NCBI RefSeq assembly: GCF_025642135.1
Contig: NZ_CP106793.1
Location: 8,462,001-8,526,000 of the forward strand
Length of the DNA: 64,000 nucleotides
Direction of reading: 5' to 3'
Source: Streptomyces cynarae
GTDB taxonomy: Bacteria > Actinomycetota > Actinomycetes > Streptomycetales > Streptomycetaceae
Part shown: piece after piece, positions 1 through 64,000 of the stretch
How the letters are laid out: each line of letters begins with the position of its first letter
Numbering within the stretch: the first letter of the stretch is position 1
The notes under the pieces: model-generated
Database searches by the model: none
Told to the model about the DNA's origin: nothing
What the model saw: the letters and a program-made list of their open reading frames with translations, nothing else
Translations under genes and position numbers: made by a program

Positions 1-218
1 GGCCGGAGCGCTCTCCAGGCCTGCATCGGGGGCGATCTCCACGCGCCGGCACGCGCCGGTGACCGCATGCGCGTGATCATCGGGGAGTCAGAGGAACGGG
101 ACTGGCCGCGGCCGGGGAGGCGGCCACGCAGCTCGGCGTGTCACCTGGTGCCGTCGGCTCACCGGTCCGAGGCGGTGGCCGCTTCGGCGCGGCACCGGCC
201 AGGTGGGGAGCGTGCCTG

Positions 219-581
219 TCACGCGTCCAAGGCGGCGCGGAGGGTGGGGTGGAAGTCGATGAGGGAGTCAAGGCCGACCAGCTGCAGGACGCGCAGGACG
301 GGCTGCCGAACGCCGGCCAGGCGCAGCCAGCCGCCCTCTCCGTGGGCCTGCTGGGCGGCGATGAGGGCGGTGATGCCGCCGGAGTCCAGGAAGGTCACGC
401 CGCTGAGGTCCGCTACGGTCCGCGGCGCGGGGGTGCCGGAGGGAGGCGTCAGGGCCTGGCGGAGAGAGCTGACGGTGTTGTGGTCGATCTCGCCTTGCAC
501 CGTGACCACGGTGACTCCGTCGACGAGGGCGCTGGTGATCGACAGGCGGTTCGGTTCTGCCAGTTCGTCGGTGTCTGTCAC
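219..581 (-). CDS. STAS-domain anti-anti-sigma factor
   Basis: This 120-residue protein is almost entirely one STAS domain. Family knowledge makes it an anti-sigma-factor antagonist that binds an RsbW-type ATPase kinase and is switched off by phosphorylation of a conserved serine. The phosphorylation-site region reads DLSGVTFLDSGGITAL near residues 72-87, with the expected D-S pair. The N-terminal strand carries VTVVTVQGEID. The start is GTG, preceded by GAGGG. It lies back to back with an HATPase gene, its natural partner class, so the pair may form one switching module. The cognate sigma factor is not in the adjacent sequence. Confidence 0.88.
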   Translation of the reverse strand: MTDTDELAEPNRLSITSALVDGVTVVTVQGEIDHNTVSSLRQALTPPSGTPAPRTVADLSGVTFLDSGGITALIAAQQAHGEGGWLRLAGVRQPVLRVLQLVGLDSLIDFHPTLRAALDA

Positions 582-751
582 ACGTCCCTCGACAACGCTC
601 GGTGATCTTCAAACCAGTGCTTCCCCGCAGATGCTGCCCCAAGATGCTACGGGGGATGCTCTCGAGGTGCCGCCACTTGGGTGCGGCAGGTCTGTACGGC
701 TCGGGAGTGGGTATACGCGGCCGTGTGAACGGGGTAGCGAAGGTGATTCGG

Positions 752-1231
752 ATGGAACCAGATGTCCTCGGGGAGGACCGGATAGCGCCACAGCGTGCGT
801 ATGTGCACATCACGGCCGCCTTGGAGGGCGATGGTGCCTGCATCGCCGAGGCCCGCCATCTGGCGGCTGACTTCCTCGCCCGGGCGGAGGCCGTCCATGG
901 GGTGCCCGTGCCGGACCGCACGGTGGATCTGACGCAACTGGTGGTCAGCGAACTGGTCACCAATGCCCGCAAGTACGCGCCCGGTCCCGTGCTGCTGGAG
1001 GTGCGTATCGCCGACGGGGCGGTGGAGGTGGAGGTCTGGGACAGCGATCCGGTGCTGCCGGTGGCCCGGGCGGCCGACCCCGGCCGGGTGGGCCAGCACG
1101 GCTTGGAGATCGTGATGGCCGTCGTGCAGGGCTTCGAGGCACGACGGGAACCGGTCGGCAAGCGCATCACCGCCAGGATCGCCCTGCCTGACGAGCCGGT
1201 CGTCGACATCGTCGGACGTCGCGCCCGGTAG
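752..1231 (+). CDS. RsbW-like HATPase (anti-sigma regulatory kinase family)
   Basis: This protein of about 159 residues has an HATPase_c_2 fold. The N-box reads ELVTNARKYA, and the later ATP-lid motifs are VWDSDP and GQHGLEIV. In Streptomyces such stand-alone ATPases bind ATP and act as anti-sigma kinases or related regulators. The open frame extends upstream to 602, but ATG at 752 has a GAAGG Shine-Dalgarno at 739-743, and the extra N-terminus looks non-coding, so I start it there. It is divergent from the STAS gene at 219-581. A direct pairing of the two is inferred from position only. Confidence 0.82.
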   Translation: MEPDVLGEDRIAPQRAYVHITAALEGDGACIAEARHLAADFLARAEAVHGVPVPDRTVDLTQLVVSELVTNARKYAPGPVLLEVRIADGAVEVEVWDSDPVLPVARAADPGRVGQHGLEIVMAVVQGFEARREPVGKRITARIALPDEPVVDIVGRRAR

Positions 1232-1559
1232 GCCCGAGCACCGCCCCGGCCTGCCCCAGATCGGACCGTCGGCCGGAGTGACGCCGCCAGAGCCCCCGGC
1301 CATGGCCCCGGCCGCCCCGCTGCTCAGTGGCCGCCGTACGTCCGCCCGCGGCTGTACACACTCCATGGCCGGTCGGGGGATTCCACCGACCAAGGTCCGA
1401 CCACGCAGGGCAGCCGTCCCGCAGGCCCGGCGGTACGCCGCACGTTGTCGGACGCCGGGGAGGGGTACTCGGCACGGAACGGCGTCGGGAGGCGGGGGAG
1501 GACCACAGGCAGCGATACGGAGACGGAACCGCTCCGCGATTCCGTCGGACGGGGCGGTC
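1232..1559. other. Intergenic region, no gene seen
   Basis: About 330 bases between the ATPase and the metallo-hydrolase. An open frame runs through it in phase with the downstream gene, but its translation is low-complexity Pro/Arg/Ala and has no Shine-Dalgarno. Apart from the repeat at 1522-1546 I see nothing in it. Confidence 0.5.
1522..1546. promoter_or_regulatory. Inverted repeat upstream of the 1560 hydrolase gene
   Basis: GACGGAA at 1522-1528 is perfectly mirrored by TTCCGTC at 1540-1546, with an 11-nt spacer. It ends 13 nt before the chosen ATG. It could be an operator or a leader hairpin. No regulator can be assigned. Confidence 0.25.
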
Positions 1560-2405
1560 ATGACCAAGGCCACTGATGACGCGGTCGAAATCCATTTCAT
1601 CGGCAACGCAACTGTCCTGCTCCGCTACGGGGAGCTGACCCTCCTGACGGACCCCAATTTCCTGCACCGCGGCGAGTACGCCTACCTCGGGTACGGGCTG
1701 GTGAGCCGCCGCCTCACCGAGCCGGCCCTCGATGCCGCCGCACTGCCGCGCCTCGATGCCGTGGTCCTCTCCCACCTCCACGGAGACCACTGGGATCGCA
1801 GGGCCCGCCGGCACCTCGACCGTTCCCTCCCCCTCGTCACCACCCCGCACGCCGCGCGCCGCCTCAGGACCGTGCACGGGTTCCGCCGGGCGGGAGGACT
1901 GCGGACCTGGCAGAGCTGTACGCTCCGGCGCGGTGACGACCAGGTGCGCATCACCGCGTTGCCCGGCCGGCACGCAGGCCACCCGGTGCTGCGCCGCCTG
2001 CTTCCGCCGGTGATGGGCAGCATGCTCGAATTCGGCCCCTCGCGCGGCCCTGTCCGGCTGCGGCTGTACGTATCGGGAGACACGCTCGTGTTCGACGGGC
2101 TCGACGCCATCGCCCAGCGCTTCCCGGCCGCCGATCTCGCCGTGCTGCACCTCGGCGGCACCCTCCTGCCGGGTGGCTTCCTGGTGACCATGGACGGCGC
2201 GCAGGGAGCCGAACTGGCCCGGCGGCTCCAGCCCCGCCTGCTCCTGCCCGTCCACTACGGCGACTACACGGTGATGCGCTCGCCGCTCGCGGACTTCCTC
2301 GCCGCGATCGCGCAGGCGGGGCTGGGTGATCGGCTCGTCCGCTGCCGTCATGGACAGCGAGCGCGGGTGAGCGCGGCGAAGGACGAGGCTCCTGCCGTCT
2401 TCTGA
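1560..2405 (+). CDS. Metallo-beta-lactamase-fold hydrolase (UlaG/NAPE-PLD-like)
   Basis: A 281-residue MBL-fold protein. It begins VEIHFIGNATVLLRYGELTLLTDPNF, as in the subfamily that includes UlaG and N-acyl-phosphatidylethanolamine phospholipase D. The metal-binding signature HLHGDHWD lies near residue 71, a second aspartate sits in the strand YVSGDT, and a late histidine is in LLPVHYGDY. It should be a binuclear-metal hydrolase; the substrate cannot be told from sequence. ATG 1560 is chosen because the family N-terminal strand starts about 10 residues later; the longer frame adds only low-complexity sequence. It is convergent with the downstream deacetylase, 11 nt away. Confidence 0.85.
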   Translation: MTKATDDAVEIHFIGNATVLLRYGELTLLTDPNFLHRGEYAYLGYGLVSRRLTEPALDAAALPRLDAVVLSHLHGDHWDRRARRHLDRSLPLVTTPHAARRLRTVHGFRRAGGLRTWQSCTLRRGDDQVRITALPGRHAGHPVLRRLLPPVMGSMLEFGPSRGPVRLRLYVSGDTLVFDGLDAIAQRFPAADLAVLHLGGTLLPGGFLVTMDGAQGAELARRLQPRLLLPVHYGDYTVMRSPLADFLAAIAQAGLGDRLVRCRHGQRARVSAAKDEAPAVF

Positions 2406-2416
2406 CGCGGTGTCGT

Positions 2417-3289
2417 TCAGCGACCGGCCGGTGGCTGGATGTAGTCCTCCAGGCGCGCCACGGCGAATCCCTGCTCCTGGATGCGCTCGAGGAGATTGCG
2501 GAACATCTCCGTCATGCCGGCGCCCTTGAGCTCCTTCGGACCCCGGAAGTGGGTGAGGATGATGTCCCCGGGACGCAGCTTCTTGTCCGGCTCCTGGTAC
2601 TGCATGTTCTTGATCTGCATGGACTCCCGCCACCAGACGATCGCCCGCGGTCCGCACTCACCCACCGCGATCCGGGTGTTGAGGTTGTACGCGCCGTAGG
2701 GCGGGCGGAACAGCAGGGGCGCGGTTCCGTACTGCTGGGTGAGGATCTTCTGGTTGCCGCAGACCTCTTCCTTCTGCCGGGCCGGCGGGAGGGTGTTCAT
2801 CACCGGGTGGTGCAGGGTGTGGTTCTGTATGTGGTCACCCATCGCCTGCAGCGGCTTGAAGTACGCGTAGTCCGACTTTATGGCGTCGTTCGTCAGGAAC
2901 ATCGTGATCGGGACCTTCAGGTCCCGCATCATCTGTATGAACCTGGGGTCCTTCTCCTGGCCGTCGTCGACGGTGATGAAGACGACCTTCTGCGAGGTCG
3001 GTATGTGGGTGAAGACCGGGACGGTTCCGGTCGCGGAGAGTTTCACAGGTTTGTCGACCGGAGGCTTCGGGGTCGCGGGCAGCGGTGTCAGGCCCCACTT
3101 GTGCCAGGCGTCGGCGGCGGCGCGTGGCGAGCTGCTTGCGCTGCCGCCGGTGAGGGTGGGCTGCGACGAAGTGGGGGCCGCTCCGAGGCCCCTTGCGTCG
3201 CCCGCGCCGCAGCCTCCGACGGTCAGGGCCGCCACGACCGCTCCCGCCAGTGCCCCGTGGAACCTGCCCCGCCCGCCGCGCCGCTTCAC
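2417..3289 (-). CDS. NodB-type polysaccharide deacetylase, predicted lipoprotein
   Basis: A protein of about 290 residues with a secretion signal ending in a lipobox (LTVGGC), then a Ser/Thr/Pro linker and a NodB domain. The carbohydrate-esterase-4 motifs are present in order: ITVDDG (catalytic Asp pair), HTLHHP (metal histidines), RPPYG and ILTHF. The expected role is metal-dependent N-deacetylation of a cell-wall or extracellular polysaccharide outside the membrane. GTG 3289 has a GGGGGG Shine-Dalgarno about 6 nt upstream; an alternative GTG at 3304 adds five residues. The substrate (peptidoglycan, chitin oligomer or other) is unknown. Confidence 0.9.
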   Translation of the reverse strand: MKRRGGRGRFHGALAGAVVAALTVGGCGAGDARGLGAAPTSSQPTLTGGSASSSPRAAADAWHKWGLTPLPATPKPPVDKPVKLSATGTVPVFTHIPTSQKVVFITVDDGQEKDPRFIQMMRDLKVPITMFLTNDAIKSDYAYFKPLQAMGDHIQNHTLHHPVMNTLPPARQKEEVCGNQKILTQQYGTAPLLFRPPYGAYNLNTRIAVGECGPRAIVWWRESMQIKNMQYQEPDKKLRPGDIILTHFRGPKELKGAGMTEMFRNLLERIQEQGFAVARLEDYIQPPAGR

Positions 3290-3707
3290 TGCGCGTCCCC
3301 CCACACCTGCCGTGCCTTCACTGCCTGTCGCTGTGTATGAGTACCTGGCGGCACGAGCGGTTCCTTCAACGCCGGCGTTCGTCCGGAGACCGGCCGGGGC
3401 CGTTGGCCCGGCCTCGGCGCCTTTGGGAGGCGAGGACAGCCACTCGACCGGGGCTCAGCGAGCGAGCCGATCAGGGCGGCTCGGACGACCTCATGAGCGA
3501 TGCCGGGGGAGGAGCCGGCCGCGCCTGACCGTCCCGTTCATGGGCGTTTCCCCAGGTCGGGGGGCGGCGACCATGGGGGCGGCTCCGGCGCGGACACGAG
3601 CGCGCGCTGTGGGCGGCGGCGGGAATGCGTGAGCGGGTCCGCTTGTTGCAGGAGACAGCTGACATGCCCGGGCCAAACGTCCGGGGTGTGAGCGAAAGGA
3701 GGACCTC
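3290..3707. other. Intergenic region, no gene seen
   Basis: About 420 bases upstream of the deacetylase and of the ribosomal-protein operon. Open frames here have no convincing start or composition. It should hold the divergent promoters. I looked for a Zur-type palindrome before the L33 gene and did not recognise one by eye. Confidence 0.45.
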
Positions 3708-3872
3708 ATGGCACGCAGCAACGCGCGTCCCGTCGTCAGGCTGAAGTCGACAGCCGGGACCGGTGTCACCTACGTGACGCGCAAGAACCGTCTCAACGAC
3801 CCCGACCGGCTCGTCCTGCGCAAGTACGACCCGGTGGTCGGCCGGCACGTCGACTTCCGCGAGGAACGCTGA
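3708..3872 (+). CDS. rpmG: 50S ribosomal protein L33, cysteine-free paralogue
   Basis: A 54-residue L33, starting [20 protein letters not shown] and including [14 protein letters not shown]. The zinc-binding CxxC pairs of the zinc-dependent form are absent; there is no cysteine at all. It is therefore a 'C-minus' paralogue, which in actinobacteria typically replaces the zinc-binding form when zinc is scarce. A strong AAAGGAGG Shine-Dalgarno lies 6 nt upstream of ATG. It is first in a three-gene operon with L31 type B and L36. Confidence 0.93.
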
Positions 3873-3919
3873 ACCACGCCTCCGCCCCCTGGGCGGTGGA
3901 CCACGAGGAGGTACACCCC

Positions 3920-4180
3920 ATGAGGCCCGACATCCACCCCGACTCCCGCCTGGTCGTCTTCCGCGACCGGGCCGCGAACGCCTCGTTCCTCATTCGCTCG
4001 ACCGCGCACTCGGCCCGGACGACCGAATGGGAGGACGGCCGCATCTACCCGCTGATCGACGTGGAGATCTCGTCGGCCAGTCACCCGTTCTACACCGGCA
4101 CCTCGCGCGTCGTGGACACCGCGGGCCGCGTCGAGCGTTTCGAGCGCCGGTACGGCCGCGCGGCGGCGGCCCGCCACTGA
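3920..4180 (+). CDS. rpmE2: 50S ribosomal protein L31 type B (cysteine-free)
   Basis: An 86-residue type B L31: [17 protein letters not shown] near the start, then the [12 protein letters not shown] segment shared by L31 proteins. No cysteine is present, so it is the zinc-independent form. The frame is open from 3896, but ATG 3920 has GAGGAGG at 3905-3911 with ideal spacing and matches the family N-terminus. The C-terminal tail ([11 protein letters not shown]) is longer and more basic than the core. It is second in the operon, 47 nt after L33. Confidence 0.93.
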
Positions 4181-4223
4181 CCGCGGCCGCGGTTCCGGTT
4201 CCGAGCAGAAGGAGAGACCCGTC

Positions 4224-4346
4224 ATGAAGGTGCGCAAGTCCCTGCGCTCACTGAAGTCCAAGCCCGGCGCCCAGGTGGTCCGCCGACGCGGCGTGACCTT
4301 CGTCATCAACAAGAAGGACCCGCGCTTCAAGGCCCGCCAGGGCTGA
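4224..4346 (+). CDS. rpmJ: 50S ribosomal protein L36, cysteine-free paralogue
   Basis: A 40-residue L36: [20 protein letters not shown] at the start and [12 protein letters not shown] at the end. The Cys/His zinc ribbon of canonical L36 is missing. An AGAAGGAGA Shine-Dalgarno lies upstream of ATG. It is the last gene of the L33-L31B-L36 operon and is followed by a perfect 14-bp terminator hairpin. The simultaneous loss of cysteines in all three proteins supports a zinc-sparing set. Confidence 0.93.
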
Positions 4347-4370
4347 CCGCCTGCCACGGAGAGAACACGA

Positions 4371-4403
4371 TCGGCCCGGCCCGCACCACGCGGGCCGGGC
4401 CGA
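4371..4403 (+). terminator. Hairpin terminator of the ribosomal-protein operon
   Basis: A perfect 14-bp stem, TCGGCCCGGCCCGC at 4371-4384 and its complement at 4390-4403, with a 5-nt loop (accac). It starts 25 nt after the L36 stop codon. There is no T-run, as is usual in streptomycetes. Confidence 0.8.
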
Positions 4404-4702
4404 TGCGCGTTCCGGGCCGTCGCCCGGCCGCGCGCTGACGGATCCTCCGCGTCGACCGGATCAGCGCGCGCATTCCCAACCGCCGCCCGAGGTGCCCGGC
4501 TGATCCAGGGGCTCCGGGGTCCCCTGAACGCAGGCTCTCCATCCGTTACGGACGGGAATGGGCTGATTGGGGGAGCTCGGGCGGCACGGCGGTCCGGAGC
4601 GACTCGCACGGTGAGCGGCTTCTCCACTGGCCAGAGCGGGGTGGGAGCGGAGGCGGGTCCGCGGTCGTGGTTCCCGTGCGGGTCATTGGCACGTACAAGG
4701 GA

Positions 4703-4733
4703 GCGTTACGGATATGTCGGCGTTTTGTAACGC
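4703..4733. promoter_or_regulatory. Inverted repeat GCGTTAC-N17-GTAACGC
   Basis: GCGTTAC (4703-4709) and GTAACGC (4727-4733) form a perfect 7-bp inverted repeat in AT-richer sequence 130 nt upstream of the secreted His-rich protein gene. It is a possible regulator-binding site. It does not match a Zur box I know. Confidence 0.3.
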
Positions 4734-4808
4734 GAACGGTGTGGTTGATCTCGCGGCGATGAAGCCCGCCAGAGTGGCGGCCTCGGCACCCAGCCGGGAT
4801 CTCGGATG

Positions 4809-4836
4809 CACACCCGCCCCGATCGGGGTGGGTGTG
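4809..4836. promoter_or_regulatory. 28-nt near-perfect palindrome in the leader
   Basis: CACACCC-G-CCCC-GATC-GGGG-T-GGGTGTG: a palindrome with one G/T mismatch pair, ending 25 nt before the ATG at 4862. It could act as an attenuator hairpin or as a protein-binding site. Confidence 0.4.
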
Positions 4837-4861
4837 CGTGAACGCCAGAAGGGACAGCTCC

Positions 4862-5233
4862 ATGTCTGTTTCTCGTACCGCTCTTCGGCTCCTCGCCGCG
4901 TGTGTGGCATCGGGCGCCCTCGTGGGAGCGGCCGCCCTGCCCGCCCTCGCCGACGGAGGCAGTCACGTCCGTGAGCAGGGGAGAAGTTACGCCCACAGCG
5001 ACAGCCTCGACACCGTCCGCGACCACGACCACGACCGCGACCGCGGTTACAGGCACGGCCACGGCCACGGCCGTGATCACTTCCGCGGCTGGGACCGGGA
5101 CTACGGCCGTCACCACGGCTGGTACGGCGACCGTCACCACGACCGCCGTCTGGGTGACTGGCTTCGCAACCACGGCCGGCACCACGGCTGGTACGGCGAG
5201 CGGCATCACGGTCACCACCCGCACCACCGCTAG
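4862..5233 (+). CDS. Secreted histidine-rich protein
   Basis: A 123-residue protein with a clear Sec signal peptide (hydrophobic LRLLAACVASGALVGAAALPALA, cleavage near residue 31). The mature part is dominated by His, Asp, Arg, Gly and Tyr, with runs such as DHDHDRDR and HGHGHGRDH, and two copies of GRHHGWYG(D/E)RHH. I recognise no enzyme family. Composition suggests binding of Zn, Ni or Cu outside the membrane. GAAGGGA precedes ATG 4862 at good spacing. It lies just after the cysteine-free ribosomal-protein operon, so a role in zinc handling is plausible but inferred. Confidence 0.78.
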   Translation: MSVSRTALRLLAACVASGALVGAAALPALADGGSHVREQGRSYAHSDSLDTVRDHDHDRDRGYRHGHGHGRDHFRGWDRDYGRHHGWYGDRHHDRRLGDWLRNHGRHHGWYGERHHGHHPHHR

Positions 5234-5429
5234 GACCTGACGCCACCTGGGCCCGCGGGGGTGTGGTGGGCGACTCGCTCATCGACAGCCTGTGGGGCGG
5301 GCCCAGGCGGGGGACCGCGATCGAGACGGACCTGTGAGCCGAGGGAGAAGAGGGGCACCCGTGCGGTGACCTCGTGCCCGGGGGTCGGCGGCGGGTGTCG
5401 GTCGGGTGCAGTGACGGGAGTGATGGGAC

Positions 5430-5912
5430 ATGGCGGACGTCGACGCGTTCATGAGCCGGCTCAACCCCGAGATGTGCGTCGTCACGGCCGCGGCGGGCGG
5501 GGAGCGGTCGGGGTGTCTGGTCGGCTTCTCGTCGCAGTGCTCCATCCGGCCGGTGCGGTTCGTGGTGTGGCTGTCCAAGGCCAATCACACCTATGGGGTG
5601 GCCCGCGACGCGGAATGCCTCGCCGTCCATCTGCTGACCGGCGACCAGCACAAGCTGGCGGCTCTGTTCGGCGGGGAGACGGGCGACGAGGTCGACAAGT
5701 TCTCGCAGGTGCGCTGGACGTGGGGGCATGGCGGGGCGGTCGTCCTGGAGGACGCGGCGGCCTGGTTCGTCGGCACCGTCGAGCGAAGCGTCGACGGTGG
5801 CGATCACGTCGGCTTCGTCCTCGAACCAGTGCAGTGCGGTCGGCGGGCCGACGGCCCCTTGCTGCGGCTCGGCGACGCCCTCGACATCAGTCCAGGTCAC
5901 CCGGCGGACTGA
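5430..5912 (+). CDS. Flavin reductase-like FMN-binding protein
   Basis: A 160-residue protein of the flavin reductase/FMN-binding split-barrel family: VVTAAAGGERSGCLVGFSSQ and the conserved later segment PVRFVVWLSKANHTY. Members bind FMN and reduce flavin or act as small flavoenzymes in the cytoplasm. The partner monooxygenase, if any, is not evident nearby. A GGGAGTGATGGGACATG context gives an acceptable ribosome-binding site. The following gene (Hsp20) starts 127 nt later behind its own putative operator. Confidence 0.8.
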   Translation: MADVDAFMSRLNPEMCVVTAAAGGERSGCLVGFSSQCSIRPVRFVVWLSKANHTYGVARDAECLAVHLLTGDQHKLAALFGGETGDEVDKFSQVRWTWGHGGAVVLEDAAAWFVGTVERSVDGGDHVGFVLEPVQCGRRADGPLLRLGDALDISPGHPAD

Positions 5913-5938
5913 CCGTCCCGGCCGTTCCGCCGACGAAA

Positions 5939-5963
5939 AAGTTGAGCCGACAGGTGTCAACTT
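5939..5963. promoter_or_regulatory. Inverted repeat upstream of hsp20
   Basis: AAGTTGA (5939-5945) mirrored by TCAACTT (5957-5963) with an 11-nt spacer, about 75 nt upstream of the Hsp20 ATG. The TGTCAAC part resembles the half-sites bound by Streptomyces heat-shock repressors of hsp18-type genes. This is a candidate operator only. Confidence 0.4.
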
Positions 5964-6038
5964 CTCGGTCGGTGCGGTATATCGGAAGTGAAGAAGGAGA
6001 AGCGGAACAACAGGAGTACGCACGAAGGAGGGATACAG

Positions 6039-6461
6039 ATGCTGATGCGGACGGATCCCTTCCGCGAGTTCGACCGGCTCGCCGAACGGGTCCTGGGCAC
6101 GGCCGCCCGCCCCGCCGCCATGCCGATGGACGCCTGGCGCGAGGGTGACACGTTCTGTGTGGAACTGGATCTGCCGGGCGTGACACCGGAGTCGATCGAC
6201 CTCGACGTGGAACGCAACGTCCTGACCGTGAAGGCCGAGCGCAAGCCGGCGTACGGCGAGGACAGCGAAATGGTGATCACCGAGCGGCCTGCGGGGACGT
6301 TCAGTCGGCAGCTGTTCCTCGGCGAGACCCTGGACATCGAGCGGATCGACGCCTCCTACGAGGCCGGCGTCCTGAAGCTGCGGATCCCGGTCGCCGACCA
6401 GGCGAAGCCCCGGAAGATCGCCGTCAGTGGCGGCGGTGAGCGCAGGGAGCTCAAGAGCTGA
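6039..6461 (+). CDS. Hsp20/alpha-crystallin small heat-shock protein
   Basis: A 140-residue small heat-shock protein. The alpha-crystallin core includes [22 protein letters not shown] and the closing [10 protein letters not shown] motif (G-x-L). It should form oligomers that hold unfolding proteins in solution. ATG 6039 is preceded by GAAGGAGGG at 6024-6032; an in-frame ATG at 5988 adds a Lys/Arg-rich segment without family similarity. An inverted repeat sits upstream, and a bidirectional terminator follows at 6491-6527. Confidence 0.93.
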
Positions 6462-6490
6462 TCCGAGGCGAACTCCCTTCGCCGGTCACA

Positions 6491-6527
6491 GCGGCAGGGT
6501 CCGGGCGGCGAGCCCGGACCCTGCCGT
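6491..6527. terminator. Bidirectional terminator hairpin
   Basis: GCGGCAGGGTCCGGGC (6491-6506), loop GGCGA, and its complement 6512-6526 with a final G.T pair. It lies between the convergent hsp20 and hxlR genes. A near copy is found at 17655-17691. Confidence 0.82.
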
Positions 6528-6547
6528 CATGCTCGTCACGCCCGCGG

Positions 6548-7042
6548 TCAGGTCAGTGCGCGCGCTGAGGCGCCGGGCCGTGTGTAAGCCTGTCGCGGGG
6601 TGAGAGGCCCGTGATCGCCTGTGCAGACGACGACGGCTTCCAGGGGTTCGCCGCAGTCGCGGTGGTGGACCTCCAGGGGCGGTCCCTCCGGGTCCGCCGT
6701 GTAGCGGTCGCCCCACTGTTTGAGCGCGATCATCACGGGCCACAGATCCCAGCCCTTGCGTGTGAGCCGGTATTCATGGCGGGTGCGGTGGCCCGGCTCG
6801 CGGTACGGGACGGTGTCCAGGATCCCGGCCGCGACCAGTTTGCGCAGCCGGTCCGACAGAACCGCATCGGACAGCCCCACGTGGCGGCGGAAGTCGTCGA
6901 AGCGGTGCACGCCGTTCATGGCGTCGCGCAACACCAGCATCGACCACTTCTCGCCGATCAGGTCCAGGGTGCGCTGCACCGTGCAGTTCTGGGGGCTCGT
7001 CTCCAGCCAGGTCATACGGCCATCGTAGGCTGGCTTCGTCAT
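6548..7042 (-). CDS. HxlR-family transcriptional regulator
   Basis: A 164-residue winged-helix protein of the HxlR family: NCTVQRTLDLIGEKWSMLVLRD, RFDDFRRHVGLSDAVLSDRLRKL and YRLTRKGWDLWPV, all typical. The N-terminal cysteine of HxlR proteins is present (PQNC), so redox or electrophile sensing is possible. Start could be 7042 or the internal ATG at 7015, which begins MTWLETSPQNC; neither has a strong Shine-Dalgarno. It is divergent from a thioesterase gene, with nested GCTGGCT-type repeats between them. Confidence 0.9.
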   Translation of the reverse strand: MTKPAYDGRMTWLETSPQNCTVQRTLDLIGEKWSMLVLRDAMNGVHRFDDFRRHVGLSDAVLSDRLRKLVAAGILDTVPYREPGHRTRHEYRLTRKGWDLWPVMIALKQWGDRYTADPEGPPLEVHHRDCGEPLEAVVVCTGDHGPLTPRQAYTRPGASARALT

Positions 7043-7087
7043 TGACAGCCAGGGTGGCGCTGGCTAACTTTCCGTTCTGAAGCCAGC
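7029..7087. promoter_or_regulatory. Nested inverted repeats between hxlR and the thioesterase gene
   Basis: The outer pair is GCTGGCTTC (7029-7037) and GAAGCCAGC (7079-7087), a perfect 9-bp inverted repeat. The inner pair is AGCCAG (7047-7052) and CTGGCT (7060-7065). The four half-sites are arranged almost symmetrically about position 7057, which fits cooperative binding by dimers of the HxlR protein. The left half lies inside the hxlR 5' end if 7042 is the start. Confidence 0.55.
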
Positions 7088-7105
7088 ACGGGGAAGGAAG
7101 CGCCC

Positions 7106-7600
7106 ATGACGAGGTCACGCACGTTCGAGTGGAAGGACCCCAGCGTCTCCGCGGCCGCGGTCGGGCAGGAGAGCGGGCTCGACTTCCTTCGCAGCGTGCT
7201 CAGCGGGCGTCTGCCTGCCGCGCCCATCGCCGCGACCCTCGGCTTCACCCTGGAGGAGGTCGAGTTCGGCCGTGCCGTCTTCGCCCTGGAACCGGGGGAG
7301 GAGCACTACAACCCCATCGGCAGCGTCCACGGCGGCGTCTACGCCACCCTGCTCGACTCGGCCGCCGGTTGTGCCGTGCAGTCCGTCCTCCCGACAGGCA
7401 TGGGCTACACCTCGCTCGACCTGAGCCTGAAATTCCTGCGCCCGATGACCGTCGACACCGGCAAGGTCCGCGCGGTCGGCACCGTCCTCAACCACGGCCG
7501 CCGTACGGCCCTCGCCCAGGCGGAGCTGCTCGACTCCGAGGACCGCCTGCTCGCCCACGCCACCAGCAGCTGCATGCTCTTTCCCGTCACCCGGAGTTAG
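7106..7600 (+). CDS. PaaI-type hotdog-fold thioesterase
   Basis: A 164-residue hotdog-fold protein. The signature NPIGSVHGGVYATLLDSAAG carries the HGG motif of the PaaI/YbgC-like acyl-CoA thioesterases, and DLSLKFLRPM and A-E-x-x-D-S segments follow. It is expected to hydrolyse aryl- or acyl-CoA in the cytoplasm. GGGGAAGGAA precedes ATG 7106. It is divergent from and probably controlled by the HxlR regulator at 6548-7042; such pairs often respond to aromatic or electrophilic compounds. Confidence 0.88.
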   Translation: MTRSRTFEWKDPSVSAAAVGQESGLDFLRSVLSGRLPAAPIAATLGFTLEEVEFGRAVFALEPGEEHYNPIGSVHGGVYATLLDSAAGCAVQSVLPTGMGYTSLDLSLKFLRPMTVDTGKVRAVGTVLNHGRRTALAQAELLDSEDRLLAHATSSCMLFPVTRS

Positions 7601-7665
7601 AGCCTCGGCGGTCGGCAGGCGCACGGTGAGCGCGTCGCCGGAGGCACCGCCCGGGCGCTTCGTTT

Positions 7666-7728
7666 CGAGTGCGGCCCCTGGTGATCGCAGACGCCCCTCC
7701 GGGCCGATCAGGCCAGGGGCCGCACTCG
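7666..7728. terminator. Long compound hairpin between thioesterase and FUSC genes
   Basis: A perfect 16-bp stem, CGAGTGCGGCCCCTGG (7666-7681) with its complement at 7713-7728. An inner TGATCG (7682-7687)/CGATCA (7705-7710) pair and a GCCC/GGGC tip nearly zip up the loop. It is probably a terminator. It abuts the ATG at 7730, which argues against that codon as the FUSC start. Confidence 0.65.
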
Positions 7729-7801
7729 TATGGCTTTGCCCGGGCGGACCCGTCACCCTGAAGGCGGGCGGACACCTCGTCGAGTGGAGGTGCGCGGGCA
7801 C

Positions 7802-10093
7802 GTGCGTACACCTGGCCGAAGCCGGCTCCCTCCGGCCGCAGCGTGGCTGCGAGCCCGCGATCCCGACCTGGCCGCGACCCGCCGCGCCGGGCGTACCGCG
7901 ATCGTCATGCCCGCGCTGTTCGCCCTGTGCGGCCAGGTGATCGGGTCGCCGACGATGGCTGCCTTCGCCGCGTTCGGCTCGTTCTCGATGCTGCTGCTCG
8001 TGGATTTCACCGGCCCGATGGTGCAGCGACTACGGGCGCACCTGGGTCTCGCGGTGGCCTGGGCGGTACTCGTCTGCCTGGGCACGCTCGTGGCGCACCA
8101 GATCTGGCTCGCGGTGACCACCATGGCGGTGATCGGTTTCCTGGTGCTGTTCGCCGGGGTGGTCAGTTCCGTTCTCGCCGGCACGTCGACCGCCCTGTTG
8201 CTGGCCTTCGTCCTCCCCGTGACCTCCCCGGTGCCGCTGTCGCAGCTGCCAGCCCGGCTCGCCGGAGCGGGTCTGGCAGCGGCCGCAGCCATGATCGCGG
8301 TCTGTCTTCTGTGGCCTCGTCCCACCACTGATCCGCTCTGCGCGCCCGCGGCCCGCGTGTGCCGCGCGGCGGCGGCGCAACTGCGCACTGACGCCTCTCT
8401 GCTGGCCGGCGGCCCCGGCGCGCCCAGCGGCACGAAGTGCCGGGCCGTCGCCGACGAGGCCGCGACCGCGGCGGCCGACCTGCGCGGTGTCTTCGACGCC
8501 ACCCCCTACCGGCCCACAGGACTGTCCGTCGGCTCCCGTGCCGTCGTTCGCCTGGTCGACGAACTGACCTGGCTCAGCAGCATCCTGGCCGACAGCGCAC
8601 CCCCGCTCGACGGCCGCCCGGCCTGCGACATCGACGCCCGTACCGTACGTCGTGCCGCCGCCGCGGTTCTGGACGAGGCGGCCGACCTGCTCGACACCCC
8701 GCGCAACGCTCCGGACGGGCTGCGCACCGCGGCCGGTGACCTGCGTGCGGCCATGGCCCGGATGGAGCGCAACGCCACTGCACGACTGCCCGTCCACCAC
8801 GCGGGAGCCGGTACGCCCGCACAGGTGCACCCCGTCATCGGGGCCCTGGACCTGTCCTTCCGTGCGCAGGAGCTGGGCTTCGCGACGCTCCAGATCGCCG
8901 ACAACGTCGACCTGGCCTCGGCCGCCGAGCGCCGCAGCTGGCCCGAGCGTCTGCTCGGCCGCGAGCCCGATGCCGTCGCCAGACCGCTCGTCGCGGCCCG
9001 GGAGCGGGCCGCCGCGCACCTTCAGCCGCAGTCCGTCTGGTTGCACAACAGCCTGCGGGGCGCGATCGGCCTGGGCATGGCGGTCGCTCTGGCGGACCTG
9101 ATCAGCGTCCAGCACTCCTTCTGGGTGCTGCTGGGCACCTTGTCGGTGCTGCGTTCCAACGCCCTCAACACCGGTCAGAACGCGCTCCGCGCCGTCGGCG
9201 GCACGATCGCGGGATCGATCGTCGGGACCGGGCTGCTCCAGCTCATCGGACAGCACGGCACGGTGCTCTGGTTCTTGCTGCCGTTCGCCGTCCTCCTGGC
9301 CGGCATCGCCCCTTCGGTCATCTCGTTCGCCGCCGGTCAGGCTTCCTTCACCATCACCCTCGTCGTCCTGTTCAACATCGGCCAGAACCCCGACTGGCAC
9401 ATCGTGCTGCTGCGCATCGAGGACATCGCGATCGGCTGCGCCGTGAGCGTGCTGGTCGGCCTGTTCTTCTGGCCACGCGGCGCCGCGGCGGCCGTGGAGC
9501 GGGCCCTCGCCGAGGCGTACACGGACAGCGCCCGTTATCTGGCGGGCGCTGTGGAGTACGCCGTCGGCCGCTGCGGCGGCGGTGTCCCGTCGGCGGAGTT
9601 CGCGCTGCAGGAGGGGCGCGAGGCCGCCGCCGCGGCGCGACGGCTCGACGACGCCTTCCGCACCTACCTCGCCGAACGCGGGCAGAAGCCGGTGCCGCTC
9701 GCGGACATGACCACCCTGGTCACCGGCATCGTCGGACTGCGCCTCGCCGCGGACGCCGTTCTGGGGCTGTGGCAGCGTGCCGCACAACCGTACGGCGAAG
9801 CCGATCGGGCGCAGGCACGCCTCGTCCTCCTGAGCGCCGCCGGACGGGTCTCCGGCTGGTACCGGGACCTGGCCGCCGGTCTGGGCCGGGACGGCTCCGT
9901 CCGCGATCCGCTGCCGCGCAACCCCACGGCGGAAGCGCAGCTGGTCGATTCCCTGCGCCGCGACCTCAGCGACGAGCAGGGGCGGGCCACGGACACGGCC
10001 GTCCGCATCATCTGGACCGCCGACCACCTCGACGCCGCGCGCCGCCTGCAGCCGAGCCTGGCGGCAGCGGCGCGGCCGGGCAGCGCGTCCTGA
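7802..10093 (+). CDS. FUSC-family (fusaric acid resistance-like) membrane protein
   Basis: A large membrane protein (about 763 residues from GTG 7802) with two hydrophobic modules separated by a soluble segment. The first module has five or six helices (MPALFALCGQVIGSPTMAAF onward). The second is a FUSC_2 domain (HSFWVLLGTLSVLRSNALNT, then several helices ending in GLFFWPRG), followed by a C-terminal cytosolic helical domain. Related proteins are proposed aromatic-acid or drug exporters; the substrate here is unknown. The frame is open from ATG 7730, but that start lies against a strong hairpin and gives a Pro/Arg-rich lead. GTG 7802 has GGAGG 11 nt upstream, so the start is uncertain. A second family member lies at the right edge. 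Confidence 0.85.
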   Translation: MRTPGRSRLPPAAAWLRARDPDLAATRRAGRTAIVMPALFALCGQVIGSPTMAAFAAFGSFSMLLLVDFTGPMVQRLRAHLGLAVAWAVLVCLGTLVAHQIWLAVTTMAVIGFLVLFAGVVSSVLAGTSTALLLAFVLPVTSPVPLSQLPARLAGAGLAAAAAMIAVCLLWPRPTTDPLCAPAARVCRAAAAQLRTDASLLAGGPGAPSGTKCRAVADEAATAAADLRGVFDATPYRPTGLSVGSRAVVRLVDELTWLSSILADSAPPLDGRPACDIDARTVRRAAAAVLDEAADLLDTPRNAPDGLRTAAGDLRAAMARMERNATARLPVHHAGAGTPAQVHPVIGALDLSFRAQELGFATLQIADNVDLASAAERRSWPERLLGREPDAVARPLVAARERAAAHLQPQSVWLHNSLRGAIGLGMAVALADLISVQHSFWVLLGTLSVLRSNALNTGQNALRAVGGTIAGSIVGTGLLQLIGQHGTVLWFLLPFAVLLAGIAPSVISFAAGQASFTITLVVLFNIGQNPDWHIVLLRIEDIAIGCAVSVLVGLFFWPRGAAAAVERALAEAYTDSARYLAGAVEYAVGRCGGGVPSAEFALQEGREAAAAARRLDDAFRTYLAERGQKPVPLADMTTLVTGIVGLRLAADAVLGLWQRAAQPYGEADRAQARLVLLSAAGRVSGWYRDLAAGLGRDGSVRDPLPRNPTAEAQLVDSLRRDLSDEQGRATDTAVRIIWTADHLDAARRLQPSLAAAARPGSAS

Positions 10094-10406
10094 CCGAGGA
10101 CGAGCCGTTCCGGCTCGATTCCGCGCTGCCGCCTTCGCCGAAAGCCGGTCCGTCCGGCAACCGTACCGGCTACAGTCGGCGGGCGGTCGGGTGTTGATCC
10201 GAGGGGGGACGGACGATGACCGGAAGCATGATGACGCGATGCCCGGCGCGGACCCGGGTCCTGACGTCCGGCCGGCGACTCCTCGCACTCGCCGTTCCGC
10301 GCGCCGTCGGACGCCGGCGGCTTCCGGCCCGGCAGGCCGCCCCCGGGTGTCCTCCTGTGGCGTTGCCCGGCCGGACATCCGTCCCTGCCAGTGAGGTGGT
10401 ACCTCG
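10094..10406. other. Intergenic region; possible small coupled frame
   Basis: No recognised gene. An open frame from ATG 10216 to TGA 10408-10410 (64 codons) overlaps the P450 start by ATGA and has a G-rich stretch upstream. It could be a coupling leader peptide, but its Arg/Pro/Ala composition is what chance frames look like here. Confidence 0.3.
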
Positions 10407-11603
10407 ATGAGCATCGTTGACCTCGCCGCGCTCGGCGAGTCCTTCACCCGCGACCCCTACTCCGTGTACGCCCGCTTACGGGACCAGGGCCCGGTGCACC
10501 GCATCCGGATGCCGGAAGGGGCCGCGGAGGCCTGGCTCGTCGTCGGATACGAGGCCGGACGCGCGGCGCTGGCGGACTCCCGGCTCTCCAAGGACTGGAG
10601 CAAAGCGTCCCCCTCTCTGCCGCTGGGAGCCGTCTCGTCCGGCCCCCACATGCTCAGGGCCGATCCGCCGGACCACACCCGGCTGCGCAAACTGGTCGCC
10701 CGCCAGTTCACCGCGCGCCGGGTCGAGGAACTCGCGCCGCGCATCCAGAAGACGACCGACGCGCTCCTGGACCGGATGCTCGCCGCCCCCGACGGGCGCG
10801 CCGACCTCGTCGAGGCACTGTCCTTCCCGCTGCCCATCTCCGTGATCTGCGAACTCCTCGGCGTTCCCGACCTGGACCGCGACTCCTTCAGGAGGTGGTC
10901 GAACGACGCGCTCGGCGCCACCGACCCCGAAGAGCGAACAGCCGCGGCGACCGCGATGGCGCGCTACTTGGCCGAGTTGGTGGAGGGCAAGCGGCACCAG
11001 CCCGGCGACGACCTCATGAGCGCGCTGATCCACGGCTCGGACGAGGACGGCGACAGGCTGTCCCGCGAGGAGCTTCTCGGCATGGCCTGGCTCCTGCTCG
11101 TCGCAGGCCACGAGACGACCGTGAACCTCGTCTCCAACGGCGTCCTCGCCCTCCTCACCCACCCCGAGCAGCTGGCCGCCCTGCGCGCCGACCTCTCCCT
11201 CATCGACACCGCGGTCGAGGAGATGCTGCGCTACGACGGCCCGGTGGAGACCCCCACTTACCGCTTCACGACCGAGCCGCTGACGATCGGCGACACAGCC
11301 ATCCCCGGGGGCGGCGAACTCGTCCTCGTCGCCATGGCTGACGCCAACCGTGACCCCGCGCGCTTCCCCTCACCCGACCGCTTCGACATCTCCCGTGACG
11401 CCCGCGGCCATGTGGCGTTCGGCCATGGCATCCACTACTGCCTGGGGGCGCCGCTGGCCCGCCTGGAGGCGCGCATCGCCATCAGGACGCTGCTGGAACG
11501 CTGTGCCGACCTGGCCCTGGACATCCACCCGGCAGCGATCACCTGGCGCCCGGGGATGATGATCCGCGGTCCGCGAAGCCTGCCCGTGCGGTTCACCCGG
11601 TAG
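10407..11603 (+). CDS. Cytochrome P450 (CYP107-like)
   Basis: A 398-residue bacterial class I P450. The I-helix oxygen-activation motif is AGHETT, the K-helix ExxR is in EEMLRYDGP, and the heme ligand is Cys345 in FGHGIHYCLGAPLAR. The N-terminus (DPYSVYARLRDQGPVHRI) and LRKLVARQFT are typical of the CYP107/CYP105 clan. It needs ferredoxin and ferredoxin reductase, neither of which is next to it. The substrate is unknown, and no biosynthetic genes adjoin it. ATG 10407 is supported by GAGGTGG upstream. Confidence 0.95.
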   Translation: MSIVDLAALGESFTRDPYSVYARLRDQGPVHRIRMPEGAAEAWLVVGYEAGRAALADSRLSKDWSKASPSLPLGAVSSGPHMLRADPPDHTRLRKLVARQFTARRVEELAPRIQKTTDALLDRMLAAPDGRADLVEALSFPLPISVICELLGVPDLDRDSFRRWSNDALGATDPEERTAAATAMARYLAELVEGKRHQPGDDLMSALIHGSDEDGDRLSREELLGMAWLLLVAGHETTVNLVSNGVLALLTHPEQLAALRADLSLIDTAVEEMLRYDGPVETPTYRFTTEPLTIGDTAIPGGGELVLVAMADANRDPARFPSPDRFDISRDARGHVAFGHGIHYCLGAPLARLEARIAIRTLLERCADLALDIHPAAITWRPGMMIRGPRSLPVRFTR

Positions 11604-12140
11604 CCCACCGGCCACCGGGCACAGGACAAGGAGGGGAGCGGGGTCCCGGTCGCCCTGGGGGCCGCCGGTGTGACTCTTGTCATGGCCGACCTCTGTCGTA
11701 CGGCGATGCGTAGTAGCGGCCCGCCGCCTTCTCATTTGGTGTTCATGTGCCGCCAAGCGGACATTCCTCACCGAGGCTGTGCGGCATTACCGATCATTCC
11801 TTCATCGCGGATTTTCCTTCTTTCCTCGCTCCTTTGACGTCGTCGCGGAGAATCGGGAATGCGCTGAGCGGGATTTACCGTGTGCGTCGACGCCTGGCAA
11901 GGGTCGCGTTTTCCTACGAGAAGGCTTAGTACTCCGCGCTCATTGCCCTTGTTGCTCCGCCTTCCGAGAATGACCGGGCCGCAGGGCGTCCCGGAATCTA
12001 CTGCGCCGGCTCCCGTGCAGGTGGCCGGGGTTGGCGTTGTGTACAGCGCACGCCGCGTGGTTCCGCACGTGGAATTGTCGTGCGCAGTAAATGCCGGGGT
12101 GCTGCGAGAAGCGATGCCAATACCTAGTGAGGACGGTCGC
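11604..12140. other. Gene-free, partly AT-richer region
   Basis: About 540 bases between the P450 and the CAP-domain gene. The section around 11690-11970 is visibly lower in GC than its surroundings and has no credible coding frame. It probably contains the promoter of the CAP gene. I looked for a ydaO-type (c-di-AMP) riboswitch, common before Streptomyces wall genes, and did not recognise one. Confidence 0.4.
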
Positions 12141-12854
12141 GTGAGCAAGCACCGCAGGACATTGCACCACCGAAAGGCAGTCATAGCCGCCGTCGCCATC
12201 GCCGCCGTGGGCGTCCCGTCCGTCGCCATGGCCTGTGCGGACTCCTACAACGGACGCCCGAAGACGCACCGTTCACACCATCACTGGCGCAACAGCTCGG
12301 GCAGTGCCGCGAAATGGCACCGGGTGAAGGCGACCGGGAGTCCGGCGCCCCAGGTCAAGCCGAGCCCTTCGGCGACCACCGTCCCCACCACCCGGCCCAC
12401 GGCTCCGAGTGCCCCGGCGTCCACCGCCCCCACCACCCGGCCCACGACTCCGAGTGCCCCGGCGTCCACCGCCCCCACCTCTGCCACGGCACGCGTCGTC
12501 GCGCTCGTCAACAGTGAGCGCGCCAAGGTGGGTTGTGCACCGCTGACCGTCAACTCGAAGCTGGCGAAGGCCGCTCAGGCACACAGCGCCGACATGGCCG
12601 CGCACCAGAACATGTCCCACACCGGCTCCGACGGCTCGTCCCCGGGTGACCGGATCACCAGCGCCGGATACTCCTGGAGCGCGTACGGCGAGAACATCGC
12701 CTACGGCTACAGCACCCCCGAGAGCGTCATGGCAGGCTGGATGGCCAGCCCCGGACACAAGCGGAACATTCTCGACTGCGGATTCAAGGAGATCGGCGTA
12801 GGCCTCGCCCAGCCCGGCTCCTACTGGACGCAGGACTTCGGCACCGCCGGCTGA
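12141..12854 (+). CDS. Secreted CAP/SCP-domain protein
   Basis: A 237-residue protein. A signal peptide (AVIAAVAIAAVGVPSVAMA, cleavage before CADS) is followed by a basic stretch, a Pro/Thr/Ala/Ser linker built from 15-residue repeats, and a CAP (SCP/allergen V5) domain of about 120 residues. CAP motifs seen: ALVNSERAKVGCAPLTVNSKL, AHSADMAAHQNMSHTGSDG, GENIAYGY and MASPGHKRNILDC. Bacterial CAP proteins are extracellular; their activity is poorly defined. GTG 12141 has GAGGA 7 nt upstream; the frame is open further upstream but without signal-like sequence. It is convergent with the membrane-protein pair downstream. Confidence 0.9.
   Translation: MSKHRRTLHHRKAVIAAVAIAAVGVPSVAMACADSYNGRPKTHRSHHHWRNSSGSAAKWHRVKATGSPAPQVKPSPSATTVPTTRPTAPSAPASTAPTTRPTTPSAPASTAPTSATARVVALVNSERAKVGCAPLTVNSKLAKAAQAHSADMAAHQNMSHTGSDGSSPGDRITSAGYSWSAYGENIAYGYSTPESVMAGWMASPGHKRNILDCGFKEIGVGLAQPGSYWTQDFGTAG
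12383..12472 (+). repeat. Two 45-bp tandem repeats in the CAP-protein linker
   Basis: Unit 1 (12383-12427) and unit 2 (12428-12472) differ at about one base and encode PTTRPT(A/T)PSAPASTA; a degenerate third unit begins after. The nearly identical DNA points to recent duplication and a likely length-variable linker. Confidence 0.85.
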
Positions 12855-12917
12855 CCACGCCGCCTCGCCGACGACTCACCTGACTCGGCGGGGCGGTGGC
12901 GTTCCGCCCCCGCATAC

Positions 12918-12955
12918 CCGGCCGCCCTGTGGGCCCGTGACACAAGGGCGGTCGG
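12918..12955. terminator. Hairpin between convergent genes
   Basis: CCGGCCGCCCTGTG (12918-12931) can pair with CACAAGGGCGGTCGG (12941-12955) with one bulge and one wobble pair. It lies between the convergent CAP gene and the gene ending at 12997. It is a probable bidirectional terminator. Confidence 0.5.
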
Positions 12956-12996
12956 GCCATCACCACGCGGACGCAGGCGGCCCGTGCCCGGAGTGA

Positions 12997-13536
12997 TCAG
13001 GACCGGGCGCCTGTCTCCACCACGTCCGGTGCGGTGTCCGGCGATGGCCGCGGCGTCCACTGCGACCGCAGCAGCAGTCGTACGCGGTGGAAGAGGAAGG
13101 CAGCCATCGGGAGTTCGACGAAGAGGGCGAGCGCGGTGGACGTCCAGACCGCGGACGTGCCCAGGGCGAGCGAGACATCGAACCATGCGTCGCACACCAG
13201 GAGAACGGCGGTCGCCAGGGCGGGCAACACCACGGCCCGGTGGCGGCGTATTCCGAGGACCGCTGTCGCCCCCAGTGCCGTGAGGAGCAGTATGTCGAAG
13301 CCGACCCAGGTCGTGCGCCATGCGTGAACACGGTAGTCGGACGGCAGGGTCACTCCCAGGATCACCGTCCAGGGAATCAGTCCCAGTGCCGACACCGCGA
13401 GCAACTCCAGCGTGTGGCGTCGGCGCCGCTCGAGCAGAGCGTCCCGGCCGGCCCGGCCCGCGAGCGCCGGGCGGACCGGTCTCGAGACGTCCTCGCAGGG
13501 GACGGTCTGCGCCGGGTCCTGTGTCGTCCGGCTCAT
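12997..13536 (-). CDS. Four-helix membrane protein of unknown function
   Basis: A 179-residue protein with four predicted membrane segments (LLAVSALGLIPWTVILG, VGFDILLLTALGATAVLGI, VVLPALATAVLLVCDAWF, ALALFVELPMAAFLFHRV) after a charged cytosolic N-terminus. I do not recognise a named family. ATG 13536 overlaps the TGA of the upstream gene (ATGA), so the two are translationally coupled. The longer upstream frame is antisense-like Arg/Pro sequence and is rejected. Confidence 0.72.
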   Translation of the reverse strand: MSRTTQDPAQTVPCEDVSRPVRPALAGRAGRDALLERRRRHTLELLAVSALGLIPWTVILGVTLPSDYRVHAWRTTWVGFDILLLTALGATAVLGIRRHRAVVLPALATAVLLVCDAWFDVSLALGTSAVWTSTALALFVELPMAAFLFHRVRLLLRSQWTPRPSPDTAPDVVETGARS

Positions 13537-13802
13537 CGGCGCGCCGCTTCCTCGGCGACGGCGGGCGAAGGTGCGGGGTACCAGGCCGCGAGGCGCCGCG
13601 TCGTGAGCCAGCCGAGACCGGCCAGGAACACGCCGAACACAGCCTCCGGAAGGTGCTGACTCACCAGCATCACCGCGGCAGCAGCGTCCAGCCCCATTGC
13701 GAGAAGGACGAACGCGGCGCGCCGCCAGGCCTGGCGCGGTGCGGTGGCTGCCACAGGACGGTCGGGCCGGCGGTGAAAGACGGCCGATGTGCTGTGGCTC
13801 AT
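13533..13802 (-). CDS. Small two-helix membrane protein
   Basis: An 89-residue protein with two hydrophobic segments (AAFVLLAMGLDAAAAVMLV and AVFGVFLAGLGWL) and short basic tails. The family is unknown. ATG 13802 has GGAGAGG 8 nt upstream. Its stop overlaps the start of the next membrane protein by four bases, which strongly suggests one operon and a shared function. Confidence 0.68.
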   Translation of the reverse strand: MSHSTSAVFHRRPDRPVAATAPRQAWRRAAFVLLAMGLDAAAAVMLVSQHLPEAVFGVFLAGLGWLTTRRLAAWYPAPSPAVAEEAARR

Positions 13803-13959
13803 CGCGACCACCTCTCCTGACCCGTTCGGTCTTGGTCCATGTCAGCCTCCGGAGATCCGAGAGATGACAGGCACAACCGGAGGCATATCTCCTGTTATTC
13901 CCGCCGAGGCCTTCAGAGCTGCCCTTCACGGGGTGATGTGCGGCACACCGTCGGGCGGT

Positions 13960-14286
13960 TCACAGGGCGTTGAGCAGGATGACGTAGACACCGGTGCCGA
14001 TGCCGACGCTGAGAATGGTGCGTCGGCCGAAGGCCAGATGGACGCCGATGGTGACGGCGACGGAGAGCAGGGCGTACCAGGCGCCGTGCGCGTCCTTGGT
14101 CATCGTGCCGTGCAGTGCGGTCACGGCGAGGATCAGCAGAATGCCCACCGGCATCCATGCCGACAACTGCCGCACCAGTGCCGAGCCACGCAGTCTGCCG
14201 AGCACCGCGAAGGGCACGGCCCGCAGGGCGAGGGTGATGGTGAAGACGATCGCCAGGACGGACATCAGGTACGAGGTGCTAGGCAT
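13960..14286 (-). CDS. azlD: AzlD-family membrane protein
   Basis: A 108-residue protein with about four membrane helices, matching AzlD, the small subunit of the AzlCD exporter of branched-chain amino acids and analogues (4-azaleucine). Typical features are LALRAVPFAVLGRLRG and the C-terminal glycine-rich helix. ATG 14286 has GAGGA 8 nt upstream and overlaps the end of azlC by 8 bases; ATG 14295 is an alternative. The complex sits in the cytoplasmic membrane. Confidence 0.9.
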   Translation of the reverse strand: MPSTSYLMSVLAIVFTITLALRAVPFAVLGRLRGSALVRQLSAWMPVGILLILAVTALHGTMTKDAHGAWYALLSVAVTIGVHLAFGRRTILSVGIGTGVYVILLNAL

Positions 14287-15067
14287 CGGCGGCATCCTCG
14301 GCGGATCGGCGAGCGGTGAGTGCGTGACGGACCAGGAGCAGCCCGACGAACAGCAGCAGCGCCGTGAACATCGCCAGACCCGGGGTCAGGACGAGGGCGA
14401 CGGTCACGCAGGCACCGGCGAGCAGGACCGAGGGGATCTCCCGCCGGGAGCGGAACGCGTCCAGGGTGAGCACGGTGAACAGGGCGCACAGGGCGAACTC
14501 GAGACCCTTGACCGGAGCGGGCAGGGCAGCACCGAGGGCGACGCCGGTCAGGCCGCCGCCGACCCAGTAGATCTCGCAGGCGATCTGCATCGCCAGCAGG
14601 CGCGGCGCCGAGCGCTGGGACCCCGGCAGGGAGGCGCTGACGGCGTAGGCCTCGTCGATCATGGCGTACACCGCGTACGCCTTGGCCGCCGGGTGCTTCA
14701 CCAGGTGCAGCGGGAACGAGAAGGCGTAGAACACATGCCGGAAGTTGACCACCAGGACGGTCACCGCCACCGCGGGCAGCGGGGTGACGGCGGCCACCAT
14801 GCCGACCAGCAGCAGTTCCAGTGAGCCGGCGAACGCGGACAGGGACAGGGCGGGAGTCAGCCACCAGGGCAGTCCTGCCTGGAGGATCAGCAGGCCGAGC
14901 GCGATGCCGAGGGGAAAGATCCCGAGGCCGGCCGAGAAGGAGTCGCGCACGCCTGCGGCGATCTGCCGGCTCCGGATCGCCGGTGCCGAAGGGGGATCGG
15001 GGGTGACGGGTATCTGGGGCAGTACGTCGGGCTGCACATGCCCATCGTCTCGTGAAACCCGCGCCAT
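14279..15067 (-). CDS. azlC: AzlC-family transporter subunit
   Basis: A 262-residue AzlC: a charged N-terminus followed by about seven helices, with LGIFPLGIALGLLILQAGLP and the conserved VVNFRHVFYAFSF and IDEAYAV motifs. With AzlD it forms an amino-acid exporter. It is divergent from an Lrp/AsnC regulator, the known arrangement for this family (B. subtilis azlB). The exact start could be 15067 or a nearby GTG at 15037. Confidence 0.92.
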   Translation of the reverse strand: MARVSRDDGHVQPDVLPQIPVTPDPPSAPAIRSRQIAAGVRDSFSAGLGIFPLGIALGLLILQAGLPWWLTPALSLSAFAGSLELLLVGMVAAVTPLPAVAVTVLVVNFRHVFYAFSFPLHLVKHPAAKAYAVYAMIDEAYAVSASLPGSQRSAPRLLAMQIACEIYWVGGGLTGVALGAALPAPVKGLEFALCALFTVLTLDAFRSRREIPSVLLAGACVTVALVLTPGLAMFTALLLFVGLLLVRHALTARRSAEDAADA

Positions 15068-15076
15068 GTGGTTGCG

Positions 15077-15111
15077 AAGATTGCCCGGTGATCCCCTTTG
15101 CGTGCAATCTT
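15077..15111. promoter_or_regulatory. Candidate Lrp operator
   Basis: AAGATTGC (15077-15084) and GCAATCTT (15104-15111) form a perfect 8-bp inverted repeat with a 19-nt spacer, in the 50-nt gap between azlC and lrp. The TTGCGAA and TTTGCGTGC segments inside add partial repeats. Position fits autoregulation and control of azlCD. Confidence 0.55.
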
Positions 15112-15117
15112 TTCTCT

Positions 15118-15558
15118 ATGGATGCGATCGACTGGGCAATCATTGCCGAGCTGGAGCGGGACGGTCGGCTGACCAATGTGGAGCTGGCGCAGCGGGTCGG
15201 CCTGACCACCGGCCCGTGCCTGCGGCGTGTTCAGCGGCTCGAGGCCGACGGCGTCATCCGGGGCTACCGGGCCTTGATCGACCCCGCCACCCGGGGCCGC
15301 TCCTTCGAGGTGCTCCTCGACCTCAGCCTGGAGGCGCAGGACGCGGAGACGGTGGAACACTTCGAGCGGACGCTGGCACAGGCCGAGGAGGTCCTGGAAC
15401 TGCGCAGACTGTTCGGCAACCCCGACTATTTCGTGCGCGTGGCCGTCGCCGACCTCGCGGCGTACGAGACCTTCCTCAGCCGGCGGGTCATGACCATCCC
15501 GCGGGTCAAGAACGTCACCTCGCACTTCACGATGAAGACCGTCAAGCCCGGCCCGTAG
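15118..15558 (+). CDS. Lrp/AsnC-family regulator
   Basis: A 146-residue protein. The N-terminal HTH (DWAIIAELERDGRLTNVELAQR, then PCLRRVQRLEADGVIRGY) is followed by the RAM ligand-binding domain. It should bind an amino acid and regulate the divergent azlCD exporter. ATG 15118 is immediately preceded by TTTTCTCT with no Shine-Dalgarno, so the message may be leaderless. The frame opens earlier at 15052, but that segment has no HTH similarity. Confidence 0.93.
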   Translation: MDAIDWAIIAELERDGRLTNVELAQRVGLTTGPCLRRVQRLEADGVIRGYRALIDPATRGRSFEVLLDLSLEAQDAETVEHFERTLAQAEEVLELRRLFGNPDYFVRVAVADLAAYETFLSRRVMTIPRVKNVTSHFTMKTVKPGP

Positions 15559-15741
15559 GGCACCGGGCTCGACGTGCTGTCCGACATCCTGGGCCGCCTT
15601 CCCTCCGGCGCCGGATACGCCGCCGCGACCTCCCTTCAGACAGTCCTCACTCCGGGCGGCCCCGCCATCGCCCTGGCCTCCCTGATCGCGATCGGTGTCG
15701 CAGTGCCGTGGGTCGAGGACAGACGCGGCAGGCCGTACTGA
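15559..15741 (+). pseudogene. Possible 3' remnant of a membrane-transport gene
   Basis: Directly after the lrp stop, an open frame encodes DVLSDILGRLPSGAGYAAAT, then a hydrophobic helix and the tail WVEDRRGRPY before a TGA at 15739-15741. This resembles the C-terminal end of an ABC-2-type permease (an LPSGA motif followed by a last helix) without the rest of the gene. No start signal is evident. I read it as a truncated remnant, with moderate to low confidence. Confidence 0.35.
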
Positions 15742-15950
15742 CCAGGGTGGGCACCGGGCGCCGACCGAGGGTCGAGAGGAGCACGACCCGTGGGTGCCTG
15801 GCGCAGGCACGTCGGCACGGGCTGACCGCGACGCTCACGCCCGTGCGTCGAGCTCGGGCGGCTGAACGGTGCCGTGAAGTGGACCGCTCACCACCGGATT
15901 GCCGCAGAACCGCGCGAGCGGGCCGCCGCCGATCGGCTGCCGACTCCTCG

Positions 15951-16235
15951 CTATGCGGACGCCACGACTTGGCCGGACATGACCTGGGGAGGGTTGGGGA
16001 ACAGCGACGCGACGTTGTCCCGCACGAAGGCCGCCGCTTTATCGATCGATTCCGCGGCCCCCTCCTCGCTTTGGAAGACAGTGGTCGAGATCATGACTCC
16101 GTCTCCGGCGTCGACCCAGTAGTAGGCGAGGAGCCCCGGGATCTGGCGGATCAGCGGCACGAACTCCTCACTCACCCTGCGCCCTGCCTCGGCCGGATCG
16201 GTCACCCCTTCGTACCGTCTGATGGCTGCGTACAC
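15951..16235 (-). CDS. Small alpha/beta-barrel (ABM-like) protein
   Basis: A 94-residue protein (GTG start) whose pattern VYAAIRRYEGVTDPAEAGRR, RQIPGLLAYYWVDAGDGVMI and FQSEEGAAES resembles dimeric alpha/beta-barrel proteins such as antibiotic-biosynthesis monooxygenase-like domains. No catalytic residue can be named. GGAG lies 6 nt before GTG 16235; the longer frame from 16265 lacks a site. It stands alone between a remnant and a GNAT gene. Confidence 0.7.
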   Translation of the reverse strand: MYAAIRRYEGVTDPAEAGRRVSEEFVPLIRQIPGLLAYYWVDAGDGVMISTTVFQSEEGAAESIDKAAAFVRDNVASLFPNPPQVMSGQVVASA

Positions 16236-16486
16236 GCTGCTCTCCTCACGAGTCCGGGGCATCATCTGCTGTCCGCAGACGCCGTACCCCCGCCACCCCT
16301 GCTCCGCTCGCGAGCCGTTCGTCGATCACCGGAACGGGCCGACCCGTGGTCCGAATGGCGGCCTTCGCTGTCGCGGTTGCGCCTGACCGGCTCGTAGCCG
16401 CGCGATCAACGCAACTCCAGCAACACGGCGCGCTGGGCGGCCTGCCCGCCTTGGGCGCAGTGCCAGGCCGATGTGCGAGGACGGCG

Positions 16487-17035
16487 TCAGGCGTCGGCGT
16501 CTCGAAGGCCGACTGCGTCGTGCTGCCAGAACAGCTCCGAGTACACGAGCGTTCCCGTCATCCACTCCTCGTACGCCGGGAGTCTGAGCACCTGGAAGGC
16601 GGTGTCGGGGATACGCAGGGACGGCTTTCGGAAGCCGAGCTCTCCGCCGGGCACGAACCCGAAACGCGCGTAGTAGGCCGGGTCCCCTTCGAGGAAGACA
16701 AGGGGAACCGCCCGCTGCACGAGGATCCGCACACCGCTGCGGACCAACGCCGCCCCCACCCCCCTGCGCTGGTGACTGGGCCTCACGGCCAGCGGGCTGA
16801 GCACCTGTACGTCGACCAGGCGCCGTGGTGCATCGAGCAGGCTGCGGCTGAACAGGACGTGTCCGACCACCTGTCCCGCTTCTTCGGCGACCAACGACAA
16901 CCCGCAGTCGGGGGTCAGCGTGTCCCGCAAGCCGTCCGTCAGCTCGCCCACGACAGCCCCGTGATCACCGAACGCCTCCAGATGGAGGTTCCGAACGGCT
17001 TCCCTGTCACCAGGCTGCTCTTCACGAAGATCCAT
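16487..17035 (-). CDS. GNAT-family N-acetyltransferase
   Basis: A 182-residue acetyltransferase. The acetyl-CoA loop reads VRPSHQRRGVGAALV (motif A, Q/RxxGxG/A), preceded by LSPLAV and followed by FLEGDPAYYARFGFVPG, as in YhbS-like GNAT enzymes. It transfers acetyl from acetyl-CoA to an unknown amine. It starts at ATG 17035 and is monocistronic by spacing. Confidence 0.92.
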   Translation of the reverse strand: MDLREEQPGDREAVRNLHLEAFGDHGAVVGELTDGLRDTLTPDCGLSLVAEEAGQVVGHVLFSRSLLDAPRRLVDVQVLSPLAVRPSHQRRGVGAALVRSGVRILVQRAVPLVFLEGDPAYYARFGFVPGGELGFRKPSLRIPDTAFQVLRLPAYEEWMTGTLVYSELFWQHDAVGLRDADA

Positions 17036-17111
17036 AGCCCTTGAGAGTAGGAGACACCGTCCTCACCGGCGAGTGGGTTGACAGCAGGCCGAGGACATCA
17101 TGCCTGCGCCC

Positions 17112-17543
17112 TCAACGGGACTCCGGTGAGCGTGTGACGGGCGCCGGCCCCGCGGGAAGGGCCGCCGGGGTACGGCGAAAGGCCTCGGCCACCACCGTGT
17201 TCGCGATGACGACGACCGCCATGGTCACTGCGGCAACGTGGTGCCCGACTCCGTAGACGGCTGCTGCGCCACCGCCCAGCACGACCGTCTTGACGACCAG
17301 AACGACCGGCAATCGCGGCCGCCACCGCGCCATCGGCGCAGCGAACAACGACCAAAGCACGATCGCCGACAGGGGCGTTCCCACCCCGAGCAGGACACGG
17401 CCGGCCCCGTCAGGCCCCACCGTGAATCCCCACCAACTCAGACATGCCGTCGCAGTGAGTTCGAGCAGGAACGCCAGCAACTCGTTGGCGGCGTACCACG
17501 GCCGCCCATCGATCAGCGTGATCGAGTCGTCTTCTCCTGACAT
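17112..17543 (-). CDS. YrdB/DUF2568-like membrane protein
   Basis: A 143-residue protein with four membrane helices and the family pattern ANELLAFLLELTATACLSWWG, TPLSAIVLWSLFAAP. Function is unknown for the family. ATG 17543 follows a GGAGAGGAC Shine-Dalgarno. A more distant member of the same type lies at 40726-41121. Confidence 0.82.
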   Translation of the reverse strand: MSGEDDSITLIDGRPWYAANELLAFLLELTATACLSWWGFTVGPDGAGRVLLGVGTPLSAIVLWSLFAAPMARWRPRLPVVLVVKTVVLGGGAAAVYGVGHHVAAVTMAVVVIANTVVAEAFRRTPAALPAGPAPVTRSPESR

Positions 17544-17654
17544 GAAGTCCTCTCCGGGGGAGGGCGGCAGGACAGCATGGCACGCGCGAAGGGCGTCTCA
17601 CAGCAGGCTGCCGAATCCCACGTACACCGTTGCCGCACCACAGTCCGGGAACAA

Positions 17655-17691
17655 GCGGCAGGGCCCGGGCGGCGAGCCCGGGCCCTGCCGC
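17655..17691. terminator. Terminator hairpin downstream of helR
   Basis: A perfect 16-bp stem, GCGGCAGGGCCCGGGC (17655-17670), loop GGCGA, and its complement 17676-17691. It lies 46 nt beyond the helR stop codon. It differs from the hairpin at 6491-6527 at only a few positions and shares its loop. Confidence 0.85.
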
Positions 17692-17736
17692 CACGCTCAC
17701 CGACTCGGCCGGGAGCGGACGTTCGTCCGGCCGATG

Positions 17737-19914
17737 TCAGGAGCTTGTGAGGATGACGAGTTGCTGGGTCGCTCGGGTCATCGCGACATAGCGGTCGACC
17801 GCTCCCTCGACGCCCTCGCCGAAGCCCTCGGGGTCGATGAGGACGACCAGGTCGAACTCGAGCCCCTTCGCCAGCTCCGGCGTGAGCGACCGGACGCGGG
17901 ACGTCTCCCGGAACGTAGGGTCGCCGATGACGCAGGCGATCCCGTCGGCATGCGCGACGAGCCAGGTGTCGAGGACCGAGCTCAGATCCGAAACCGACCC
18001 GTGTACGACGGGTAGGCCGTTGCTGCGGATGGAGGTCGGCACGTTGGCGTCCGGGAGCGCGGCCCGGATGACCGGCTCGGCCTCCGCCATGATCTCTTCC
18101 GGCGTCCGGTAGTTGATGCTCAGCGAGGCCAGGTTGATCCGGTCGAACCCGATACGCTCGAGCCGTTCCTGCCACGACTCCGCGAATCCGTGCCTGGCCT
18201 GGGCGCGGTCCCCGACGATGGTGAAGCTCCGGGACGGGCACCGGAGCAGCAGCATCTGCCACTCCGCGTCGGTCAGTTCCTGAGCCTCGTCCACGACGAT
18301 GTGCGCGAACGGGCCCACGAGCAGGTCGGGTTCGGTCCGCGGCAGCGCGTCCTCGTCGACCAGGCTGTTCTGCAGGTCCTGCCCGGTCAGCATCGTCATC
18401 AGCATGCCCTGCCAGTCGTCATCGGTCCTGAGCAGGTTCTCGGTGACCTGGGCCCGGTACTCACGCTCGGCGGCGACCGCGGCCTCCCGTCGGCGCCTGT
18501 GCCGGGACGCCTCCGGGTCGCCGAGCCGCTGCCGTGCCGCGTCCAGGAGGGGCAGATCGGACACCGTCCAGGCCTGGGGGTCCGCGCGCTGCAGCTTGCG
18601 GACCTCTTCGGGACGGAGCCAGGGAGCGCACATCCGCAGGTAGGCCGGTACCGACCACAGGTCTCCGACGAGGTCAGCCGCTTCGAGCAGCGGCCACGCG
18701 CGGCCGAGGGCCGCGTTCAGCTCCTCGTCCTGTCGCAGTGCCCTGCGGAACAGGTCGGGCGAGACGTCGCCGTCGTACTTGTCCCTCAGGATCGCGACCA
18801 GCTTCTCCCAGACCTGGTCGCGCGCCTCGTTGTGCGGAGTGCCCGGCTCGGGCGCCTCGAAGGCCTCGGCCCAGTCGTCGGCGGTGAGCCGGATGTGGGA
18901 CCAGTCGACCGTGACCGTGATCCCCTCGGCGGGCGGCTCCTCGTAGAACCGAACGGCCCGCTCGATCGCCCTCACCATGTCCGCGGACGACTTCAGGCGG
19001 GCCACCTCCGGGTCGGTCTCGACCCCTGCTCCCGCTCCCTCGGCGACGAGGTCCCGCAGGACGCAGGTCTGCACGCCCTCCTCGCCGAGGCTGGGCAGGA
19101 CGTCGGAGACGTAGGCCAGATACGGCCGGTGCGGGCCGACGAACAGCACGCCGCCGCGTCGGTGACCGAGGCGGGGGTCGGAGTAGAGCAGGTGGGCGGT
19201 GCGGTGCAGAGCGACGACTGTCTTGCCCGTGCCCGGACCGCCGTCGACGACGAGGGCACCCCGGGATCCGGCCCGGATGACGGCGTCCTGGTCGGCCTGG
19301 ATGGTGGCGAGCACGTCCCGCATCCGCTCGGACCGGTTGGTGCCCAGGCTGGCGATGAACGCGGACTGGTCGTCGAGTGCCGCATGCCCTTCGAGCCCGT
19401 CGGCGGTGAACACCTCGTCCCAGTAGTCGCTGATCCGGCCGCCGGTCCAGCGATACCGGCGGCGGCTGGCCAGGCCCATCGGGTCGGCGTGGGTCGCAGC
19501 GAAGAACGGCTCGGCCGCGGGGGAGCGCCAGTCGACCAGCAGCCGGCGGCCCTCGTTGTCGGTGAGGCCCAGTCGTCCGACGTACACGGGGTCGGGGTCG
19601 TCCGCGCGGACCATGTGCCCGAGGCACAGGTCCAAGCCGAAGCGGCGCAGGGTGCGCAGACGGCCGTTCAGCCGGTGGACCTCGATGTCCCGGTCCATCG
19701 CCTGCTGGCCGGTGCCGCCGGGCGCCTTGAGCTCGGCATCGAGACGGTCGGACAGTTCCGCGATCGTCAGCTCGAGGCTCTCCGCGATGGCCGCGAACTG
19801 CCGCTCGTCGCGGGCGATCAGCGCCGGATCGGCTTTGGGCGAGAGGCGGTCGGGAAGGTCGAACGCGCTGGTGGTCAGGGGGTTCACGTCATCAGCTCCG
19901 GTGTGGTTCGTCAA
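17737..19914 (-). CDS. helR: HelR-type RNA polymerase-associated ATPase
   Basis: A 725-residue UvrD/HelD-like motor. The N-terminus forms a predicted coiled coil (ERQFAAIAESLELTIAELSD). The Walker A motif is GGPGTGKT, and the helicase motif II is VVDEAQELTDAEWQML. The last motif region contains YVAMTRATQQLVIL. Actinobacterial HelR binds RNA polymerase, displaces rifamycins and gives rifamycin tolerance; HelD relatives recycle RNA polymerase. The match to HelR rather than generic HelD is supported by its operon: it starts 10 nt after a rifamycin-glycosyltransferase-like gene behind a rifamycin-associated element. The Shine-Dalgarno is weak, so it is probably translated through read-through from the upstream gene. 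Confidence 0.85.
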   Translation of the reverse strand: MTNHTGADDVNPLTTSAFDLPDRLSPKADPALIARDERQFAAIAESLELTIAELSDRLDAELKAPGGTGQQAMDRDIEVHRLNGRLRTLRRFGLDLCLGHMVRADDPDPVYVGRLGLTDNEGRRLLVDWRSPAAEPFFAATHADPMGLASRRRYRWTGGRISDYWDEVFTADGLEGHAALDDQSAFIASLGTNRSERMRDVLATIQADQDAVIRAGSRGALVVDGGPGTGKTVVALHRTAHLLYSDPRLGHRRGGVLFVGPHRPYLAYVSDVLPSLGEEGVQTCVLRDLVAEGAGAGVETDPEVARLKSSADMVRAIERAVRFYEEPPAEGITVTVDWSHIRLTADDWAEAFEAPEPGTPHNEARDQVWEKLVAILRDKYDGDVSPDLFRRALRQDEELNAALGRAWPLLEAADLVGDLWSVPAYLRMCAPWLRPEEVRKLQRADPQAWTVSDLPLLDAARQRLGDPEASRHRRRREAAVAAEREYRAQVTENLLRTDDDWQGMLMTMLTGQDLQNSLVDEDALPRTEPDLLVGPFAHIVVDEAQELTDAEWQMLLLRCPSRSFTIVGDRAQARHGFAESWQERLERIGFDRINLASLSINYRTPEEIMAEAEPVIRAALPDANVPTSIRSNGLPVVHGSVSDLSSVLDTWLVAHADGIACVIGDPTFRETSRVRSLTPELAKGLEFDLVVLIDPEGFGEGVEGAVDRYVAMTRATQQLVILTSS

Positions 19915-19923
19915 TCGTCCTGC

Positions 19924-21135
19924 TCAGCCCGCCGCGTCGAGCAGGAGCTTCGCGGCCACCGTCGCTCCGTCGGTGCGGATCGTCCCGGCCACGGCGGCCG
20001 CTCGTGCGCGGGTCCCGGGGGCCAGAGCCGTCCTGAGCGCGGCCGAAAGGGACTCGAAGGTCGGAGTCGCACCGTCGTGCGCCGCGCCGATGCCCAGCTC
20101 GGCCACCCGGTCGGCCCAGTACGGCTGGTCCACGATCTGGGGTACGACCACTTGGGGCGCGCCGGCCCGGGTGGCCGTCGTCGTGGTGCCCGCGCCGCCG
20201 TGGTGGACGACGGCGGCCACCCGTGGGAACAGTGCCTGATGGTTGACCTCGCCGACGACGAAGCAGTCGTCCCGGTCGTCGATCAGGGCCAGGTCGGCCC
20301 AGCCGCTCCCGACGAGGACCCGGCGGCCCTGCGCGCGGACCGCCTCGATGGCCACCCGGGCGACGTCCGGCGAGCCGTGCATGCGCATGCTGCCGAAGCC
20401 CACGTACACCGGCGGTTCGCCGGCCTCCAGGAACGCCGACAGCTCGTCCGGCAACGGGCGTTCGTCCGGCAGGATCCACGCACCGGTCGGTACGACGTCC
20501 AGGTCCGTGAGGTCCAGCCGCGGCTCCAGGACCGGGTCCACCGCAAGCCACGGGCGGTCGGTGAAGACGTGGTCGCGGACGTCGGCCACCGGCGGCAGGC
20601 CGATCGAGGCCCGGTGGTTGTTGAGCGCCTCGCCGTACAGCGCGTTCACCTTCTCGGCGTCGAGGGCCCACAGCACCCGGTTGTCGGTCTCGCCCGGCGG
20701 GAACGGCTTGCCCGGCCGTCCCGGCGGCGGGTAGTGCGCCGACGGCAGCGAGAACGGATGGAAGCAGGCACAGACGTAGCCGATCCCGAGTTTCTCGGTC
20801 ACCGACCGCGCGCCGGCCGGCATCAGGCCGGTCGCCAGCAGTGCGTCGCATCCCTCGGCCGCCTCGGCGACCGGGCCGAAGTGGGCGTCGACCAACTCGG
20901 CCGCGACCCGGAAGGCGTCCTCGGGCGTCGGCGGCTTCGTCCCGCTCACCAGCGCGCGCACCGACGGACCGAACGGCACGTGCTCCACACCAACACCGTC
21001 CAGCAGTTCGGCGAATTCCTCGTCCGGTGGCGCGCACACCAGCGCCTCGGCTCCGAGCTCCCGGAGTGCCACCGCGAGTGCCGCCACGGGTTCGACGTCT
21101 CCGCGCGACCCATAGCTCATCAAAAGAACACGCAC
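19924..21135 (-). CDS. rgt: GT1 glycosyltransferase, probable rifamycin-inactivating Rgt
   Basis: A 403-residue GT-B/GT1 enzyme. The N-terminus VRVLLMSYGSRGDVEPVAALAV is typical of macrolide/vancomycin-type glycosyltransferases. The C-terminal nucleotide-sugar domain has VHHGGAGTTTTATRAG followed by PQIVDQPYWADRV. Rgt enzymes glucosylate the ansa-bridge hydroxyl of rifampicin and inactivate it. The assignment rests on family, on the RAE-like site 62 nt upstream, and on co-transcription with helR; another macrolide-type acceptor is possible. GTG 21135 has GGGGGA about 9 nt upstream; the longer frame to 21285 crosses the RAE and is rejected. Confidence 0.78.
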   Translation of the reverse strand: MRVLLMSYGSRGDVEPVAALAVALRELGAEALVCAPPDEEFAELLDGVGVEHVPFGPSVRALVSGTKPPTPEDAFRVAAELVDAHFGPVAEAAEGCDALLATGLMPAGARSVTEKLGIGYVCACFHPFSLPSAHYPPPGRPGKPFPPGETDNRVLWALDAEKVNALYGEALNNHRASIGLPPVADVRDHVFTDRPWLAVDPVLEPRLDLTDLDVVPTGAWILPDERPLPDELSAFLEAGEPPVYVGFGSMRMHGSPDVARVAIEAVRAQGRRVLVGSGWADLALIDDRDDCFVVGEVNHQALFPRVAAVVHHGGAGTTTTATRAGAPQVVVPQIVDQPYWADRVAELGIGAAHDGATPTFESLSAALRTALAPGTRARAAAVAGTIRTDGATVAAKLLLDAAG

Positions 21136-21196
21136 TTCGTGATTCCCCCATTTCCGCAGCATCTGACCTTCGGCCGACGATTCTGCGGTACGACGG

Positions 21197-21215
21197 GGGC
21201 CTTGCCGCAAGCCCC
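21197..21215 (-). promoter_or_regulatory. Rifamycin-associated element (RAE)
   Basis: On the minus strand the 19 bases read GGGGCTTGCGGCAAGGCCC. This is, as I recall it, the RAE consensus found upstream of rifamycin-inducible resistance genes (rph, rgt, arr, helR). It is an imperfect palindrome, 62 nt before the rgt GTG and just downstream of a TATAGC sequence (21224-21229, minus strand) that could be the -10 box. Confidence 0.85.
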
Positions 21216-21238
21216 CCAGTGCGCTATACGTTGAGAGT

Positions 21239-21264
21239 GGCAAGGAGTGGGTGACCTCCTTGCC
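21239..21264. promoter_or_regulatory. Second inverted repeat upstream of rgt
   Basis: GGCAAGGA (21239-21246) mirrored by TCCTTGCC (21257-21264), 10-nt spacer. The half-site GGCAAGG also occurs in the RAE nearby, so it may be an auxiliary site or simply the end of the adjacent MFS transcript unit. Confidence 0.35.
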
Positions 21265-21309
21265 TTTCCCTTTTTCGTCGTCCACTGCGGATGGACAGGC
21301 CCCTCGCCG

Positions 21310-22647
21310 TCATGTCGTGAGATGCGCATCGGTCGACTGGGCGTCTTCCTCAGGTCCCGGTTCCCGGGAGCCTCGCCCGCCCACGAGGTCCATCTCGCGC
21401 CATTCCGGCCGCAGCCCGGCCAGGTTGGTGGTGAGGAAGTACGCGGCCCCACCGGCGAGGAGCACCGGCGCAAGCCCGGCGGAGGCCACCGCCGCCCCAG
21501 CGATCAACCCACCCAGAGGGATACCGGCCCAGGCCAACGAGTCACCGAGCGCGTTGACCCGGCCCAGCATCCGGCGCGGCACCCGCTCGAAGAGCACGGC
21601 CCCCAGTACCGGGTTGAGGAAGCCCGCGCCGAATCCACTGACCGCGAACACTGTCAGTACAGCCCCCATCGGTGCATCGAAGGCGAGGATCAGGAATCTC
21701 GGCGCCCCGGCCAGCAGGAATCCGGTGAAGAACACAATCCGACGCCGCAGCCGGTGCGCGGCCATAGCGGCGACCAGGCTGCCACCGACCGCCGCGGCCC
21801 CACCGACGCTGCCCACCAGGCCGATCGCGGTGGGCCCGGTGCCGGACTCCCTTGCCCAGACGGGGATGAGCACCGTGGTGAACCCCGCGTCCAGGAGGTT
21901 GGTGACTCCGACCATGACGATGACGGTGAGCAGCAACAGCTCGCCGCGAAGGAAGGTGAAGCCCTCGCCGAACCGCCGCCAGTAACCCGGCCCCGTCGCC
22001 CCGGCTTGCGACGCGGTTTCCTCGACCGCATGCCCCATGCCGCGAGGCAGCGCCACCGCGACGATCAACGATCCGAGCGCGAAGCAGCCCGCGTTGACGA
22101 CAAGTCCCGACAGGGGGCCGAGCAGCGTCACCAGGGAGCCGCCGGCCGCAGGACCGACGGTGGATGCGAGCCGCTCGGTCACGCCGGCCAGGCCGGTGGC
22201 TCGTTCCAGTGGCACCCGGCCGTGCTCGGCTGCCTCCGGAACCATCACCTGCTTGGCCAGGTCGCCGGGGCCGCGAACCGCGCCGATGAGCGCGACCAGG
22301 GCGAGCAGGAGCGGAAAGGAGAGCAGATGCAGGGCATGGAACAGGGGAACCGCAGCGGCGGCGGTGGCGCTGGCCAGATCGGTGGTCCAGGAGACGGATC
22401 GCGGACCGATCCGGTCCACGAGTGGTCCGGTGAACGCCTTGACCACCACGTAGGGGGCCATCTCGCAGAAGGCGACCAGTCCGGTCCGGGTGGCGCTGCC
22501 GGTAGTGACGAGCACGAACCAGGGCAGTGCGACGGCCGAGACCCGCGTACCGGTGAGCGACACGGCGATGGCGGCCAGTACCCCGCCCAGCGGGCGTAAG
22601 GACCGCCTGCCGGGTATGCCGTCCGAGCCAGAGACACTCTCCGTCAT
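21310..22647 (-). CDS. MFS drug-efflux-type transporter
   Basis: A 445-residue protein with about 12 membrane helices. It is like the MFS subgroup of macrolide/enterobactin-type exporters (LTGTRVSAVALPWFVLVTTGSATRTG; the loop TGPLVDRIGPR corresponds to motif A). Its start ATG overlaps the TGA of the ArsR-like regulator gene (ATGA), so the two form one operon with the regulator first. It probably exports a drug or metabolite; substrate unknown. It lies among resistance genes. Confidence 0.9.
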   Translation of the reverse strand: MTESVSGSDGIPGRRSLRPLGGVLAAIAVSLTGTRVSAVALPWFVLVTTGSATRTGLVAFCEMAPYVVVKAFTGPLVDRIGPRSVSWTTDLASATAAAAVPLFHALHLLSFPLLLALVALIGAVRGPGDLAKQVMVPEAAEHGRVPLERATGLAGVTERLASTVGPAAGGSLVTLLGPLSGLVVNAGCFALGSLIVAVALPRGMGHAVEETASQAGATGPGYWRRFGEGFTFLRGELLLLTVIVMVGVTNLLDAGFTTVLIPVWARESGTGPTAIGLVGSVGGAAAVGGSLVAAMAAHRLRRRIVFFTGFLLAGAPRFLILAFDAPMGAVLTVFAVSGFGAGFLNPVLGAVLFERVPRRMLGRVNALGDSLAWAGIPLGGLIAGAAVASAGLAPVLLAGGAAYFLTTNLAGLRPEWREMDLVGGRGSREPGPEEDAQSTDAHLTT

Positions 22648-23306
22648 GACGTCTCCGCTTCTGTCACCGTCTCAGGACTGCGATGCGACTCCGGTGCGGG
22701 CACGTCCAGTTCGGGCAAGAGTTGCGTGACAACACCGATCCGCTCGGCTCCATCGGGGGCGCTCGCGGCCGCCTCCGGCGTGTCGCGGCGATAGCGGGCG
22801 ATGACGGCCCTCAACTCCTCGCGCAGGGCTACGGCTTCTTCGGGTGTGAGCCGCAGCGCCCAGTCGCTCATGTCGAAGGTGTCCTGCCAGGCACGCGGCA
22901 TCGTCTGCAACTCGTTCAGCGTCCGCTGGGTGCGAAGGGTGTAAGTGGCGGCGACGGACTGCAGAAAGGCCAGTGTGGCCTCGGGCTCTCGGACAGCCAG
23001 GTCCCGGTCGTTGAGTTCCGTCGCCTGATGTACGGAACGCCACCAGCGCTCGCGCGCGTTGCCGCGTGCCGTGTCCTCTTCGACGAAGCCGGCCGCCCCG
23101 AGCTGGCGCAGGTGGTAGCTGGCCGTACCGGAGTTCACGCCGAGCCGTTCCGCGAGGCGGGTAGCGGTGGACGGGCCGTACTTCCGGAGCAGCCCGACCA
23201 ACTGGACTCGCACTGGGTGCGCCAGGGCGCGCAGCCCCTTGGCATCCAGAACAACCGCGTCTCCTTCGACTCGAAGGGCGCCCGGCACGTCACCTGTGTC
23301 AGTCAT
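22644..23306 (-). CDS. ArsR-type winged-helix regulator
   Basis: A 220-residue HTH protein: KGLRALAHPVRVQLVGLLRKYG, then ATRLAERLGVNSGTASYHLRQL (recognition helix) and a charged C-terminal domain. It is the ArsR/DUF-type regulator often paired with an MFS pump. It heads an operon with the MFS transporter and is divergent from an aminoglycoside-kinase-like gene. A 50-nt palindrome in the divergent region is its likely operator. ATG 23306 is chosen since the frame further upstream runs into the palindrome. Confidence 0.9.
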   Translation of the reverse strand: MTDTGDVPGALRVEGDAVVLDAKGLRALAHPVRVQLVGLLRKYGPSTATRLAERLGVNSGTASYHLRQLGAAGFVEEDTARGNARERWWRSVHQATELNDRDLAVREPEATLAFLQSVAATYTLRTQRTLNELQTMPRAWQDTFDMSDWALRLTPEEAVALREELRAVIARYRRDTPEAAASAPDGAERIGVVTQLLPELDVPAPESHRSPETVTEAETS

Positions 23307-23320
23307 ATCGCGCACCCTAG

Positions 23321-23370
23321 ACCGCAAACAGTTCTTTGCGAAGACTTCTTCGCGAAGAACTGTTTGCGGT
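23321..23370. promoter_or_regulatory. 50-nt near-perfect palindrome, likely ArsR-type operator
   Basis: ACCGCAAACAGTTCTT (23321-23336) is mirrored exactly by 23355-23370. GCGAAG (23338-23343) is mirrored by CTTCGC (23348-23353) around a central ACTT. Only one position pair mismatches over 46 paired bases. It lies between the divergent ArsR gene and the kinase gene and could bind two dimers. Confidence 0.75.
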
Positions 23371-23419
23371 TCGGTCAGGCCTAGGATGCGAAGGACTGCA
23401 TCGACCACCTGCGGGGGAC

Positions 23420-24325
23420 GTGTTGAAAGAGTTGGCCTGTGTCGCGCCGGACGTCCGGGAACGGCTCGTCGTGCGGTTCGGAGCCGAGGTGCTGGACTGG
23501 TGCGACGCGTTGCCGGCTCTCGTCGGCGAACTCGCCGCTCGCTGGAGTCTGGAAGTCGTCGCGACCGGCGGGGGAGGCACCTCGCGGGTGTTCCGCTGCT
23601 TGAGACGTGACACGGGCACCTCGGTGTGGCTGAAACTCACACCGCAGCCCGCCATCGCCCGAGAGGAAGCCGAAGCCCTGCGGGCCTGGGCTGAGACGCC
23701 GTCGGTTGTCACTCTGCTGACCGACGACCTCGCCGCCGGTGCCCTGCTACTGGAGAACGTCGAGCCGGGAGTGCCGGTGCGGCAGCTCGCCTGGAACCTG
23801 CCCGGCGTCGCGGCCCTGCTGCGGGAACTTCGGGGCTCTGCTCCCGCGTCGGGGGAGCGCTCGGTACTGCGGCCTCTCTCGCACCGGGTCAACTTCGTGT
23901 TCGACCTCACCGACCGGAGGCTGGCGGCGGCGGGCGTGGACGGTCTGCTCGCCCCGGCGGTGCTCGAACAGGCCCGGGCGGCCGCCCTGGAACTCGCCAC
24001 CGGTGGACCTGTGGGACTTGTCCATGGTGATCTGCACCCGGCCAACGTCCTGTCCGGTCCGGGTGCCCGCATGGTGGCGATCGATCCGAGGCCTGCATGG
24101 GGCGACCCGGACTTCGACGCTGTGGACTGGGTACTTGCGGGGGTCACAAGCTTCGCTGCGTTGGAGCAGCGGATCGAGCAGCTGGCGAGGATGGTTCCCG
24201 GCCAGTCTCCCGATCGTGTGCTGCGATGGTGCCGGGCGCTGGCAGCCGTCAATGCGGTCCCCGGAATGTGCGCGGGGCGGGACGACGCGGAAACCCGGTT
24301 CCTCATGCTCCTGGCCGGCGTCTGA
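23420..24325 (+). CDS. APH(6)-like antibiotic phosphotransferase
   Basis: A protein of about 301 residues of the aminoglycoside/hydroxyurea resistance kinase family (streptomycin 6-kinase type). The catalytic loop is VHGDLHPANVL, and the metal-binding segment is AIDPRPAWGDPDFDAVDW. The N-lobe has TGGGGTSRVFRCL. It may phosphorylate an aminoglycoside or an endogenous metabolite. GTG 23420 or TTG 23423 after GCGGGGGA is the likely start. It is divergent from the ArsR/MFS operon and probably shares its operator. Confidence 0.82.
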   Translation: MLKELACVAPDVRERLVVRFGAEVLDWCDALPALVGELAARWSLEVVATGGGGTSRVFRCLRRDTGTSVWLKLTPQPAIAREEAEALRAWAETPSVVTLLTDDLAAGALLLENVEPGVPVRQLAWNLPGVAALLRELRGSAPASGERSVLRPLSHRVNFVFDLTDRRLAAAGVDGLLAPAVLEQARAAALELATGGPVGLVHGDLHPANVLSGPGARMVAIDPRPAWGDPDFDAVDWVLAGVTSFAALEQRIEQLARMVPGQSPDRVLRWCRALAAVNAVPGMCAGRDDAETRFLMLLAGV

Positions 24326-24446
24326 CCCGCCCGGTGGTTGTACCGGAGCCGGTCAGTCGTTGCCTGTACCTTTCGGCAAGGCCGCCCCTCGATGTCTCCG
24401 AGCGGACCGCTGAAAAGGATTCCTCGACTGACCGTTCACAGGGACC

Positions 24447-24713
24447 TCAGTCCAGCTCGGGAGGGAAGATGAAATCGTTGAGATCGCCGTCCAGGTCGCC
24501 TCCGATCGAAATATTGTTGGTCTGATTGATGGTGATGTTCTTGTTGCCCTCGCCGACCTGACATGTGAATTGCTCGGCCAGGTCGCTGCCGACCACGTTC
24601 GCCAGATCGGGGTCCGCATCGGCTTCTGAGCATGCGCTGGCCGGTGTGGCGCCACCAAACAGGGCGAGGGCTGTAACAGCCGTTGCTACTCCGATTTTCA
24701 CGTGCTGACGCAC
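24447..24713 (-). CDS. Small secreted protein of unknown family
   Basis: An 88-residue protein. The signal peptide (VKIGVATAVTALALFGGATPASA) is followed by an acidic mature part with two cysteines and an Asn/Gly/Asp-rich segment (NKNITINQTNNISIGGDLDG) ending FIFPPELD. It is not a chaplin or rodlin by the motifs I know, although the Asn-rich beta-like pattern recalls surface proteins. GTG 24713 has GGAGG five bases upstream; ATG 24725 is an alternative. It is convergent with the kinase gene. Confidence 0.72.
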   Translation of the reverse strand: MRQHVKIGVATAVTALALFGGATPASACSEADADPDLANVVGSDLAEQFTCQVGEGNKNITINQTNNISIGGDLDGDLNDFIFPPELD

Positions 24714-25051
24714 TTTTGCCTCCATAATCCTGACCTTCGGGCCGACAGGCTGATCATCATGAAGTATGACCAAATTATCCATGCGCGTTGGCGTGCATTC
24801 GGGTGAAGTCAATGCCATCCGTCGGCAGGTGTGGGATCCAACTGGTCTGAGGGCCCGCAGATATGACAGGTTGACATGTTCGCAAGTGATCTCCATGGCC
24901 CGGACCACCGGCCGGGGCCGCACCTCCCTGGCGGACGTCGCTGAGACAAGCCGCATCCAGGGCCAGGGCCTGAACCCGAAGAGGCGCGGCTTCGCCATGG
25001 GCCGCGGCCCGTGCTTGGCGTCCGTGGCGCGCAGGCGCATAAGGTTCCCGA
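24714..25051. other. Divergent promoter region
   Basis: About 340 bases between the secreted-protein gene and the second kinase gene. An AT-richer section at 24720-24900 contains a TTGACA at 24871-24876, a possible -35, but no matching -10 at standard spacing is obvious. No gene seen. Confidence 0.4.
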
Positions 25052-25996
25052 ATGATCGAGGTACCGGAAGCCTTCGCGCGGACCACGGTGGAGCGTGAAG
25101 GGGAGGTGGGAGCGGCATGGCTCGCCGAACTGCCGCAGATCGTGGACGAGTTGCTGCGGCGCTGGGGGTGCGGGCCGGACGGCGAGGTCATGCACGGGGG
25201 CGTCGGGATCATCGTCCCGGTCCGACGGGGAGACGGCGCCGCAGCAGTCGTGAAGGTGTCGTTTCCTCATCCCGGCAACGTGCATGAGCCGGATGCGTTC
25301 GTGGCCTGGGGTGGGCGCGGAGCCGTCCTGCTGCACGAGCGCGACGACGACCGTTTCGCGATGCTGCTCGAGCGGGTCCACACATCGACGCTGGCGGAGG
25401 TTGAAGACGGCGAAGAGGTGGTGACGGTCGCGGGGTTGATCAGTCGCCGCCTGGCCGTTCCCGCCCCGCCCGGCCTGCCCCGGCTGCGTGATCAGGCCGA
25501 TGCGTGGGAGGAGCAGCTGCGCAAGGACGCCGGGGAGCTGGCTCACGCGTTGCCGGGGCATGTCGTGGACGCCGCCGTGGCGACCGTCCGAGATCTGGGT
25601 CGTGCCCAGCCGGACCTTCTCCTGCACGGCGACCTCCACGCCCGCAACATCCTGCGTGGCGAACGTGAGCCCTGGCTGGCCGTCGATCCCAAGGGGTATG
25701 CCGGAGATCCCGCCTACGACGGCGGCACGCTGCTCAAGTCGCGTGCCCTGACGCTCCTCGAAGCGGACGACCTACGTCGGGCTGTCCACCGCGTCCTGGA
25801 CATCTTCGCCGAGACAGCGGACGTCGATCCCGCGCGCGTCCGGCGCTGGGCCCAGTTCCACGCCGTCCAGGCCGCGTTCTGGGGCCGCCGTCATGGATTC
25901 CGGAGGGCCCGCGGTGGAGCAGGACGGGACCGGCTCGTCGAATTCGTGGACCACCTCGCGGAGTTGCTGACAGAGGGAGCAGCCGTGATCCGGTAG
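25052..25996 (+). CDS. APH(6)-like antibiotic phosphotransferase (second copy)
   Basis: A 314-residue aminoglycoside/hydroxyurea resistance kinase family protein. The catalytic loop is LLHGDLHARNIL, and the following metal site is AVDPKGYAGDPAYD, characteristic of streptomycin 6-phosphotransferases. The N-terminal LRRWGCGPDGEVMHGGVGII forms the nucleotide-binding lobe. It is likely a streptomycin-type or related resistance enzyme. It is only distantly similar to the gene at 23420, so they are not a recent duplication. ATG 25052 is the first start in frame; the ribosome-binding site is weak. Confidence 0.88.
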   Translation: MIEVPEAFARTTVEREGEVGAAWLAELPQIVDELLRRWGCGPDGEVMHGGVGIIVPVRRGDGAAAVVKVSFPHPGNVHEPDAFVAWGGRGAVLLHERDDDRFAMLLERVHTSTLAEVEDGEEVVTVAGLISRRLAVPAPPGLPRLRDQADAWEEQLRKDAGELAHALPGHVVDAAVATVRDLGRAQPDLLLHGDLHARNILRGEREPWLAVDPKGYAGDPAYDGGTLLKSRALTLLEADDLRRAVHRVLDIFAETADVDPARVRRWAQFHAVQAAFWGRRHGFRRARGGAGRDRLVEFVDHLAELLTEGAAVIR

Positions 25997-26432
25997 TCCG
26001 GGCCGGCGCACGGGGACCGATCGGACGGCGACCGCTCGCGCATGGCTTCGGCGAGCGGGGGCTCCATCGGATGTTCGGGCTGCCCGCGTCAGGCGTTGCG
26101 CCCGTCGCCGACACCCGAACTTGAGCCTGTCACCGCTCAGATGGACTTCAGCTGCCACGCGTACGTGCCCTGGGGGTGGCCGTGCCGTTCTCGGCGAAGA
26201 CGTCGACGCCGGCACTGGATAGGTCGGGGAAGATCTGGTCGGTGAGCCTCCCAGCCCGAGGGGGTGCTGCGTCCGCTGCGCGACCCGGCCGCCGCGGACG
26301 ACGACCACGACGAGGAGCAACTGCAACGGCCGAACGGCGAGCAACCGGCGGGGCGGGGCGTCGTTGAGCCGGCGCCGACACGCCCGCGCCCGAGGCTGCC
26401 CGGAGCGCTGCCCCCACTGCTCAGGACCGTTG
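25997..26432. other. Region with a possible decayed gene end
   Basis: No intact gene. On the minus strand the frame ending at 26137 encodes HGHPQGTYAWQLKSI before a stop. A second minus frame just upstream of it encodes LTDQIFPDLSSAGVDVFAEN. The two would join through one frameshift and look like the tail of a real protein. I cannot name the family. Confidence 0.3.
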
Positions 26433-27194
26433 TCAGACGGTGGTGACGGTGGTGCCTGCCGTTTCGAGTGCGGTGATCTCGTCGGCGGGGGCGGCGGTGT
26501 CGGTGACGAGGGTGTGCAGGAGTCGCGCGGGGCCGACGTGAGCGAAGGCGGTGCGACCGAGCTTTCCGCTGTCAGCGGCCACGATCGTGCGGCGGGCTGC
26601 AGCCATGGCGGCCTTCTTCACGGTGGCGTCGTCGAGATCGTAGGCGGTCAGCCCGTCAGCGGCGCTGAGCCCGCAGCAGCCGAGGACGGCGGTGTCGAAG
26701 CGCAGAGCGGAGATCGAGGCGAGGACGAGAGGGCCGGTCAGGGCGCCTTCGGTGGCGCGGGGCTGCCCGCCGGGGACGAGCAGAGTGGCCGGTCCGGGGG
26801 TGTCACCGAAGACGTGGACGGCCGGCAGGGACAGCGGCATCACGGTGACGGGGCGTTCGCGCAGCAGGCGGGCGAGCTCCAGGCACGTGGTGCCGCTGTC
26901 CAGGAGCACGGTCTCGCCGTCGGCGATCAACGCGGAGATCCCGGCGGCGATTCGGCGCTTGGCGTCGACGGCCTCGCGGGCGCGCAGGGCGAACGGCGGT
27001 TCCTCGCCGCGCAGCAGCAGGGTGCGGGCCCCGCCGCGGAAGCGTTCCAGGGCGCCTTGGGCGGCCAGAGCGTCGAGGTCGCGCCTGATGGTCATCTCGG
27101 ACGCGCCGGTGAGCTCGGCGAGTTCGAGGACGGTGGCGCTGCCTGCGTTCCGGACGGCCTGGGCGATCAGGGTGTGGCGCTCCGCGGTGTTCAT
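26433..27194 (-). CDS. DeoR/GlpR-family transcriptional regulator
   Basis: A 253-residue regulator. The DeoR HTH (NTAERHTLIAQAVRNAGSATVLELAELTGASEMTIRRDLDAL) is followed by a DeoRC sensor domain with GETVLLDSGTTCLELARLL and VVAADSGKLGRTAFA. Such proteins bind phosphorylated sugars and repress catabolic or transport genes. ATG 27194 (MNTAERH) fits the family; 27215 is an alternative. It is divergent from an MFS gene with a palindrome between them. Confidence 0.92.
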   Translation of the reverse strand: MNTAERHTLIAQAVRNAGSATVLELAELTGASEMTIRRDLDALAAQGALERFRGGARTLLLRGEEPPFALRAREAVDAKRRIAAGISALIADGETVLLDSGTTCLELARLLRERPVTVMPLSLPAVHVFGDTPGPATLLVPGGQPRATEGALTGPLVLASISALRFDTAVLGCCGLSAADGLTAYDLDDATVKKAAMAAARRTIVAADSGKLGRTAFAHVGPARLLHTLVTDTAAPADEITALETAGTTVTTV

Positions 27195-27236
27195 ACCGAG
27201 ATTGAACCGCACCACTCAACGCACAAGCAACTTGTT

Positions 27237-27252
27237 CGAAAGCCGTCTTTCG
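27237..27252. promoter_or_regulatory. Candidate DeoR operator
   Basis: CGAAAG-CCGT-CTTTCG, a perfect palindrome in the divergent promoter region between the DeoR regulator and the MFS gene. Family members commonly bind such GAAAG/CTTTC sites. Confidence 0.5.
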
Positions 27253-27262
27253 CACACGAGAA

Positions 27263-28492
27263 ATGTTCGTTATGGTCGCCGACATGGAACGCTCGCTCCG
27301 GGCCGCCCGCGTGGCGACCTACGTCTACTTCGTCCTGTGCGGCACCCTGATGGGCGCCTGGGTGGTGCACATCCCCGCCATCGAGACCCGGGTCGGCATC
27401 AGCCATGCCTCGCTCGGCGGCCTGCTGGTGCTGCTCGGCCTCGGGGCCTTCGGCGGCATGCAGGCGGCCGGCCGCCTCACCGACCGCCTCGGCACCCGCA
27501 CCGTCGTCCCCGCCTCCGGCGCCCTGTGCGCCGCGTCCCTGGTACTGCCCGGCCTCGCGCCGAACCCGTGGACGCTGGCCGGCGCGCTGCTGGTCTTCGG
27601 GTTCACCAACGGCTGCCTGGACGTGAGCATGAACGCCCACGCCGTCCACGTGGAGAAGGCCTACGGGCGGCCCGTCATGTCCGGCTTTCACGCCACCTTC
27701 TCGGTCGGCGGCGTGATCGCCGCCCTGGCCGCCGCCGCGGCCGCCGCCGCCGGCCTGGGCCCTGCCGCCACCCTCGCCGTCCTCGGCGCGTTCGGCACCG
27801 CGACCGCGCTGCTGACCGCGCAAAGCCTGCTGCCCGGCACCACGCCGCCCGCCGAAGCCGACGACGAGTACACCGAAACGCCCGCGCCCGCCGCGAAGAG
27901 CGGCGTCCGCCGGCAGATCCGGATCTTCGCCCTCCTGGCACTGATGGTCATGCTCGGCGAAGGCGCCGCCAACGACTGGAGCGCCCTGCACCTCAAGGAC
28001 GTGCTCGGCGCACCCGCGAGCACCGCCGCGTTCGCCTACGGCACCTACGCCACCGCAATGACCACCGGCCGCCTGCTCGCCGACCGCATCGTCACCCGCT
28101 ACGGCTCCATGGCCGTCCTGCGCTATGGCGCGGCCACCGCCGCCGTCGGCATCAACATCAACGCCCTGACCCCCTGGGTGTGGGCCGCGTTCGCCGGCTG
28201 GGCGCTGTTCGGCCTAGGCCTGTCAGGCTGCGTCCCCCAGCTGCTCAGCGCCGCCGGCCACGCCGACCCCGCCGCCGCCGGCGCCAACGTCTCCCGCGTC
28301 GCCGGACTCGGCTACCTCGGCATGCTCGCCGGCCCCGCCGTAATCGGCTGGCTCACCCACCTCACCGCCCTCAACCACGCCTTCCTGCTCCTCACCCTGA
28401 TGTGCGCCGCCACCGCCGCAAGCTCAGGCATCCTGCGCACCGCCACCACCGCCACCGACCGCACGCCCGCCCCGGCGGGCAGCACCCACTGA
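27263..28492 (+). CDS. MFS transporter (YbjJ/fucose-permease-like)
   Basis: A 409-residue, 12-helix MFS protein: YVYFVLCGTLMGAWVVHIPAIETR near the N-terminus, motif A-like QAAGRLTDRLGTR, and FGFTNGCLDVSMNAHAV typical of the YbjJ subgroup. The neighbouring DeoR regulator suggests sugar or sugar-phosphate-linked control. It starts at ATG 27263 or at the internal ATG 27272 or 27284; no strong Shine-Dalgarno separates them. Substrate unknown. Confidence 0.9.
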   Translation: MFVMVADMERSLRAARVATYVYFVLCGTLMGAWVVHIPAIETRVGISHASLGGLLVLLGLGAFGGMQAAGRLTDRLGTRTVVPASGALCAASLVLPGLAPNPWTLAGALLVFGFTNGCLDVSMNAHAVHVEKAYGRPVMSGFHATFSVGGVIAALAAAAAAAAGLGPAATLAVLGAFGTATALLTAQSLLPGTTPPAEADDEYTETPAPAAKSGVRRQIRIFALLALMVMLGEGAANDWSALHLKDVLGAPASTAAFAYGTYATAMTTGRLLADRIVTRYGSMAVLRYGAATAAVGININALTPWVWAAFAGWALFGLGLSGCVPQLLSAAGHADPAAAGANVSRVAGLGYLGMLAGPAVIGWLTHLTALNHAFLLLTLMCAATAASSGILRTATTATDRTPAPAGSTH

Positions 28493-28557
28493 ATCACCGT
28501 TGACTGCTGTACCGCTTCTACTCAGCACCGGTCTCCCGGCGTCCGCGAGCGCCCCGC

Positions 28558-30948
<2,391 letters not shown>

Positions 30949-31442
30949 GGTGTCTCCATCTGTCGGGCGGCCGCCTTCGCGGTCTTTCGTGGGGATCGCC
31001 TTGCTCGATCAGACCGGCTTCGAGCGTAACGGCCGCTCTTCCCGGTGCCGGGCCGATCGGCGGGGCCGACCGTGATCAATGCATCCCGCCGCGTCCCACG
31101 TCCTCGCGATCCTCGAAGGAATGCTGGAATCCGTGGAGGTCACCCTAGGCGGGCCGCGGTGACAGGCGCTTCTCGAATCCTGATCCGTCACGATGGCCGG
31201 CCGATGCATCAAGGGCCGTGGAAGAGATCGGGGTGGCTCGGCAACCGGTACTTCGACCGGTACCTCATCGTGGGTGGGGCGGCGCCGGTCCCAGCCCGGA
31301 CCTGGAGCCGGACAAGGTTTGCGCCGCCCGGCCTCGGGCCGGTACGCCGTTCAAATTCCTGCAGCGGCTGCCCTTCGTTGGCGGGATGTCCGCCTGACCG
31401 ATCGGCCGAGGTCACGGGGGCGCGAGTGGCCGCTTCACGGTC
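30949..31442. other. No supported gene
   Basis: About 490 bases upstream of the UvrA-like gene. It should contain that gene's promoter. Open frames on both strands are low-complexity; nothing further is seen. Confidence 0.4.
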
Positions 31443-31870
31443 CCGTCGGACTCCGCGACGACCTCGGCCCGGCGGCCGCCCGCCACGTCGGCCGGGTGCG
31501 GCATGTCATGGAGCACGGCGACACCTCGCTGCGGCTGCGGGCGGCGGTCACGCTGTGGTCGATCACCGGCGAGCCCGAGCTGAGCGTGGCCGTCCTGGAG
31601 GAGTACGTCCTTGCGTTCGCCGACGGCGACGACGCCTACGGCTCCTTCCGCGACGCACTGCGGGCCCTCGCCCGGATCGGGACGGTCTCTCCGGTGGTGC
31701 GGGCAACCCTGCGTACGGTCCGGGAGTCCGACCGGCGGCTGTCGACGTACCGGGACTACCGGACGTTCCTGCAGGACGAGGAGATCCGGTCCGCGATCGA
31801 CGACGTCCTCGCCCTGCCATGGACACCGGCCGGGGACGATCCGCGACACGACCGAGCGGTGCCTGTTGAG
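31443..31870 (+). pseudogene. HEAT-repeat protein fragment without its ends
   Basis: An in-frame stretch encodes good helical protein: GPAAARHVGRVRHVMEHGDT, SLRLRAAVTLWSITGEPELSVAVLEE, DALRALARIGTVSPVVRATL and ending AIDDVLALPWTP. This is the pattern of HEAT-like repeats near the C-terminus of large streptomycete proteins. Upstream the frame turns into random sequence. Downstream it runs without a stop into the antisense of folE until 32215, so both natural ends are lost. I read it as a remnant left by deletion or recombination. Confidence 0.6.
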
Positions 31871-31875
31871 TCAGA

Positions 31876-31902
31876 TGTCCGGGGACGTCACATCTCCGGA
31901 CA
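31876..31902 (-). terminator. Terminator downstream of folE
   Basis: TGTCCGGGGA (31876-31885) pairs with TCTCCGGACA (31893-31902) with one G.T pair and a 7-nt loop, 19 nt past the folE stop codon. Confidence 0.6.
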
Positions 31903-31920
31903 CGTCACGTATCGGAGTCC

Positions 31921-32577
31921 TCACGAGGCGACCCCGGTCAGGGCGAGGAATTCGCTTCGGGAGCGGGCGTCGGAACGCAGCAGCCCGAGCAGGGTCGAGG
32001 TCATGGTGCTGGAGCCGGTGGCCTGGACGCCTCGCAGGGTCATGCAGGTGTGCTCGGCCTCGATCACCACGCCAACGCCCTTGGGCTCCAGATGGGTCTG
32101 CAGCCAGTCGGCGACCTGCTTGGTGAGGCGTTCCTGGACCTGTGGGCGGCAGGCGAAGTGCTCCACGACACGGGCCAGCTTGGACAGGCCCAGGATCCGG
32201 CGGCCGGGCAGGTAGCCGACGTGGGCTGTGCCGACGAACGGCAGCAGATGGTGCTCGCACACCGACCGGACGGGGATGCGGCGTGCCAGGACGAGTTCGT
32301 CGTAGCCCTCGTCGTTGGGGAAGGTGGTCAGGTCGAAGGGGCGGGGGCTGAACAGTTCGGCATACGCGCGGGCCATCCGGCCCGGTGTGCCACGCAGGCT
32401 CTCCGAAGCGGTGGAGACACCGAGGGCCTTGAGGAACTGCGCGGCCGCCTCTTCCGCGGCGGTCAGGTCCATACCGCCGGGTTCGTGGACCACCCGCAGG
32501 GTGCGCTCTGCGGGTGCCGCTTCTTCCTGGTCGTGGGGGTGTATGCGGGCGGTGGCGCGGGAGACGAGGTCGGTCAT
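31921..32577 (-). CDS. folE: GTP cyclohydrolase I
   Basis: A 218-residue FolE, the enzyme converting GTP to dihydroneopterin triphosphate at the head of tetrahydrofolate/pterin synthesis. Zinc ligands are visible in VCEHHLLPF and in AEHTCM. The substrate loops GLSKLARVVEHFACRPQVQE and MTLRGVQ are conserved. It starts one base after the stop of the membrane-protein gene, so it is in that operon. No other folate genes are next to it; being separated from the usual ftsH-folE-folP cluster suggests an accessory copy. Confidence 0.95.
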   Translation of the reverse strand: MTDLVSRATARIHPHDQEEAAPAERTLRVVHEPGGMDLTAAEEAAAQFLKALGVSTASESLRGTPGRMARAYAELFSPRPFDLTTFPNDEGYDELVLARRIPVRSVCEHHLLPFVGTAHVGYLPGRRILGLSKLARVVEHFACRPQVQERLTKQVADWLQTHLEPKGVGVVIEAEHTCMTLRGVQATGSSTMTSTLLGLLRSDARSRSEFLALTGVAS

Positions 32578-32578
32578 A

Positions 32579-33034
32579 TCAGCTGCCGCCGATACCGAGG
32601 GCGGTGAGCAGGACCAGGACGAGGGTGACCACGGCGAGAAGGCCGTGTGCCAGCACCACCGGGAGCGGGAAGTGCCGTTCGGCAGGGAGCGTCCCGTCTC
32701 CTTGAGCGGTTGCTGCCGCTGGTGTGGCCGTAGCCGTGGCACGGTCGCGGTAGACGGGGATCCAGCGGGCCAGCATCACGAACCCCAGCAGGGCGACCGG
32801 CAGGAGCAGACCGAAGGCGGTCCAGGCCAGGGCGCTCTTGTCGGCCACGACATAGATGATCCATACCACGAGTCCGATCGCGGCCAGGGCGAAGTGCCCG
32901 AAGACCACCGGCGCGGGCAGGCGGCTGGCGCCGGACTGCTGCTGCCCGATTCCGCCGCGTTGGATCCAGGTACCGAGCATGTAGAAGCCGCCGAGGGCGG
33001 TGACCACCCAAGCGATGAGCGCGGCGATGTCCAT
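32579..33034 (-). CDS. Four-helix membrane protein
   Basis: A 151-residue protein with four hydrophobic segments (ALIAWVVTALGGFYMLGTW, HFALAAIGLVVWIIYVV, LAWTAFGLLLPVALLGFVML, VLAHGLLAVVTLVLVLLTAL) and a Thr/Ala-rich loop. The pattern resembles small actinobacterial heme- or quinone-associated membrane proteins, but I cannot name the family. It is co-transcribed with folE and follows the DUF2231 gene by 73 nt. Confidence 0.75.
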   Translation of the reverse strand: MDIAALIAWVVTALGGFYMLGTWIQRGGIGQQQSGASRLPAPVVFGHFALAAIGLVVWIIYVVADKSALAWTAFGLLLPVALLGFVMLARWIPVYRDRATATATPAAATAQGDGTLPAERHFPLPVVLAHGLLAVVTLVLVLLTALGIGGS

Positions 33035-33107
33035 GGGAGAACTCCGAATGGTGAAGAGGGACGATGAGGTCGGAGGACCGTCCGGCGTGCAGGGCGTACA
33101 GGCAGCG

Positions 33108-33656
33108 TCAGACAGGGGAGTTGGCGTCCCCCGTGCTGCGGCCGGCCCTGTATCCCTCGGCCTGGGTGCTCTCGTCGGCGACCCGTACGCCGTAGCGGTA
33201 GGCGAGCTTGCCGCCCAGAAATCCGGAGACCCCCAGGACCGCGAGGCTGACCGCGGACAGGACGAGCGGGCCGAGGCCGACACTCCCGCCGTCTGTGTAG
33301 TCGCCGCGCCGCCACAGGAAGTTGACGGCGTAGGCCGCGGTCACCAGCAGGTTCAGCGTCATGTGGATCAGGGCGGTGCGAAAGGCAGGGGTGCCGGCGG
33401 GGATCGCGAACAGGTCGAGGAACCCGACGACGGCCGCCAGTAGCGCACCGATCACCCCGATGCCGATCAACCATTCCGAGCTCTGGGTCAGGAATCCCGG
33501 ACGGTCGACGACGTGAGAGGCGATGTCGAACGCCAGGCCTGCCACCCAGGCACCGATCGGCACCGTGACCAGAATCGGGTGGAACGGATGGCCGTACGGG
33601 CCGGCGAGCGAAGCGCTGACCGGGCGCTTCGCCGGAAGCTGGGACTCACTGGTCAT
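33108..33656 (-). CDS. DUF2231 membrane protein
   Basis: A 182-residue protein with four helices and the DUF2231 signature GHPFHPILVTVPIGAWVAGLAFD, followed by FLDLFAIPAGTPAFRTALIHMTLNL. The conserved histidines in the membrane suggest heme or metal binding; function is undefined. AGGAGG lies 5 nt before ATG 33656. It is first in a likely operon with the four-helix protein and folE. Confidence 0.9.
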   Translation of the reverse strand: MTSESQLPAKRPVSASLAGPYGHPFHPILVTVPIGAWVAGLAFDIASHVVDRPGFLTQSSEWLIGIGVIGALLAAVVGFLDLFAIPAGTPAFRTALIHMTLNLLVTAAYAVNFLWRRGDYTDGGSVGLGPLVLSAVSLAVLGVSGFLGGKLAYRYGVRVADESTQAEGYRAGRSTGDANSPV

Positions 33657-33998
33657 CGCGACCTCCTATTTCACCAACAAATCTTGGTCTTATTGAGGCT
33701 GGTCGTCAAGACACCCGGACCCGTGATGTGGGGGCCAGGGGAACGCCTGTGCGCAAACGGGCCGGAGGGCGGCGGGTCCTGTGGCTCTTCACCACTCCGC
33801 CACCAACGCCGCCATCGACCCTCGTCGGCGTTCCGAGCGCGCGAAGTCAGGCGGGGTGTGCGGAGGTCGTCGAGGTTCCAGCTGGTCAGGCGCGCGTCGG
33901 ACGGCACGGTCGGGGCTGACGGCACGGTCGGGCTGACGCCGCCACTCGCGGACCGGACTTTCCGCTCACGGGTCGCAGGTGACGGCTGCCCCGGAGAC
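33657..33998. other. Promoter region and short tandem repeat
   Basis: About 340 bases without a gene. The AT-richer 33665-33705 should be the promoter of the DUF2231 operon. An imperfect 17/18-bp tandem repeat (unit ACGGCACGGTCGGGGCTG) lies at 33901-33935 near the end of the DoxX gene. Confidence 0.45.
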
Positions 33999-34556
33999 TC
34001 AGAGGCTGAGCGTGACGGCGGCAGCGATTCCGCCCAGGCCCAGGGCGAAGGCCCCCTCGGCCCAGCCGCCGGAACCCCAGCGGAAGAGCCGGTCGATGGC
34101 CAGCCGCCCGGGGCCGATGGCGGCGACGGCCAGCGCGACGACGGCGATGCAGACGCTGTACTCCACCCCGCCGTCGGTCTCCCACAGGCCGTGGGCGCCG
34201 GTCACGGTCGCCATGGCATTGATCATCACGCCGATGAGGGCGGCGGCCGCGAGCGGGGTGAGCAACCCCACGGCCAGTCCGAGGCCGCCGAGGAACTCGG
34301 ACAGACCGCAGATCGTGGCGAAGACCTTTCCCGGGCGGTAACCGAGGGCTGCGAACCCCTGCCCAGTCGCGGTCAGGCCGTTGCCGCCGAAGAGCCCGAA
34401 CAGTTTCTGAGCGCCGTGCCCGGCCATCAGCAGTCCGAAGGTCAGCCTGATGAGCAGGAGTCCGAAGTCGGGCGCGAACGACCTTGCTGCGACGGTGTGC
34501 CGCACTGCCGGTTCCGCGGGAGCCGAAGCCCGGCGTACATAACTTTTCGTAACCAT
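33999..34556 (-). CDS. DoxX-family membrane protein
   Basis: A 185-residue DoxX-like protein: LLLIRLTFGLLMAGHGAQKLFG, FLGGLGLAVGLLTPLAAAALIGVM and further helices to the C-terminus. Mycobacterial DoxX works with SodA and SseA in a membrane oxidoreductase complex for oxidative-stress defence; other members have unknown roles. GGGAG lies 6 nt before ATG 34556. It lies downstream of the cysteine-bearing HTH regulator in the same direction, 163 nt away. Confidence 0.88.
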   Translation of the reverse strand: MVTKSYVRRASAPAEPAVRHTVAARSFAPDFGLLLIRLTFGLLMAGHGAQKLFGLFGGNGLTATGQGFAALGYRPGKVFATICGLSEFLGGLGLAVGLLTPLAAAALIGVMINAMATVTGAHGLWETDGGVEYSVCIAVVALAVAAIGPGRLAIDRLFRWGSGGWAEGAFALGLGGIAAAVTLSL

Positions 34557-34719
34557 GAGATGCTCCCGTGAGCACGTACGGGAGGTGCTTCCCGGCCGGA
34601 CCAGGCGCCGGGTCTCCAGGCCGACGACGGACAGCCAATGCCCAGGGCCGGCAGTCCGGCCCCGTGGTCGAACGGCATCGGCGAAGGATGCTCCGGGCGC
34701 GGGCCGTCCTGCCGCCGGC

Positions 34720-35457
34720 TCACCGCGCGCAGGCGGTTCCCGGTGCCGAGGGGCCTTCTGACGCGCTGTCCGCGCGCAGTTCGACGCAGCACGCGTCGGG
34801 TCGCGGGGCGAGCACCGCTGTGGTCTTGTCGCTTCCCAGGCCGTGCAGATACCCGGCGAGGAAAGCCTGGTTGACGGCGCAGACAAGTTCCGGAGCCTTG
34901 GCCGCCAGGGGGTGGAAGGGGCAGTTGCGCAGCCGCAGCAGGGCCGGAGCGGCACGCTCCGGCTCGTACCCGAACTCCTCGAGCGTGTCGGCCGCCAGGC
35001 TCAGCCCCCGCTCGGCACCGAGCCGTCCGGGGCGAGTCCGTGTGCGTTCGGCGCCGCCCAGGGTTTCGCCGTGCCGGTATGCCACGCGGAGCGCGGCGTC
35101 ACGGGCGGATTCGGCCTCGGTCTCGGTCAGGACGGCCTCGGTCAGGACGTCGGCGAGCATTCCGTAACGACGCTCGGGGATGCTGACCGAGATGGCGTCG
35201 GCCACCGGCTCGTAGACCTTGGGCCTGCGGCCGACCTTGCGGATGCCGGTGGGGGATTCGTAGTGGGCCTGGAGCAGGCCGACCGCCACCATCTTGTCCA
35301 GGTGGAACGCGGCCAGCTTGCGGGAGATCCCGACGCTGTCGGCCACCTCCTCGCGCGTGACCGGGCGCCGCTCCTGCCGGATGAACTCGAACATACGGCG
35401 GCGCAGATCGTCGCCGAGGGCGGCGAGGGTGGTCAGCGAGGTGTGATCCAGTCCCAC
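34720..35457 (-). CDS. HTH regulator with conserved-cysteine sensor domain (SufR-like)
   Basis: A 245-residue regulator. The N-terminal winged helix (DDLRRRMFEFIRQERRPVTR, then RKLAAFHLDKMVAVGLLQ) carries a GRRPKVYEP wing. The C-terminal sensor domain contains RLRNCPFHPLA, then Cys193 and the pair Cys223-Cys224 (Cys179 being the first). This layout matches SufR-type regulators that hold an Fe-S cluster with three C-terminal cysteines. It could sense iron-sulfur status or oxidants and control DoxX and possibly the divergent ZIP transporter. The cluster is inferred from cysteine spacing. Confidence 0.78.
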   Translation of the reverse strand: MGLDHTSLTTLAALGDDLRRRMFEFIRQERRPVTREEVADSVGISRKLAAFHLDKMVAVGLLQAHYESPTGIRKVGRRPKVYEPVADAISVSIPERRYGMLADVLTEAVLTETEAESARDAALRVAYRHGETLGGAERTRTRPGRLGAERGLSLAADTLEEFGYEPERAAPALLRLRNCPFHPLAAKAPELVCAVNQAFLAGYLHGLGSDKTTAVLAPRPDACCVELRADSASEGPSAPGTACAR

Positions 35458-35605
35458 GGCTCCATCATATCGCCAAACGGATTAGGTGAAAACGGTCGAA
35501 ATCTCGTTTGTTTCGAAGAGCACCGCCTTGCGTCTTGCACCGACCCGCTGGGTGAGGGTCCGGGCAGCTTGCCGCACCACTCGGTAATGAGATCGCCAAG
35601 CTTCT

Positions 35606-35647
35606 TTGAAGTCGGACTCCCGGAGTTGTTAGGTAAGGCTCGCCTGA
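35606..35647 (+). promoter_or_regulatory. Iron box overlapping the ZIP-gene promoter
   Basis: TTAGGTAAGGCTCGCCTGA at 35629-35647 matches 16 of 19 positions of the DmdR/IdeR/DtxR iron-box consensus as I recall it (TTAGGTTAGGCTCACCTAA). A possible -35 (TTGAAG, 35606-35611) and -10 (TAGGTA, 35630-35635) have an 18-nt spacer, so a bound repressor would cover the -10. It is 44 nt upstream of the ZIP ATG. Confidence 0.75.
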
Positions 35648-35690
35648 CCTAGGTTCAGCGGGTCCCCGCACGTCAGACCGGAGCGTCCCC

Positions 35691-36518
35691 ATGTCCAGCG
35701 CGAACATCACCCTGCTCGGCGCGATCGCAGGCTTCACCATCTACCTCGGCCTCCCGATCGGCCGCCTGCGCACCCCGACCCCCCGTCTCAAGGCGGCCCT
35801 GAACGCCGTGGCCATCGGCATCCTGACCTTCCTCGTGTGGGATGTGCTGAGCCACGCCTGGGAGCCGGTCGACGAGGCGCTGGGCAAGCACGAGTGGGCA
35901 ACGGTCGCGTCCGGGGGCGCCACCCTGGCCGCGGGCCTGACGATCGGACTCGCCGGGCTCGTGCACTACGACGCCTGGATCACCCGCCGTCGGAACGCCG
36001 CCGCACGGCCCGCGGGCCCCGGTGCCGCCGCCACCGCCGAACTGGCACCCAGGACGCGCAGCCAGGCCGGCTCCCTCGCGCTGATGATCGCCACCGGCAT
36101 CGGCCTGCACAACTTCGCCGAGGGCCTGGCCATCGGCAACTCCGCCGCCAAGGGCGAACTCTCCCTCGCACTCCTGCTGATCATCGGGTTCGGCCTGCAC
36201 AACGCCACCGAGGGCTTCGGCATCGTCGCTCCCCTGGCCGCCGAGGGCGAACGGCCTTCCTGGCTCACCTTGCTGTGGCTCGGCCTGATCGGCGGCGGTC
36301 CCACCTTCCTCGGCACACTCGTCGGCCGGCACCTGGTCGACGACACCCTGTCGATCGCCTTCCTCGGCCTCGCCGCCGGGTCGATCCTCTACGTCGTCAT
36401 CGAACTGCTGGCCGTCGCCCGCAGGGCCGGACTCAAGACCCTCACCACCTGGTGCATCCTGCTGGGTCTCCTGCTCGGTTTCGCCACCGACGCGGTCGTC
36501 ACGGCCGCCGGCGCCTGA
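35691..36518 (+). CDS. ZIP-family metal transporter
   Basis: A 275-residue ZIP permease with about eight helices. The metal-binding helices are intact: TGIGLHNFAEGLAIGNS (TM4) and FGLHNATEGFGI (TM5). A variable loop with RTRSQ lies between TM3 and TM4. ZIP proteins import Zn, Fe or Mn. The iron box in its promoter suggests iron (or Mn) uptake under DmdR control rather than zinc. ATG 35691 follows GGAGCG. It is divergent from the SufR-like regulator and followed by a strong terminator. Confidence 0.92.
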   Translation: MSSANITLLGAIAGFTIYLGLPIGRLRTPTPRLKAALNAVAIGILTFLVWDVLSHAWEPVDEALGKHEWATVASGGATLAAGLTIGLAGLVHYDAWITRRRNAAARPAGPGAAATAELAPRTRSQAGSLALMIATGIGLHNFAEGLAIGNSAAKGELSLALLLIIGFGLHNATEGFGIVAPLAAEGERPSWLTLLWLGLIGGGPTFLGTLVGRHLVDDTLSIAFLGLAAGSILYVVIELLAVARRAGLKTLTTWCILLGLLLGFATDAVVTAAGA

Positions 36519-36846
36519 ACCCGCATCCCTGAGCCGCCATCCAGGGGCGCAGCCCACCGCGGTCCGGTCCGGACCGCGGTGGGGCGGTCGCCGTCCGGCC
36601 GTAGCGCTGCATGCGCCCGGGCGTGAAACAGCCGCCTCGATGGAGGTCGTGTCTCGGGAGGGCCGGCCGCTGCCGTTCCGCCGAACAGGTCCGCGAAGTG
36701 AGTGTGCGTTGTCCGGCCATCTCATCAGGCACGATGCGGCGATGGCGGGACCGCGGGCGAATTCGTCGGGTGACCGATCGGTTGCACAGAGCCACGAGTT
36801 CTTACACGGTGGGCTCAAGATCCCACGTTCACCGAAGGGAACACCC
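36519..36846. other. Intergenic region
   Basis: About 330 bases with the ZIP terminator at its left end and presumably the promoter of the secreted-protein gene at its right end. A coding-like frame is open from 36640 but lacks signal or domain features before 36847. Confidence 0.45.
36553..36583 (+). terminator. Terminator of the ZIP gene
   Basis: CCCACCGCGGTCCGG (36553-36567), one T, and its exact complement at 36569-36583. It begins 34 nt after the stop codon. Confidence 0.8.
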
Positions 36847-37473
36847 ATGTTTGGTCTGCCCACACGACGTACCGCTTGCACCGTGCTCTGCGCCGCCTTC
36901 CTGGTCGGTGTCGCCGGCCCCGTAGCGGTGGCGGGCGACTCGGCCGGCGAGCGCAGTCATGCGGCTTCTCCATACACACCCGTAGCCGGCGCGGACGCGC
37001 TTCTGTCACAGCTCAAGAGCCTTCGTGACGCCCGGCTCGCCCCGGTCGCCGACCTGGCGAACGCCGTACTGGAGGCCGACAACGGCCGACTGCCCGCCGC
37101 CGAGGCCGAGAGGCTCGGCAGCGCCGCGCAGGACGCCCTCGCCCAGTTCCGGGCAGAGACCTCGGCAGCTGTGGCCGCGGACCCGGCGAGCGATGCGCTG
37201 GCCGCTTTGCAGAAGGCGATCGACGACCTCGTGCAGGCGTTCGGCTCCGGCGACGCCGGACAGGTGTCTGCGGCGGTCGCCGCCTTCGTGACCGCCCTGA
37301 ACAACTACATCGAGGCCGTGCTGAACGGCAGCGGTCTGCCCACGCCGACTCCGACCCCCACGCCGACCCCGACCCCCACGGCCACCCCGACCGCCACCCC
37401 GAGCCCGACCCCTACGCCGACGGTGACCCTGCCTCCGCTGCCGAGCACCTCGGCCTCCGCGTCGGCCTCCTAG
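36847..37473 (+). CDS. Secreted protein with Pro-Thr repeat tail
   Basis: A 208-residue protein. The signal peptide (TACTVLCAAFLVGVAGPVAVAG) is followed by a helical Ala-rich domain of about 120 residues (LLSQLKSLRDARLAPVADLA; ALAALQKAIDDLVQAFGSGD). It ends in a (PT)n tail and a Ser-rich end. The tail resembles wall-spanning linkers, but no sortase motif follows. Function is unknown. GAAGGGAA precedes ATG 36847. Confidence 0.78.
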   Translation: MFGLPTRRTACTVLCAAFLVGVAGPVAVAGDSAGERSHAASPYTPVAGADALLSQLKSLRDARLAPVADLANAVLEADNGRLPAAEAERLGSAAQDALAQFRAETSAAVAADPASDALAALQKAIDDLVQAFGSGDAGQVSAAVAAFVTALNNYIEAVLNGSGLPTPTPTPTPTPTPTATPTATPSPTPTPTVTLPPLPSTSASASAS

Positions 37474-37539
37474 AGCATCTCGTTCCCGACACGGTGACGG
37501 ACAGTCTGCCTCCGGCATCGTGAGGTGCCGGCCTGAACA

Positions 37540-37576
37540 GCGGTGCCGGCGGCCGCGGTGGGGACGCCGGCACCGC
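37540..37576. terminator. Hairpin after the PT-tail protein
   Basis: GCGGTGCCGGCG (37540-37551) and CGCCGGCACCGC (37565-37576) form a perfect 12-bp stem with a 13-nt loop, between the secreted-protein gene and the convergent beta-lactamase gene. Confidence 0.65.
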
Positions 37577-37685
37577 GAAGTGTGCACCGCGGTCAGTTCA
37601 TTCAGGTCCTAGAGGTAAATGCCCCCCGGCGCACCTGCATCGGGGCGACCGTCGCGCCCTGAACGGCGGGCAGCGGGGCGGTACA

Positions 37686-38603
37686 TCACTCGCCCCTCGC
37701 GAGGGCGCGCGCCAGAATGCGGGCCGCGGCGGCGATCAGCGTGTTGTCGACCGGGGCGTCCCGTGTGGCCTTCGACGACAGCACGGCCAGCACGATCGGC
37801 GTGTTCCTCGTCGTCCAGGCGACGCCGATGTCGTTGGCGGTCGCGTAGTCACCCGTGCCCGTCTTGTCCGCGACGATCCAGTCCTGCGGCAACCCGGCGC
37901 GGAACCGTTCGCCGCTGGTGGTGTTGCCCTTGAGCCAGGTGACGAGTTGCCGGCGATCGGTGACTGTCAGTGCCCTGCCCAGCGTCAGCCGTTCGAAGGT
38001 CCTGCCGATCGCCTCCGGTGTGGTGGTGTCACGCAGGTCGCCGGGGACGGCGGTGTTCAGGTCGGTTTCCCAGCGGTCGAGCCGGCTCACCGGATCGCCG
38101 ACCGAGCGGAAGAACCGGGTGAGGCCGGCCGGCCCGCCGATCTGGCGCAGCAGGAGGTTCCCCGCCGTGTTGTCGCTGTACTGGATGGCGGCCGTGCACA
38201 GGTCGCCCACCGTCATGCCGGTGTCGACGTGCTGTTCGGTGATCGGAGAGTGGGGCAGCAGGTCCGCCGGTGGGTAGTGGATCACCTTGTCCAACGGCGA
38301 GCAGCGATCGTGGTCGCGCAGGATCGCCGCCGCGGCGAACGCCTTGAACGTCGAGCACATCGCGAACCGCTCCTGCGCCCGGTGGGACACGACCTGCCCG
38401 GTGAGGACGTTACGGGCGTACACGCCGAGGCGGGCGGCGTAGCGCTGCTCGAGATCACGCAACTCGCCTTCGGGGTCGCGCAGTCGGGTGTGCTCCGTCG
38501 CGGATGCGGCCGATGCCGTCACGGCGGGGAGGAGTACGGCTGTGGAAACGGCGGCGCCGGCCTTGAACAGGCCGCGCCGCGGCAGAGGGGTGGCACTGGT
38601 CAT
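37686..38603 (-). CDS. bla: Class A beta-lactamase, Tat-exported
   Basis: A 305-residue class A serine beta-lactamase. A twin-arginine signal (PLPRRGLFKAG) begins the leader. Active-site motifs: Ser84-T-F-Lys87, SDN at 143-145, Glu179 in RWETDLN (omega loop) and KTG at 247-249. It hydrolyses beta-lactams outside the cell. It is divergent from a LysR regulator and a BlaB-like gene, the arrangement of the S. cacaoi blaL-blaA-blaB locus, so inducible expression is expected. Confidence 0.95.
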   Translation of the reverse strand: MTSATPLPRRGLFKAGAAVSTAVLLPAVTASAASATEHTRLRDPEGELRDLEQRYAARLGVYARNVLTGQVVSHRAQERFAMCSTFKAFAAAAILRDHDRCSPLDKVIHYPPADLLPHSPITEQHVDTGMTVGDLCTAAIQYSDNTAGNLLLRQIGGPAGLTRFFRSVGDPVSRLDRWETDLNTAVPGDLRDTTTPEAIGRTFERLTLGRALTVTDRRQLVTWLKGNTTSGERFRAGLPQDWIVADKTGTGDYATANDIGVAWTTRNTPIVLAVLSSKATRDAPVDNTLIAAAARILARALARGE

Positions 38604-38709
38604 ACGCAGAGTTCTCCCGGTGGTCCGTCGTCCGTTCCTCGAAGCTTCGGCGAGGGCCAGCGAAGCAGCGGAAGCCCACTCATGTCCAAGAGGGAACTTT
38701 CAAGACTGC

Positions 38710-38722
38710 ATCACTTATTGAT
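38710..38722. promoter_or_regulatory. Inverted repeat in the bla-blaA intergenic region
   Basis: ATCA-CTTAT-TGAT, an interrupted palindrome in an AT-richer island between the divergent beta-lactamase and LysR genes, 11 nt before the LysR GTG. It is a candidate binding site for the LysR protein. Confidence 0.45.
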
Positions 38723-38733
38723 ATGACTGCAGC

Positions 38734-39738
38734 GTGGACCTGTTGGCGCATCTCGAGGCGTACGTCGCGGTCGTCGAGGAGGCGAGCTTCTCGCGCGCGG
38801 CCGATCGGCTCGGGATCGCCCAGCCCCTTCTCAGCCGGCGTGTCAAGACGCTGGAGACGCACTTCGGCGGCCTGCTGTTCGATCGATCGCGGCGGCAGGT
38901 GGCGACCACCGAGTTCGGCGTACTCCTCCTGCCGTATGCCCAGGACGTACTGGACCGGACCCAGCGGCTGCGGCACGTCGCACGATCCGTCCGGCAGTCG
39001 GCGGTATGTGCCGTCGGAGTCCCGGGGGACTGCGGCCCGGCCGCGCTGGCACGCATCATCCGTGCCGGCGCCGAGCACGGCACCACCCTGGGCGTGCACG
39101 AACTGCCGCCACAGGAACGGGAGGCCCGCCTGGCCGACGGATCGCTGGCGTACGCGTTGCTGCGCGTCCCCCCGGAGAGCGCGGCGCTCCGGGTGCCGCT
39201 CGGCCTCGCGTCCGCGCCGGACGCGCCCGACGGGATGTACGACGGCCCGGCCGAGGCCCGGCAGCGGCCTCGTCCGCGCGTGGTCCACCTGGAAAACCTG
39301 CGGCCCCACCGCGGCCGCGACGCGACGCGCGAGCAGCGGTCCGCGGTTCCGATCCTCACGATGGCAGAGGACCAACTCCCTTACGCACAGGACCGGCTGC
39401 GTCGCGCGGCCGCGCGGGCCGGGCTTCCGGAAGGTCTGGTGCGTCCGGCCGGACCGGTGGCGACCGCGCTCGCCGAGACCCTCGCCGGGCGGGTGACGCT
39501 GCTGTGCGCCGAGCCGTTCGCACGGCGTCACGGGGCAGATTGGTCGCCGCTGGGCGACACGTCGCTGCACCGGGGATACGAACCGGGTGCCGGACCACCT
39601 CAGCGTGGCCCGGCGTCCGTGCCGGACTGGCTGGTGGCGCTGCTGGCAGCCGCGGTCGGTGCCACGACCGGGCCGCGCACGGCACCGTCCGTGGCCGCGG
39701 GTGAGGATGCTTCGCTGCGACTGGCGGCGCGCGGATGA
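38734..39738 (+). CDS. blaA: LysR-family regulator (BlaA-like)
   Basis: A 334-residue LysR protein: the HTH is LEAYVAVVEEASFSRAADRL followed by AQPLLSRRVKTLETHFGGLL. The C-terminal effector domain follows. It is divergent from a class A beta-lactamase and overlaps the next gene (ATGA), as BlaA is in S. cacaoi, where BlaA activates the lactamase gene. GTG 38734 is the start; no strong ribosome-binding site. Confidence 0.88.
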   Translation: MDLLAHLEAYVAVVEEASFSRAADRLGIAQPLLSRRVKTLETHFGGLLFDRSRRQVATTEFGVLLLPYAQDVLDRTQRLRHVARSVRQSAVCAVGVPGDCGPAALARIIRAGAEHGTTLGVHELPPQEREARLADGSLAYALLRVPPESAALRVPLGLASAPDAPDGMYDGPAEARQRPRPRVVHLENLRPHRGRDATREQRSAVPILTMAEDQLPYAQDRLRRAAARAGLPEGLVRPAGPVATALAETLAGRVTLLCAEPFARRHGADWSPLGDTSLHRGYEPGAGPPQRGPASVPDWLVALLAAAVGATTGPRTAPSVAAGEDASLRLAARG

Positions 39739-40670
39739 ACGCCCGCCCGCAGTACCGCCCGGCCCACGTCGCCGACGACGGTGACCTTCTCGACGTCGCC
39801 GAGGCGATCGCCGCGGACTGGGCGGCTCTTGGTGTCCGCGGGTCCTTCCTCGCCCGCCGGATCGACACCGGGGAACAGCTCGGCTTCGACGTCGATGAAC
39901 CGGTGCCCCTCGCCTCGGTGGTCAAGGTCCCGCTCGCCCTCGTCGCGCTGGACCGGATCGCGACCGGGGAACTCGATCCGGCACAGCCGGTCACCGTCGA
40001 CCCGGCCACGAGCAGCGTCGGATCCACGGGTCTCGCGGCGTTCCGGTACCCCGCCACCGTGGCCGTCGGCGACCTGCTCCTGATGATGCTCTCGGTGAGC
40101 GACAACGCGAGCGCTGACGCACTGTTCGACCTGGTTCCGGTCGAGGACGTCGACGCCCGCCTGCGCGCCTGGGAGTGTGCGGGCATCCGGGTGCGGCATC
40201 GGCTGAACCGGATGTACGAGTGCGCCGCGGGTGCCGCCGGCGACGACTTCTCACTGGCTTTGGAACTGGCCGTCCGTGACGACCGCACGGGGCGGCACAC
40301 CATCGAGACACTGGACCCGGCCTACGCCAACGTCGGCACCGCCACAGCGCTCGTCGACTTGCTGCAGCGCGTGTGGCGGGACCGGATCGCCCATCCCGAC
40401 GCGACCGCCGAACTGCGCCGACTGATGGGACTGCAGGTCTTCACGCAGCGGCTGGCGAGCGAACTGCGCGCGGACACACTCCGGATGAGCGGCAAGACAG
40501 GCACATTCCTTCACCTGCGGCACGAGATCGGCGTGGTGGAGGCCGAATCCGGAGATCGGGTTGCGATGGCCGCGCTCACCCGATCCGACCGCCGAGCCGG
40601 CCTGGCGCCGGACATCGACCTCGCGATCGGAACCGGCGCACGGCGCGCCTTCGAGGCGCTGCGCCGCTGA
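39735..40670 (+). CDS. blaB: BlaB-like penicillin-recognising serine hydrolase
   Basis: A 311-residue member of the class A beta-lactamase superfamily. SVVK (Ser61-Lys64), SDN (122-124) and KTG (254-256) are all present. No signal peptide is seen, unlike the secreted enzyme at 37686. In S. cacaoi the blaB product is a membrane-associated regulatory protein needed for lactamase induction. Translational coupling to the LysR gene supports the same role, perhaps as an intracellular sensor of beta-lactams or muropeptides. Weak hydrolase activity is an alternative. Confidence 0.85.
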   Translation: MNARPQYRPAHVADDGDLLDVAEAIAADWAALGVRGSFLARRIDTGEQLGFDVDEPVPLASVVKVPLALVALDRIATGELDPAQPVTVDPATSSVGSTGLAAFRYPATVAVGDLLLMMLSVSDNASADALFDLVPVEDVDARLRAWECAGIRVRHRLNRMYECAAGAAGDDFSLALELAVRDDRTGRHTIETLDPAYANVGTATALVDLLQRVWRDRIAHPDATAELRRLMGLQVFTQRLASELRADTLRMSGKTGTFLHLRHEIGVVEAESGDRVAMAALTRSDRRAGLAPDIDLAIGTGARRAFEALRR

Positions 40671-40725
40671 AAACGGGCAGCAGCCCATGGCGGACCAGAT
40701 GCACGCCAGTTGACGGGGGAGCGTT

Positions 40726-41121
40726 TCAGCCGGCGAGTCGATCAGCGGAAACCAGCCACCGCCAGCGTCGACGCTCTGTGACGAGGGCGGCGGCAGCCAA
40801 CAGGGTCACTGGGACCGCAGCCCACGCGGGCCAGGCCAGCCACGAGGAGGCCACGGCCGCGACGAGCTGGAGCAGCACCAGCAGGATCGTCGCCCAGCCC
40901 GGCACCGCGATGATCACTTGGGCCTTGTCCCCCGGAGTGGCGAAGAGCGTGGGAAGGCCGATCAAGGCCACCACGGACAGGGCGGCAAGCGGCCAGGATC
41001 GGCCGGCCAGAGCCCAGGGCGTGGCCACCCATGCGACGAGTTCCGTCGCGAAGCGCAGAGCGGACGCGATGGGGTCGTCCGGTCGTGTCGAGGTCGTCTC
41101 CCCACCAGCAGCGTCGGTCAC
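40726..41121 (-). CDS. Small DUF2568-like membrane protein
   Basis: A 131-residue protein with four hydrophobic segments and FATELVAWVATPWALAGRS and VALIGLPTLFATPGDK, similar in layout to the YrdB-like protein at 17112-17543. It is convergent with blaB, 55 nt apart. Function unknown. Confidence 0.75.
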   Translation of the reverse strand: MTDAAGGETTSTRPDDPIASALRFATELVAWVATPWALAGRSWPLAALSVVALIGLPTLFATPGDKAQVIIAVPGWATILLVLLQLVAAVASSWLAWPAWAAVPVTLLAAAALVTERRRWRWLVSADRLAG

Positions 41122-41343
41122 CTGCGGACGATCTCACGGCCCGCGGCGCGGCCGCCAGGGGGGCGGCGGCGCCGCCTCACCACCCACCGCTTCATGAGCC
41201 GTGGGCGCACACGGGTCCCGCCCGCCGGTCGGCCAGTGCTCTCACCGGGGGTGGTACGTGCTCGGCCAGGCGTTGTCATACCCCCGGTGTAGTGTCCAGG
41301 CCGGAAGTCAGGCTCATGCTCTGCGGGTGACGGAGGCGCGGGG

Positions 41344-41841
41344 ATGACGAGTACGACAGGCGGGCCCGTGGTGGCGTTGTCCCGGCGCATCGGGGCCCCG
41401 GCGGGGGAAGTCTTCCGGATCCTGGCCGACCCCGGACGGCACCCGGACCTCGACGGCTCGGGGATGCTGCGCCGCGGCGGCTCCGGCGTCATGCTTTCGG
41501 GTGTCGGGGACGTCTTCGTGATGCGGATGCACTACGAGCGGTACGGGGACTATGAGATGAACAACCACGTCGTCGAGTTCGAGCCGGGCCGCCGCATCGG
41601 CTGGGAGCCGAGACCCGGGCGTGGGCACCCGGACGCCTCCAGGCCGGGGGCCGCATGGGGGCACCGGTGGATCTTCGACCTGGTCCCGCAAGGAGCCGGG
41701 GCGACGGTCGTCACCGAGATCTTCGACGGTTCGCGCCTGCCGGAGGACAAACGCGCGGAAGTGGTCGACGGGCGTGCCTGGTGGCAGGCGCAGATCGCGA
41801 GCACCCTGGAACGGCTCGCCGAACTGTGCGCCGCCCGGTGA
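41344..41841 (+). CDS. SRPBCC-fold (START-like) protein
   Basis: A 165-residue polyketide-cyclase/dehydrase-type SRPBCC protein: SRRIGAPAGEVFRILADPGRHPD at the start and HRWIFDLVPQGAGATVVTEIFD later, ending in a long C-terminal helix. These small proteins bind hydrophobic ligands; the ligand is unknown. The stop overlaps the start of the DinB-like gene (GTGA), so the two are coupled. Confidence 0.88.
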   Translation: MTSTTGGPVVALSRRIGAPAGEVFRILADPGRHPDLDGSGMLRRGGSGVMLSGVGDVFVMRMHYERYGDYEMNNHVVEFEPGRRIGWEPRPGRGHPDASRPGAAWGHRWIFDLVPQGAGATVVTEIFDGSRLPEDKRAEVVDGRAWWQAQIASTLERLAELCAAR

Positions 41842-42347
41842 ACACCGAACTAGCCGCCCTCAAGGGTGCTTTGGACCGTCAGCGCGAGCACGTCGTCGGG
41901 ATCCTCGAAGGGCTCTCGGCGGACGACTTGCGGCGGCCGGTGCTGCCCAGCGGCTGGAGCTGCCTGGCATTGCTGCGCCACCTCACCCTGGATGTCGAAC
42001 GCTTCTGGTTCCTGGGGGTGATCGCGGGCGAGCCGCATGTGGCCGACCAGCTCACTGCGGGCGCGGAGACGCACTGGTACGTGCCCGAGGGGATGAGTGT
42101 CGAGGAGGTCTTCGCCGACTACCGGGCGGCCATCGCGCGCGCGGACGCCGTGCTCGCCGCCGCCACGCCCGAACAGGAGCCCGCCGCCTGGCCCGTGGAG
42201 ATCTGGCCGTCCTGGCGGCTGCCTGACGTGCGGCACATCCTGATCCACGTGGTCACCGAAGTCGCCTGCCACAGCGGCCACTTGGACGTGGTCCGCGAAC
42301 TGATCGACGGCACGACCTGGCTCGGCGGCAGCCCTTACGCCGGCTAG
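41838..42347 (+). CDS. DinB/DUF664-family protein
   Basis: A 169-residue DinB-superfamily four-helix protein. The DUF664 pattern LKGALDRQREHVVGILEGLS, LLRHLTLDVERFWF and ILIHVVTEVACHSGHLDVVRE holds three histidine positions for a metal. Actinobacterial relatives are mycothiol-dependent transferases. The GTG start overlaps the upstream TGA. It probably detoxifies or modifies a compound together with the SRPBCC protein. Confidence 0.88.
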   Translation: MNTELAALKGALDRQREHVVGILEGLSADDLRRPVLPSGWSCLALLRHLTLDVERFWFLGVIAGEPHVADQLTAGAETHWYVPEGMSVEEVFADYRAAIARADAVLAAATPEQEPAAWPVEIWPSWRLPDVRHILIHVVTEVACHSGHLDVVRELIDGTTWLGGSPYAG

Positions 42348-42526
42348 GGAGTCTCCGTCCGGAATCAGGGCTCGACCTGGGGACGGCCGTCCAGACCGAC
42401 GCGTTGTGGGGCTACCTGGCCGCCGTCGGCGCAGTGGGCGCCGTCGCCATCGTGACGGCCGCGACCGCCCCCCCCGTGCCGGGGCGAGCAATTGCCCCGA
42501 CCGATGATGGCCTCGGGAGGGTTCGG

Positions 42527-43477
42527 TCACACGGCGGCCCTGTTCTGTGCCTGCTCGAACTCGGTCAGGGGGTCGCCGCCGGTGTGCCAGGGCCAGCCGG
42601 TGACCGTGCCACGGAGTGTCTCGAAGACCGGACGGGCCTCCTGCCATCGGTCGGCCGTCGTCAGCGCGTAGGCGAGGAGGTTCAGGTCGGCAAGGGCCGC
42701 GGCATGGCGGAAGAACGCCGGTTGGACCCAGCTGTGGGCCGCACGGTCGAGAGCCTGAGCCGCAGGCCCGTGGGACCAGTGGTTGCGCGCCACCAGCGCT
42801 TCGATGCCGCCTCGCGCGAGGACGGCGTGGTACTGGAGGACCTGGGCGGTGAGTTCCGTCGCCGCGCAGGGCGCGTTCGCGGGCATGCGGGCGCACAGGG
42901 CGTCGACGAACTCCAGCACCTGGATGCGCGAGCCGGCTTCCTCGGGGCTGAGATAGCGCAGCATGCTCAGGTACGCCTCGCGGTTCCAACGGTCGCGCGC
43001 CAGCACCTCGTTCCACACGGCGAACACCTGCTGCTGCTCCCAATGCTGAAGGCGGGACACTCCCAGCAGCACCACCCAGGGAGTGGGGTCTTCCGGTGCG
43101 AGCTCCGCGGCCCGGAAGCAGCTCCCGGTGACCTCGGACGCGTCCTCCAGGCGACCCTGGGAGCGGCCCTGTACGAGCCGCGTCCATGCGTGCAGGACGA
43201 GTGCATTCGCGTTGCGGGGCTCACGCGTGGCCCAACTCGACGGCAGATACGACGCGGACAGGTAGTCCGCCAGGACGGACATGCGGTGGGTACGGCGGTC
43301 CCAGTCGTCCGTGTCCTGGTTCATGAGGCGGGACATCTGGGCTATGCACAGGTCCGTCGTAGCGATCGTGCCGGTCTTGGTGGTAGCCAGAAGGGACTTC
43401 AGGAGTCGGCGCAGGGGCTCGTCATCGAGTTCCGGCGCCAGACGTGCCCTTCTGCGGCGGCTTGAGAGAAATGCCAT
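42527..43477 (-). CDS. TPR-like helical protein of unknown function
   Basis: A 316-residue, mostly helical protein without signal or membrane segment. NANALVLHAWTRLVQGRSQG, CFRAAELAPEDPTPWVVLLG and VWNEVLARDRWNREAYLSML repeat at tetratricopeptide-like spacing. It begins with a basic segment (SSRRRRARL). I do not recognise a named family. It stands alone; the start ATG 43477 is preceded by no clear site. Confidence 0.75.
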   Translation of the reverse strand: MAFLSSRRRRARLAPELDDEPLRRLLKSLLATTKTGTIATTDLCIAQMSRLMNQDTDDWDRRTHRMSVLADYLSASYLPSSWATREPRNANALVLHAWTRLVQGRSQGRLEDASEVTGSCFRAAELAPEDPTPWVVLLGVSRLQHWEQQQVFAVWNEVLARDRWNREAYLSMLRYLSPEEAGSRIQVLEFVDALCARMPANAPCAATELTAQVLQYHAVLARGGIEALVARNHWSHGPAAQALDRAAHSWVQPAFFRHAAALADLNLLAYALTTADRWQEARPVFETLRGTVTGWPWHTGGDPLTEFEQAQNRAAV

Positions 43478-43648
43478 GTTCGTAGGCTAAGGACGGCCCG
43501 CTGTGACACAAGGTGTACGCCAAGATCGTTATCAGTTGCCGTGCGGCCCAGCGTGCGCCTGCTTGTTCGGCGAAGACGAGCCGGGAGCAGGCGCCGCTGT
43601 TCTTGCAGCGCCGGGGCGGGCCGCGGCGGTGCGGTCTGCCGCCACCGG

Positions 43649-44149
43649 TCAGGAGTAGGTCCAGCGCCACCTGCTGCCGCTGCGTGCGCAGGTGATGCTC
43701 GTACCGCTGGCGTCCGTCGTCGATGCTCCGTGGTCGCTGTTGCGGCAGAACTGGCCGGCGGAATAGCAGTTCCCCGAGTTGGAGACGATCGAACAGGTAC
43801 CCGAAGCGCTCTGGCTGTCACTGTCGCTGCCGGACCCGGAGTCGCTGTCGGTGGCTGCCTGCGCGGTGACGGTCACCTTGACCTGCACCGTCTTGGTCAC
43901 AGTAGGCGTCGGCCTCGGCGCAGGCGTTGCGGTTGCTGTCGCTGTGGTCGTCGCAGTGACGGTTGCGGTCGGCCGCGGCTGACTGGCCGCGGTCTTGACG
44001 CTGTTGCCATTCTGCCCGCCGGTGCCGGCGCCGATACCGAGGAAGAAGGCGAAGCCGATCGCTGGCAGCACGTACCGCTTCCGTGCCCACTTCGGGGCCG
44101 GACGGAAAGGCGGAGCAGGCGGTGGCGGCGGTATGTACGGGTTGGCCAT
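43649..44149 (-). CDS. Membrane-anchored secreted protein with Cys-rich C-terminus
   Basis: A 166-residue protein. A proline-rich cytosolic N-terminus (MANPYIPPPPPAPPFRPAP) and one membrane anchor (YVLPAIGFAFFLGIGAGTG) are followed by a Thr/Ala/Pro linker, a Ser/Asp stretch, and a C-terminal domain with four cysteines in the pattern CSIVSN-C-QFCRN-C. The C-terminal module occurs in several streptomycete surface proteins; its function is unknown. The next gene, divergent, is the ECF sigma factor. Confidence 0.75.
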   Translation of the reverse strand: MANPYIPPPPPAPPFRPAPKWARKRYVLPAIGFAFFLGIGAGTGGQNGNSVKTAASQPRPTATVTATTTATATATPAPRPTPTVTKTVQVKVTVTAQAATDSDSGSGSDSDSQSASGTCSIVSNSGNCYSAGQFCRNSDHGASTTDASGTSITCARSGSRWRWTYS

Positions 44150-44484
44150 GTGTCCCCCCAGGACGAGTCAGAAGCGACGACGGTAGCGCCTGGGGCGCGA
44201 CTCGCGGGAGAGGTGTGGAGGAGTGGTGATCATTCTGTAACGGCGGTGGCGGCGCGGCGTCCCCAGCCCGCGCACACGCCGGCCGTGACCCATGCGCCCG
44301 CCGTAACGGAGGCGCCGGAGCGTGGCTCATGCGCCCGCAGTGGTCAAGGCGCCGGCAGTGACCAAACAACAAAAAGGACCTGGGAAGCTGCCTCCGGACG
44401 AGACAGCAGGTCGGCGGTCACCCCGGCCGCGACTTCTCGGGATCCTGAACCAGCGACCCGCTGGGAGTGCGGGGTGGCGGCCGT
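44150..44484. other. Divergent promoter region
   Basis: About 335 bases upstream of the sigma-factor promoter. Two imperfect copies of a CATGCGCCCGC... block occur near 44290 and 44328. No gene is supported. Confidence 0.4.
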
Positions 44485-44513
44485 GCAATCCGGTGGCGAC
44501 TGCGGACCGTATC
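44485..44513 (+). promoter_or_regulatory. Putative ECF-sigma autopromoter
   Basis: GCAATCC (44485-44491), a 16-nt spacer and CGTATC (44508-44513), ending 7 nt before GTG 44521, which has no Shine-Dalgarno. The same motif with the same spacer precedes the synthetase gene (45949-45977). Confidence 0.6.
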
Positions 44514-44520
44514 TACTGAT

Positions 44521-45090
44521 GTGCAGAGGTTTCGGTTCTCCGTGGGCCGTCTCCCGGACGAGGCTCTGCTGTCCGGGCTGGCCACCGGTGATCCGGAGCT
44601 CGCCATCGGCTTCGTACGGAGGTTCCAGCACCGGGTCTTCGGTGTCGCGATAGCCGTCACCGGGGATCCGCAGCTCGCTGAGGACATCGCCCAGCAGACG
44701 TTCGAGCGGGCGTGGCGTCATGCGCAGATCTATGACTCGCGCCGGGGGTCGGTGATGACCTGGCTGACGACCATCGCCCACAACCTTGCCATCGACGCCG
44801 TCCGGTCCCGGCGGCCGGAGCCGGTGGCGCCCGAGGACCTGGACGCCATGCTGGACGTCGTCAGCGAGACGCCCGAGCATCGGGCACTCGCCGACGAGGC
44901 GTCTTCCCGGCTGCGGGCGGCCGTGGCGGAACTCCCGCGCGAACAGGGCCGTGCCCTGGTGATGGCGGGTATCTACGGAATGACGGCCCAGCAGATCGCC
45001 GACTGGGAGAAGATCCCGCTGGGCACCGCCAAGACGCGCATCAGGGCGGCGATGGGAAAGCTGCGCACCACCCTCGCGTCTCCGAAGTGA
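44521..45090 (+). CDS. ECF sigma factor
   Basis: A protein of about 189 residues with sigma region 2 (AIGFVRRFQHRVFGVAIAVT, DPQLAEDIAQQTFERAWRHA) and region 4 (LPREQGRALVMAGIYGMTAQ, then IPLGTAKTRIRAAMGKLRT). It directs RNA polymerase to specific promoters. It is followed 8 nt later by its anti-sigma factor. GTG 44521 lies 7 nt after a -10-like CGTATC, suggesting a leaderless mRNA; the frame is open further upstream but would start before the promoter. Confidence 0.9.
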   Translation: MQRFRFSVGRLPDEALLSGLATGDPELAIGFVRRFQHRVFGVAIAVTGDPQLAEDIAQQTFERAWRHAQIYDSRRGSVMTWLTTIAHNLAIDAVRSRRPEPVAPEDLDAMLDVVSETPEHRALADEASSRLRAAVAELPREQGRALVMAGIYGMTAQQIADWEKIPLGTAKTRIRAAMGKLRTTLASPK

Positions 45091-45097
45091 GGCGACC

Positions 45098-45850
45098 ATG
45101 TGCCGTGACGTGACCTGCGAGCAGCTGCGGGAGGAGGGCCCCGAGCTGGCGCTCGGCGTGCTGCCCGCGCGTGAGCGGGCCGGGGCGGTCGCCCATCTGG
45201 ACCAGTGCGCGGACTGCCGGGAGTACGTCGAGGAGCTGACCCTCGTCGGGGACCGGCTGATCGGGCTGCTGCCGTGCGGTGAGCCGCCGGTCGGGTTCGA
45301 GACCCGGGTGGCGGAGGCGCTGACGCAGGGCGCGGCGGCGCGCGAGGCGCGTCCGCAGGCCCGTGCGTCCGGCTTCACGCGCCGACGCCTGCGGGGACGG
45401 GTACGGCTGAGGGCCGCCTCTGCCATGGCCGCGCTGGCCCTGGCCTTCGGGTTCGGGGGCTGGGCGGTCGGCACGGCGATCGAGGGCGTCACGACCGGGC
45501 CTTCGCACCCCGCCGAGGCGGGAGCGCGCATGCTCTGGGCGGGGCTGACGTCCCCGCGGGTCAGCCAGTCGACGGGCGAGGTCTTCGCCCATCCGGGTGC
45601 GCCGGGCTGGGTCTACATGACCGTCGACCTCGCCGACGCCGGCATTCCGTACAGCGGTGCGGTCTCCTTGCAGCTGGAGCGCGATGATGGCACCTCGGTC
45701 CGGGTCGGCAGCTTCACCCTGCACGACGGCTACGGCTACTGGGGCGGCCCGGCCCCCGTCGACCCCTCGGCGCTGACCGGCGCCCGGTTGACGTCGTCCG
45801 ACGGCAGGGTGCTCGCCACGGCCCACTTCGACGCCTCGCACCAGGCGTAG
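45098..45850 (+). CDS. Zinc-finger anti-sigma factor (membrane)
   Basis: A 250-residue protein. The N-terminal ZAS/zf-HC2 domain has HLDQCADC. One membrane helix follows (AASAMAALALAFGFGGWAVGTA), then an extracytoplasmic RskA-type domain with WVYMTVDLADAG and GSFTLHDGYGYWGG. It should hold the upstream ECF sigma factor at the membrane and release it on an external signal. The zinc finger may also give redox sensitivity. It is in an operon with the sigma gene. Confidence 0.9.
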   Translation: MCRDVTCEQLREEGPELALGVLPARERAGAVAHLDQCADCREYVEELTLVGDRLIGLLPCGEPPVGFETRVAEALTQGAAAREARPQARASGFTRRRLRGRVRLRAASAMAALALAFGFGGWAVGTAIEGVTTGPSHPAEAGARMLWAGLTSPRVSQSTGEVFAHPGAPGWVYMTVDLADAGIPYSGAVSLQLERDDGTSVRVGSFTLHDGYGYWGGPAPVDPSALTGARLTSSDGRVLATAHFDASHQA

Positions 45851-45948
45851 GGGGTGGGCGCCACGTCCGGTGGTGGACGGCCCTCACCCTCCCTGCTCCT
45901 TCTGCTGTACGAGATGTGTGCCCGAAATGTGAGAAAAGCTACGAACGC

Positions 45949-45977
45949 TCAATACGTCAGCGCGTGTGATTCGTATA
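45949..45977 (+). promoter_or_regulatory. Putative ECF-dependent promoter of the synthetase operon
   Basis: TCAATAC (45949-45955), a 16-nt spacer and CGTATA (45972-45977), followed after 6 nt by ATG 45984. It has the same half-sites, spacer and distance to the start codon as the motif before the ECF sigma gene. Confidence 0.6.
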
Positions 45978-45983
45978 AAAGGC

Positions 45984-48626
45984 ATGGGGTCAGAATCGAA
46001 GCTCGTGTCAGGCGCACGCGAAAGCGCAGCCGGCAGCAACCGACCAGGGGGTCAGGCCGCCGTCGACGAAGCGCCGGCCGATGCGGGGCCTTCCCCGCCC
46101 CTCCAGGCGATTCGACGAGGAGAGCCGGCCGACCCGCTCGTCGCCGAGGACATGGAGCAGGCTCTCGCACAGGTGCTGGCCGAGGTCGTGGGCATCGAAC
46201 AGGTGCCGGCCGACAGTCATTTCTTCGACGACCTGGGTGCCGATTCCCTGGTGATGGCACATTTCTGCGCGCGCCTGCGCAAGAGGGCGGACCTGCCCTC
46301 GGTCTCGATGAAGGAGATCTATCAACACCCCACGATCCGAAGTCTGGCGGCAGCGGTGCCCGACACCGCGCCCACGCGCACAGCCCCCGCGTTCACCCAG
46401 GCTCCGGGTCGGGAGCCGCAGACGGCCACGGGCGCCCCGCCCGGTGACACAGCCGGCACGACGGAATACGTACTGTGCGGCATCCTTCAGGCCCTCGCCT
46501 TCCTCGGCTACACCTACCTCGCGGCGATGGCCACCGCGTGGGGGTACGAGTGGATCTCCGCCAGGTCGGACCTGCTCGCTGTGTATGTGCGGTCGGTGCT
46601 GTTCGGCGGTGCCGTCTTCGTGGGGTTGTGCGCCCTTCCGATCCTGGTGAAGTGGACGCTCATCGGCCGGTGGAAGCCGGGGCAGATCCGGATATGGTCC
46701 CTGGGATACGTTCGCTTCTGGGTCGTGCGGACACTGATCCGTACGAACCCGCTGACGTTGTTCGTCGGCTCGCCCCTGTACGTGTTCTATCTACGGGCAC
46801 TGGGCGCCGACATCGGCCGAGGTGCCGTGATCCTCTCCCGCAACGTGCCTGTCTGCACCGACCTGCTCACCATCGGTGAGGGTTCCGTCGTCCGCAAGGA
46901 CTCGTTCTTCCTCTGCTACCGCGCCCGAGCGGGCGTGATCGAGCCGGGCCCGGTCACGATCGGGAAGTCGGTGCTGGTCAGCGAAGCCACGGTGATGGAC
47001 ATCGGGACGGCGCTGGGCGACGGAGCCCAGCTCGGCCATGCCTCCTCGCTGCACAGCGGGCAGGTCGTGCCGCAGGGCGAGCGCTGGCACGGGTCCCCCG
47101 CACAGCGGACCGAGGCCGACTTCCAGGTCGTGGGCGAGACGCCGCACGCCACGCTGCGCAGAGCCCTGCACAGCGCACGGCAACTCGCGACAGCGTTCCT
47201 TGTGTATGTGCCGCTCGCGGTCGGTGGCACCATCATGTTGCTCGTCGCGGTTCCGGAACTCCACACGGTCATCGAGCCGGGGCCGGCGGTCCTGACCAAC
47301 GGCACCTTCTACCGTGATGTTGCGGTGGCCGCCGCCGTGCTCGTCCTCGGCGGCCTCATCCTCGGCCTGTTGCTCGTCAGCGCTCTTCCCCGTGTGCTGC
47401 GTCGCGCCGTCGTACCAGGCCGGGACTACCCGCTGTACGGATGGCGCCACTCCATCCACCGAGCCGTTTCGCGACTCACCAACAGGCGAAACCTCACCCG
47501 TCTGTTCGGTGACAGTTCCTGCATCGTGCACTACCTGCGCGCCATCGGCTACGACTTCTCCCACATCGAGCAGACGGGGTCGAATTTCGGCACGGAAGTC
47601 AGGCACGAGACGCCCTTCATGAGTTCCGTCGGCAGCGGAACGATGGTCGCCGACGGCCTGTCGATCGTGAATGCGGACTTCTCCAGCACCGCTTTCCAGG
47701 TGTCCCGGGCGTCGATCGGGGCGCACAGCTTCCTGGGAAACCGGATCGCCTATCCGGCGCGGGCCCGCACCGGCGACAACTGCCTTCTGGCGACGAAGGT
47801 CATGGTGCCTGTCGACGGACAAATCCGGGAAGGCGTGGGGCTGCTGGGCTCACCCAGTTTCGAGATCCCCAGGACGGTCCTGCGCGACAGCCGGTTCGAC
47901 CGGTTCAGGAGCGGAGAAGAGCTGCGCCGCGGCCTTGCGGCGAAGAACAAGCACAACGCGGCCACCATGGGTTGGTTCCTTCTCTCGCGGTGGATCTACC
48001 TCACGTGTGCCGCCCTGCTCGCTGCCGGGGCGGCCGACACCTATGCCCGGCTGGGCGTGCCTGCCGTCGCACTCGCCGATGTACTCGTTGTCGTCTTCAC
48101 CGCGGTGTACTTCGTGCTGGTCGAGCGTCTCGTCATCGCGGCGCGCCGTCCAGGTGCCCTGTACTGCTCGATCTACGATCCCCGGTTCTGGTGGCGTGAG
48201 CGGTACTGGAAGGTGCCGTCCGAGACGTATCTGCGCTTGTTCAACGGCACTCCGTTCAAGAACGTGATCTGGCGGCTCCTGGGCGTCCGGATCGGGCACC
48301 GGGTGTTCGACGACGGCTGCTACGTGACCGAGCGGCCGATGGTGACCATCGGCGACGCGTGCATCCTGAACGCGGGCAGCATCATCCAGTGCCACTCGCA
48401 GGAGGACGGCACGTTCAAGTCCGAGAGCACCACGCTGGGTCGCGGCTGCACGATCGGTGTCGGTGCCCTGGTCCACTACGGCGTGACGCTGGGCGACGGG
48501 GCGGTGCTCGCCGCGGACTCCTTCCTCATGAAGGGAGAGGTGGTCCCGCAGAACTCCCGGTGGGGCGGGAATCCGGCCCGCGAGCTGGAGCAGGGCGACG
48601 ACGACGTGGGAAGGAGCAGCCGATGA
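45984..48626 (+). CDS. Carrier protein fused to Pls-type six-TM terminal module
   Basis: An 880-residue protein. A peptidyl-carrier domain (about residues 54-122; phosphopantetheine Ser88 in LGADSLVMAHF) is followed by three hydrophobic pairs (six helices in all) alternating with three left-handed beta-helix/condensation-like modules (hexapeptide runs such as IGEGSVVRKDS, IGAHSFLGNRIAYPARARTG and CTIGVGALVHYGVTLGDGA). This is the C-terminal architecture of epsilon-poly-lysine synthetase (Pls) and related poly-amino-acid synthetases, where tandem C domains elongate the chain at the membrane. Here the adenylation domain is missing and lies on the next gene. ATG 45984 is chosen from the promoter; GTG 45966 overlaps it. 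Confidence 0.85.
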   Translation: MGSESKLVSGARESAAGSNRPGGQAAVDEAPADAGPSPPLQAIRRGEPADPLVAEDMEQALAQVLAEVVGIEQVPADSHFFDDLGADSLVMAHFCARLRKRADLPSVSMKEIYQHPTIRSLAAAVPDTAPTRTAPAFTQAPGREPQTATGAPPGDTAGTTEYVLCGILQALAFLGYTYLAAMATAWGYEWISARSDLLAVYVRSVLFGGAVFVGLCALPILVKWTLIGRWKPGQIRIWSLGYVRFWVVRTLIRTNPLTLFVGSPLYVFYLRALGADIGRGAVILSRNVPVCTDLLTIGEGSVVRKDSFFLCYRARAGVIEPGPVTIGKSVLVSEATVMDIGTALGDGAQLGHASSLHSGQVVPQGERWHGSPAQRTEADFQVVGETPHATLRRALHSARQLATAFLVYVPLAVGGTIMLLVAVPELHTVIEPGPAVLTNGTFYRDVAVAAAVLVLGGLILGLLLVSALPRVLRRAVVPGRDYPLYGWRHSIHRAVSRLTNRRNLTRLFGDSSCIVHYLRAIGYDFSHIEQTGSNFGTEVRHETPFMSSVGSGTMVADGLSIVNADFSSTAFQVSRASIGAHSFLGNRIAYPARARTGDNCLLATKVMVPVDGQIREGVGLLGSPSFEIPRTVLRDSRFDRFRSGEELRRGLAAKNKHNAATMGWFLLSRWIYLTCAALLAAGAADTYARLGVPAVALADVLVVVFTAVYFVLVERLVIAARRPGALYCSIYDPRFWWRERYWKVPSETYLRLFNGTPFKNVIWRLLGVRIGHRVFDDGCYVTERPMVTIGDACILNAGSIIQCHSQEDGTFKSESTTLGRGCTIGVGALVHYGVTLGDGAVLAADSFLMKGEVVPQNSRWGGNPARELEQGDDDVGRSSR

Positions 48627-51211
48627 CCCTCGTACCCAACGCCCCTGTGCTCGAGCCCGGGGACGAGGAGTTCTGGCGGTCCGTCCTGACCCGTGGCGGG
48701 TTCACCACTGTTCCGCGCTGGACGCTCACCCCGGTGCCGGGCGTGGCACAGCACGAGGTGCAGATCCCCCCGGACGTCATGGCCGCAGCGCGCCGGTTGG
48801 CCGACGACATGGCCGTGCCGCTCAACTCGGTCCTGCTGGCGGCGCACGCCAAGGTACTGGCCGCCCTGTCCGGCGAGCGCGACGTCACGACCGGCTACAT
48901 CGCCGAGCCGGACACCGGGCCGCTGCCGTGCAGGCTGACAACCCATCATCCCCACTGGAGGGCACTGGTACGGGAAGCCCGACGTGCCGAAACGGGGCTG
49001 CTCGCGCACAAGCAGGCCGCGGTCGAGGACCTCGAGCGCGAGTTGCAGTTGCCCGGTCGCCTGAGCGAAGCCTCGTTCGCCGCGTTCCCGGCCGACCGCG
49101 AGGCGGCTGCCGCAACGGCTGTTGCGTTCCGCGAGCTCCCCGCCGGCACCGTATGGCAGGTCATGTCCACGTGGAGCGACAGCGGACACACCCTGCGGCT
49201 GCGGTACCGACGCGATGCAGTGGACGCCCCGTGCGCCGCGCGCATCGTGGGCTACCACCTGACCGCCCTGGCCCTGATGGCCGCCGATCCCGCCGCCCGG
49301 CCCGGGCAGCAGAGCCTGCTGTCCGCCGAGGAGGTTCGCCTCCAGCTCGAGGGACTCGCCGGGCCGCGGCGCAGGCTTCCGCAGAGCTGTGTCCACGCCC
49401 TGATCGAGCAGCGTGTACGGGACCACCCCAACCGCGTATCCATCGTGCACGGTGACCGGCAGTGGACGTACGCCGAACTCAACCAGCGTGCCAACTACGT
49501 GGCTCGAGCCCTTCTCGGGCTGGGGGCGGGACGCGAGGATGTCGTCGCGGTGGTGACGGAACGCAACGTGGACTGGGCGGCGGCCGTCCTCGGAGTCCTC
49601 AAGGCCGGGTGCGTCTACCTGCCCGTCGAGCCGCGCTTCCCCGCCGACCGCATCGCGGCCATGCTCTCGCGTGCCGGGTGCCGGCTGGTGCTGACCGAGC
49701 CCGGCAGCACCACCAACCTCTCGCGAGCCGTGGACGCACTGCCCGGGGCGCGGACCCTGCTGGTCGAGGCGGCCTACGGCGCGACGGACGCGGCCGGTGA
49801 CCTGGACCTGGACGTGCGCCTGGACCAGCTCGCCTACATCTTCTTCACCTCCGGCTCCACCGGCGAGCCCAAAGGCGCGATGTGCGAACACGCCGGGATG
49901 CTCAACCACATCCACGCCAAGATCGACGACCTGCGGATCGGCGAGGGCCAGGTCGTCGCCCAGACGGCGCCTCAGTGCTTCGACATCTCCCTGTGGCAGT
50001 TGTTGGCGGCGCTGGTGGCCGGCGGTCGGACCCTGCTGGTTCCCCAAGAGGTGATCGAGGACGTCCCTCGATACCTCGACACGATCGCCGAGGGCCGCGT
50101 CAGCGTCCTGCAGGCCGTGCCCTCGTACCTCGACGCCGTGGTGTCCTCGCTGGAGAGGTGCCCGCGCGAGCTGCCGGACCTGCGGTGCGTGTCGGTCACC
50201 GGCGAGGCCCTGAAGAAGGACCTCGTGGAGCGCTGGTTCCGCGCCCAGCCGGGGATCAGGCTCGTCAACGCCTACGGGCTCACCGAGACGTCGGACGACA
50301 CCAACCATGAAGTCATGGACCAGGCGCCGGACACCGACCGGATCCCGCTCGGCCGTCCGGTGAACAACGTGCGGGTCCGCGTCGTCGACGACAACCTGTC
50401 ACCGGTGCCGCTCGGCGCACCCGGCGAGATCGTCTTCGCCGGAGTCTGCGTCGGCCGCGGCTACGTCAACGATCCGGAGCGCACGCGCCAGTCGTTCACG
50501 ACCGATCCCTACCGCACCGGCGACCGGCTCTACCGAAGCGGCGACTACGGCCGCTGGCTGCCCGACGGCAAGCTGGATTTCCTCGGCCGCCGGGACAGCC
50601 AGGTGAAGGTCCGCGGGTTCCGCGTCGAGATCGAGGAGGTGGAGAACGCCCTGCTGAAGGTGCCCGGCGTGCGCGCCGGCGCGGTCACGGTCACCCAGAA
50701 CGACCGGGGCGGGCGCCTGGTGGCCTTCTGCTGCGGTGAGCATCCGCCTGCTGACGACACCGTGCGACAGCACCTGAGCAGGCACCTGCCCGCCTACATG
50801 GTCCCCTCGTCCTTCCACTGGCGCGATCACCTCCCGCTGACCGGCAACGGCAAGGTAGACCGCAAGGCCCTGGCATCGCTCGCGGGGGAACTCGACCACA
50901 CCGGACCTCACGACACCTGCGTCGCAGCGGCGTCGGACACCGGCGAACCACCGCGCACACCGACCGAGGAGCGCCTGGCCGCCGCCTGGGCCACGGTGCT
51001 CGGCATCCCGCAACACCGGATCGGCCGGCAGGCCCACTTCTTCGACGACGGCGGCGGCACCTCGCTCACAGCGCTCCAACTCGCCATTCGGCTCGACCGC
51101 ACGGTGTCCCTGAAAGACCTCACCCACCATCCGGTGCTCGCCGACCTGGCCCGCCTGCTCGACGTCCGAGCCGCGTCGTCCCGAGCCGCGTCGTCCCCGA
51201 CCGTTTCGTGA
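48623..51211 (+). CDS. NRPS adenylation protein with half C domain and carrier
   Basis: An 862-residue protein. Residues 1-260 resemble the C-terminal half of a condensation domain (VPLNSVLLAAHAKVLAALSG) without the HHxxxDG half. An adenylation domain follows (A3 FFTSGSTGEPKG about 407; A4 FDIS 453-456; A5 NAYGLTE 549; A10 NGKVDRK about 742), then a carrier (Ser814 in GGTSLTALQL). The specificity residues by eye read D-I-W-S-S-T-A-D-D-K; two acidic residues at the pocket end suit an amino acid with a basic side chain, such as diaminopropionate. It overlaps the upstream gene by ATGA. There is no thioesterase. Confidence 0.88.
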   Translation: MTLVPNAPVLEPGDEEFWRSVLTRGGFTTVPRWTLTPVPGVAQHEVQIPPDVMAAARRLADDMAVPLNSVLLAAHAKVLAALSGERDVTTGYIAEPDTGPLPCRLTTHHPHWRALVREARRAETGLLAHKQAAVEDLERELQLPGRLSEASFAAFPADREAAAATAVAFRELPAGTVWQVMSTWSDSGHTLRLRYRRDAVDAPCAARIVGYHLTALALMAADPAARPGQQSLLSAEEVRLQLEGLAGPRRRLPQSCVHALIEQRVRDHPNRVSIVHGDRQWTYAELNQRANYVARALLGLGAGREDVVAVVTERNVDWAAAVLGVLKAGCVYLPVEPRFPADRIAAMLSRAGCRLVLTEPGSTTNLSRAVDALPGARTLLVEAAYGATDAAGDLDLDVRLDQLAYIFFTSGSTGEPKGAMCEHAGMLNHIHAKIDDLRIGEGQVVAQTAPQCFDISLWQLLAALVAGGRTLLVPQEVIEDVPRYLDTIAEGRVSVLQAVPSYLDAVVSSLERCPRELPDLRCVSVTGEALKKDLVERWFRAQPGIRLVNAYGLTETSDDTNHEVMDQAPDTDRIPLGRPVNNVRVRVVDDNLSPVPLGAPGEIVFAGVCVGRGYVNDPERTRQSFTTDPYRTGDRLYRSGDYGRWLPDGKLDFLGRRDSQVKVRGFRVEIEEVENALLKVPGVRAGAVTVTQNDRGGRLVAFCCGEHPPADDTVRQHLSRHLPAYMVPSSFHWRDHLPLTGNGKVDRKALASLAGELDHTGPHDTCVAAASDTGEPPRTPTEERLAAAWATVLGIPQHRIGRQAHFFDDGGGTSLTALQLAIRLDRTVSLKDLTHHPVLADLARLLDVRAASSRAASSPTVS

Positions 51212-51231
51212 ACCGCTGGAGGCGGTGAGAG

Positions 51232-52236
51232 ATGTCGTCCTCATTCACCACACGACCGGTCGATCCGGACCTTCGGCTCGGTCCCGTACCGATCGTGACC
51301 ACCGGCCCGACCGACGATCCCGACCGCTGGGCGGCCGAACACCGGGGCCTGCTGCGCAGCCTGGTCACCGAGCACGGTGCCGTCATGGTGCGCGGTCTGG
51401 GGCTGCACGACGTCGCCGGCACCGCGTCCGTCTTCACCCGGCTGGCCACCGGGCTGATGGTCGAGACGGAGGCGTTCGCCGCACGGCGCAGCTACGGCAC
51501 CGGCGTGTACTCGTCGTCGACGTGGCCGCCCAACCGGACGATGTGCATGCACCACGAGCTCAGCTACGCGCTGCGGTTCCCGGGCCTGATGCAGTTCGCC
51601 TGCCTGGTCTCGCCCAGCCGTGGCGGTGCGACCGCCCTCGCCGACTCGCCGACCGTACTCGCCGCCCTGCCGGAGGCACTCGTCGAGCGGTTCGAGCACG
51701 AGGGCTGGTTGCTCGCCCGGAACTACAACGACGACATCGGAGCCTCCTGGACCGAGGCGTTCGGAACCGACGATCGCACAGCCGTCGAAGACTACTGCCG
51801 CGCCGCCGCCATCGAGTTCGTCTGGCAACCCGACGGCGGCCTGAGCACCAGGCAACGCCGCAGCGCCGTGATCCGTCACCCGCTCACGGGGCGGCGCTGC
51901 TGGTTCAACCAGATGGCGTTTCTCAGCGAATGGACGCTGGATCCGGAGATACGCGAATACCTGGTGGATCTCTACGGGTCGGACGGGTTGCCGTTCAACA
52001 CCCGTTACGGCAACGGCGACTCCATCTCACGGGACACCGTCGACCTCATCAACCAGGTCTACCAGGCCCACACCGTACGCGAACCGTGGCAGGACGGCGA
52101 CCTGCTGCTGGTCGACAACCTGCGCACCGCGCACAGCAGAGAAGCCTACGAAGGACCGCGCGACGTGATGGTCGCCTTGGCCGACCCGGTGCACCTGCAC
52201 GACTGCTCGCCGACCGTGGAGGTGATGACACGATGA
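51232..52236 (+). CDS. Fe(II)/2-oxoglutarate oxygenase (TauD/SyrP-like)
   Basis: A 334-residue TauD/TfdA-family enzyme. The iron triad is His107-x-Glu109 (MHHELSY) and His301 (NLRTAHSREAY); Arg310 binds 2-oxoglutarate. The HxE, not HxA/G, form predicts hydroxylation or desaturation rather than halogenation. SyrP-like members hydroxylate carrier-bound amino acids in NRPS systems. It starts 20 nt after the adenylation gene and overlaps sbnB by ATGA, so it is part of the operon and probably modifies the diaminopropionate unit. Confidence 0.9.
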   Translation: MSSSFTTRPVDPDLRLGPVPIVTTGPTDDPDRWAAEHRGLLRSLVTEHGAVMVRGLGLHDVAGTASVFTRLATGLMVETEAFAARRSYGTGVYSSSTWPPNRTMCMHHELSYALRFPGLMQFACLVSPSRGGATALADSPTVLAALPEALVERFEHEGWLLARNYNDDIGASWTEAFGTDDRTAVEDYCRAAAIEFVWQPDGGLSTRQRRSAVIRHPLTGRRCWFNQMAFLSEWTLDPEIREYLVDLYGSDGLPFNTRYGNGDSISRDTVDLINQVYQAHTVREPWQDGDLLLVDNLRTAHSREAYEGPRDVMVALADPVHLHDCSPTVEVMTR

Positions 52237-53303
52237 CCACCACCTGCTCGCCCGCCGCCCGGCTCACCCCGTCCGGGACGCCACGGGTGCCTCCCTTCGC
52301 CGTCATCTCCGGCGCGCAGGTGCAGCGCGCCCTGCAGGGGCGCGAAGAGCACATCGTGGAGCTGGTGCAGGTCGCGTACCGGCTGCACGCCGCAGGAGAC
52401 TCGGTAAACCCGCCGTCCTCCTTCCTGCGTTTCCACGACCGTCCCTCCTCCCGGATCATCGCGCTGCCCGCGTCGCTCGGTGGTGAGACACGGGTGGACG
52501 GCCTCAAGTGGATCTCCAGCTTTCCCCAGAACGTCGAGGGCGGCATCCCGCGGGCATCGGCGGTGCTCATCCTCAACGACCATGACACCGGCTACCCGTT
52601 CGCGTGCCTGGAAAGCTCGATCATCAGCGCCTCCCGGACAGCGGCGTCGGCCGCGCTCGCAGCCGACTGGCTCAGCCGGAAACGGCCGCGCCCGACCCAC
52701 CTCGGCTTCGTCGGAGCGGGTGTGATCGCCCGTTACATTCACACGTTTCTGGCCGGCACGGGCTGGTCGTTCGAGAACGTCGGAGTGTTCGACCTGTCGC
52801 CGGACAACGCGAGGGCCTTCCGCTGCTGCCTGGAGCAGTCGGGGGCGGCGGGGCCCGTCACGGTGCACGACAGTGCCGAGCAGGTGATCCGCCTCAGCGA
52901 CCTGGTGGTCTTCGCGACGGTTGCCGCGCGTCCCCACGTCCACGACCCGGCGTGGTTCGCGCACGATCCGGTGGTGCTGCACATATCGCTGCGCGACCTG
53001 GCCCCCGAGGTACTGCTCGCCTCGGCCAACATCGTCGACGACGTGGAGCATTGCCTGCGAGCCGACACCTCACCTCACCTGACCGAACAGCTCACCGGGA
53101 ACCGGCAGTTCCTCGACGGGACGTTGGAGGACGTCATGGCCGGGCGCGTCACACCGCCGCCGGACCGCCCTGTGATCTTTTCACCCTTCGGCCTGGGAGT
53201 GCTCGATCTGGCCGTCGGCAAGTACGTCTACGACCAGGTCGCCGAGTCCGGAGGACTGAACGTCATCGACGACTTCTTCCACGAGCTGAACCGCTACGGA
53301 TGA
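52233..53303 (+). CDS. sbnB: SbnB-like N-(2-amino-2-carboxyethyl)-glutamate dehydrogenase
   Basis: A 356-residue ornithine-cyclodeaminase-fold enzyme. The Rossmann motif is LGFVGAGVIARYIHTFLAG. KWISSFPQN and the ESSIISASRTAA segment match SbnB. In staphyloferrin B synthesis SbnB oxidatively splits N-(1-amino-1-carboxy-2-ethyl)-glutamate into L-2,3-diaminopropionate, 2-oxoglutarate and NADH. The next gene is SbnA-like, completing the Dap pathway. Released 2-oxoglutarate could feed the adjacent oxygenase. ATG 52233 overlaps the upstream stop. Confidence 0.9.
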   Translation: MTTTCSPAARLTPSGTPRVPPFAVISGAQVQRALQGREEHIVELVQVAYRLHAAGDSVNPPSSFLRFHDRPSSRIIALPASLGGETRVDGLKWISSFPQNVEGGIPRASAVLILNDHDTGYPFACLESSIISASRTAASAALAADWLSRKRPRPTHLGFVGAGVIARYIHTFLAGTGWSFENVGVFDLSPDNARAFRCCLEQSGAAGPVTVHDSAEQVIRLSDLVVFATVAARPHVHDPAWFAHDPVVLHISLRDLAPEVLLASANIVDDVEHCLRADTSPHLTEQLTGNRQFLDGTLEDVMAGRVTPPPDRPVIFSPFGLGVLDLAVGKYVYDQVAESGGLNVIDDFFHELNRYG

Positions 53304-53354
53304 GCGGCCCGCGGCACGGCGCACCGAGCCGCCCTTCGATCCACGGAGGCCATC

Positions 53355-54398
53355 GTGCCAGTCATATCCGATCCGTACAGCTTCAACGAGGAGGACCTCT
53401 ACGTCGACCTGCGGTCGATCTGCGGGCAGCCGCTGTTCCTGAAGTGCGAGGGGTTCAACTTCGCCGGCTCCATCAAGCTGAAGCCCGCCAGGGAGATGGT
53501 GGAGGCCGCGGAACGGGCAGGGGTCATCACACCCGACTCGGTTCTGCTCGAGTCCTCGTCGGGCAACATGGGCGTGGCCATGAGCGTGATCGCGGCCAGC
53601 AAGGGTTACCGGTTCCTGTGTGTGACGGACTCGCGCTGCAACCTGTCGACCCGGTTGTTGATGGAGGCACTCGGCGCCCATGTTCACGTCGTCACCGAGC
53701 CCAGCCCGCACGGCGGTTTCCTCGGTGCTCGCCTCGACTACATCCGCAGGCAGTGCGCTCGCAGCGGGAGATACGTGTGGCTGAGCCAGTACACCAACGC
53801 GAACAACTGGAAGGCGCACTATCACCGGACGGCCCCGGCGATCGCGCGCTCCTTCCCCGGTCTTGACGTGCTGTTCGTCGGAGCGGGCACCACCGGAACG
53901 CTCATGGGCTGTGCCCGCTGGTTCCGGCACTGGCACCGCCCCGTGCGGATCGTCGCGGTCGACACCGTCGGTTCGGTGACCTTCGGCGGAGCGCCGGGCC
54001 GCCGGATGCTTCCCGGCCTGGGGATGAGCATGCAACCGCCGCTGCTGGACGCCTCGTACGTGGACGAGGCGATAGAAGTAGAAGAGGCCGACACCATCCG
54101 GGCCTGTCACCGCCTGGCCAGGCACGGATTCCTCTTCGGGGGCTCCACGGGCACCGTGGTCAGCGGGGCGGTCGACTGGCTGGCCCGAGGTGACCGGCCG
54201 GCCCTCACCGCGGTGGCCATCGCTCCGGACCTGGGGGAGCGCTATCTCGACACCGTCTACCAGGCCAACTGGATCCGGGATCTCTACGGCGACGCCGTTT
54301 TGGGCGACGACGTCGTGACCAGTGATGCGCAGCTGCGTACCGATGTCCCTGAAACCAGGCCGGCATCCTCGGCCCGGTCGTCGGGCAAACGGTCGTAG
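53355..54398 (+). CDS. sbnA: SbnA-like PLP-dependent ACEGA synthase
   Basis: A 347-residue cysteine-synthase-family enzyme. The PLP lysine is Lys41 in FAGSIKLKPA, the substrate loop is ESSSGNMGVAMS, and the phosphate-binding loop is GAGTTGTLMG. SbnA condenses O-phospho-L-serine with glutamate to give the SbnB substrate. It starts at GTG 53355 with GGAGG 6 nt upstream, 51 nt after sbnB. It is the last gene of the rightward synthetase operon. Confidence 0.9.
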   Translation: MPVISDPYSFNEEDLYVDLRSICGQPLFLKCEGFNFAGSIKLKPAREMVEAAERAGVITPDSVLLESSSGNMGVAMSVIAASKGYRFLCVTDSRCNLSTRLLMEALGAHVHVVTEPSPHGGFLGARLDYIRRQCARSGRYVWLSQYTNANNWKAHYHRTAPAIARSFPGLDVLFVGAGTTGTLMGCARWFRHWHRPVRIVAVDTVGSVTFGGAPGRRMLPGLGMSMQPPLLDASYVDEAIEVEEADTIRACHRLARHGFLFGGSTGTVVSGAVDWLARGDRPALTAVAIAPDLGERYLDTVYQANWIRDLYGDAVLGDDVVTSDAQLRTDVPETRPASSARSSGKRS

Positions 54399-54478
54399 GC
54401 GCCGTACGCGGAGCTCTCGGCACCTGACAGAACCGACGTGCCCCCGAGGCGGTCAGGGGGGCGGTGGCGTCGCGGCCG

Positions 54479-55207
54479 TCACCGGTCTCCCATGCCCGAC
54501 CGGAGCGGCCCGACCCGCGCCATGGTGACGGCCGTCAGCACAAGGCCGGCGCCCACCACGAAACACCCGTCGAGACCGGTCGGCGCCCTCTCGTCGGCGG
54601 CCGCCCGCTCGATCAGACGCCCGTGAAAGCTCCCGTCGGAAGCGTGCACGGAGACGACGTGCACGGTGACGACCACATCGGTGAAGTCGAGCCACGTACG
54701 GGTCAGCGCGAACCACGCCTTGTAGATGCTCTCCTCGGCACTGAAAAGGACCCGGTCCCAGCAGACGGGCCCCGAGGGCAGGGCTTCGAGAGCCGCCCGT
54801 TCCGCAGCGGCGCTGATCGCTTCCAGGACACCGGCCGGCAGCGCCTCGTGAGGCTCGGCATCGATGCCCACCGCCGCCAGGTCCCGCCCCAGCGCCACTG
54901 CCGCCGCGCAGTAGCCAGGGCAGTGCGTGATGCTGCCGACGATTCCGCGGGGCCACACCGGTTCCCGATGCGCCCCGATCAAGACCGGGGCTGTCGGCAA
55001 CCCCAGAGCTCGCATGGCGCGCCGGGCGCAGGTCCTGCCGGCGGCGAACTCCCACATCCTGGCTTGCGGGACCCGACCCAGAGCCGCGACCTCCTCGGGC
55101 AGGATCCGCACGTCGTCGTCGCGCCCCATGATCTGCGCGGCACGGGCGACGGCCGGCAGCAGCCCGCCCATCGACACCACCGGCTCGGGTACGGAAGGGA
55201 CGGACAT
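54479..55207 (-). CDS. 4'-Phosphopantetheinyl transferase (EntD/Sfp type)
   Basis: A 242-residue PPTase: [30 protein letters not shown], the magnesium-site VGIDAEP and [15 protein letters not shown]. It attaches phosphopantetheine from CoA to carrier serines and should activate the two carriers of the convergent synthetase operon. ATG 55207 fits the family length; an in-frame start at 55273 adds an Arg-rich lead. A dedicated PPTase next to a two-carrier locus is good functional linkage. Confidence 0.92.
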
Positions 55208-55374
55208 GGCACACCCACCCCACCGCTCGTACGCACACAGGCGCGCCCGTGAACCGTGGGGGCGCCGGGACACGGCGGGCTTTCCTTGTTGTCCCCCTCT
55301 GCGCCATTATCCGACGGCCGGGGCGGTTTCGAAGCCGGGAGGAAGCGGGCCGCACGCAAGCCGGGTCGGGATCC

Positions 55375-56253
55375 CTAGCAGAGCACGGCGAGTGCTCCGG
55401 GCAGCACCCGGGCCGTGACGGGAAGGACGGCGTCGACCTCGCCGTCGGCGCCGCACGGCACTTCCCGGTCGGCCTCGATGCGAACCTCTCTTCCCTGCGC
55501 GATCCGCACTTCGGGCCGGTGGACATGTGCACCGGACTTGAGCTCGTTCATCAGGGTGAAGAAGAGCCGGCGCGGTGCTTCGCGGATCATCACCACTTCG
55601 AGCAGTCCGTCGTCGATGCGGGCGCCGGGGGCGATGATGCGGCCGGAGCCGTAGTAAGGGGAGTTGGCGGCGACGACGGTGTAGCCGCGGTGCGCGAGCG
55701 GCTCGCTGTCGACGGTGACCCGGTAGGCGGCCGGGCGCCAGGTGGCGACGGCTCTCAGTCCGCCCGCGTAGTAGGAGGCGGCGCCCTTCAGGAGTGTGGA
55801 GCGGTTGGCGTGACGGTTGGCGAGGGCGTCCACCCCCGCGTACACGCTGCCGAGGACGACACTGCGGCCATGGGCGGACTCCACTTCGATGGTGTCCACT
55901 GACCGGGGAGCGCTGTGCAGCAGTACCCGGGCCAGTGCCTCCGGGTCGGTGGGCAGGCCGAGCGCGCGGGCGAAGTCATTGCCTCGGCCGGCCGGGACCA
56001 GGCCGAAGAGGGTGTCGGTGCCGCTGAGGGCCCCACCGATGCCGCCGACGACGCCGTCGCCGCCGACCGCCAGGACCACGCGGTTTCGCTGCCCGGCCTG
56101 GCGGGCGAGTTCACAGGCGTGGGCCAGGCTGCGGCTGTACACGGTCTCCAGGCCGGCCCCGGCCTCCCTCAGCAGCCGGGCCACGTGGAGCAGCACCGCG
56201 ACCCCGGTGGATCCGCCGGCGGTGGGGTTGACGATGGCGGTGAACTGTCGCAT
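55375..56253 (-). CDS. Diacylglycerol/lipid kinase-family protein
   Basis: A 292-residue DAGK-catalytic-domain protein (DgkB/YegS family): FTAIVNPTAGGSTG, VVLAVGGDGVVGGIGGAL and GLVPAGRGNDFARALGLP. It phosphorylates a lipid or a related alcohol using ATP. GGAGG precedes ATG 56253. It lies 67 nt downstream of the AGPS-like flavoprotein gene in the same direction. This pair mirrors M. tuberculosis Rv2252-Rv2251. Confidence 0.93.
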   Translation of the reverse strand: MRQFTAIVNPTAGGSTGVAVLLHVARLLREAGAGLETVYSRSLAHACELARQAGQRNRVVLAVGGDGVVGGIGGALSGTDTLFGLVPAGRGNDFARALGLPTDPEALARVLLHSAPRSVDTIEVESAHGRSVVLGSVYAGVDALANRHANRSTLLKGAASYYAGGLRAVATWRPAAYRVTVDSEPLAHRGYTVVAANSPYYGSGRIIAPGARIDDGLLEVVMIREAPRRLFFTLMNELKSGAHVHRPEVRIAQGREVRIEADREVPCGADGEVDAVLPVTARVLPGALAVLC

Positions 56254-56320
56254 CGGTGTGCCTCCAGAGGCGGCTGACGGCTTGTGGACGGGGGTGGGGG
56301 TGGGCCGGGGCGGGTCAGGC

Positions 56321-57916
56321 TCAGTCGGCGGGCAGGAGGACGCCGGGATTGAGCAGACCTGCCGGGTCCAGCCGGCGTTTGACGGCCTGGAGGGCGCCGA
56401 TGCCGAGCGGACCGGCCTCTCGGACGTACCACTCGCGGTGGTCCGTGCCCACGCCGTGGTGGTGGCTGATGGTGCCTCCGGCCGCCAGGATCGCCTCGTT
56501 GGCGGCGCGCTTCGCGTGGGCCCAGTGCGCCAGGGCGTCCTCGCCCTGGGCGGAGACCACGGTGAAGTACAACGAAGCGCCGTTCTCATAGACGTGGGAG
56601 ATGTGGCACATCACCAGCGGCGGCGTGCCGTACTGGGTGAGCGTGCCGGCGAGCGCCTCGCGGACGGCGGCGTACAGTCCGGGGAGGCGGGACCAGAAGG
56701 CGGCCGTCTCCAGCGTCTCGGCGAACGCCCCGGCGTCCAGCAACGCGTCCCGCAGGTAGGGAGCCGAGTAGCGGCCGTGGGCCCAGCGCTCTCCCGGCTC
56801 CCGGCCCAGACAGGTGCCGCCACCGTCGCGCAGTACGGCCGCGGCCCGCTTCCGGCGGTGGGTGGTGTCCTCCTCCGTGCCCTCGTAGCCGGTGATGGCC
56901 AGACATCCGGCGTTCTGCGGAAGGCCCGAGGTGCCGATGGCGTCGGGCTGGGCGAGGCCGATCAGCGACTCCGTCTCGTCCGACAGGCGCAGCACGGTCG
57001 GCCGCGGCCCGTCCTGGGCGAGGTGCCGCAGGGCGGCGGCGCCCGCTTCAAAGGAGTCGAAGCGCCAACCCTCGTAGACGCGGGTCCGGGGGACAGGACG
57101 GACCCGGACGGTCACCGAGGTGATGACGCCGAACGCGCCCTCGGAGCCGAGGATGAGCTGACGCAGGTCGGGCCCGGCCGCCGAGCGCGGGGCACGGCCC
57201 GCGTCGAGGGTGCCGGACGGGGTGGCGAGGGTGAGACCGAGGACCATGTCGTCGAACCGGCCGTACCCGGCGGAAGCCTGACCGCTGGAGCGGGCCGCGG
57301 CGAATCCGCCGATCGTCGCCCACTCGTAGGACTGCGGGAAGTGGCCGAGCGTGAAGCCGTGATCGGCCAGGAGGGCTTCGGCGTGCGGGGCGAGCAGGCC
57401 GGATTGCAGGGTGGCCGTGCGGGAGACCGGGTCGAGGTCGAGCAGGGCGTTCATGCGGCGCAGGTCCAGCGCGACGAAGGGGCGCCGCGGCTCGGGGGCG
57501 AGACCGCCGACGACGGACGTGCCGCCGCCGAAGGGGACCAGGGCCAGGTCGTGCGTGGCGCATGCCGTCAGCACCGCGACCACCTCGTCGTGGCTCCCCG
57601 GCAAAACCACGGCCGCCGGGAGGTCGCTCACGTCGCCGTCCCGGATGCGCAGCAGATCCGGCGTGGACTTGCCGCGGGTGTGCCGGATGCGGGACTCGGC
57701 GTCGGTGCGCAGATGCTCTTCACCGCCGACGGCGGTGAGCAGGGCTCGGCGCGCGGCCGGGTCGAGGAGCGGCTCGGGTACGGCGATCTCTTCCAGGGCG
57801 ATCGGCTCCGTGCTGCGCGGTTTCACCCCGAGCAGGTCGCGCAGCAGCCCGATCACCGAATCGGGCAGCGGTGTCGCCCTGGCCGGGTCACCCCAGCCGC
57901 TCCACAGCATGTCCAT
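56321..57916 (-). CDS. FAD-binding oxidase, alkyl-DHAP-synthase-like
   Basis: A 531-residue flavoprotein of the FAD_binding_4 family. VLPGSHDEVVAVLTACATHD and LALVPFGGGTSVVGGL bind FAD; the C-terminal domain has NPGVLLPAD. SHHHGVGTDHREWYV is the His-rich active-site motif shared with alkylglycerone-phosphate synthase, the ether-lipid enzyme. GAGGA lies 8 nt before ATG 57916. It is divergent from TetR-glpD and followed by a lipid kinase, which suggests an ether-lipid or glycerolipid role. Confidence 0.9.
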   Translation of the reverse strand: MDMLWSGWGDPARATPLPDSVIGLLRDLLGVKPRSTEPIALEEIAVPEPLLDPAARRALLTAVGGEEHLRTDAESRIRHTRGKSTPDLLRIRDGDVSDLPAAVVLPGSHDEVVAVLTACATHDLALVPFGGGTSVVGGLAPEPRRPFVALDLRRMNALLDLDPVSRTATLQSGLLAPHAEALLADHGFTLGHFPQSYEWATIGGFAAARSSGQASAGYGRFDDMVLGLTLATPSGTLDAGRAPRSAAGPDLRQLILGSEGAFGVITSVTVRVRPVPRTRVYEGWRFDSFEAGAAALRHLAQDGPRPTVLRLSDETESLIGLAQPDAIGTSGLPQNAGCLAITGYEGTEEDTTHRRKRAAAVLRDGGGTCLGREPGERWAHGRYSAPYLRDALLDAGAFAETLETAAFWSRLPGLYAAVREALAGTLTQYGTPPLVMCHISHVYENGASLYFTVVSAQGEDALAHWAHAKRAANEAILAAGGTISHHHGVGTDHREWYVREAGPLGIGALQAVKRRLDPAGLLNPGVLLPAD

Positions 57917-58028
57917 CGCGCTCGTCCTCACCGGTCGTCGCGACGGCGTCGTCGCGAGTCAGTCGTCGATCGCGGCAGTGCGGTCGCGGAGGAGTCCCGC
58001 TTACCCGAACCGCCGAGGGCGTTACACT

Positions 58029-58054
58029 GTGACACATGACGCCTATTCGTCACA
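58029..58054. promoter_or_regulatory. Candidate TetR operator
   Basis: TGTGAC (58029-58034) and GTCACA (58049-58054), with an inner TGACG/CGTCA pair (58037-58041, 58048-58052). It overlaps the start of the TetR gene and lies in the divergent region, so autorepression and control of the flavoprotein gene are likely. Confidence 0.55.
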
Positions 58055-58635
58055 ACGCCTCGGACGGCGATGCAGTGCTCGACGCGGTCCGCGATTGCGT
58101 CCTGGCCGTCGGCGTGCGGCGTACCACCCTGACCGACGTGGCGCGCCGTGCGGGCGTCTCCCGGATGACGCTGTACCGCCGCTGGCCCGATGTGCGCTCG
58201 TTGGTGGGCGACTTGATGACCCGAGAGTGGATCCAGGCGGCCACCGGCGCGATGCCCGACCCGAGGCCGGGGACGACCACGCGCACGCGAATCGTGGACG
58301 GCCTCGTCAACGGCGTGGACGCCTTCCGGAGCCACCCCCTCTTCCGAAAGATCGTCGACGTCGATCCCGAACTGCTCATCCCCTACGTCCTGGACCGGCG
58401 CGGGGCGAGCCAGGAAGCCCTCCTGGAACTGCTCGCCGACGCCCTGCGCGAAGGGCACGCGGACGGGTCGGTACGCCCCGGCCACCCCGAACGGCAGGCG
58501 AGGTCCCTGCTCCTGGTCGCTCAGTCCTTCACCCTGTCGCTGCGCACCATGACCGAGGAGGACGACGCCGAGCTGAGCACGGAGGCCTTCTCCGCAGAAC
58601 TGCGGACCATCCTCGAGAGGACCCTCACACCATGA
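58036..58635 (+). CDS. TetR-family regulator
   Basis: A 199-residue TetR protein: the HTH is VRRTTLTDVARRAGVSRMTL followed by YRRWPDVRSLVGDL; the C-terminal ligand domain follows. It overlaps glpD by ATGA and is divergent from the AGPS-like gene. It probably senses a lipid or glycerol-3-phosphate-linked ligand and controls this block. Confidence 0.93.
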   Translation: MTPIRHNASDGDAVLDAVRDCVLAVGVRRTTLTDVARRAGVSRMTLYRRWPDVRSLVGDLMTREWIQAATGAMPDPRPGTTTRTRIVDGLVNGVDAFRSHPLFRKIVDVDPELLIPYVLDRRGASQEALLELLADALREGHADGSVRPGHPERQARSLLLVAQSFTLSLRTMTEEDDAELSTEAFSAELRTILERTLTP

Positions 58636-60230
58636 GCTCCAGCAGCAGTCCGGCCTCCTCGCAACGACCGGTCGCCGGCTCGTCCCTGACCGCGGGCCGC
58701 CGCCTGCGCGAACTGGCTGAGACCGTCGGCGGCGCGCCCGTGGACGTCCTGGTGGTCGGCCTCGGGGCGACCGGCGCCGGGGCCGCCCTGGACGCCGCCG
58801 CCCGCGGACTGACGGTCGCCGCCGTCGACGCCCACGACCTGGCCTTCGGCACCTCCCGCTGGAGCTCCAAGCTCATCCACGGCGGACTGCGTTACCTCGC
58901 CTCCGGCCAGCTCGACGTCGCTCATGAGAGCGCCCTCGAACGCGGCCTCCTGATGGAGCGCACGGCTCCGCACCTGGTGCGGGCCCAGCCGTTCGTGCTG
59001 CCCCTGACCCCGCTGGTCTCCCGGGGCCAGGCGGCGCTGGCCTGGGCCGGGTTCCGCGCCGGCGACACGCTGCGTCTGGCGGCACGCACGGCGCGGGCCA
59101 CACTGCCTGCACCGCGCAGGCTCTCCGCTGCGGAAACCCGTCACCTGGCTCCCGCGCTGCGCGGCGCCGGACTTCGCGGCGGCCTGCTGTCCTGGGACGG
59201 CCGGGTGACCGACGACGCCCGCCTGGTCACCGCGATAGCGCGTACGGCGGCGGCGCGGGGCGCACGAATCCTCACCCGGGTACGTGCACTGGAACTGACC
59301 GCGTCCGGTGCCCGGATACGGGACGAACTCACCGGTGAGGAAAGCGAGATCCGCGCCCGCGCGGTGATCAACGCCTCCGGGGTGTGGGCGGGCGGCCTGG
59401 TGGACGGGGTCCGCATACGGCCCTCGCGCGGCACCCACCTCGTCCTGCGCGCGGACCACCTGGGCTTCCTGCCGGCCGGCCTGCACATCCCGATCCCCGG
59501 GGAGACCAACCGCTTCGTCCTCGTCCTGCCGCAGGGCGACGGCCGGGTCTACGTCGGACTCACCGACGAACCCGTGGAAGGCGACGTACCGGACGTGCCC
59601 GACGCGCCGGAGACCGACATCGGATTCCTGCTCGACGTCCTCGGCTCCGCACTGGACGTCCCCGTCCACCGCGCCGACGTGGTGGGCGCGTTCGCGGGAC
59701 TGCGGCCGCTGCTGGACAGCGCCCCGGGCGGGGACCCGGGCGCGGCGCCGAGCACCGCCGACATCTCCCGCAGACACGCCGTGCTCACCTCGCCGGAGGG
59801 AGTGGTCACCGTGGTGGGCGGCAAACTGACCACGTATCGGCGCATGGCCGAGGACGCGGTCGACGCCGCTGTCGCCGCCCACGGCCTGTCCGCCGGCGCC
59901 TCCCCGACCAGCGCCCTCCCTCTGGTCGGTGCCGCAATGCCCCGGGCGCTCGGCGCCCTCCGCGCGCCGCGACGCCTGATCAACCGCTACGGCACCGAGG
60001 CGCCGGCCGTCCACGCGCTGGCCACGGCCGACCCCCGGCTCGCACGGCCCGTCCTGGAAGGGCACCCGGTGACCCGCGCGGAGCTGCTGTGGGCCGTACG
60101 CCACGAAGGGGCACTCGACGCGGCCGACCTCCTCGACCGTCGCACCCGCATCGGGCTGGTCCCCGACGACCGAGCCACCGCGCTGGAAGCCGCACGGGAA
60201 GTACTCGACGAGTCGGGGGTCGGCGACTGA
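58632..60230 (+). CDS. glpD: Glycerol-3-phosphate dehydrogenase
   Basis: A 532-residue FAD enzyme: VDVLVVGLGATGAGAALDAAARG binds FAD, TSRWSSKLIHGGLRYL is the GlpD signature, and VTVVGGKLTTYRRMAEDAVD closes the FAD site. The C-terminal DAO_C domain is present. It oxidises glycerol-3-phosphate to DHAP and passes electrons to quinone. DHAP is the precursor for the alkyl-DHAP-type enzyme encoded across the divergent promoter. Its start overlaps the TetR stop by four bases. Confidence 0.95.
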   Translation: MSSSSSPASSQRPVAGSSLTAGRRLRELAETVGGAPVDVLVVGLGATGAGAALDAAARGLTVAAVDAHDLAFGTSRWSSKLIHGGLRYLASGQLDVAHESALERGLLMERTAPHLVRAQPFVLPLTPLVSRGQAALAWAGFRAGDTLRLAARTARATLPAPRRLSAAETRHLAPALRGAGLRGGLLSWDGRVTDDARLVTAIARTAAARGARILTRVRALELTASGARIRDELTGEESEIRARAVINASGVWAGGLVDGVRIRPSRGTHLVLRADHLGFLPAGLHIPIPGETNRFVLVLPQGDGRVYVGLTDEPVEGDVPDVPDAPETDIGFLLDVLGSALDVPVHRADVVGAFAGLRPLLDSAPGGDPGAAPSTADISRRHAVLTSPEGVVTVVGGKLTTYRRMAEDAVDAAVAAHGLSAGASPTSALPLVGAAMPRALGALRAPRRLINRYGTEAPAVHALATADPRLARPVLEGHPVTRAELLWAVRHEGALDAADLLDRRTRIGLVPDDRATALEAAREVLDESGVGD

Positions 60231-60244
60231 CTGACCGGTAGCCC

Positions 60245-60278
60245 GTCTGACCGCCCGCGAAGACGCGGGCGGTCAGAC
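60245..60278. terminator. Bidirectional terminator
   Basis: A perfect 15-bp stem, GTCTGACCGCCCGCG (60245-60259), loop AAGA, complement 60264-60278, between convergent glpD and the MFS gene. The MFS stop codon lies inside it. Confidence 0.85.
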
Positions 60279-61463
60279 GCGGCTGGGCTCGGTGGCGTCC
60301 CCGCTGGGGTCTCCCAGCAGGCGCTTGTCCACCTCCGGTTCGGGCAGCGTGCGAAACAGCAGCCAGCTCAGGGCGGGCATCAGGATCAGGGGGGCCAGCG
60401 CCGTGCGCAGCGAGGTCGCGTCGGCGATTCTGCCGATGACGGGGCTGGTGAGGCCGCCGACACCGACCATGAGACCGAGCGTGATCCCGCCGGCCGTACC
60501 GACACGCGTAGGCAGATAGTCCTGGGCGAGCGTGACCTGAAGCGAGAACGGCACGTACAGGCCGATGGAGGTCAGGGCCACGAACAGATAGACGGCCGGG
60601 CCGGGGACGAACACGACGCCGGCGACTGCGGCCACCGTGGTCAGGTAGGACGTGCTCACCACCCTGACCCGGTCCCAGCGATGGGCCAGTTCGCTCCCGA
60701 GGATCGTGCCGACCGCGCCGCCGAGGTAGAGCACGAACAGCGCGGCCGTCCCCGCCGCCGTACCCCATCCCGTCTGCTGCCGGACCTGGAAGGCGACGAA
60801 GGTGCTCATGGCGACGAAGGCGATCGAACGGCAGACCACCGCGAGCGAAAGCCGCACGAACGAGGGCCAATGGTCCCGCCCCGCCGCGGCCGCCGTGCGG
60901 GAACCTGTGCGCGGCGCCTTCTCAACGGCGCGCAGCACCGGCAGCGTCAGCACGCTGCCGACCAGGGCGGGCACGATCAGCAAGGGTGACCAGCGCAGCC
61001 CGCCGGTGGCGATCACGACGGCGACCAGGAGAGGGGCGAAGGCGAAGCCGATGTTGCCGCCGAGGGAGAACCAGCCCATGGAACTGTGGCTCCCCTTGGC
61101 GGCCAGCCGAGCGACACGGGCCGACTCCGGGTGGTAGGCGGCGACCCCGATGCCGGACAACGCCATGAACATCGACGTGAGCGTGTACGAGCCGCCGATG
61201 CCGCTCAGGGCGACACCGATTCCGGCGAGGACCGTGCTGACCGGAAGCAAACAGGGTATGGAGCGCCGGTCGGTGAGCGCACCGAAGACGGGCTGGGCGA
61301 CGGAGGACAGCAGGCTCGTGGCGAGCACGATGCCCGAAGCCGCGGCATAGGTGTAGGAGCGCTCGGCGACGAAGAACGGGATGAGGGACGCGACGGCGCC
61401 CTGGTACAGGTCGACACAGGCATGTCCGACCGACAGCAGGACGAGCGACTTGTTCCTTGGCAT
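60273..61463 (-). CDS. MFS transporter, fosmidomycin-resistance type
   Basis: A 396-residue, 12-helix MFS protein of the Fsr group: VLLSVGHACVDLYQGAVASLIPFF and VAQPVFGALTDRRS. E. coli Fsr exports fosmidomycin. Natural substrate unknown. ATG 61463 is chosen because the preceding frame is not hydrophobic. It is divergent from an AraC regulator 54 nt away, which probably controls it. Confidence 0.92.
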   Translation of the reverse strand: MPRNKSLVLLSVGHACVDLYQGAVASLIPFFVAERSYTYAAASGIVLATSLLSSVAQPVFGALTDRRSIPCLLPVSTVLAGIGVALSGIGGSYTLTSMFMALSGIGVAAYHPESARVARLAAKGSHSSMGWFSLGGNIGFAFAPLLVAVVIATGGLRWSPLLIVPALVGSVLTLPVLRAVEKAPRTGSRTAAAAGRDHWPSFVRLSLAVVCRSIAFVAMSTFVAFQVRQQTGWGTAAGTAALFVLYLGGAVGTILGSELAHRWDRVRVVSTSYLTTVAAVAGVVFVPGPAVYLFVALTSIGLYVPFSLQVTLAQDYLPTRVGTAGGITLGLMVGVGGLTSPVIGRIADATSLRTALAPLILMPALSWLLFRTLPEPEVDKRLLGDPSGDATEPSRV

Positions 61464-61517
61464 GGCGTCATGGTCGTCCGTCGACCAGCTGTCGCACTTC
61501 CTATAATCTGCCAAGGG

Positions 61518-62273
61518 ATGAGGAAATTCCGCCATGTGCCGGTGGCGCCGACGGACACGCGGTGGCTGGCTCCAGGCGCCGGTATCGACGCCCACCGGCA
61601 CGACGACCATCAGATCGTGTACGCGGGCCGGGGCGTGGTCGCCGTCACCACCGACGCGGGCTCGTGGGTCGCCCCGGCCACCCGCGCCATCTGGGTCCCG
61701 GCCGGCACCGTCCACTCCCACCAGGCCCACGGAGATCTCGAACTGCACCTGGTCGGTCTGCCCGCGCACACCAACCCGCTCGGTCTGGATGAGCCGACTG
61801 TGCTGAGCGTCGGGCCGCTGCTGCGGGAGTTGATCCTCGCCTGCACTCGGGACGCGGGCGACGACAGTCCCGAACGCGGGCGGCTGATCGCCGTCCTGCT
61901 GGACCAGTTGCGGGCCTCGCCCCAGCAGCCGCTGCATGTGCCTACGCCCACGGCGCCGCAACTCAAGGCGCTGTGCGGGATCCTGCTCGCCGATCCTGCC
62001 GACGACCGCACCCTGGCGGCCCTGGGCCGGCAGGTCGGTGCGAGCGACCGGACGTTGTCCCGCCTGTTCAAGGCCGACCTGGGTATGACGTTCCCCCAGT
62101 GGCGTACGCAGGTGCGGCTCTCCCACGCCTTGGTCCTGCTCGCCGAGAACACGCCGGTCACGGTCGTGGCGCACCGGTGCGGCTGGTCATCGGCGAGCGC
62201 GTTCATCGACGTGTTCCGCCGCGCCTTCGGCTACACCCCGGGACGCGCCTCGGGCGGGCGGCCGGCTGAGTGA
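61518..62273 (+). CDS. AraC-family regulator with cupin sensor
   Basis: A 251-residue protein. An N-terminal cupin (IDAHRHDDHQIVYAGRGVVAV, AIWVPAGTVHSHQAHGD) is followed by the AraC double HTH (LAALGRQVGASDRTLSRLFKADLG; VTVVAHRCGWSSASAFIDVFRR). This is the arrangement of the NimR/RipA-type subgroup that usually controls a divergent MFS exporter. AAGGG lies close to ATG 61518. Confidence 0.93.
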   Translation: MRKFRHVPVAPTDTRWLAPGAGIDAHRHDDHQIVYAGRGVVAVTTDAGSWVAPATRAIWVPAGTVHSHQAHGDLELHLVGLPAHTNPLGLDEPTVLSVGPLLRELILACTRDAGDDSPERGRLIAVLLDQLRASPQQPLHVPTPTAPQLKALCGILLADPADDRTLAALGRQVGASDRTLSRLFKADLGMTFPQWRTQVRLSHALVLLAENTPVTVVAHRCGWSSASAFIDVFRRAFGYTPGRASGGRPAE

Positions 62274-62483
62274 CGGTACGCGTGGCGGGGTCGTCGTCCG
62301 CAACGGTGCGCACCGGGGTGCCGGTGCGCACCACATGCGCGGCCCACGTGTATGCGCTGGACAACCTGACCGAGCGCCGCGTCCTGGGTGCCGTGGTAGC
62401 GTCGCGCGGAGTTCGCAGTGCCCGCCCCTCAACGAGATGTGCGCCGTGTCCGGCGTGCCAGGGCGACACACCGGAGGGTCCTC

Positions 62484-63362
62484 ATGGAGACAGACGAGCA
62501 CTGGGACGGATTCGCCGGAGAGGGCCCCCGGTCGCGTCCACTCGACGTCCGATGGATCCATGGCTCCCCGTCGGCCAAGCACAACACCGACCCGGACATC
62601 CAGGTCCACAGGTACGACGAGCACACGTTCATTCTTCGGCAGAACATGGCGATCAACTATGAAGCGCCGTTCCTCTTCCTGCTTTTCGGCCGCGCTCGGG
62701 CGGTGTTGATCGATACCGGTGCCACCGCATCCGCTGAGTTCTTCCCCCTGCGCCGGACGGTCGACGAACTCGTCGCGCACTGGCTCGCGCGACACCCGCG
62801 GGACGGGTACCACCTGCTGGTCCTCCACACGCACCCGCACGGCGACCACATCGCGGGCGACGACCAGTTCTCCGACCGTGCCGCGACCACGGTGGTGGGG
62901 GCGGACCTGGCCACCGCCTGGGCGTACTTCGGATTCGACGAGGATTCCGACGCCGTGACCGAGGTCGACCTGGGCGGTCGTGTGCTTGAGTGCCTGGCGA
63001 CGCCGGGCCATCATGAAGCGGCGGTGACGTTCTACGACCGGTGGACCGGTTTTCTGCTCACCGGTGACACGGTCTACCCGGGCCGGCTCTACATCCAGGA
63101 CTGGGCAGCCTTCGCGCGCACCATCGACCGCCTCATCGACTTCTCCGACCGCCGCCCCGTCACCCACGTGCTCGGCTGCCACATCGAGATGACCCGGCAG
63201 CCGGGCGTGGACTACCCGATCCGCACCACCTACCAGCCCGACGAGCCGCCGCTGCAGATGACCACCCGTCACCTGCATGACATCCGCGCGGCGATCACGG
63301 AGATGGGCGACCATCCCGTCCGACGCGCCTTCCGTGACTTCGTCCTGTGCCCGAATGCCTGA
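62484..63362 (+). CDS. Metallo-beta-lactamase-fold hydrolase (glyoxalase II-like)
   Basis: A 292-residue MBL-fold enzyme: metal motif HTHPHGDHIAGDD, third ligand in ATPGHHEAAV, and the bridging aspartate in LLTGDTVYPGRLY. Relatives include glyoxalase II and other thioesterase-like hydrolases. The substrate is unknown. GGAGGG lies 6 nt before ATG 62484. It is monocistronic and not closely similar to the MBL protein at 1560. Confidence 0.9.
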   Translation: METDEHWDGFAGEGPRSRPLDVRWIHGSPSAKHNTDPDIQVHRYDEHTFILRQNMAINYEAPFLFLLFGRARAVLIDTGATASAEFFPLRRTVDELVAHWLARHPRDGYHLLVLHTHPHGDHIAGDDQFSDRAATTVVGADLATAWAYFGFDEDSDAVTEVDLGGRVLECLATPGHHEAAVTFYDRWTGFLLTGDTVYPGRLYIQDWAAFARTIDRLIDFSDRRPVTHVLGCHIEMTRQPGVDYPIRTTYQPDEPPLQMTTRHLHDIRAAITEMGDHPVRRAFRDFVLCPNA

Positions 63363-63511
63363 ACAGCAGGGCAGTCCCATCCTGTCGTCTCACAGGTGGC
63401 GGGCGTCAGGTGGGGCCTGAGGGTCAGGCGTCGGCCGGACGCCTGTCGCGGTGGGCACCGGTGTCGGAAGCCGCCGCAGCCTCGGGGCGCCGTCCCGAAG
63501 GGCGCCGCCCG

Positions 63512-64000
63512 TCACGGCTTTCGGGCGGCCACCGGCACACTCAGCGGACGGGCCAGGCCGACCACCGCCTCGTCCAGGCGCTGCAGATGCCGCAGCACCC
63601 GGTCGGTGATCCGCCCGTACCGCGGTGTGCGGGCCGTGTCGGACTCCAGCAGGGAGGCGATGCTCGGCCCGGTCTCGACCTCGTCGGTGGCGTGCTGGTC
63701 CGCCACATGCGCGCTGATCGCCGCGATGTTGTCCGTGATGCGGTCGCACGCCCGGCGCAGCCGCGGATCTGCCGTGATCGAGGGATGTGCGGCCAGGAGC
63801 TCGGCGGTCGCGGCCAGGCAGCGCGCATGGTAGGCACATGTCTCCAGGACCGCGACGACGTACTGGGCCGTGCTCCGCCGCGCCCGCAGCGGTGTGATCG
63901 GGTGCGTCAGCGGCTGCGTGGCCGCCCGCAGGTCGCCCAGTGCCTCGTCCAGGTCGCGCGCCTTGTCGAGCAGACCTGCCCCGGGACTGCCGCTGAGCTG
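63512..64000 (-). CDS. FUSC-family-type protein, 3' part only
   Basis: The last 162 codons of a gene that begins beyond the right edge. The visible part is helical and soluble (ARDLDEALGDLRAATQPLTH; THPITPLRARRSTAQYVVAV; RITDRVLRHLQRLDEAVVGL). It resembles the cytosolic helical domains of FUSC-type membrane proteins such as the one at 7802. Family assignment is tentative because the membrane part is not in the window. Confidence 0.6.
   Translation of the reverse strand, partial: QLSGSPGAGLLDKARDLDEALGDLRAATQPLTHPITPLRARRSTAQYVVAVLETCAYHARCLAATAELLAAHPSITADPRLRRACDRITDNIAAISAHVADQHATDEVETGPSIASLLESDTARTPRYGRITDRVLRHLQRLDEAVVGLARPLSVPVAARKP

Follow-up and report, generated by a model that had tools for sequence, protein, structure and literature searches.

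The 64,000-nucleotide stretch of the Streptomyces cynarae genome analysed here (contig NZ_CP106793.1, positions 8,462,001 to 8,526,000; termed here the window) carries a five-gene operon that, in a reading to which we give an even chance, specifies a two-protein Pls-type nonribosomal synthetase that would oxidise carrier-bound 2,3-diaminopropionate (Dap) and join it by means of a Pls domain acting in trans. As read from the sequence, the gene set, its intact motifs, the conserved adenylation code and the association of the oxygenase with the adenylation-carrier protein are all in place. Profile searches of the window recovered all of the five genes, plus the convergent phosphopantetheinyl transferase (PPTase) gene, that an initial annotation had claimed for the locus:

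44467 to 45090, + strand: ECF-type sigma factor, candidate operon regulator (TIGR02937, 75.6 bits; cut-off 42.9)
45098 to 45850, + strand: probable anti-sigma factor, directly 3' of the sigma gene (NF052375, 56.5 bits, cut-off 100, and zf-HC2, 18.7 bits, cut-off 22.2, both below cut-off)
45984 to 48626, + strand: carrier (PF00550 at 59-125) and Pls/PosA terminal domain (TIGR02353, 710 bits)
48623 to 51211, + strand: C-lobe-only condensation remnant, adenylation domain and carrier (PF00668, below cut-off; PF00501; PF13193; PF00550)
51232 to 52236, + strand: TauD-type Fe(II)/2-oxoglutarate oxygenase (143 bits, cut-off 27)
52233 to 53303, + strand: SbnB, second enzyme of L-2,3-diaminopropionate synthesis (TIGR03944, 428 bits, cut-off 326.9)
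53355 to 54398, + strand: SbnA, first enzyme of L-2,3-diaminopropionate synthesis (TIGR03945, 369.5 bits, cut-off 349.95)
54479 to 55207 or 55273, - strand: Sfp-type PPTase, convergent (PF17837 and PF01648), of uncertain membership in the system

The five genes follow one another in tight order from 45984 to 54398, with intergenic gaps of -4, 20, -4 and 51 bp, the last between SbnB and SbnA. The ECF sigma and probable anti-sigma genes lie directly upstream, and a sigma-factor cluster occurs in the stretch fetched for 12 of 85 loci, a total that, like the 84 adenylation proteins aligned below, counts one contig twice (as L040 and L064). A search for an ECF promoter upstream of the operon led nowhere; the upstream regions align only partly. 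As the annotation had held, the operon includes neither a thioesterase nor an exporter gene: the sole transporter-like gene among those searched (37.7-63.4 kb) encodes an MFS protein (60273-61937), 5.9 kb beyond SbnA and with genes of other families between. The window's PPTase was labelled in just the window and L056 among the 85 loci (in L057, the next relative, the contig stops short of this position), and we therefore rejected it as part of the wider cassette. It is likewise not the core PPTase of the genus: across 61 genus genomes, nothing outside the window matched it at more than 53% identity. A different PPTase-like gene, called by eye, lies near the cassette in six other loci.

The terminal domain of the first protein scores well over the TIGR02353 cut-off of 423 bits, placing it in the Pls/PosA family. 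The three-pair membrane architecture predicted for it is borne out by hydropathy peaks (163-181/204-222, 405-423/446-464 and 665-683/695-713), the fifth segment being weaker (1.54), and Pfam hexapeptide repeats appear near 816-847 only. The start of this gene is uncertain (GTG at 45966, ATG at 45984 or ATG at 46152), the last matching the listed form of 824 aa (P0001). The carrier serine is kept in all 39 aligned proteins. The window's domain is only 25.6-27.4% identical to Pls domains of fused synthetases and may act differently from them. An alignment of 82 split with 26 fused Pls domains has 71 columns of at least 97% identity, N796, Q802, H804, D808 and E739 among them.

Adenylation, carrier and terminal domain do not form one polypeptide here, the adenylation domain being encoded by the separate gene at 48623-51211. 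That much of the split layout described in the annotation holds, but it is not peculiar to the window: all five genes occur in 68 of 80 relatives, 58 of them in the window's order. These 80 were the best of 526 relatives, so the sample is biased towards the window. Eight of the 12 loci that lack the full set sit on short or cut contigs (L068, L082, L088, L097, L106, L116, L126 and L134), and four (L067, L111, L115 and L121) are apparent real deviations. With the layout also present in 19 of 20 loci of a smaller sample, and with a second full copy of the cassette, bearing a thioesterase, in the same genome (L036), the arrangement belongs to a large family and is no one-off. In 81 genus genomes, split Pls proteins number 28 (by open-frame length) versus 33 fused, and relatives of the adenylation protein (E <= 1e-100, the weakest of which may be other synthetases) occur in 176 of 295 sampled genus genomes. 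Loci L176-L195 were hand-picked because their matches stood out, and they do not form a random sample; the stretch fetched for L188 gave no match to TauD, and that for L195 none to SbnA or SbnB.

The adenylation domain of the second protein scores 397 bits against a cut-off of 317, and the carrier serine is present in all 84 aligned proteins. The half condensation domain ascribed to this protein is supported by a sub-threshold Pfam match (PF00668 positions 194-277, 16.5 bits, cut-off 30.6) and by an alignment of the protein's start to two solved C-lobe-A-T structures, McyA (8jbr, from residue 202) and ObiF1 (6n8e, from 219); HHxxxDG is not present in it. The truncation, however, is common to the family. 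Loss of the N-half in the window alone was rejected because HH...D precedes the A domain in just two of the 84 proteins (L092 and L096), in both as a chance stretch within the C-lobe. The window's adenylation code is DIWQSTADDK, and every one of the 84 proteins has DIWQ(S/V)T(A/T)DDK. According to the accessible text of PMC12283262, the codes for Dab and Dap activation lie close together; DVWQMIGDDK is given there for a beta-OH modification among Dab codes. Characterised cationic homopolymer synthetases are described, in the portion available of PMC10522769, as having Asp at code position 1 and Glu at position 3; the window's code has D at the first and W, not Glu, at the third. The related code DIWQATCDDK occurs in 27 of 120 listed relatives; L189, a locus of this kind, encodes a GHMP kinase together with a PALP enzyme and one that resembles argininosuccinate lyase. 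Adenylation code and supply enzymes do not go strictly together, L188 having DIWQSTADDK yet the same three kinds of enzyme and no SbnB.

The assignment of an SbnB-SbnA pair was sound: both NCBIfam models are over cut-off and the genes are adjacent. The best solved relatives of SbnA are SbnA itself (5d87, 206 bits) and then CmnB; SbnB has five solved matches, CmnK included, the best being 4m54 (listed as a putative ornithine cyclodeaminase), which we take to be S. aureus SbnB. In the SbnA/SbnB pathway, O-phosphoserine and glutamate give L-Dap with release of 2-oxoglutarate, and an O-phosphoserine precursor fits the presence of a phosphoglycerate dehydrogenase gene (TIGR01327, over cut-off) beside the adenylation-oxygenase genes of L193 and L195. 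In vitro, the two Dap enzymes of S. albulus PD-1 gave Dap from serine and ornithine, not from O-phosphoserine and glutamate, according to the available part of PMC4668381. It is very probable that the locus supplies its own L-Dap.

The oxygenase has an intact HxE...H triad in the window, its iron site is invariant in 49 of 49 proteins, and it was found in 77 of 80 loci (tblastn, at least 100 bits); L115 keeps the other four genes with no oxygenase seen. A structural search with a model of the oxygenase returned general TauD folds and oxygenases of isonitrile pathways, a range over which fold alone does not settle the reaction. Although the annotation was right that an oxygenase is present, it is tied to the Dap adenylation-carrier protein and not added to a Pls synthetase. 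At least 105 of 120 listed proteins (the 120 listed out of 7,999 candidates scored; another protein listing gave 120 out of 8,000) combine TauD, carrier and adenylation domains. A-T-TauD fusions occur in L187 and L189 and the Dap-oxygenase cassette in L184, L185, L186, L193 and L194, all in fetched stretches that show no Pls gene, and in L191 a single protein of 2301 aa has the order T-Pls-C*-A-T-TauD and adjoins SbnB and SbnA. Judged by these sequences, the oxygenase goes with the adenylation-carrier protein. The A-T fusions, seen in relatives and not in the window's protein, fit action on a carrier-bound amino acid. The 1231-aa protein of L066, which unites adenylation and oxygenase domains, may owe its length to read-on in gene calling. 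Of 296 genomes sampled across the class, 27 gave an oxygenase match (E <= 1e-60); 18 of these belong to the window's genus, and some matches were just 37-46% identical. TauD domains of siderophore synthetases act on carrier-bound Asp, as the accessible text of PMC8949500 has it; judged from the code, the partner here is of the Dab/Dap kind in all 84 proteins. Enamidonin/autucedine-type lipopeptides were considered as products of the cassettes whose fetched stretch shows no Pls gene, and no gene-cluster link was found in the part of PMC11204786 available. Dap is a constituent of such lipopeptides, and an A-T-TauD protein is encoded in S. olivaceus.

We propose that L-Dap is made by SbnA and SbnB, probably with O-phosphoserine and glutamate as substrates and 2-oxoglutarate released, and that the adenylation domain would activate Dap and load its own carrier, a loading of which we are fairly confident; the carrier of the membrane-bound Pls protein may be loaded too, in trans. 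While carrier-bound, Dap would then be oxidised by the TauD-type oxygenase, which we consider likely, at a presumed position. The Pls domain would form amide bonds and release a chain of presumptive length, as in polylysine synthetase; that it catalyses condensation is somewhat favoured, and that the product is a true polymer is less likely than not. Since beta-hydroxy-Dap with a free beta-amine would be an unstable carbinolamine, an N-acylated hemiaminal or dehydro-Dap is the more probable stable product. Weighing against this reading are the low identity of the Pls domain to the fused ones, the W at code position 3, the thioesterase-like tails of relatives, L115 with no oxygenase seen, the substrates of the PD-1 Dap enzymes and the supply enzymes of L188.

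Oxidised Dap may instead be passed to one or a few acceptors, with Pls serving as a single-step acyltransferase and release by hydrolysis or cyclisation, a course to which we give about one chance in three in its favour. Thioesterase-like tails (at least 230 residues after the carrier motif) in 49 of 84 adenylation relatives are easier to square with such a discrete product than with a polymer of the Pls style. G-x-S-x-G is present in 48 of the 49 tails (L085 lacks it), and Pfam calls the tail a thioesterase in both long forms checked, L036 and L043 (of the 84, L036 alone was checked in this way). Use of the cassette by five clusters whose fetched stretch lacks Pls points the same way. Against it stand the window's protein, which has no such tail, and the near-invariant columns common to this Pls domain and the fused synthetases. 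Plain poly- or oligo-Dap, made with an oxygenase that is rarely active or works on another substrate, is improbable. A Pls-type synthetase is known to make poly-Dap (available part of PMC4668381), and a branched, comb-shaped Dap-Dap polymer is cited in the accessible portions of PMC10522769 and PMC9606270, but the oxygenase is too regular a member of these loci, with too constant an iron site and too many fusions to the adenylation-carrier protein, and the PD-1 synthetase is described as one fused protein with its Dap genes elsewhere. Activation of 2,4-diaminobutyrate or 2,3-diaminobutyrate in place of Dap, to which the resemblance to Dab codes and the DIWQATCDDK relatives such as L189 lend some colour, is very improbable with SbnA and SbnB in the operon and together with the other three genes in 68 of 80 loci.

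If the two-protein, oxidising synthetase is real, its Pls polymerising domain, being separate from adenylation, could have its own reaction tested with chosen carrier-bound substrates, and a Dap-acting oxygenase would join the known Asp-directed ones. The form with a thioesterase, the form without, the full fusion of L191 and the cassette without Pls make a natural comparison series. Relatives are widespread, yet the literature searched yielded no product or biochemistry for any family member. It is possible, but we think it unlikely, that in a large family of actinobacterial loci a membrane Pls domain, acting in trans, polymerises carrier-bound, oxidised Dap. The products would be oxidised isopeptides with repeats of N-acyl hemiaminal or dehydro-Dap, a class absent from that literature, and a thioesterase branch would lead to relatives of defined length.

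Among known systems, dapdiamide synthesis (DdaA-DdaD) also combines a Dap pair and an A-T protein with an Fe/2-oxoglutarate oxygenase that works on a carrier-bound species; it needs fumaramoyl enzymes, of which none was seen in the window's operon, and has no Pls domain. Epsilon-polylysine synthetase Pls and delta-polyornithine synthetase PosA share with the window a terminal domain with three membrane-helix pairs (here by hydropathy), but their adenylation domain is fused and has the Asp and Glu code, whereas the window's is on a second protein and reads D-I-W (PMC10522769, in the part available). In Asp-hydroxylating siderophore synthetases, such as that for cupriachelin, TauD likewise works with an adenylation-carrier unit, and is sometimes fused to it; there it is described as always adjacent to an Asp-selective adenylation domain, unlike the Dab/Dap kind of partner seen here (PMC8949500, accessible text). 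The closest precedent named in the annotation, the poly-Dap synthetase of S. albulus PD-1, is alike in its Pls-type terminal domain, absence of a thioesterase, Dap monomer and SbnA/SbnB-like supply, and the comparison fails at the adenylation code, which is not the one reported for that enzyme. The available text of PMC4668381 describes a single fused A-T-Pls protein and mentions no oxygenase, whereas the window divides the synthetase between two proteins, keeps the Dap genes within the operon, adds an oxygenase and has another adenylation code.

The genes that the initial annotation had named in the window were borne out by open frames, start-site choice and domain matches. The window spans G000:C1:8462001-8526000 in a genome of 9.36 Mb; among named genomes its closest kin are Streptomyces. 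The cassette for L-2,3-diaminopropionate (Dap) lies on a single strand:

45984-54398, + strand: whole five-gene cassette (intergenic gaps -4, 20, -4 and 51 bp)
45984-48626, + strand: carrier and Pls/PosA terminal domain (TIGR02353)
48623-51211, + strand: half condensation domain (C*, C-lobe only), adenylation domain (A) and carrier (T)
51232-52236, + strand: TauD-type oxygenase
52233-53303, + strand: SbnB
53355-54398, + strand: SbnA

Directly upstream sit the gene for an ECF sigma factor and one that probably encodes its anti-sigma factor; the PPTase gene is convergent. Also upstream (37686-40670), a LysR-type regulator between two beta-lactamase-family genes probably bears no relation to the operon.

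Of 295 genus genomes, 176 contain a match to the adenylation protein at E <= 1e-100, and by hand count about 121 reach 1e-180. Among 20 loci, composed of the best matches and two other Pls loci from the window's genome, all five gene families occur in 19 (the exception being L037). A scan of named genomes gave 526 relatives, and among the best 80 of these the five-gene set is complete in 68, with gene order as in the window in 58 and SbnA, or SbnA and SbnB, relocated in 10; eight of the 12 incomplete loci are on short or cut contigs. These best 80 take in Kibdelosporangium, Amycolatopsis, Lentzea, Kutzneria, Geodermatophilus and Rhodococcus, together with a small number of metagenome bins that carry the labels of other phyla. 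Because the set recurs at this frequency in both samples and across several genera, the split layout is an established family, and its supposed rarity needs revision; among the matches listed, most relatives of the carrier-Pls protein already bear the NCBI name 'Pls/PosA family'. The window's genome holds a second complete cassette (L036, G000:C1:1302000-1321900, at 9027-17711), whose adenylation protein includes a thioesterase. Seven loci, all non-Streptomyces (L086, L089, L090, L091, L097, L127, L133), have by eye a threonine-synthase-like PLP enzyme near the cassette.

Although described initially as an added enzyme, the oxygenase is part of the adenylation unit. It is present at >= 100 bits in 77 of the best 80 of 526 loci, and several of 20 further loci, selected for unusual matches, show TauD accompanying the adenylation-carrier protein: L187 and L189 encode A-T-TauD fusions, and L184, L185, L186, L193 and L194 combine adenylation protein, oxygenase, SbnB and SbnA in other clusters, in both cases with no Pls gene within the fetched stretch. 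In L191, a single 2301-aa protein (T-Pls-C*-A-T-TauD) adjoins SbnB and SbnA. Of the 120 relatives listed for the L187 fusion, 105 unite TauD, carrier and adenylation domains, and 87 have the exact specificity code DIWQSTADDK. Such fusions with a Dap-type code are the strongest evidence that oxidation would concern carrier-bound Dap. The available part of PMC8949500 describes siderophore-synthetase TauD domains as acting on carrier-bound Asp and always adjoining Asp-selective domains, whereas the partner here is predicted to be Dap, which would therefore be new relative to that account. The L193 cassette follows ketosynthase- and reductase-like genes (by eye) of the type II polyketide kind.

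The initial reading was right about Dap, the predicted substrate. All 84 adenylation proteins (one contig counted twice) have a Dab/Dap-like code, DIWQ(S/V)T(A/T)DDK, divided into 72 DIWQSTADDK, 11 DIWQSTTDDK and 1 DIWQVTADDK. Dap and Dab codes are reported as close to each other in the accessible text of PMC12283262, which also links the code DVWQMIGDDK, matching the window's DIWQSTADDK at 6 of 10 positions, to beta-OH modification. In cationic homopolymer synthetases, code positions 1 and 3 are occupied by Asp and Glu, and the poly-Dap synthetase has Phe at position 2 (PMC10522769, as excerpted); since the window has D, I and W, its code is of a different kind despite the same predicted substrate. 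A phosphoglycerate dehydrogenase gene adjoins the adenylation and oxygenase genes in L193 (just after the cassette) and L195, which fits O-phosphoserine supply; the Dap enzymes of S. albulus PD-1, a poly-Dap producer, instead use serine and ornithine (PMC4668381, in part). Adenylation-protein relatives in L188 and L189 (code DIWQATCDDK in the latter) neighbor a GHMP kinase, a PALP enzyme, a protein resembling argininosuccinate lyase and a ligase of the ATP-grasp type; this set may make 2,3-diamino acids by a different route.

A polymer is not to be assumed, mainly because 49 of the 84 adenylation proteins have a thioesterase-like tail (>= 230 residues past the carrier motif), with G-x-S-x-G in 48; 34 lack a tail and one continues into an oxygenase. 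Pfam identified the tail as a thioesterase in both long forms tested (L036, L043). Tailed and tail-less forms intermingle on the adenylation tree, and no tail is present in the window's protein or in the two relatives nearest to it (L056, L057). Most likely, Dap would be synthesized and adenylated, both carriers loaded, the residue oxidized on a carrier, and amides formed by the Pls domain at the membrane. Beta-hydroxylated Dap with a free beta-amine would be a carbinolamine and hence unstable, which makes dehydro-Dap or an N-acylated hemiaminal the more plausible outcome. The half condensation domain, common to the whole family, should be non-catalytic because its histidines are missing; our guess is that it serves docking.

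The Pls domain, also rightly recognized at the outset, matches TIGR02353, which has 62 matches from 45 of 81 genus genomes: judged by the length of the open frame, 33 of these are fused (at least 1172 aa) and 28 split (812-1118 aa), the last being the multi-carrier protein of L037. When 111 terminal domains were placed on a midpoint-rooted tree, 26 of the fused ones formed a single group (support 1.0), outside which lie 82 split domains, L037 and two more fused proteins (P0117, P0118). Given this tree, the 25.6-27.4% identity of the window's domain to the 26 fused ones, and 71 columns at least 97% identical across 108 split and fused Pls sequences, the split type seems to be a sister line of long standing, which kept the common core and has a few fused members of its own. 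L037 (G000:C1:6838000-6857900, at 5223-11539) is a third Pls-type locus of the window's genome, whose Pls protein bears a tandem array of four carriers that are nearly identical (4.0 copies of a 261-bp unit, 98% match). Next to it are an oxygenase that shares 66% identity with that of the window and an AMP ligase that stands alone, its code without clear assignment.

No product for this gene set was found in the literature searched, which covered few subscription papers, so an earlier link is possible. A candidate for the same cassette is the S. scabies locus in which, according to the portion of PMC11479980 available, an SbnB homologue lies near sbnA and a synthetase gene and is apparently among the proteins more abundant with potato tubers. 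The interest of the system is that it is common, yet without a product in the literature searched, and its split layout allows the Pls domain to be tested by itself.
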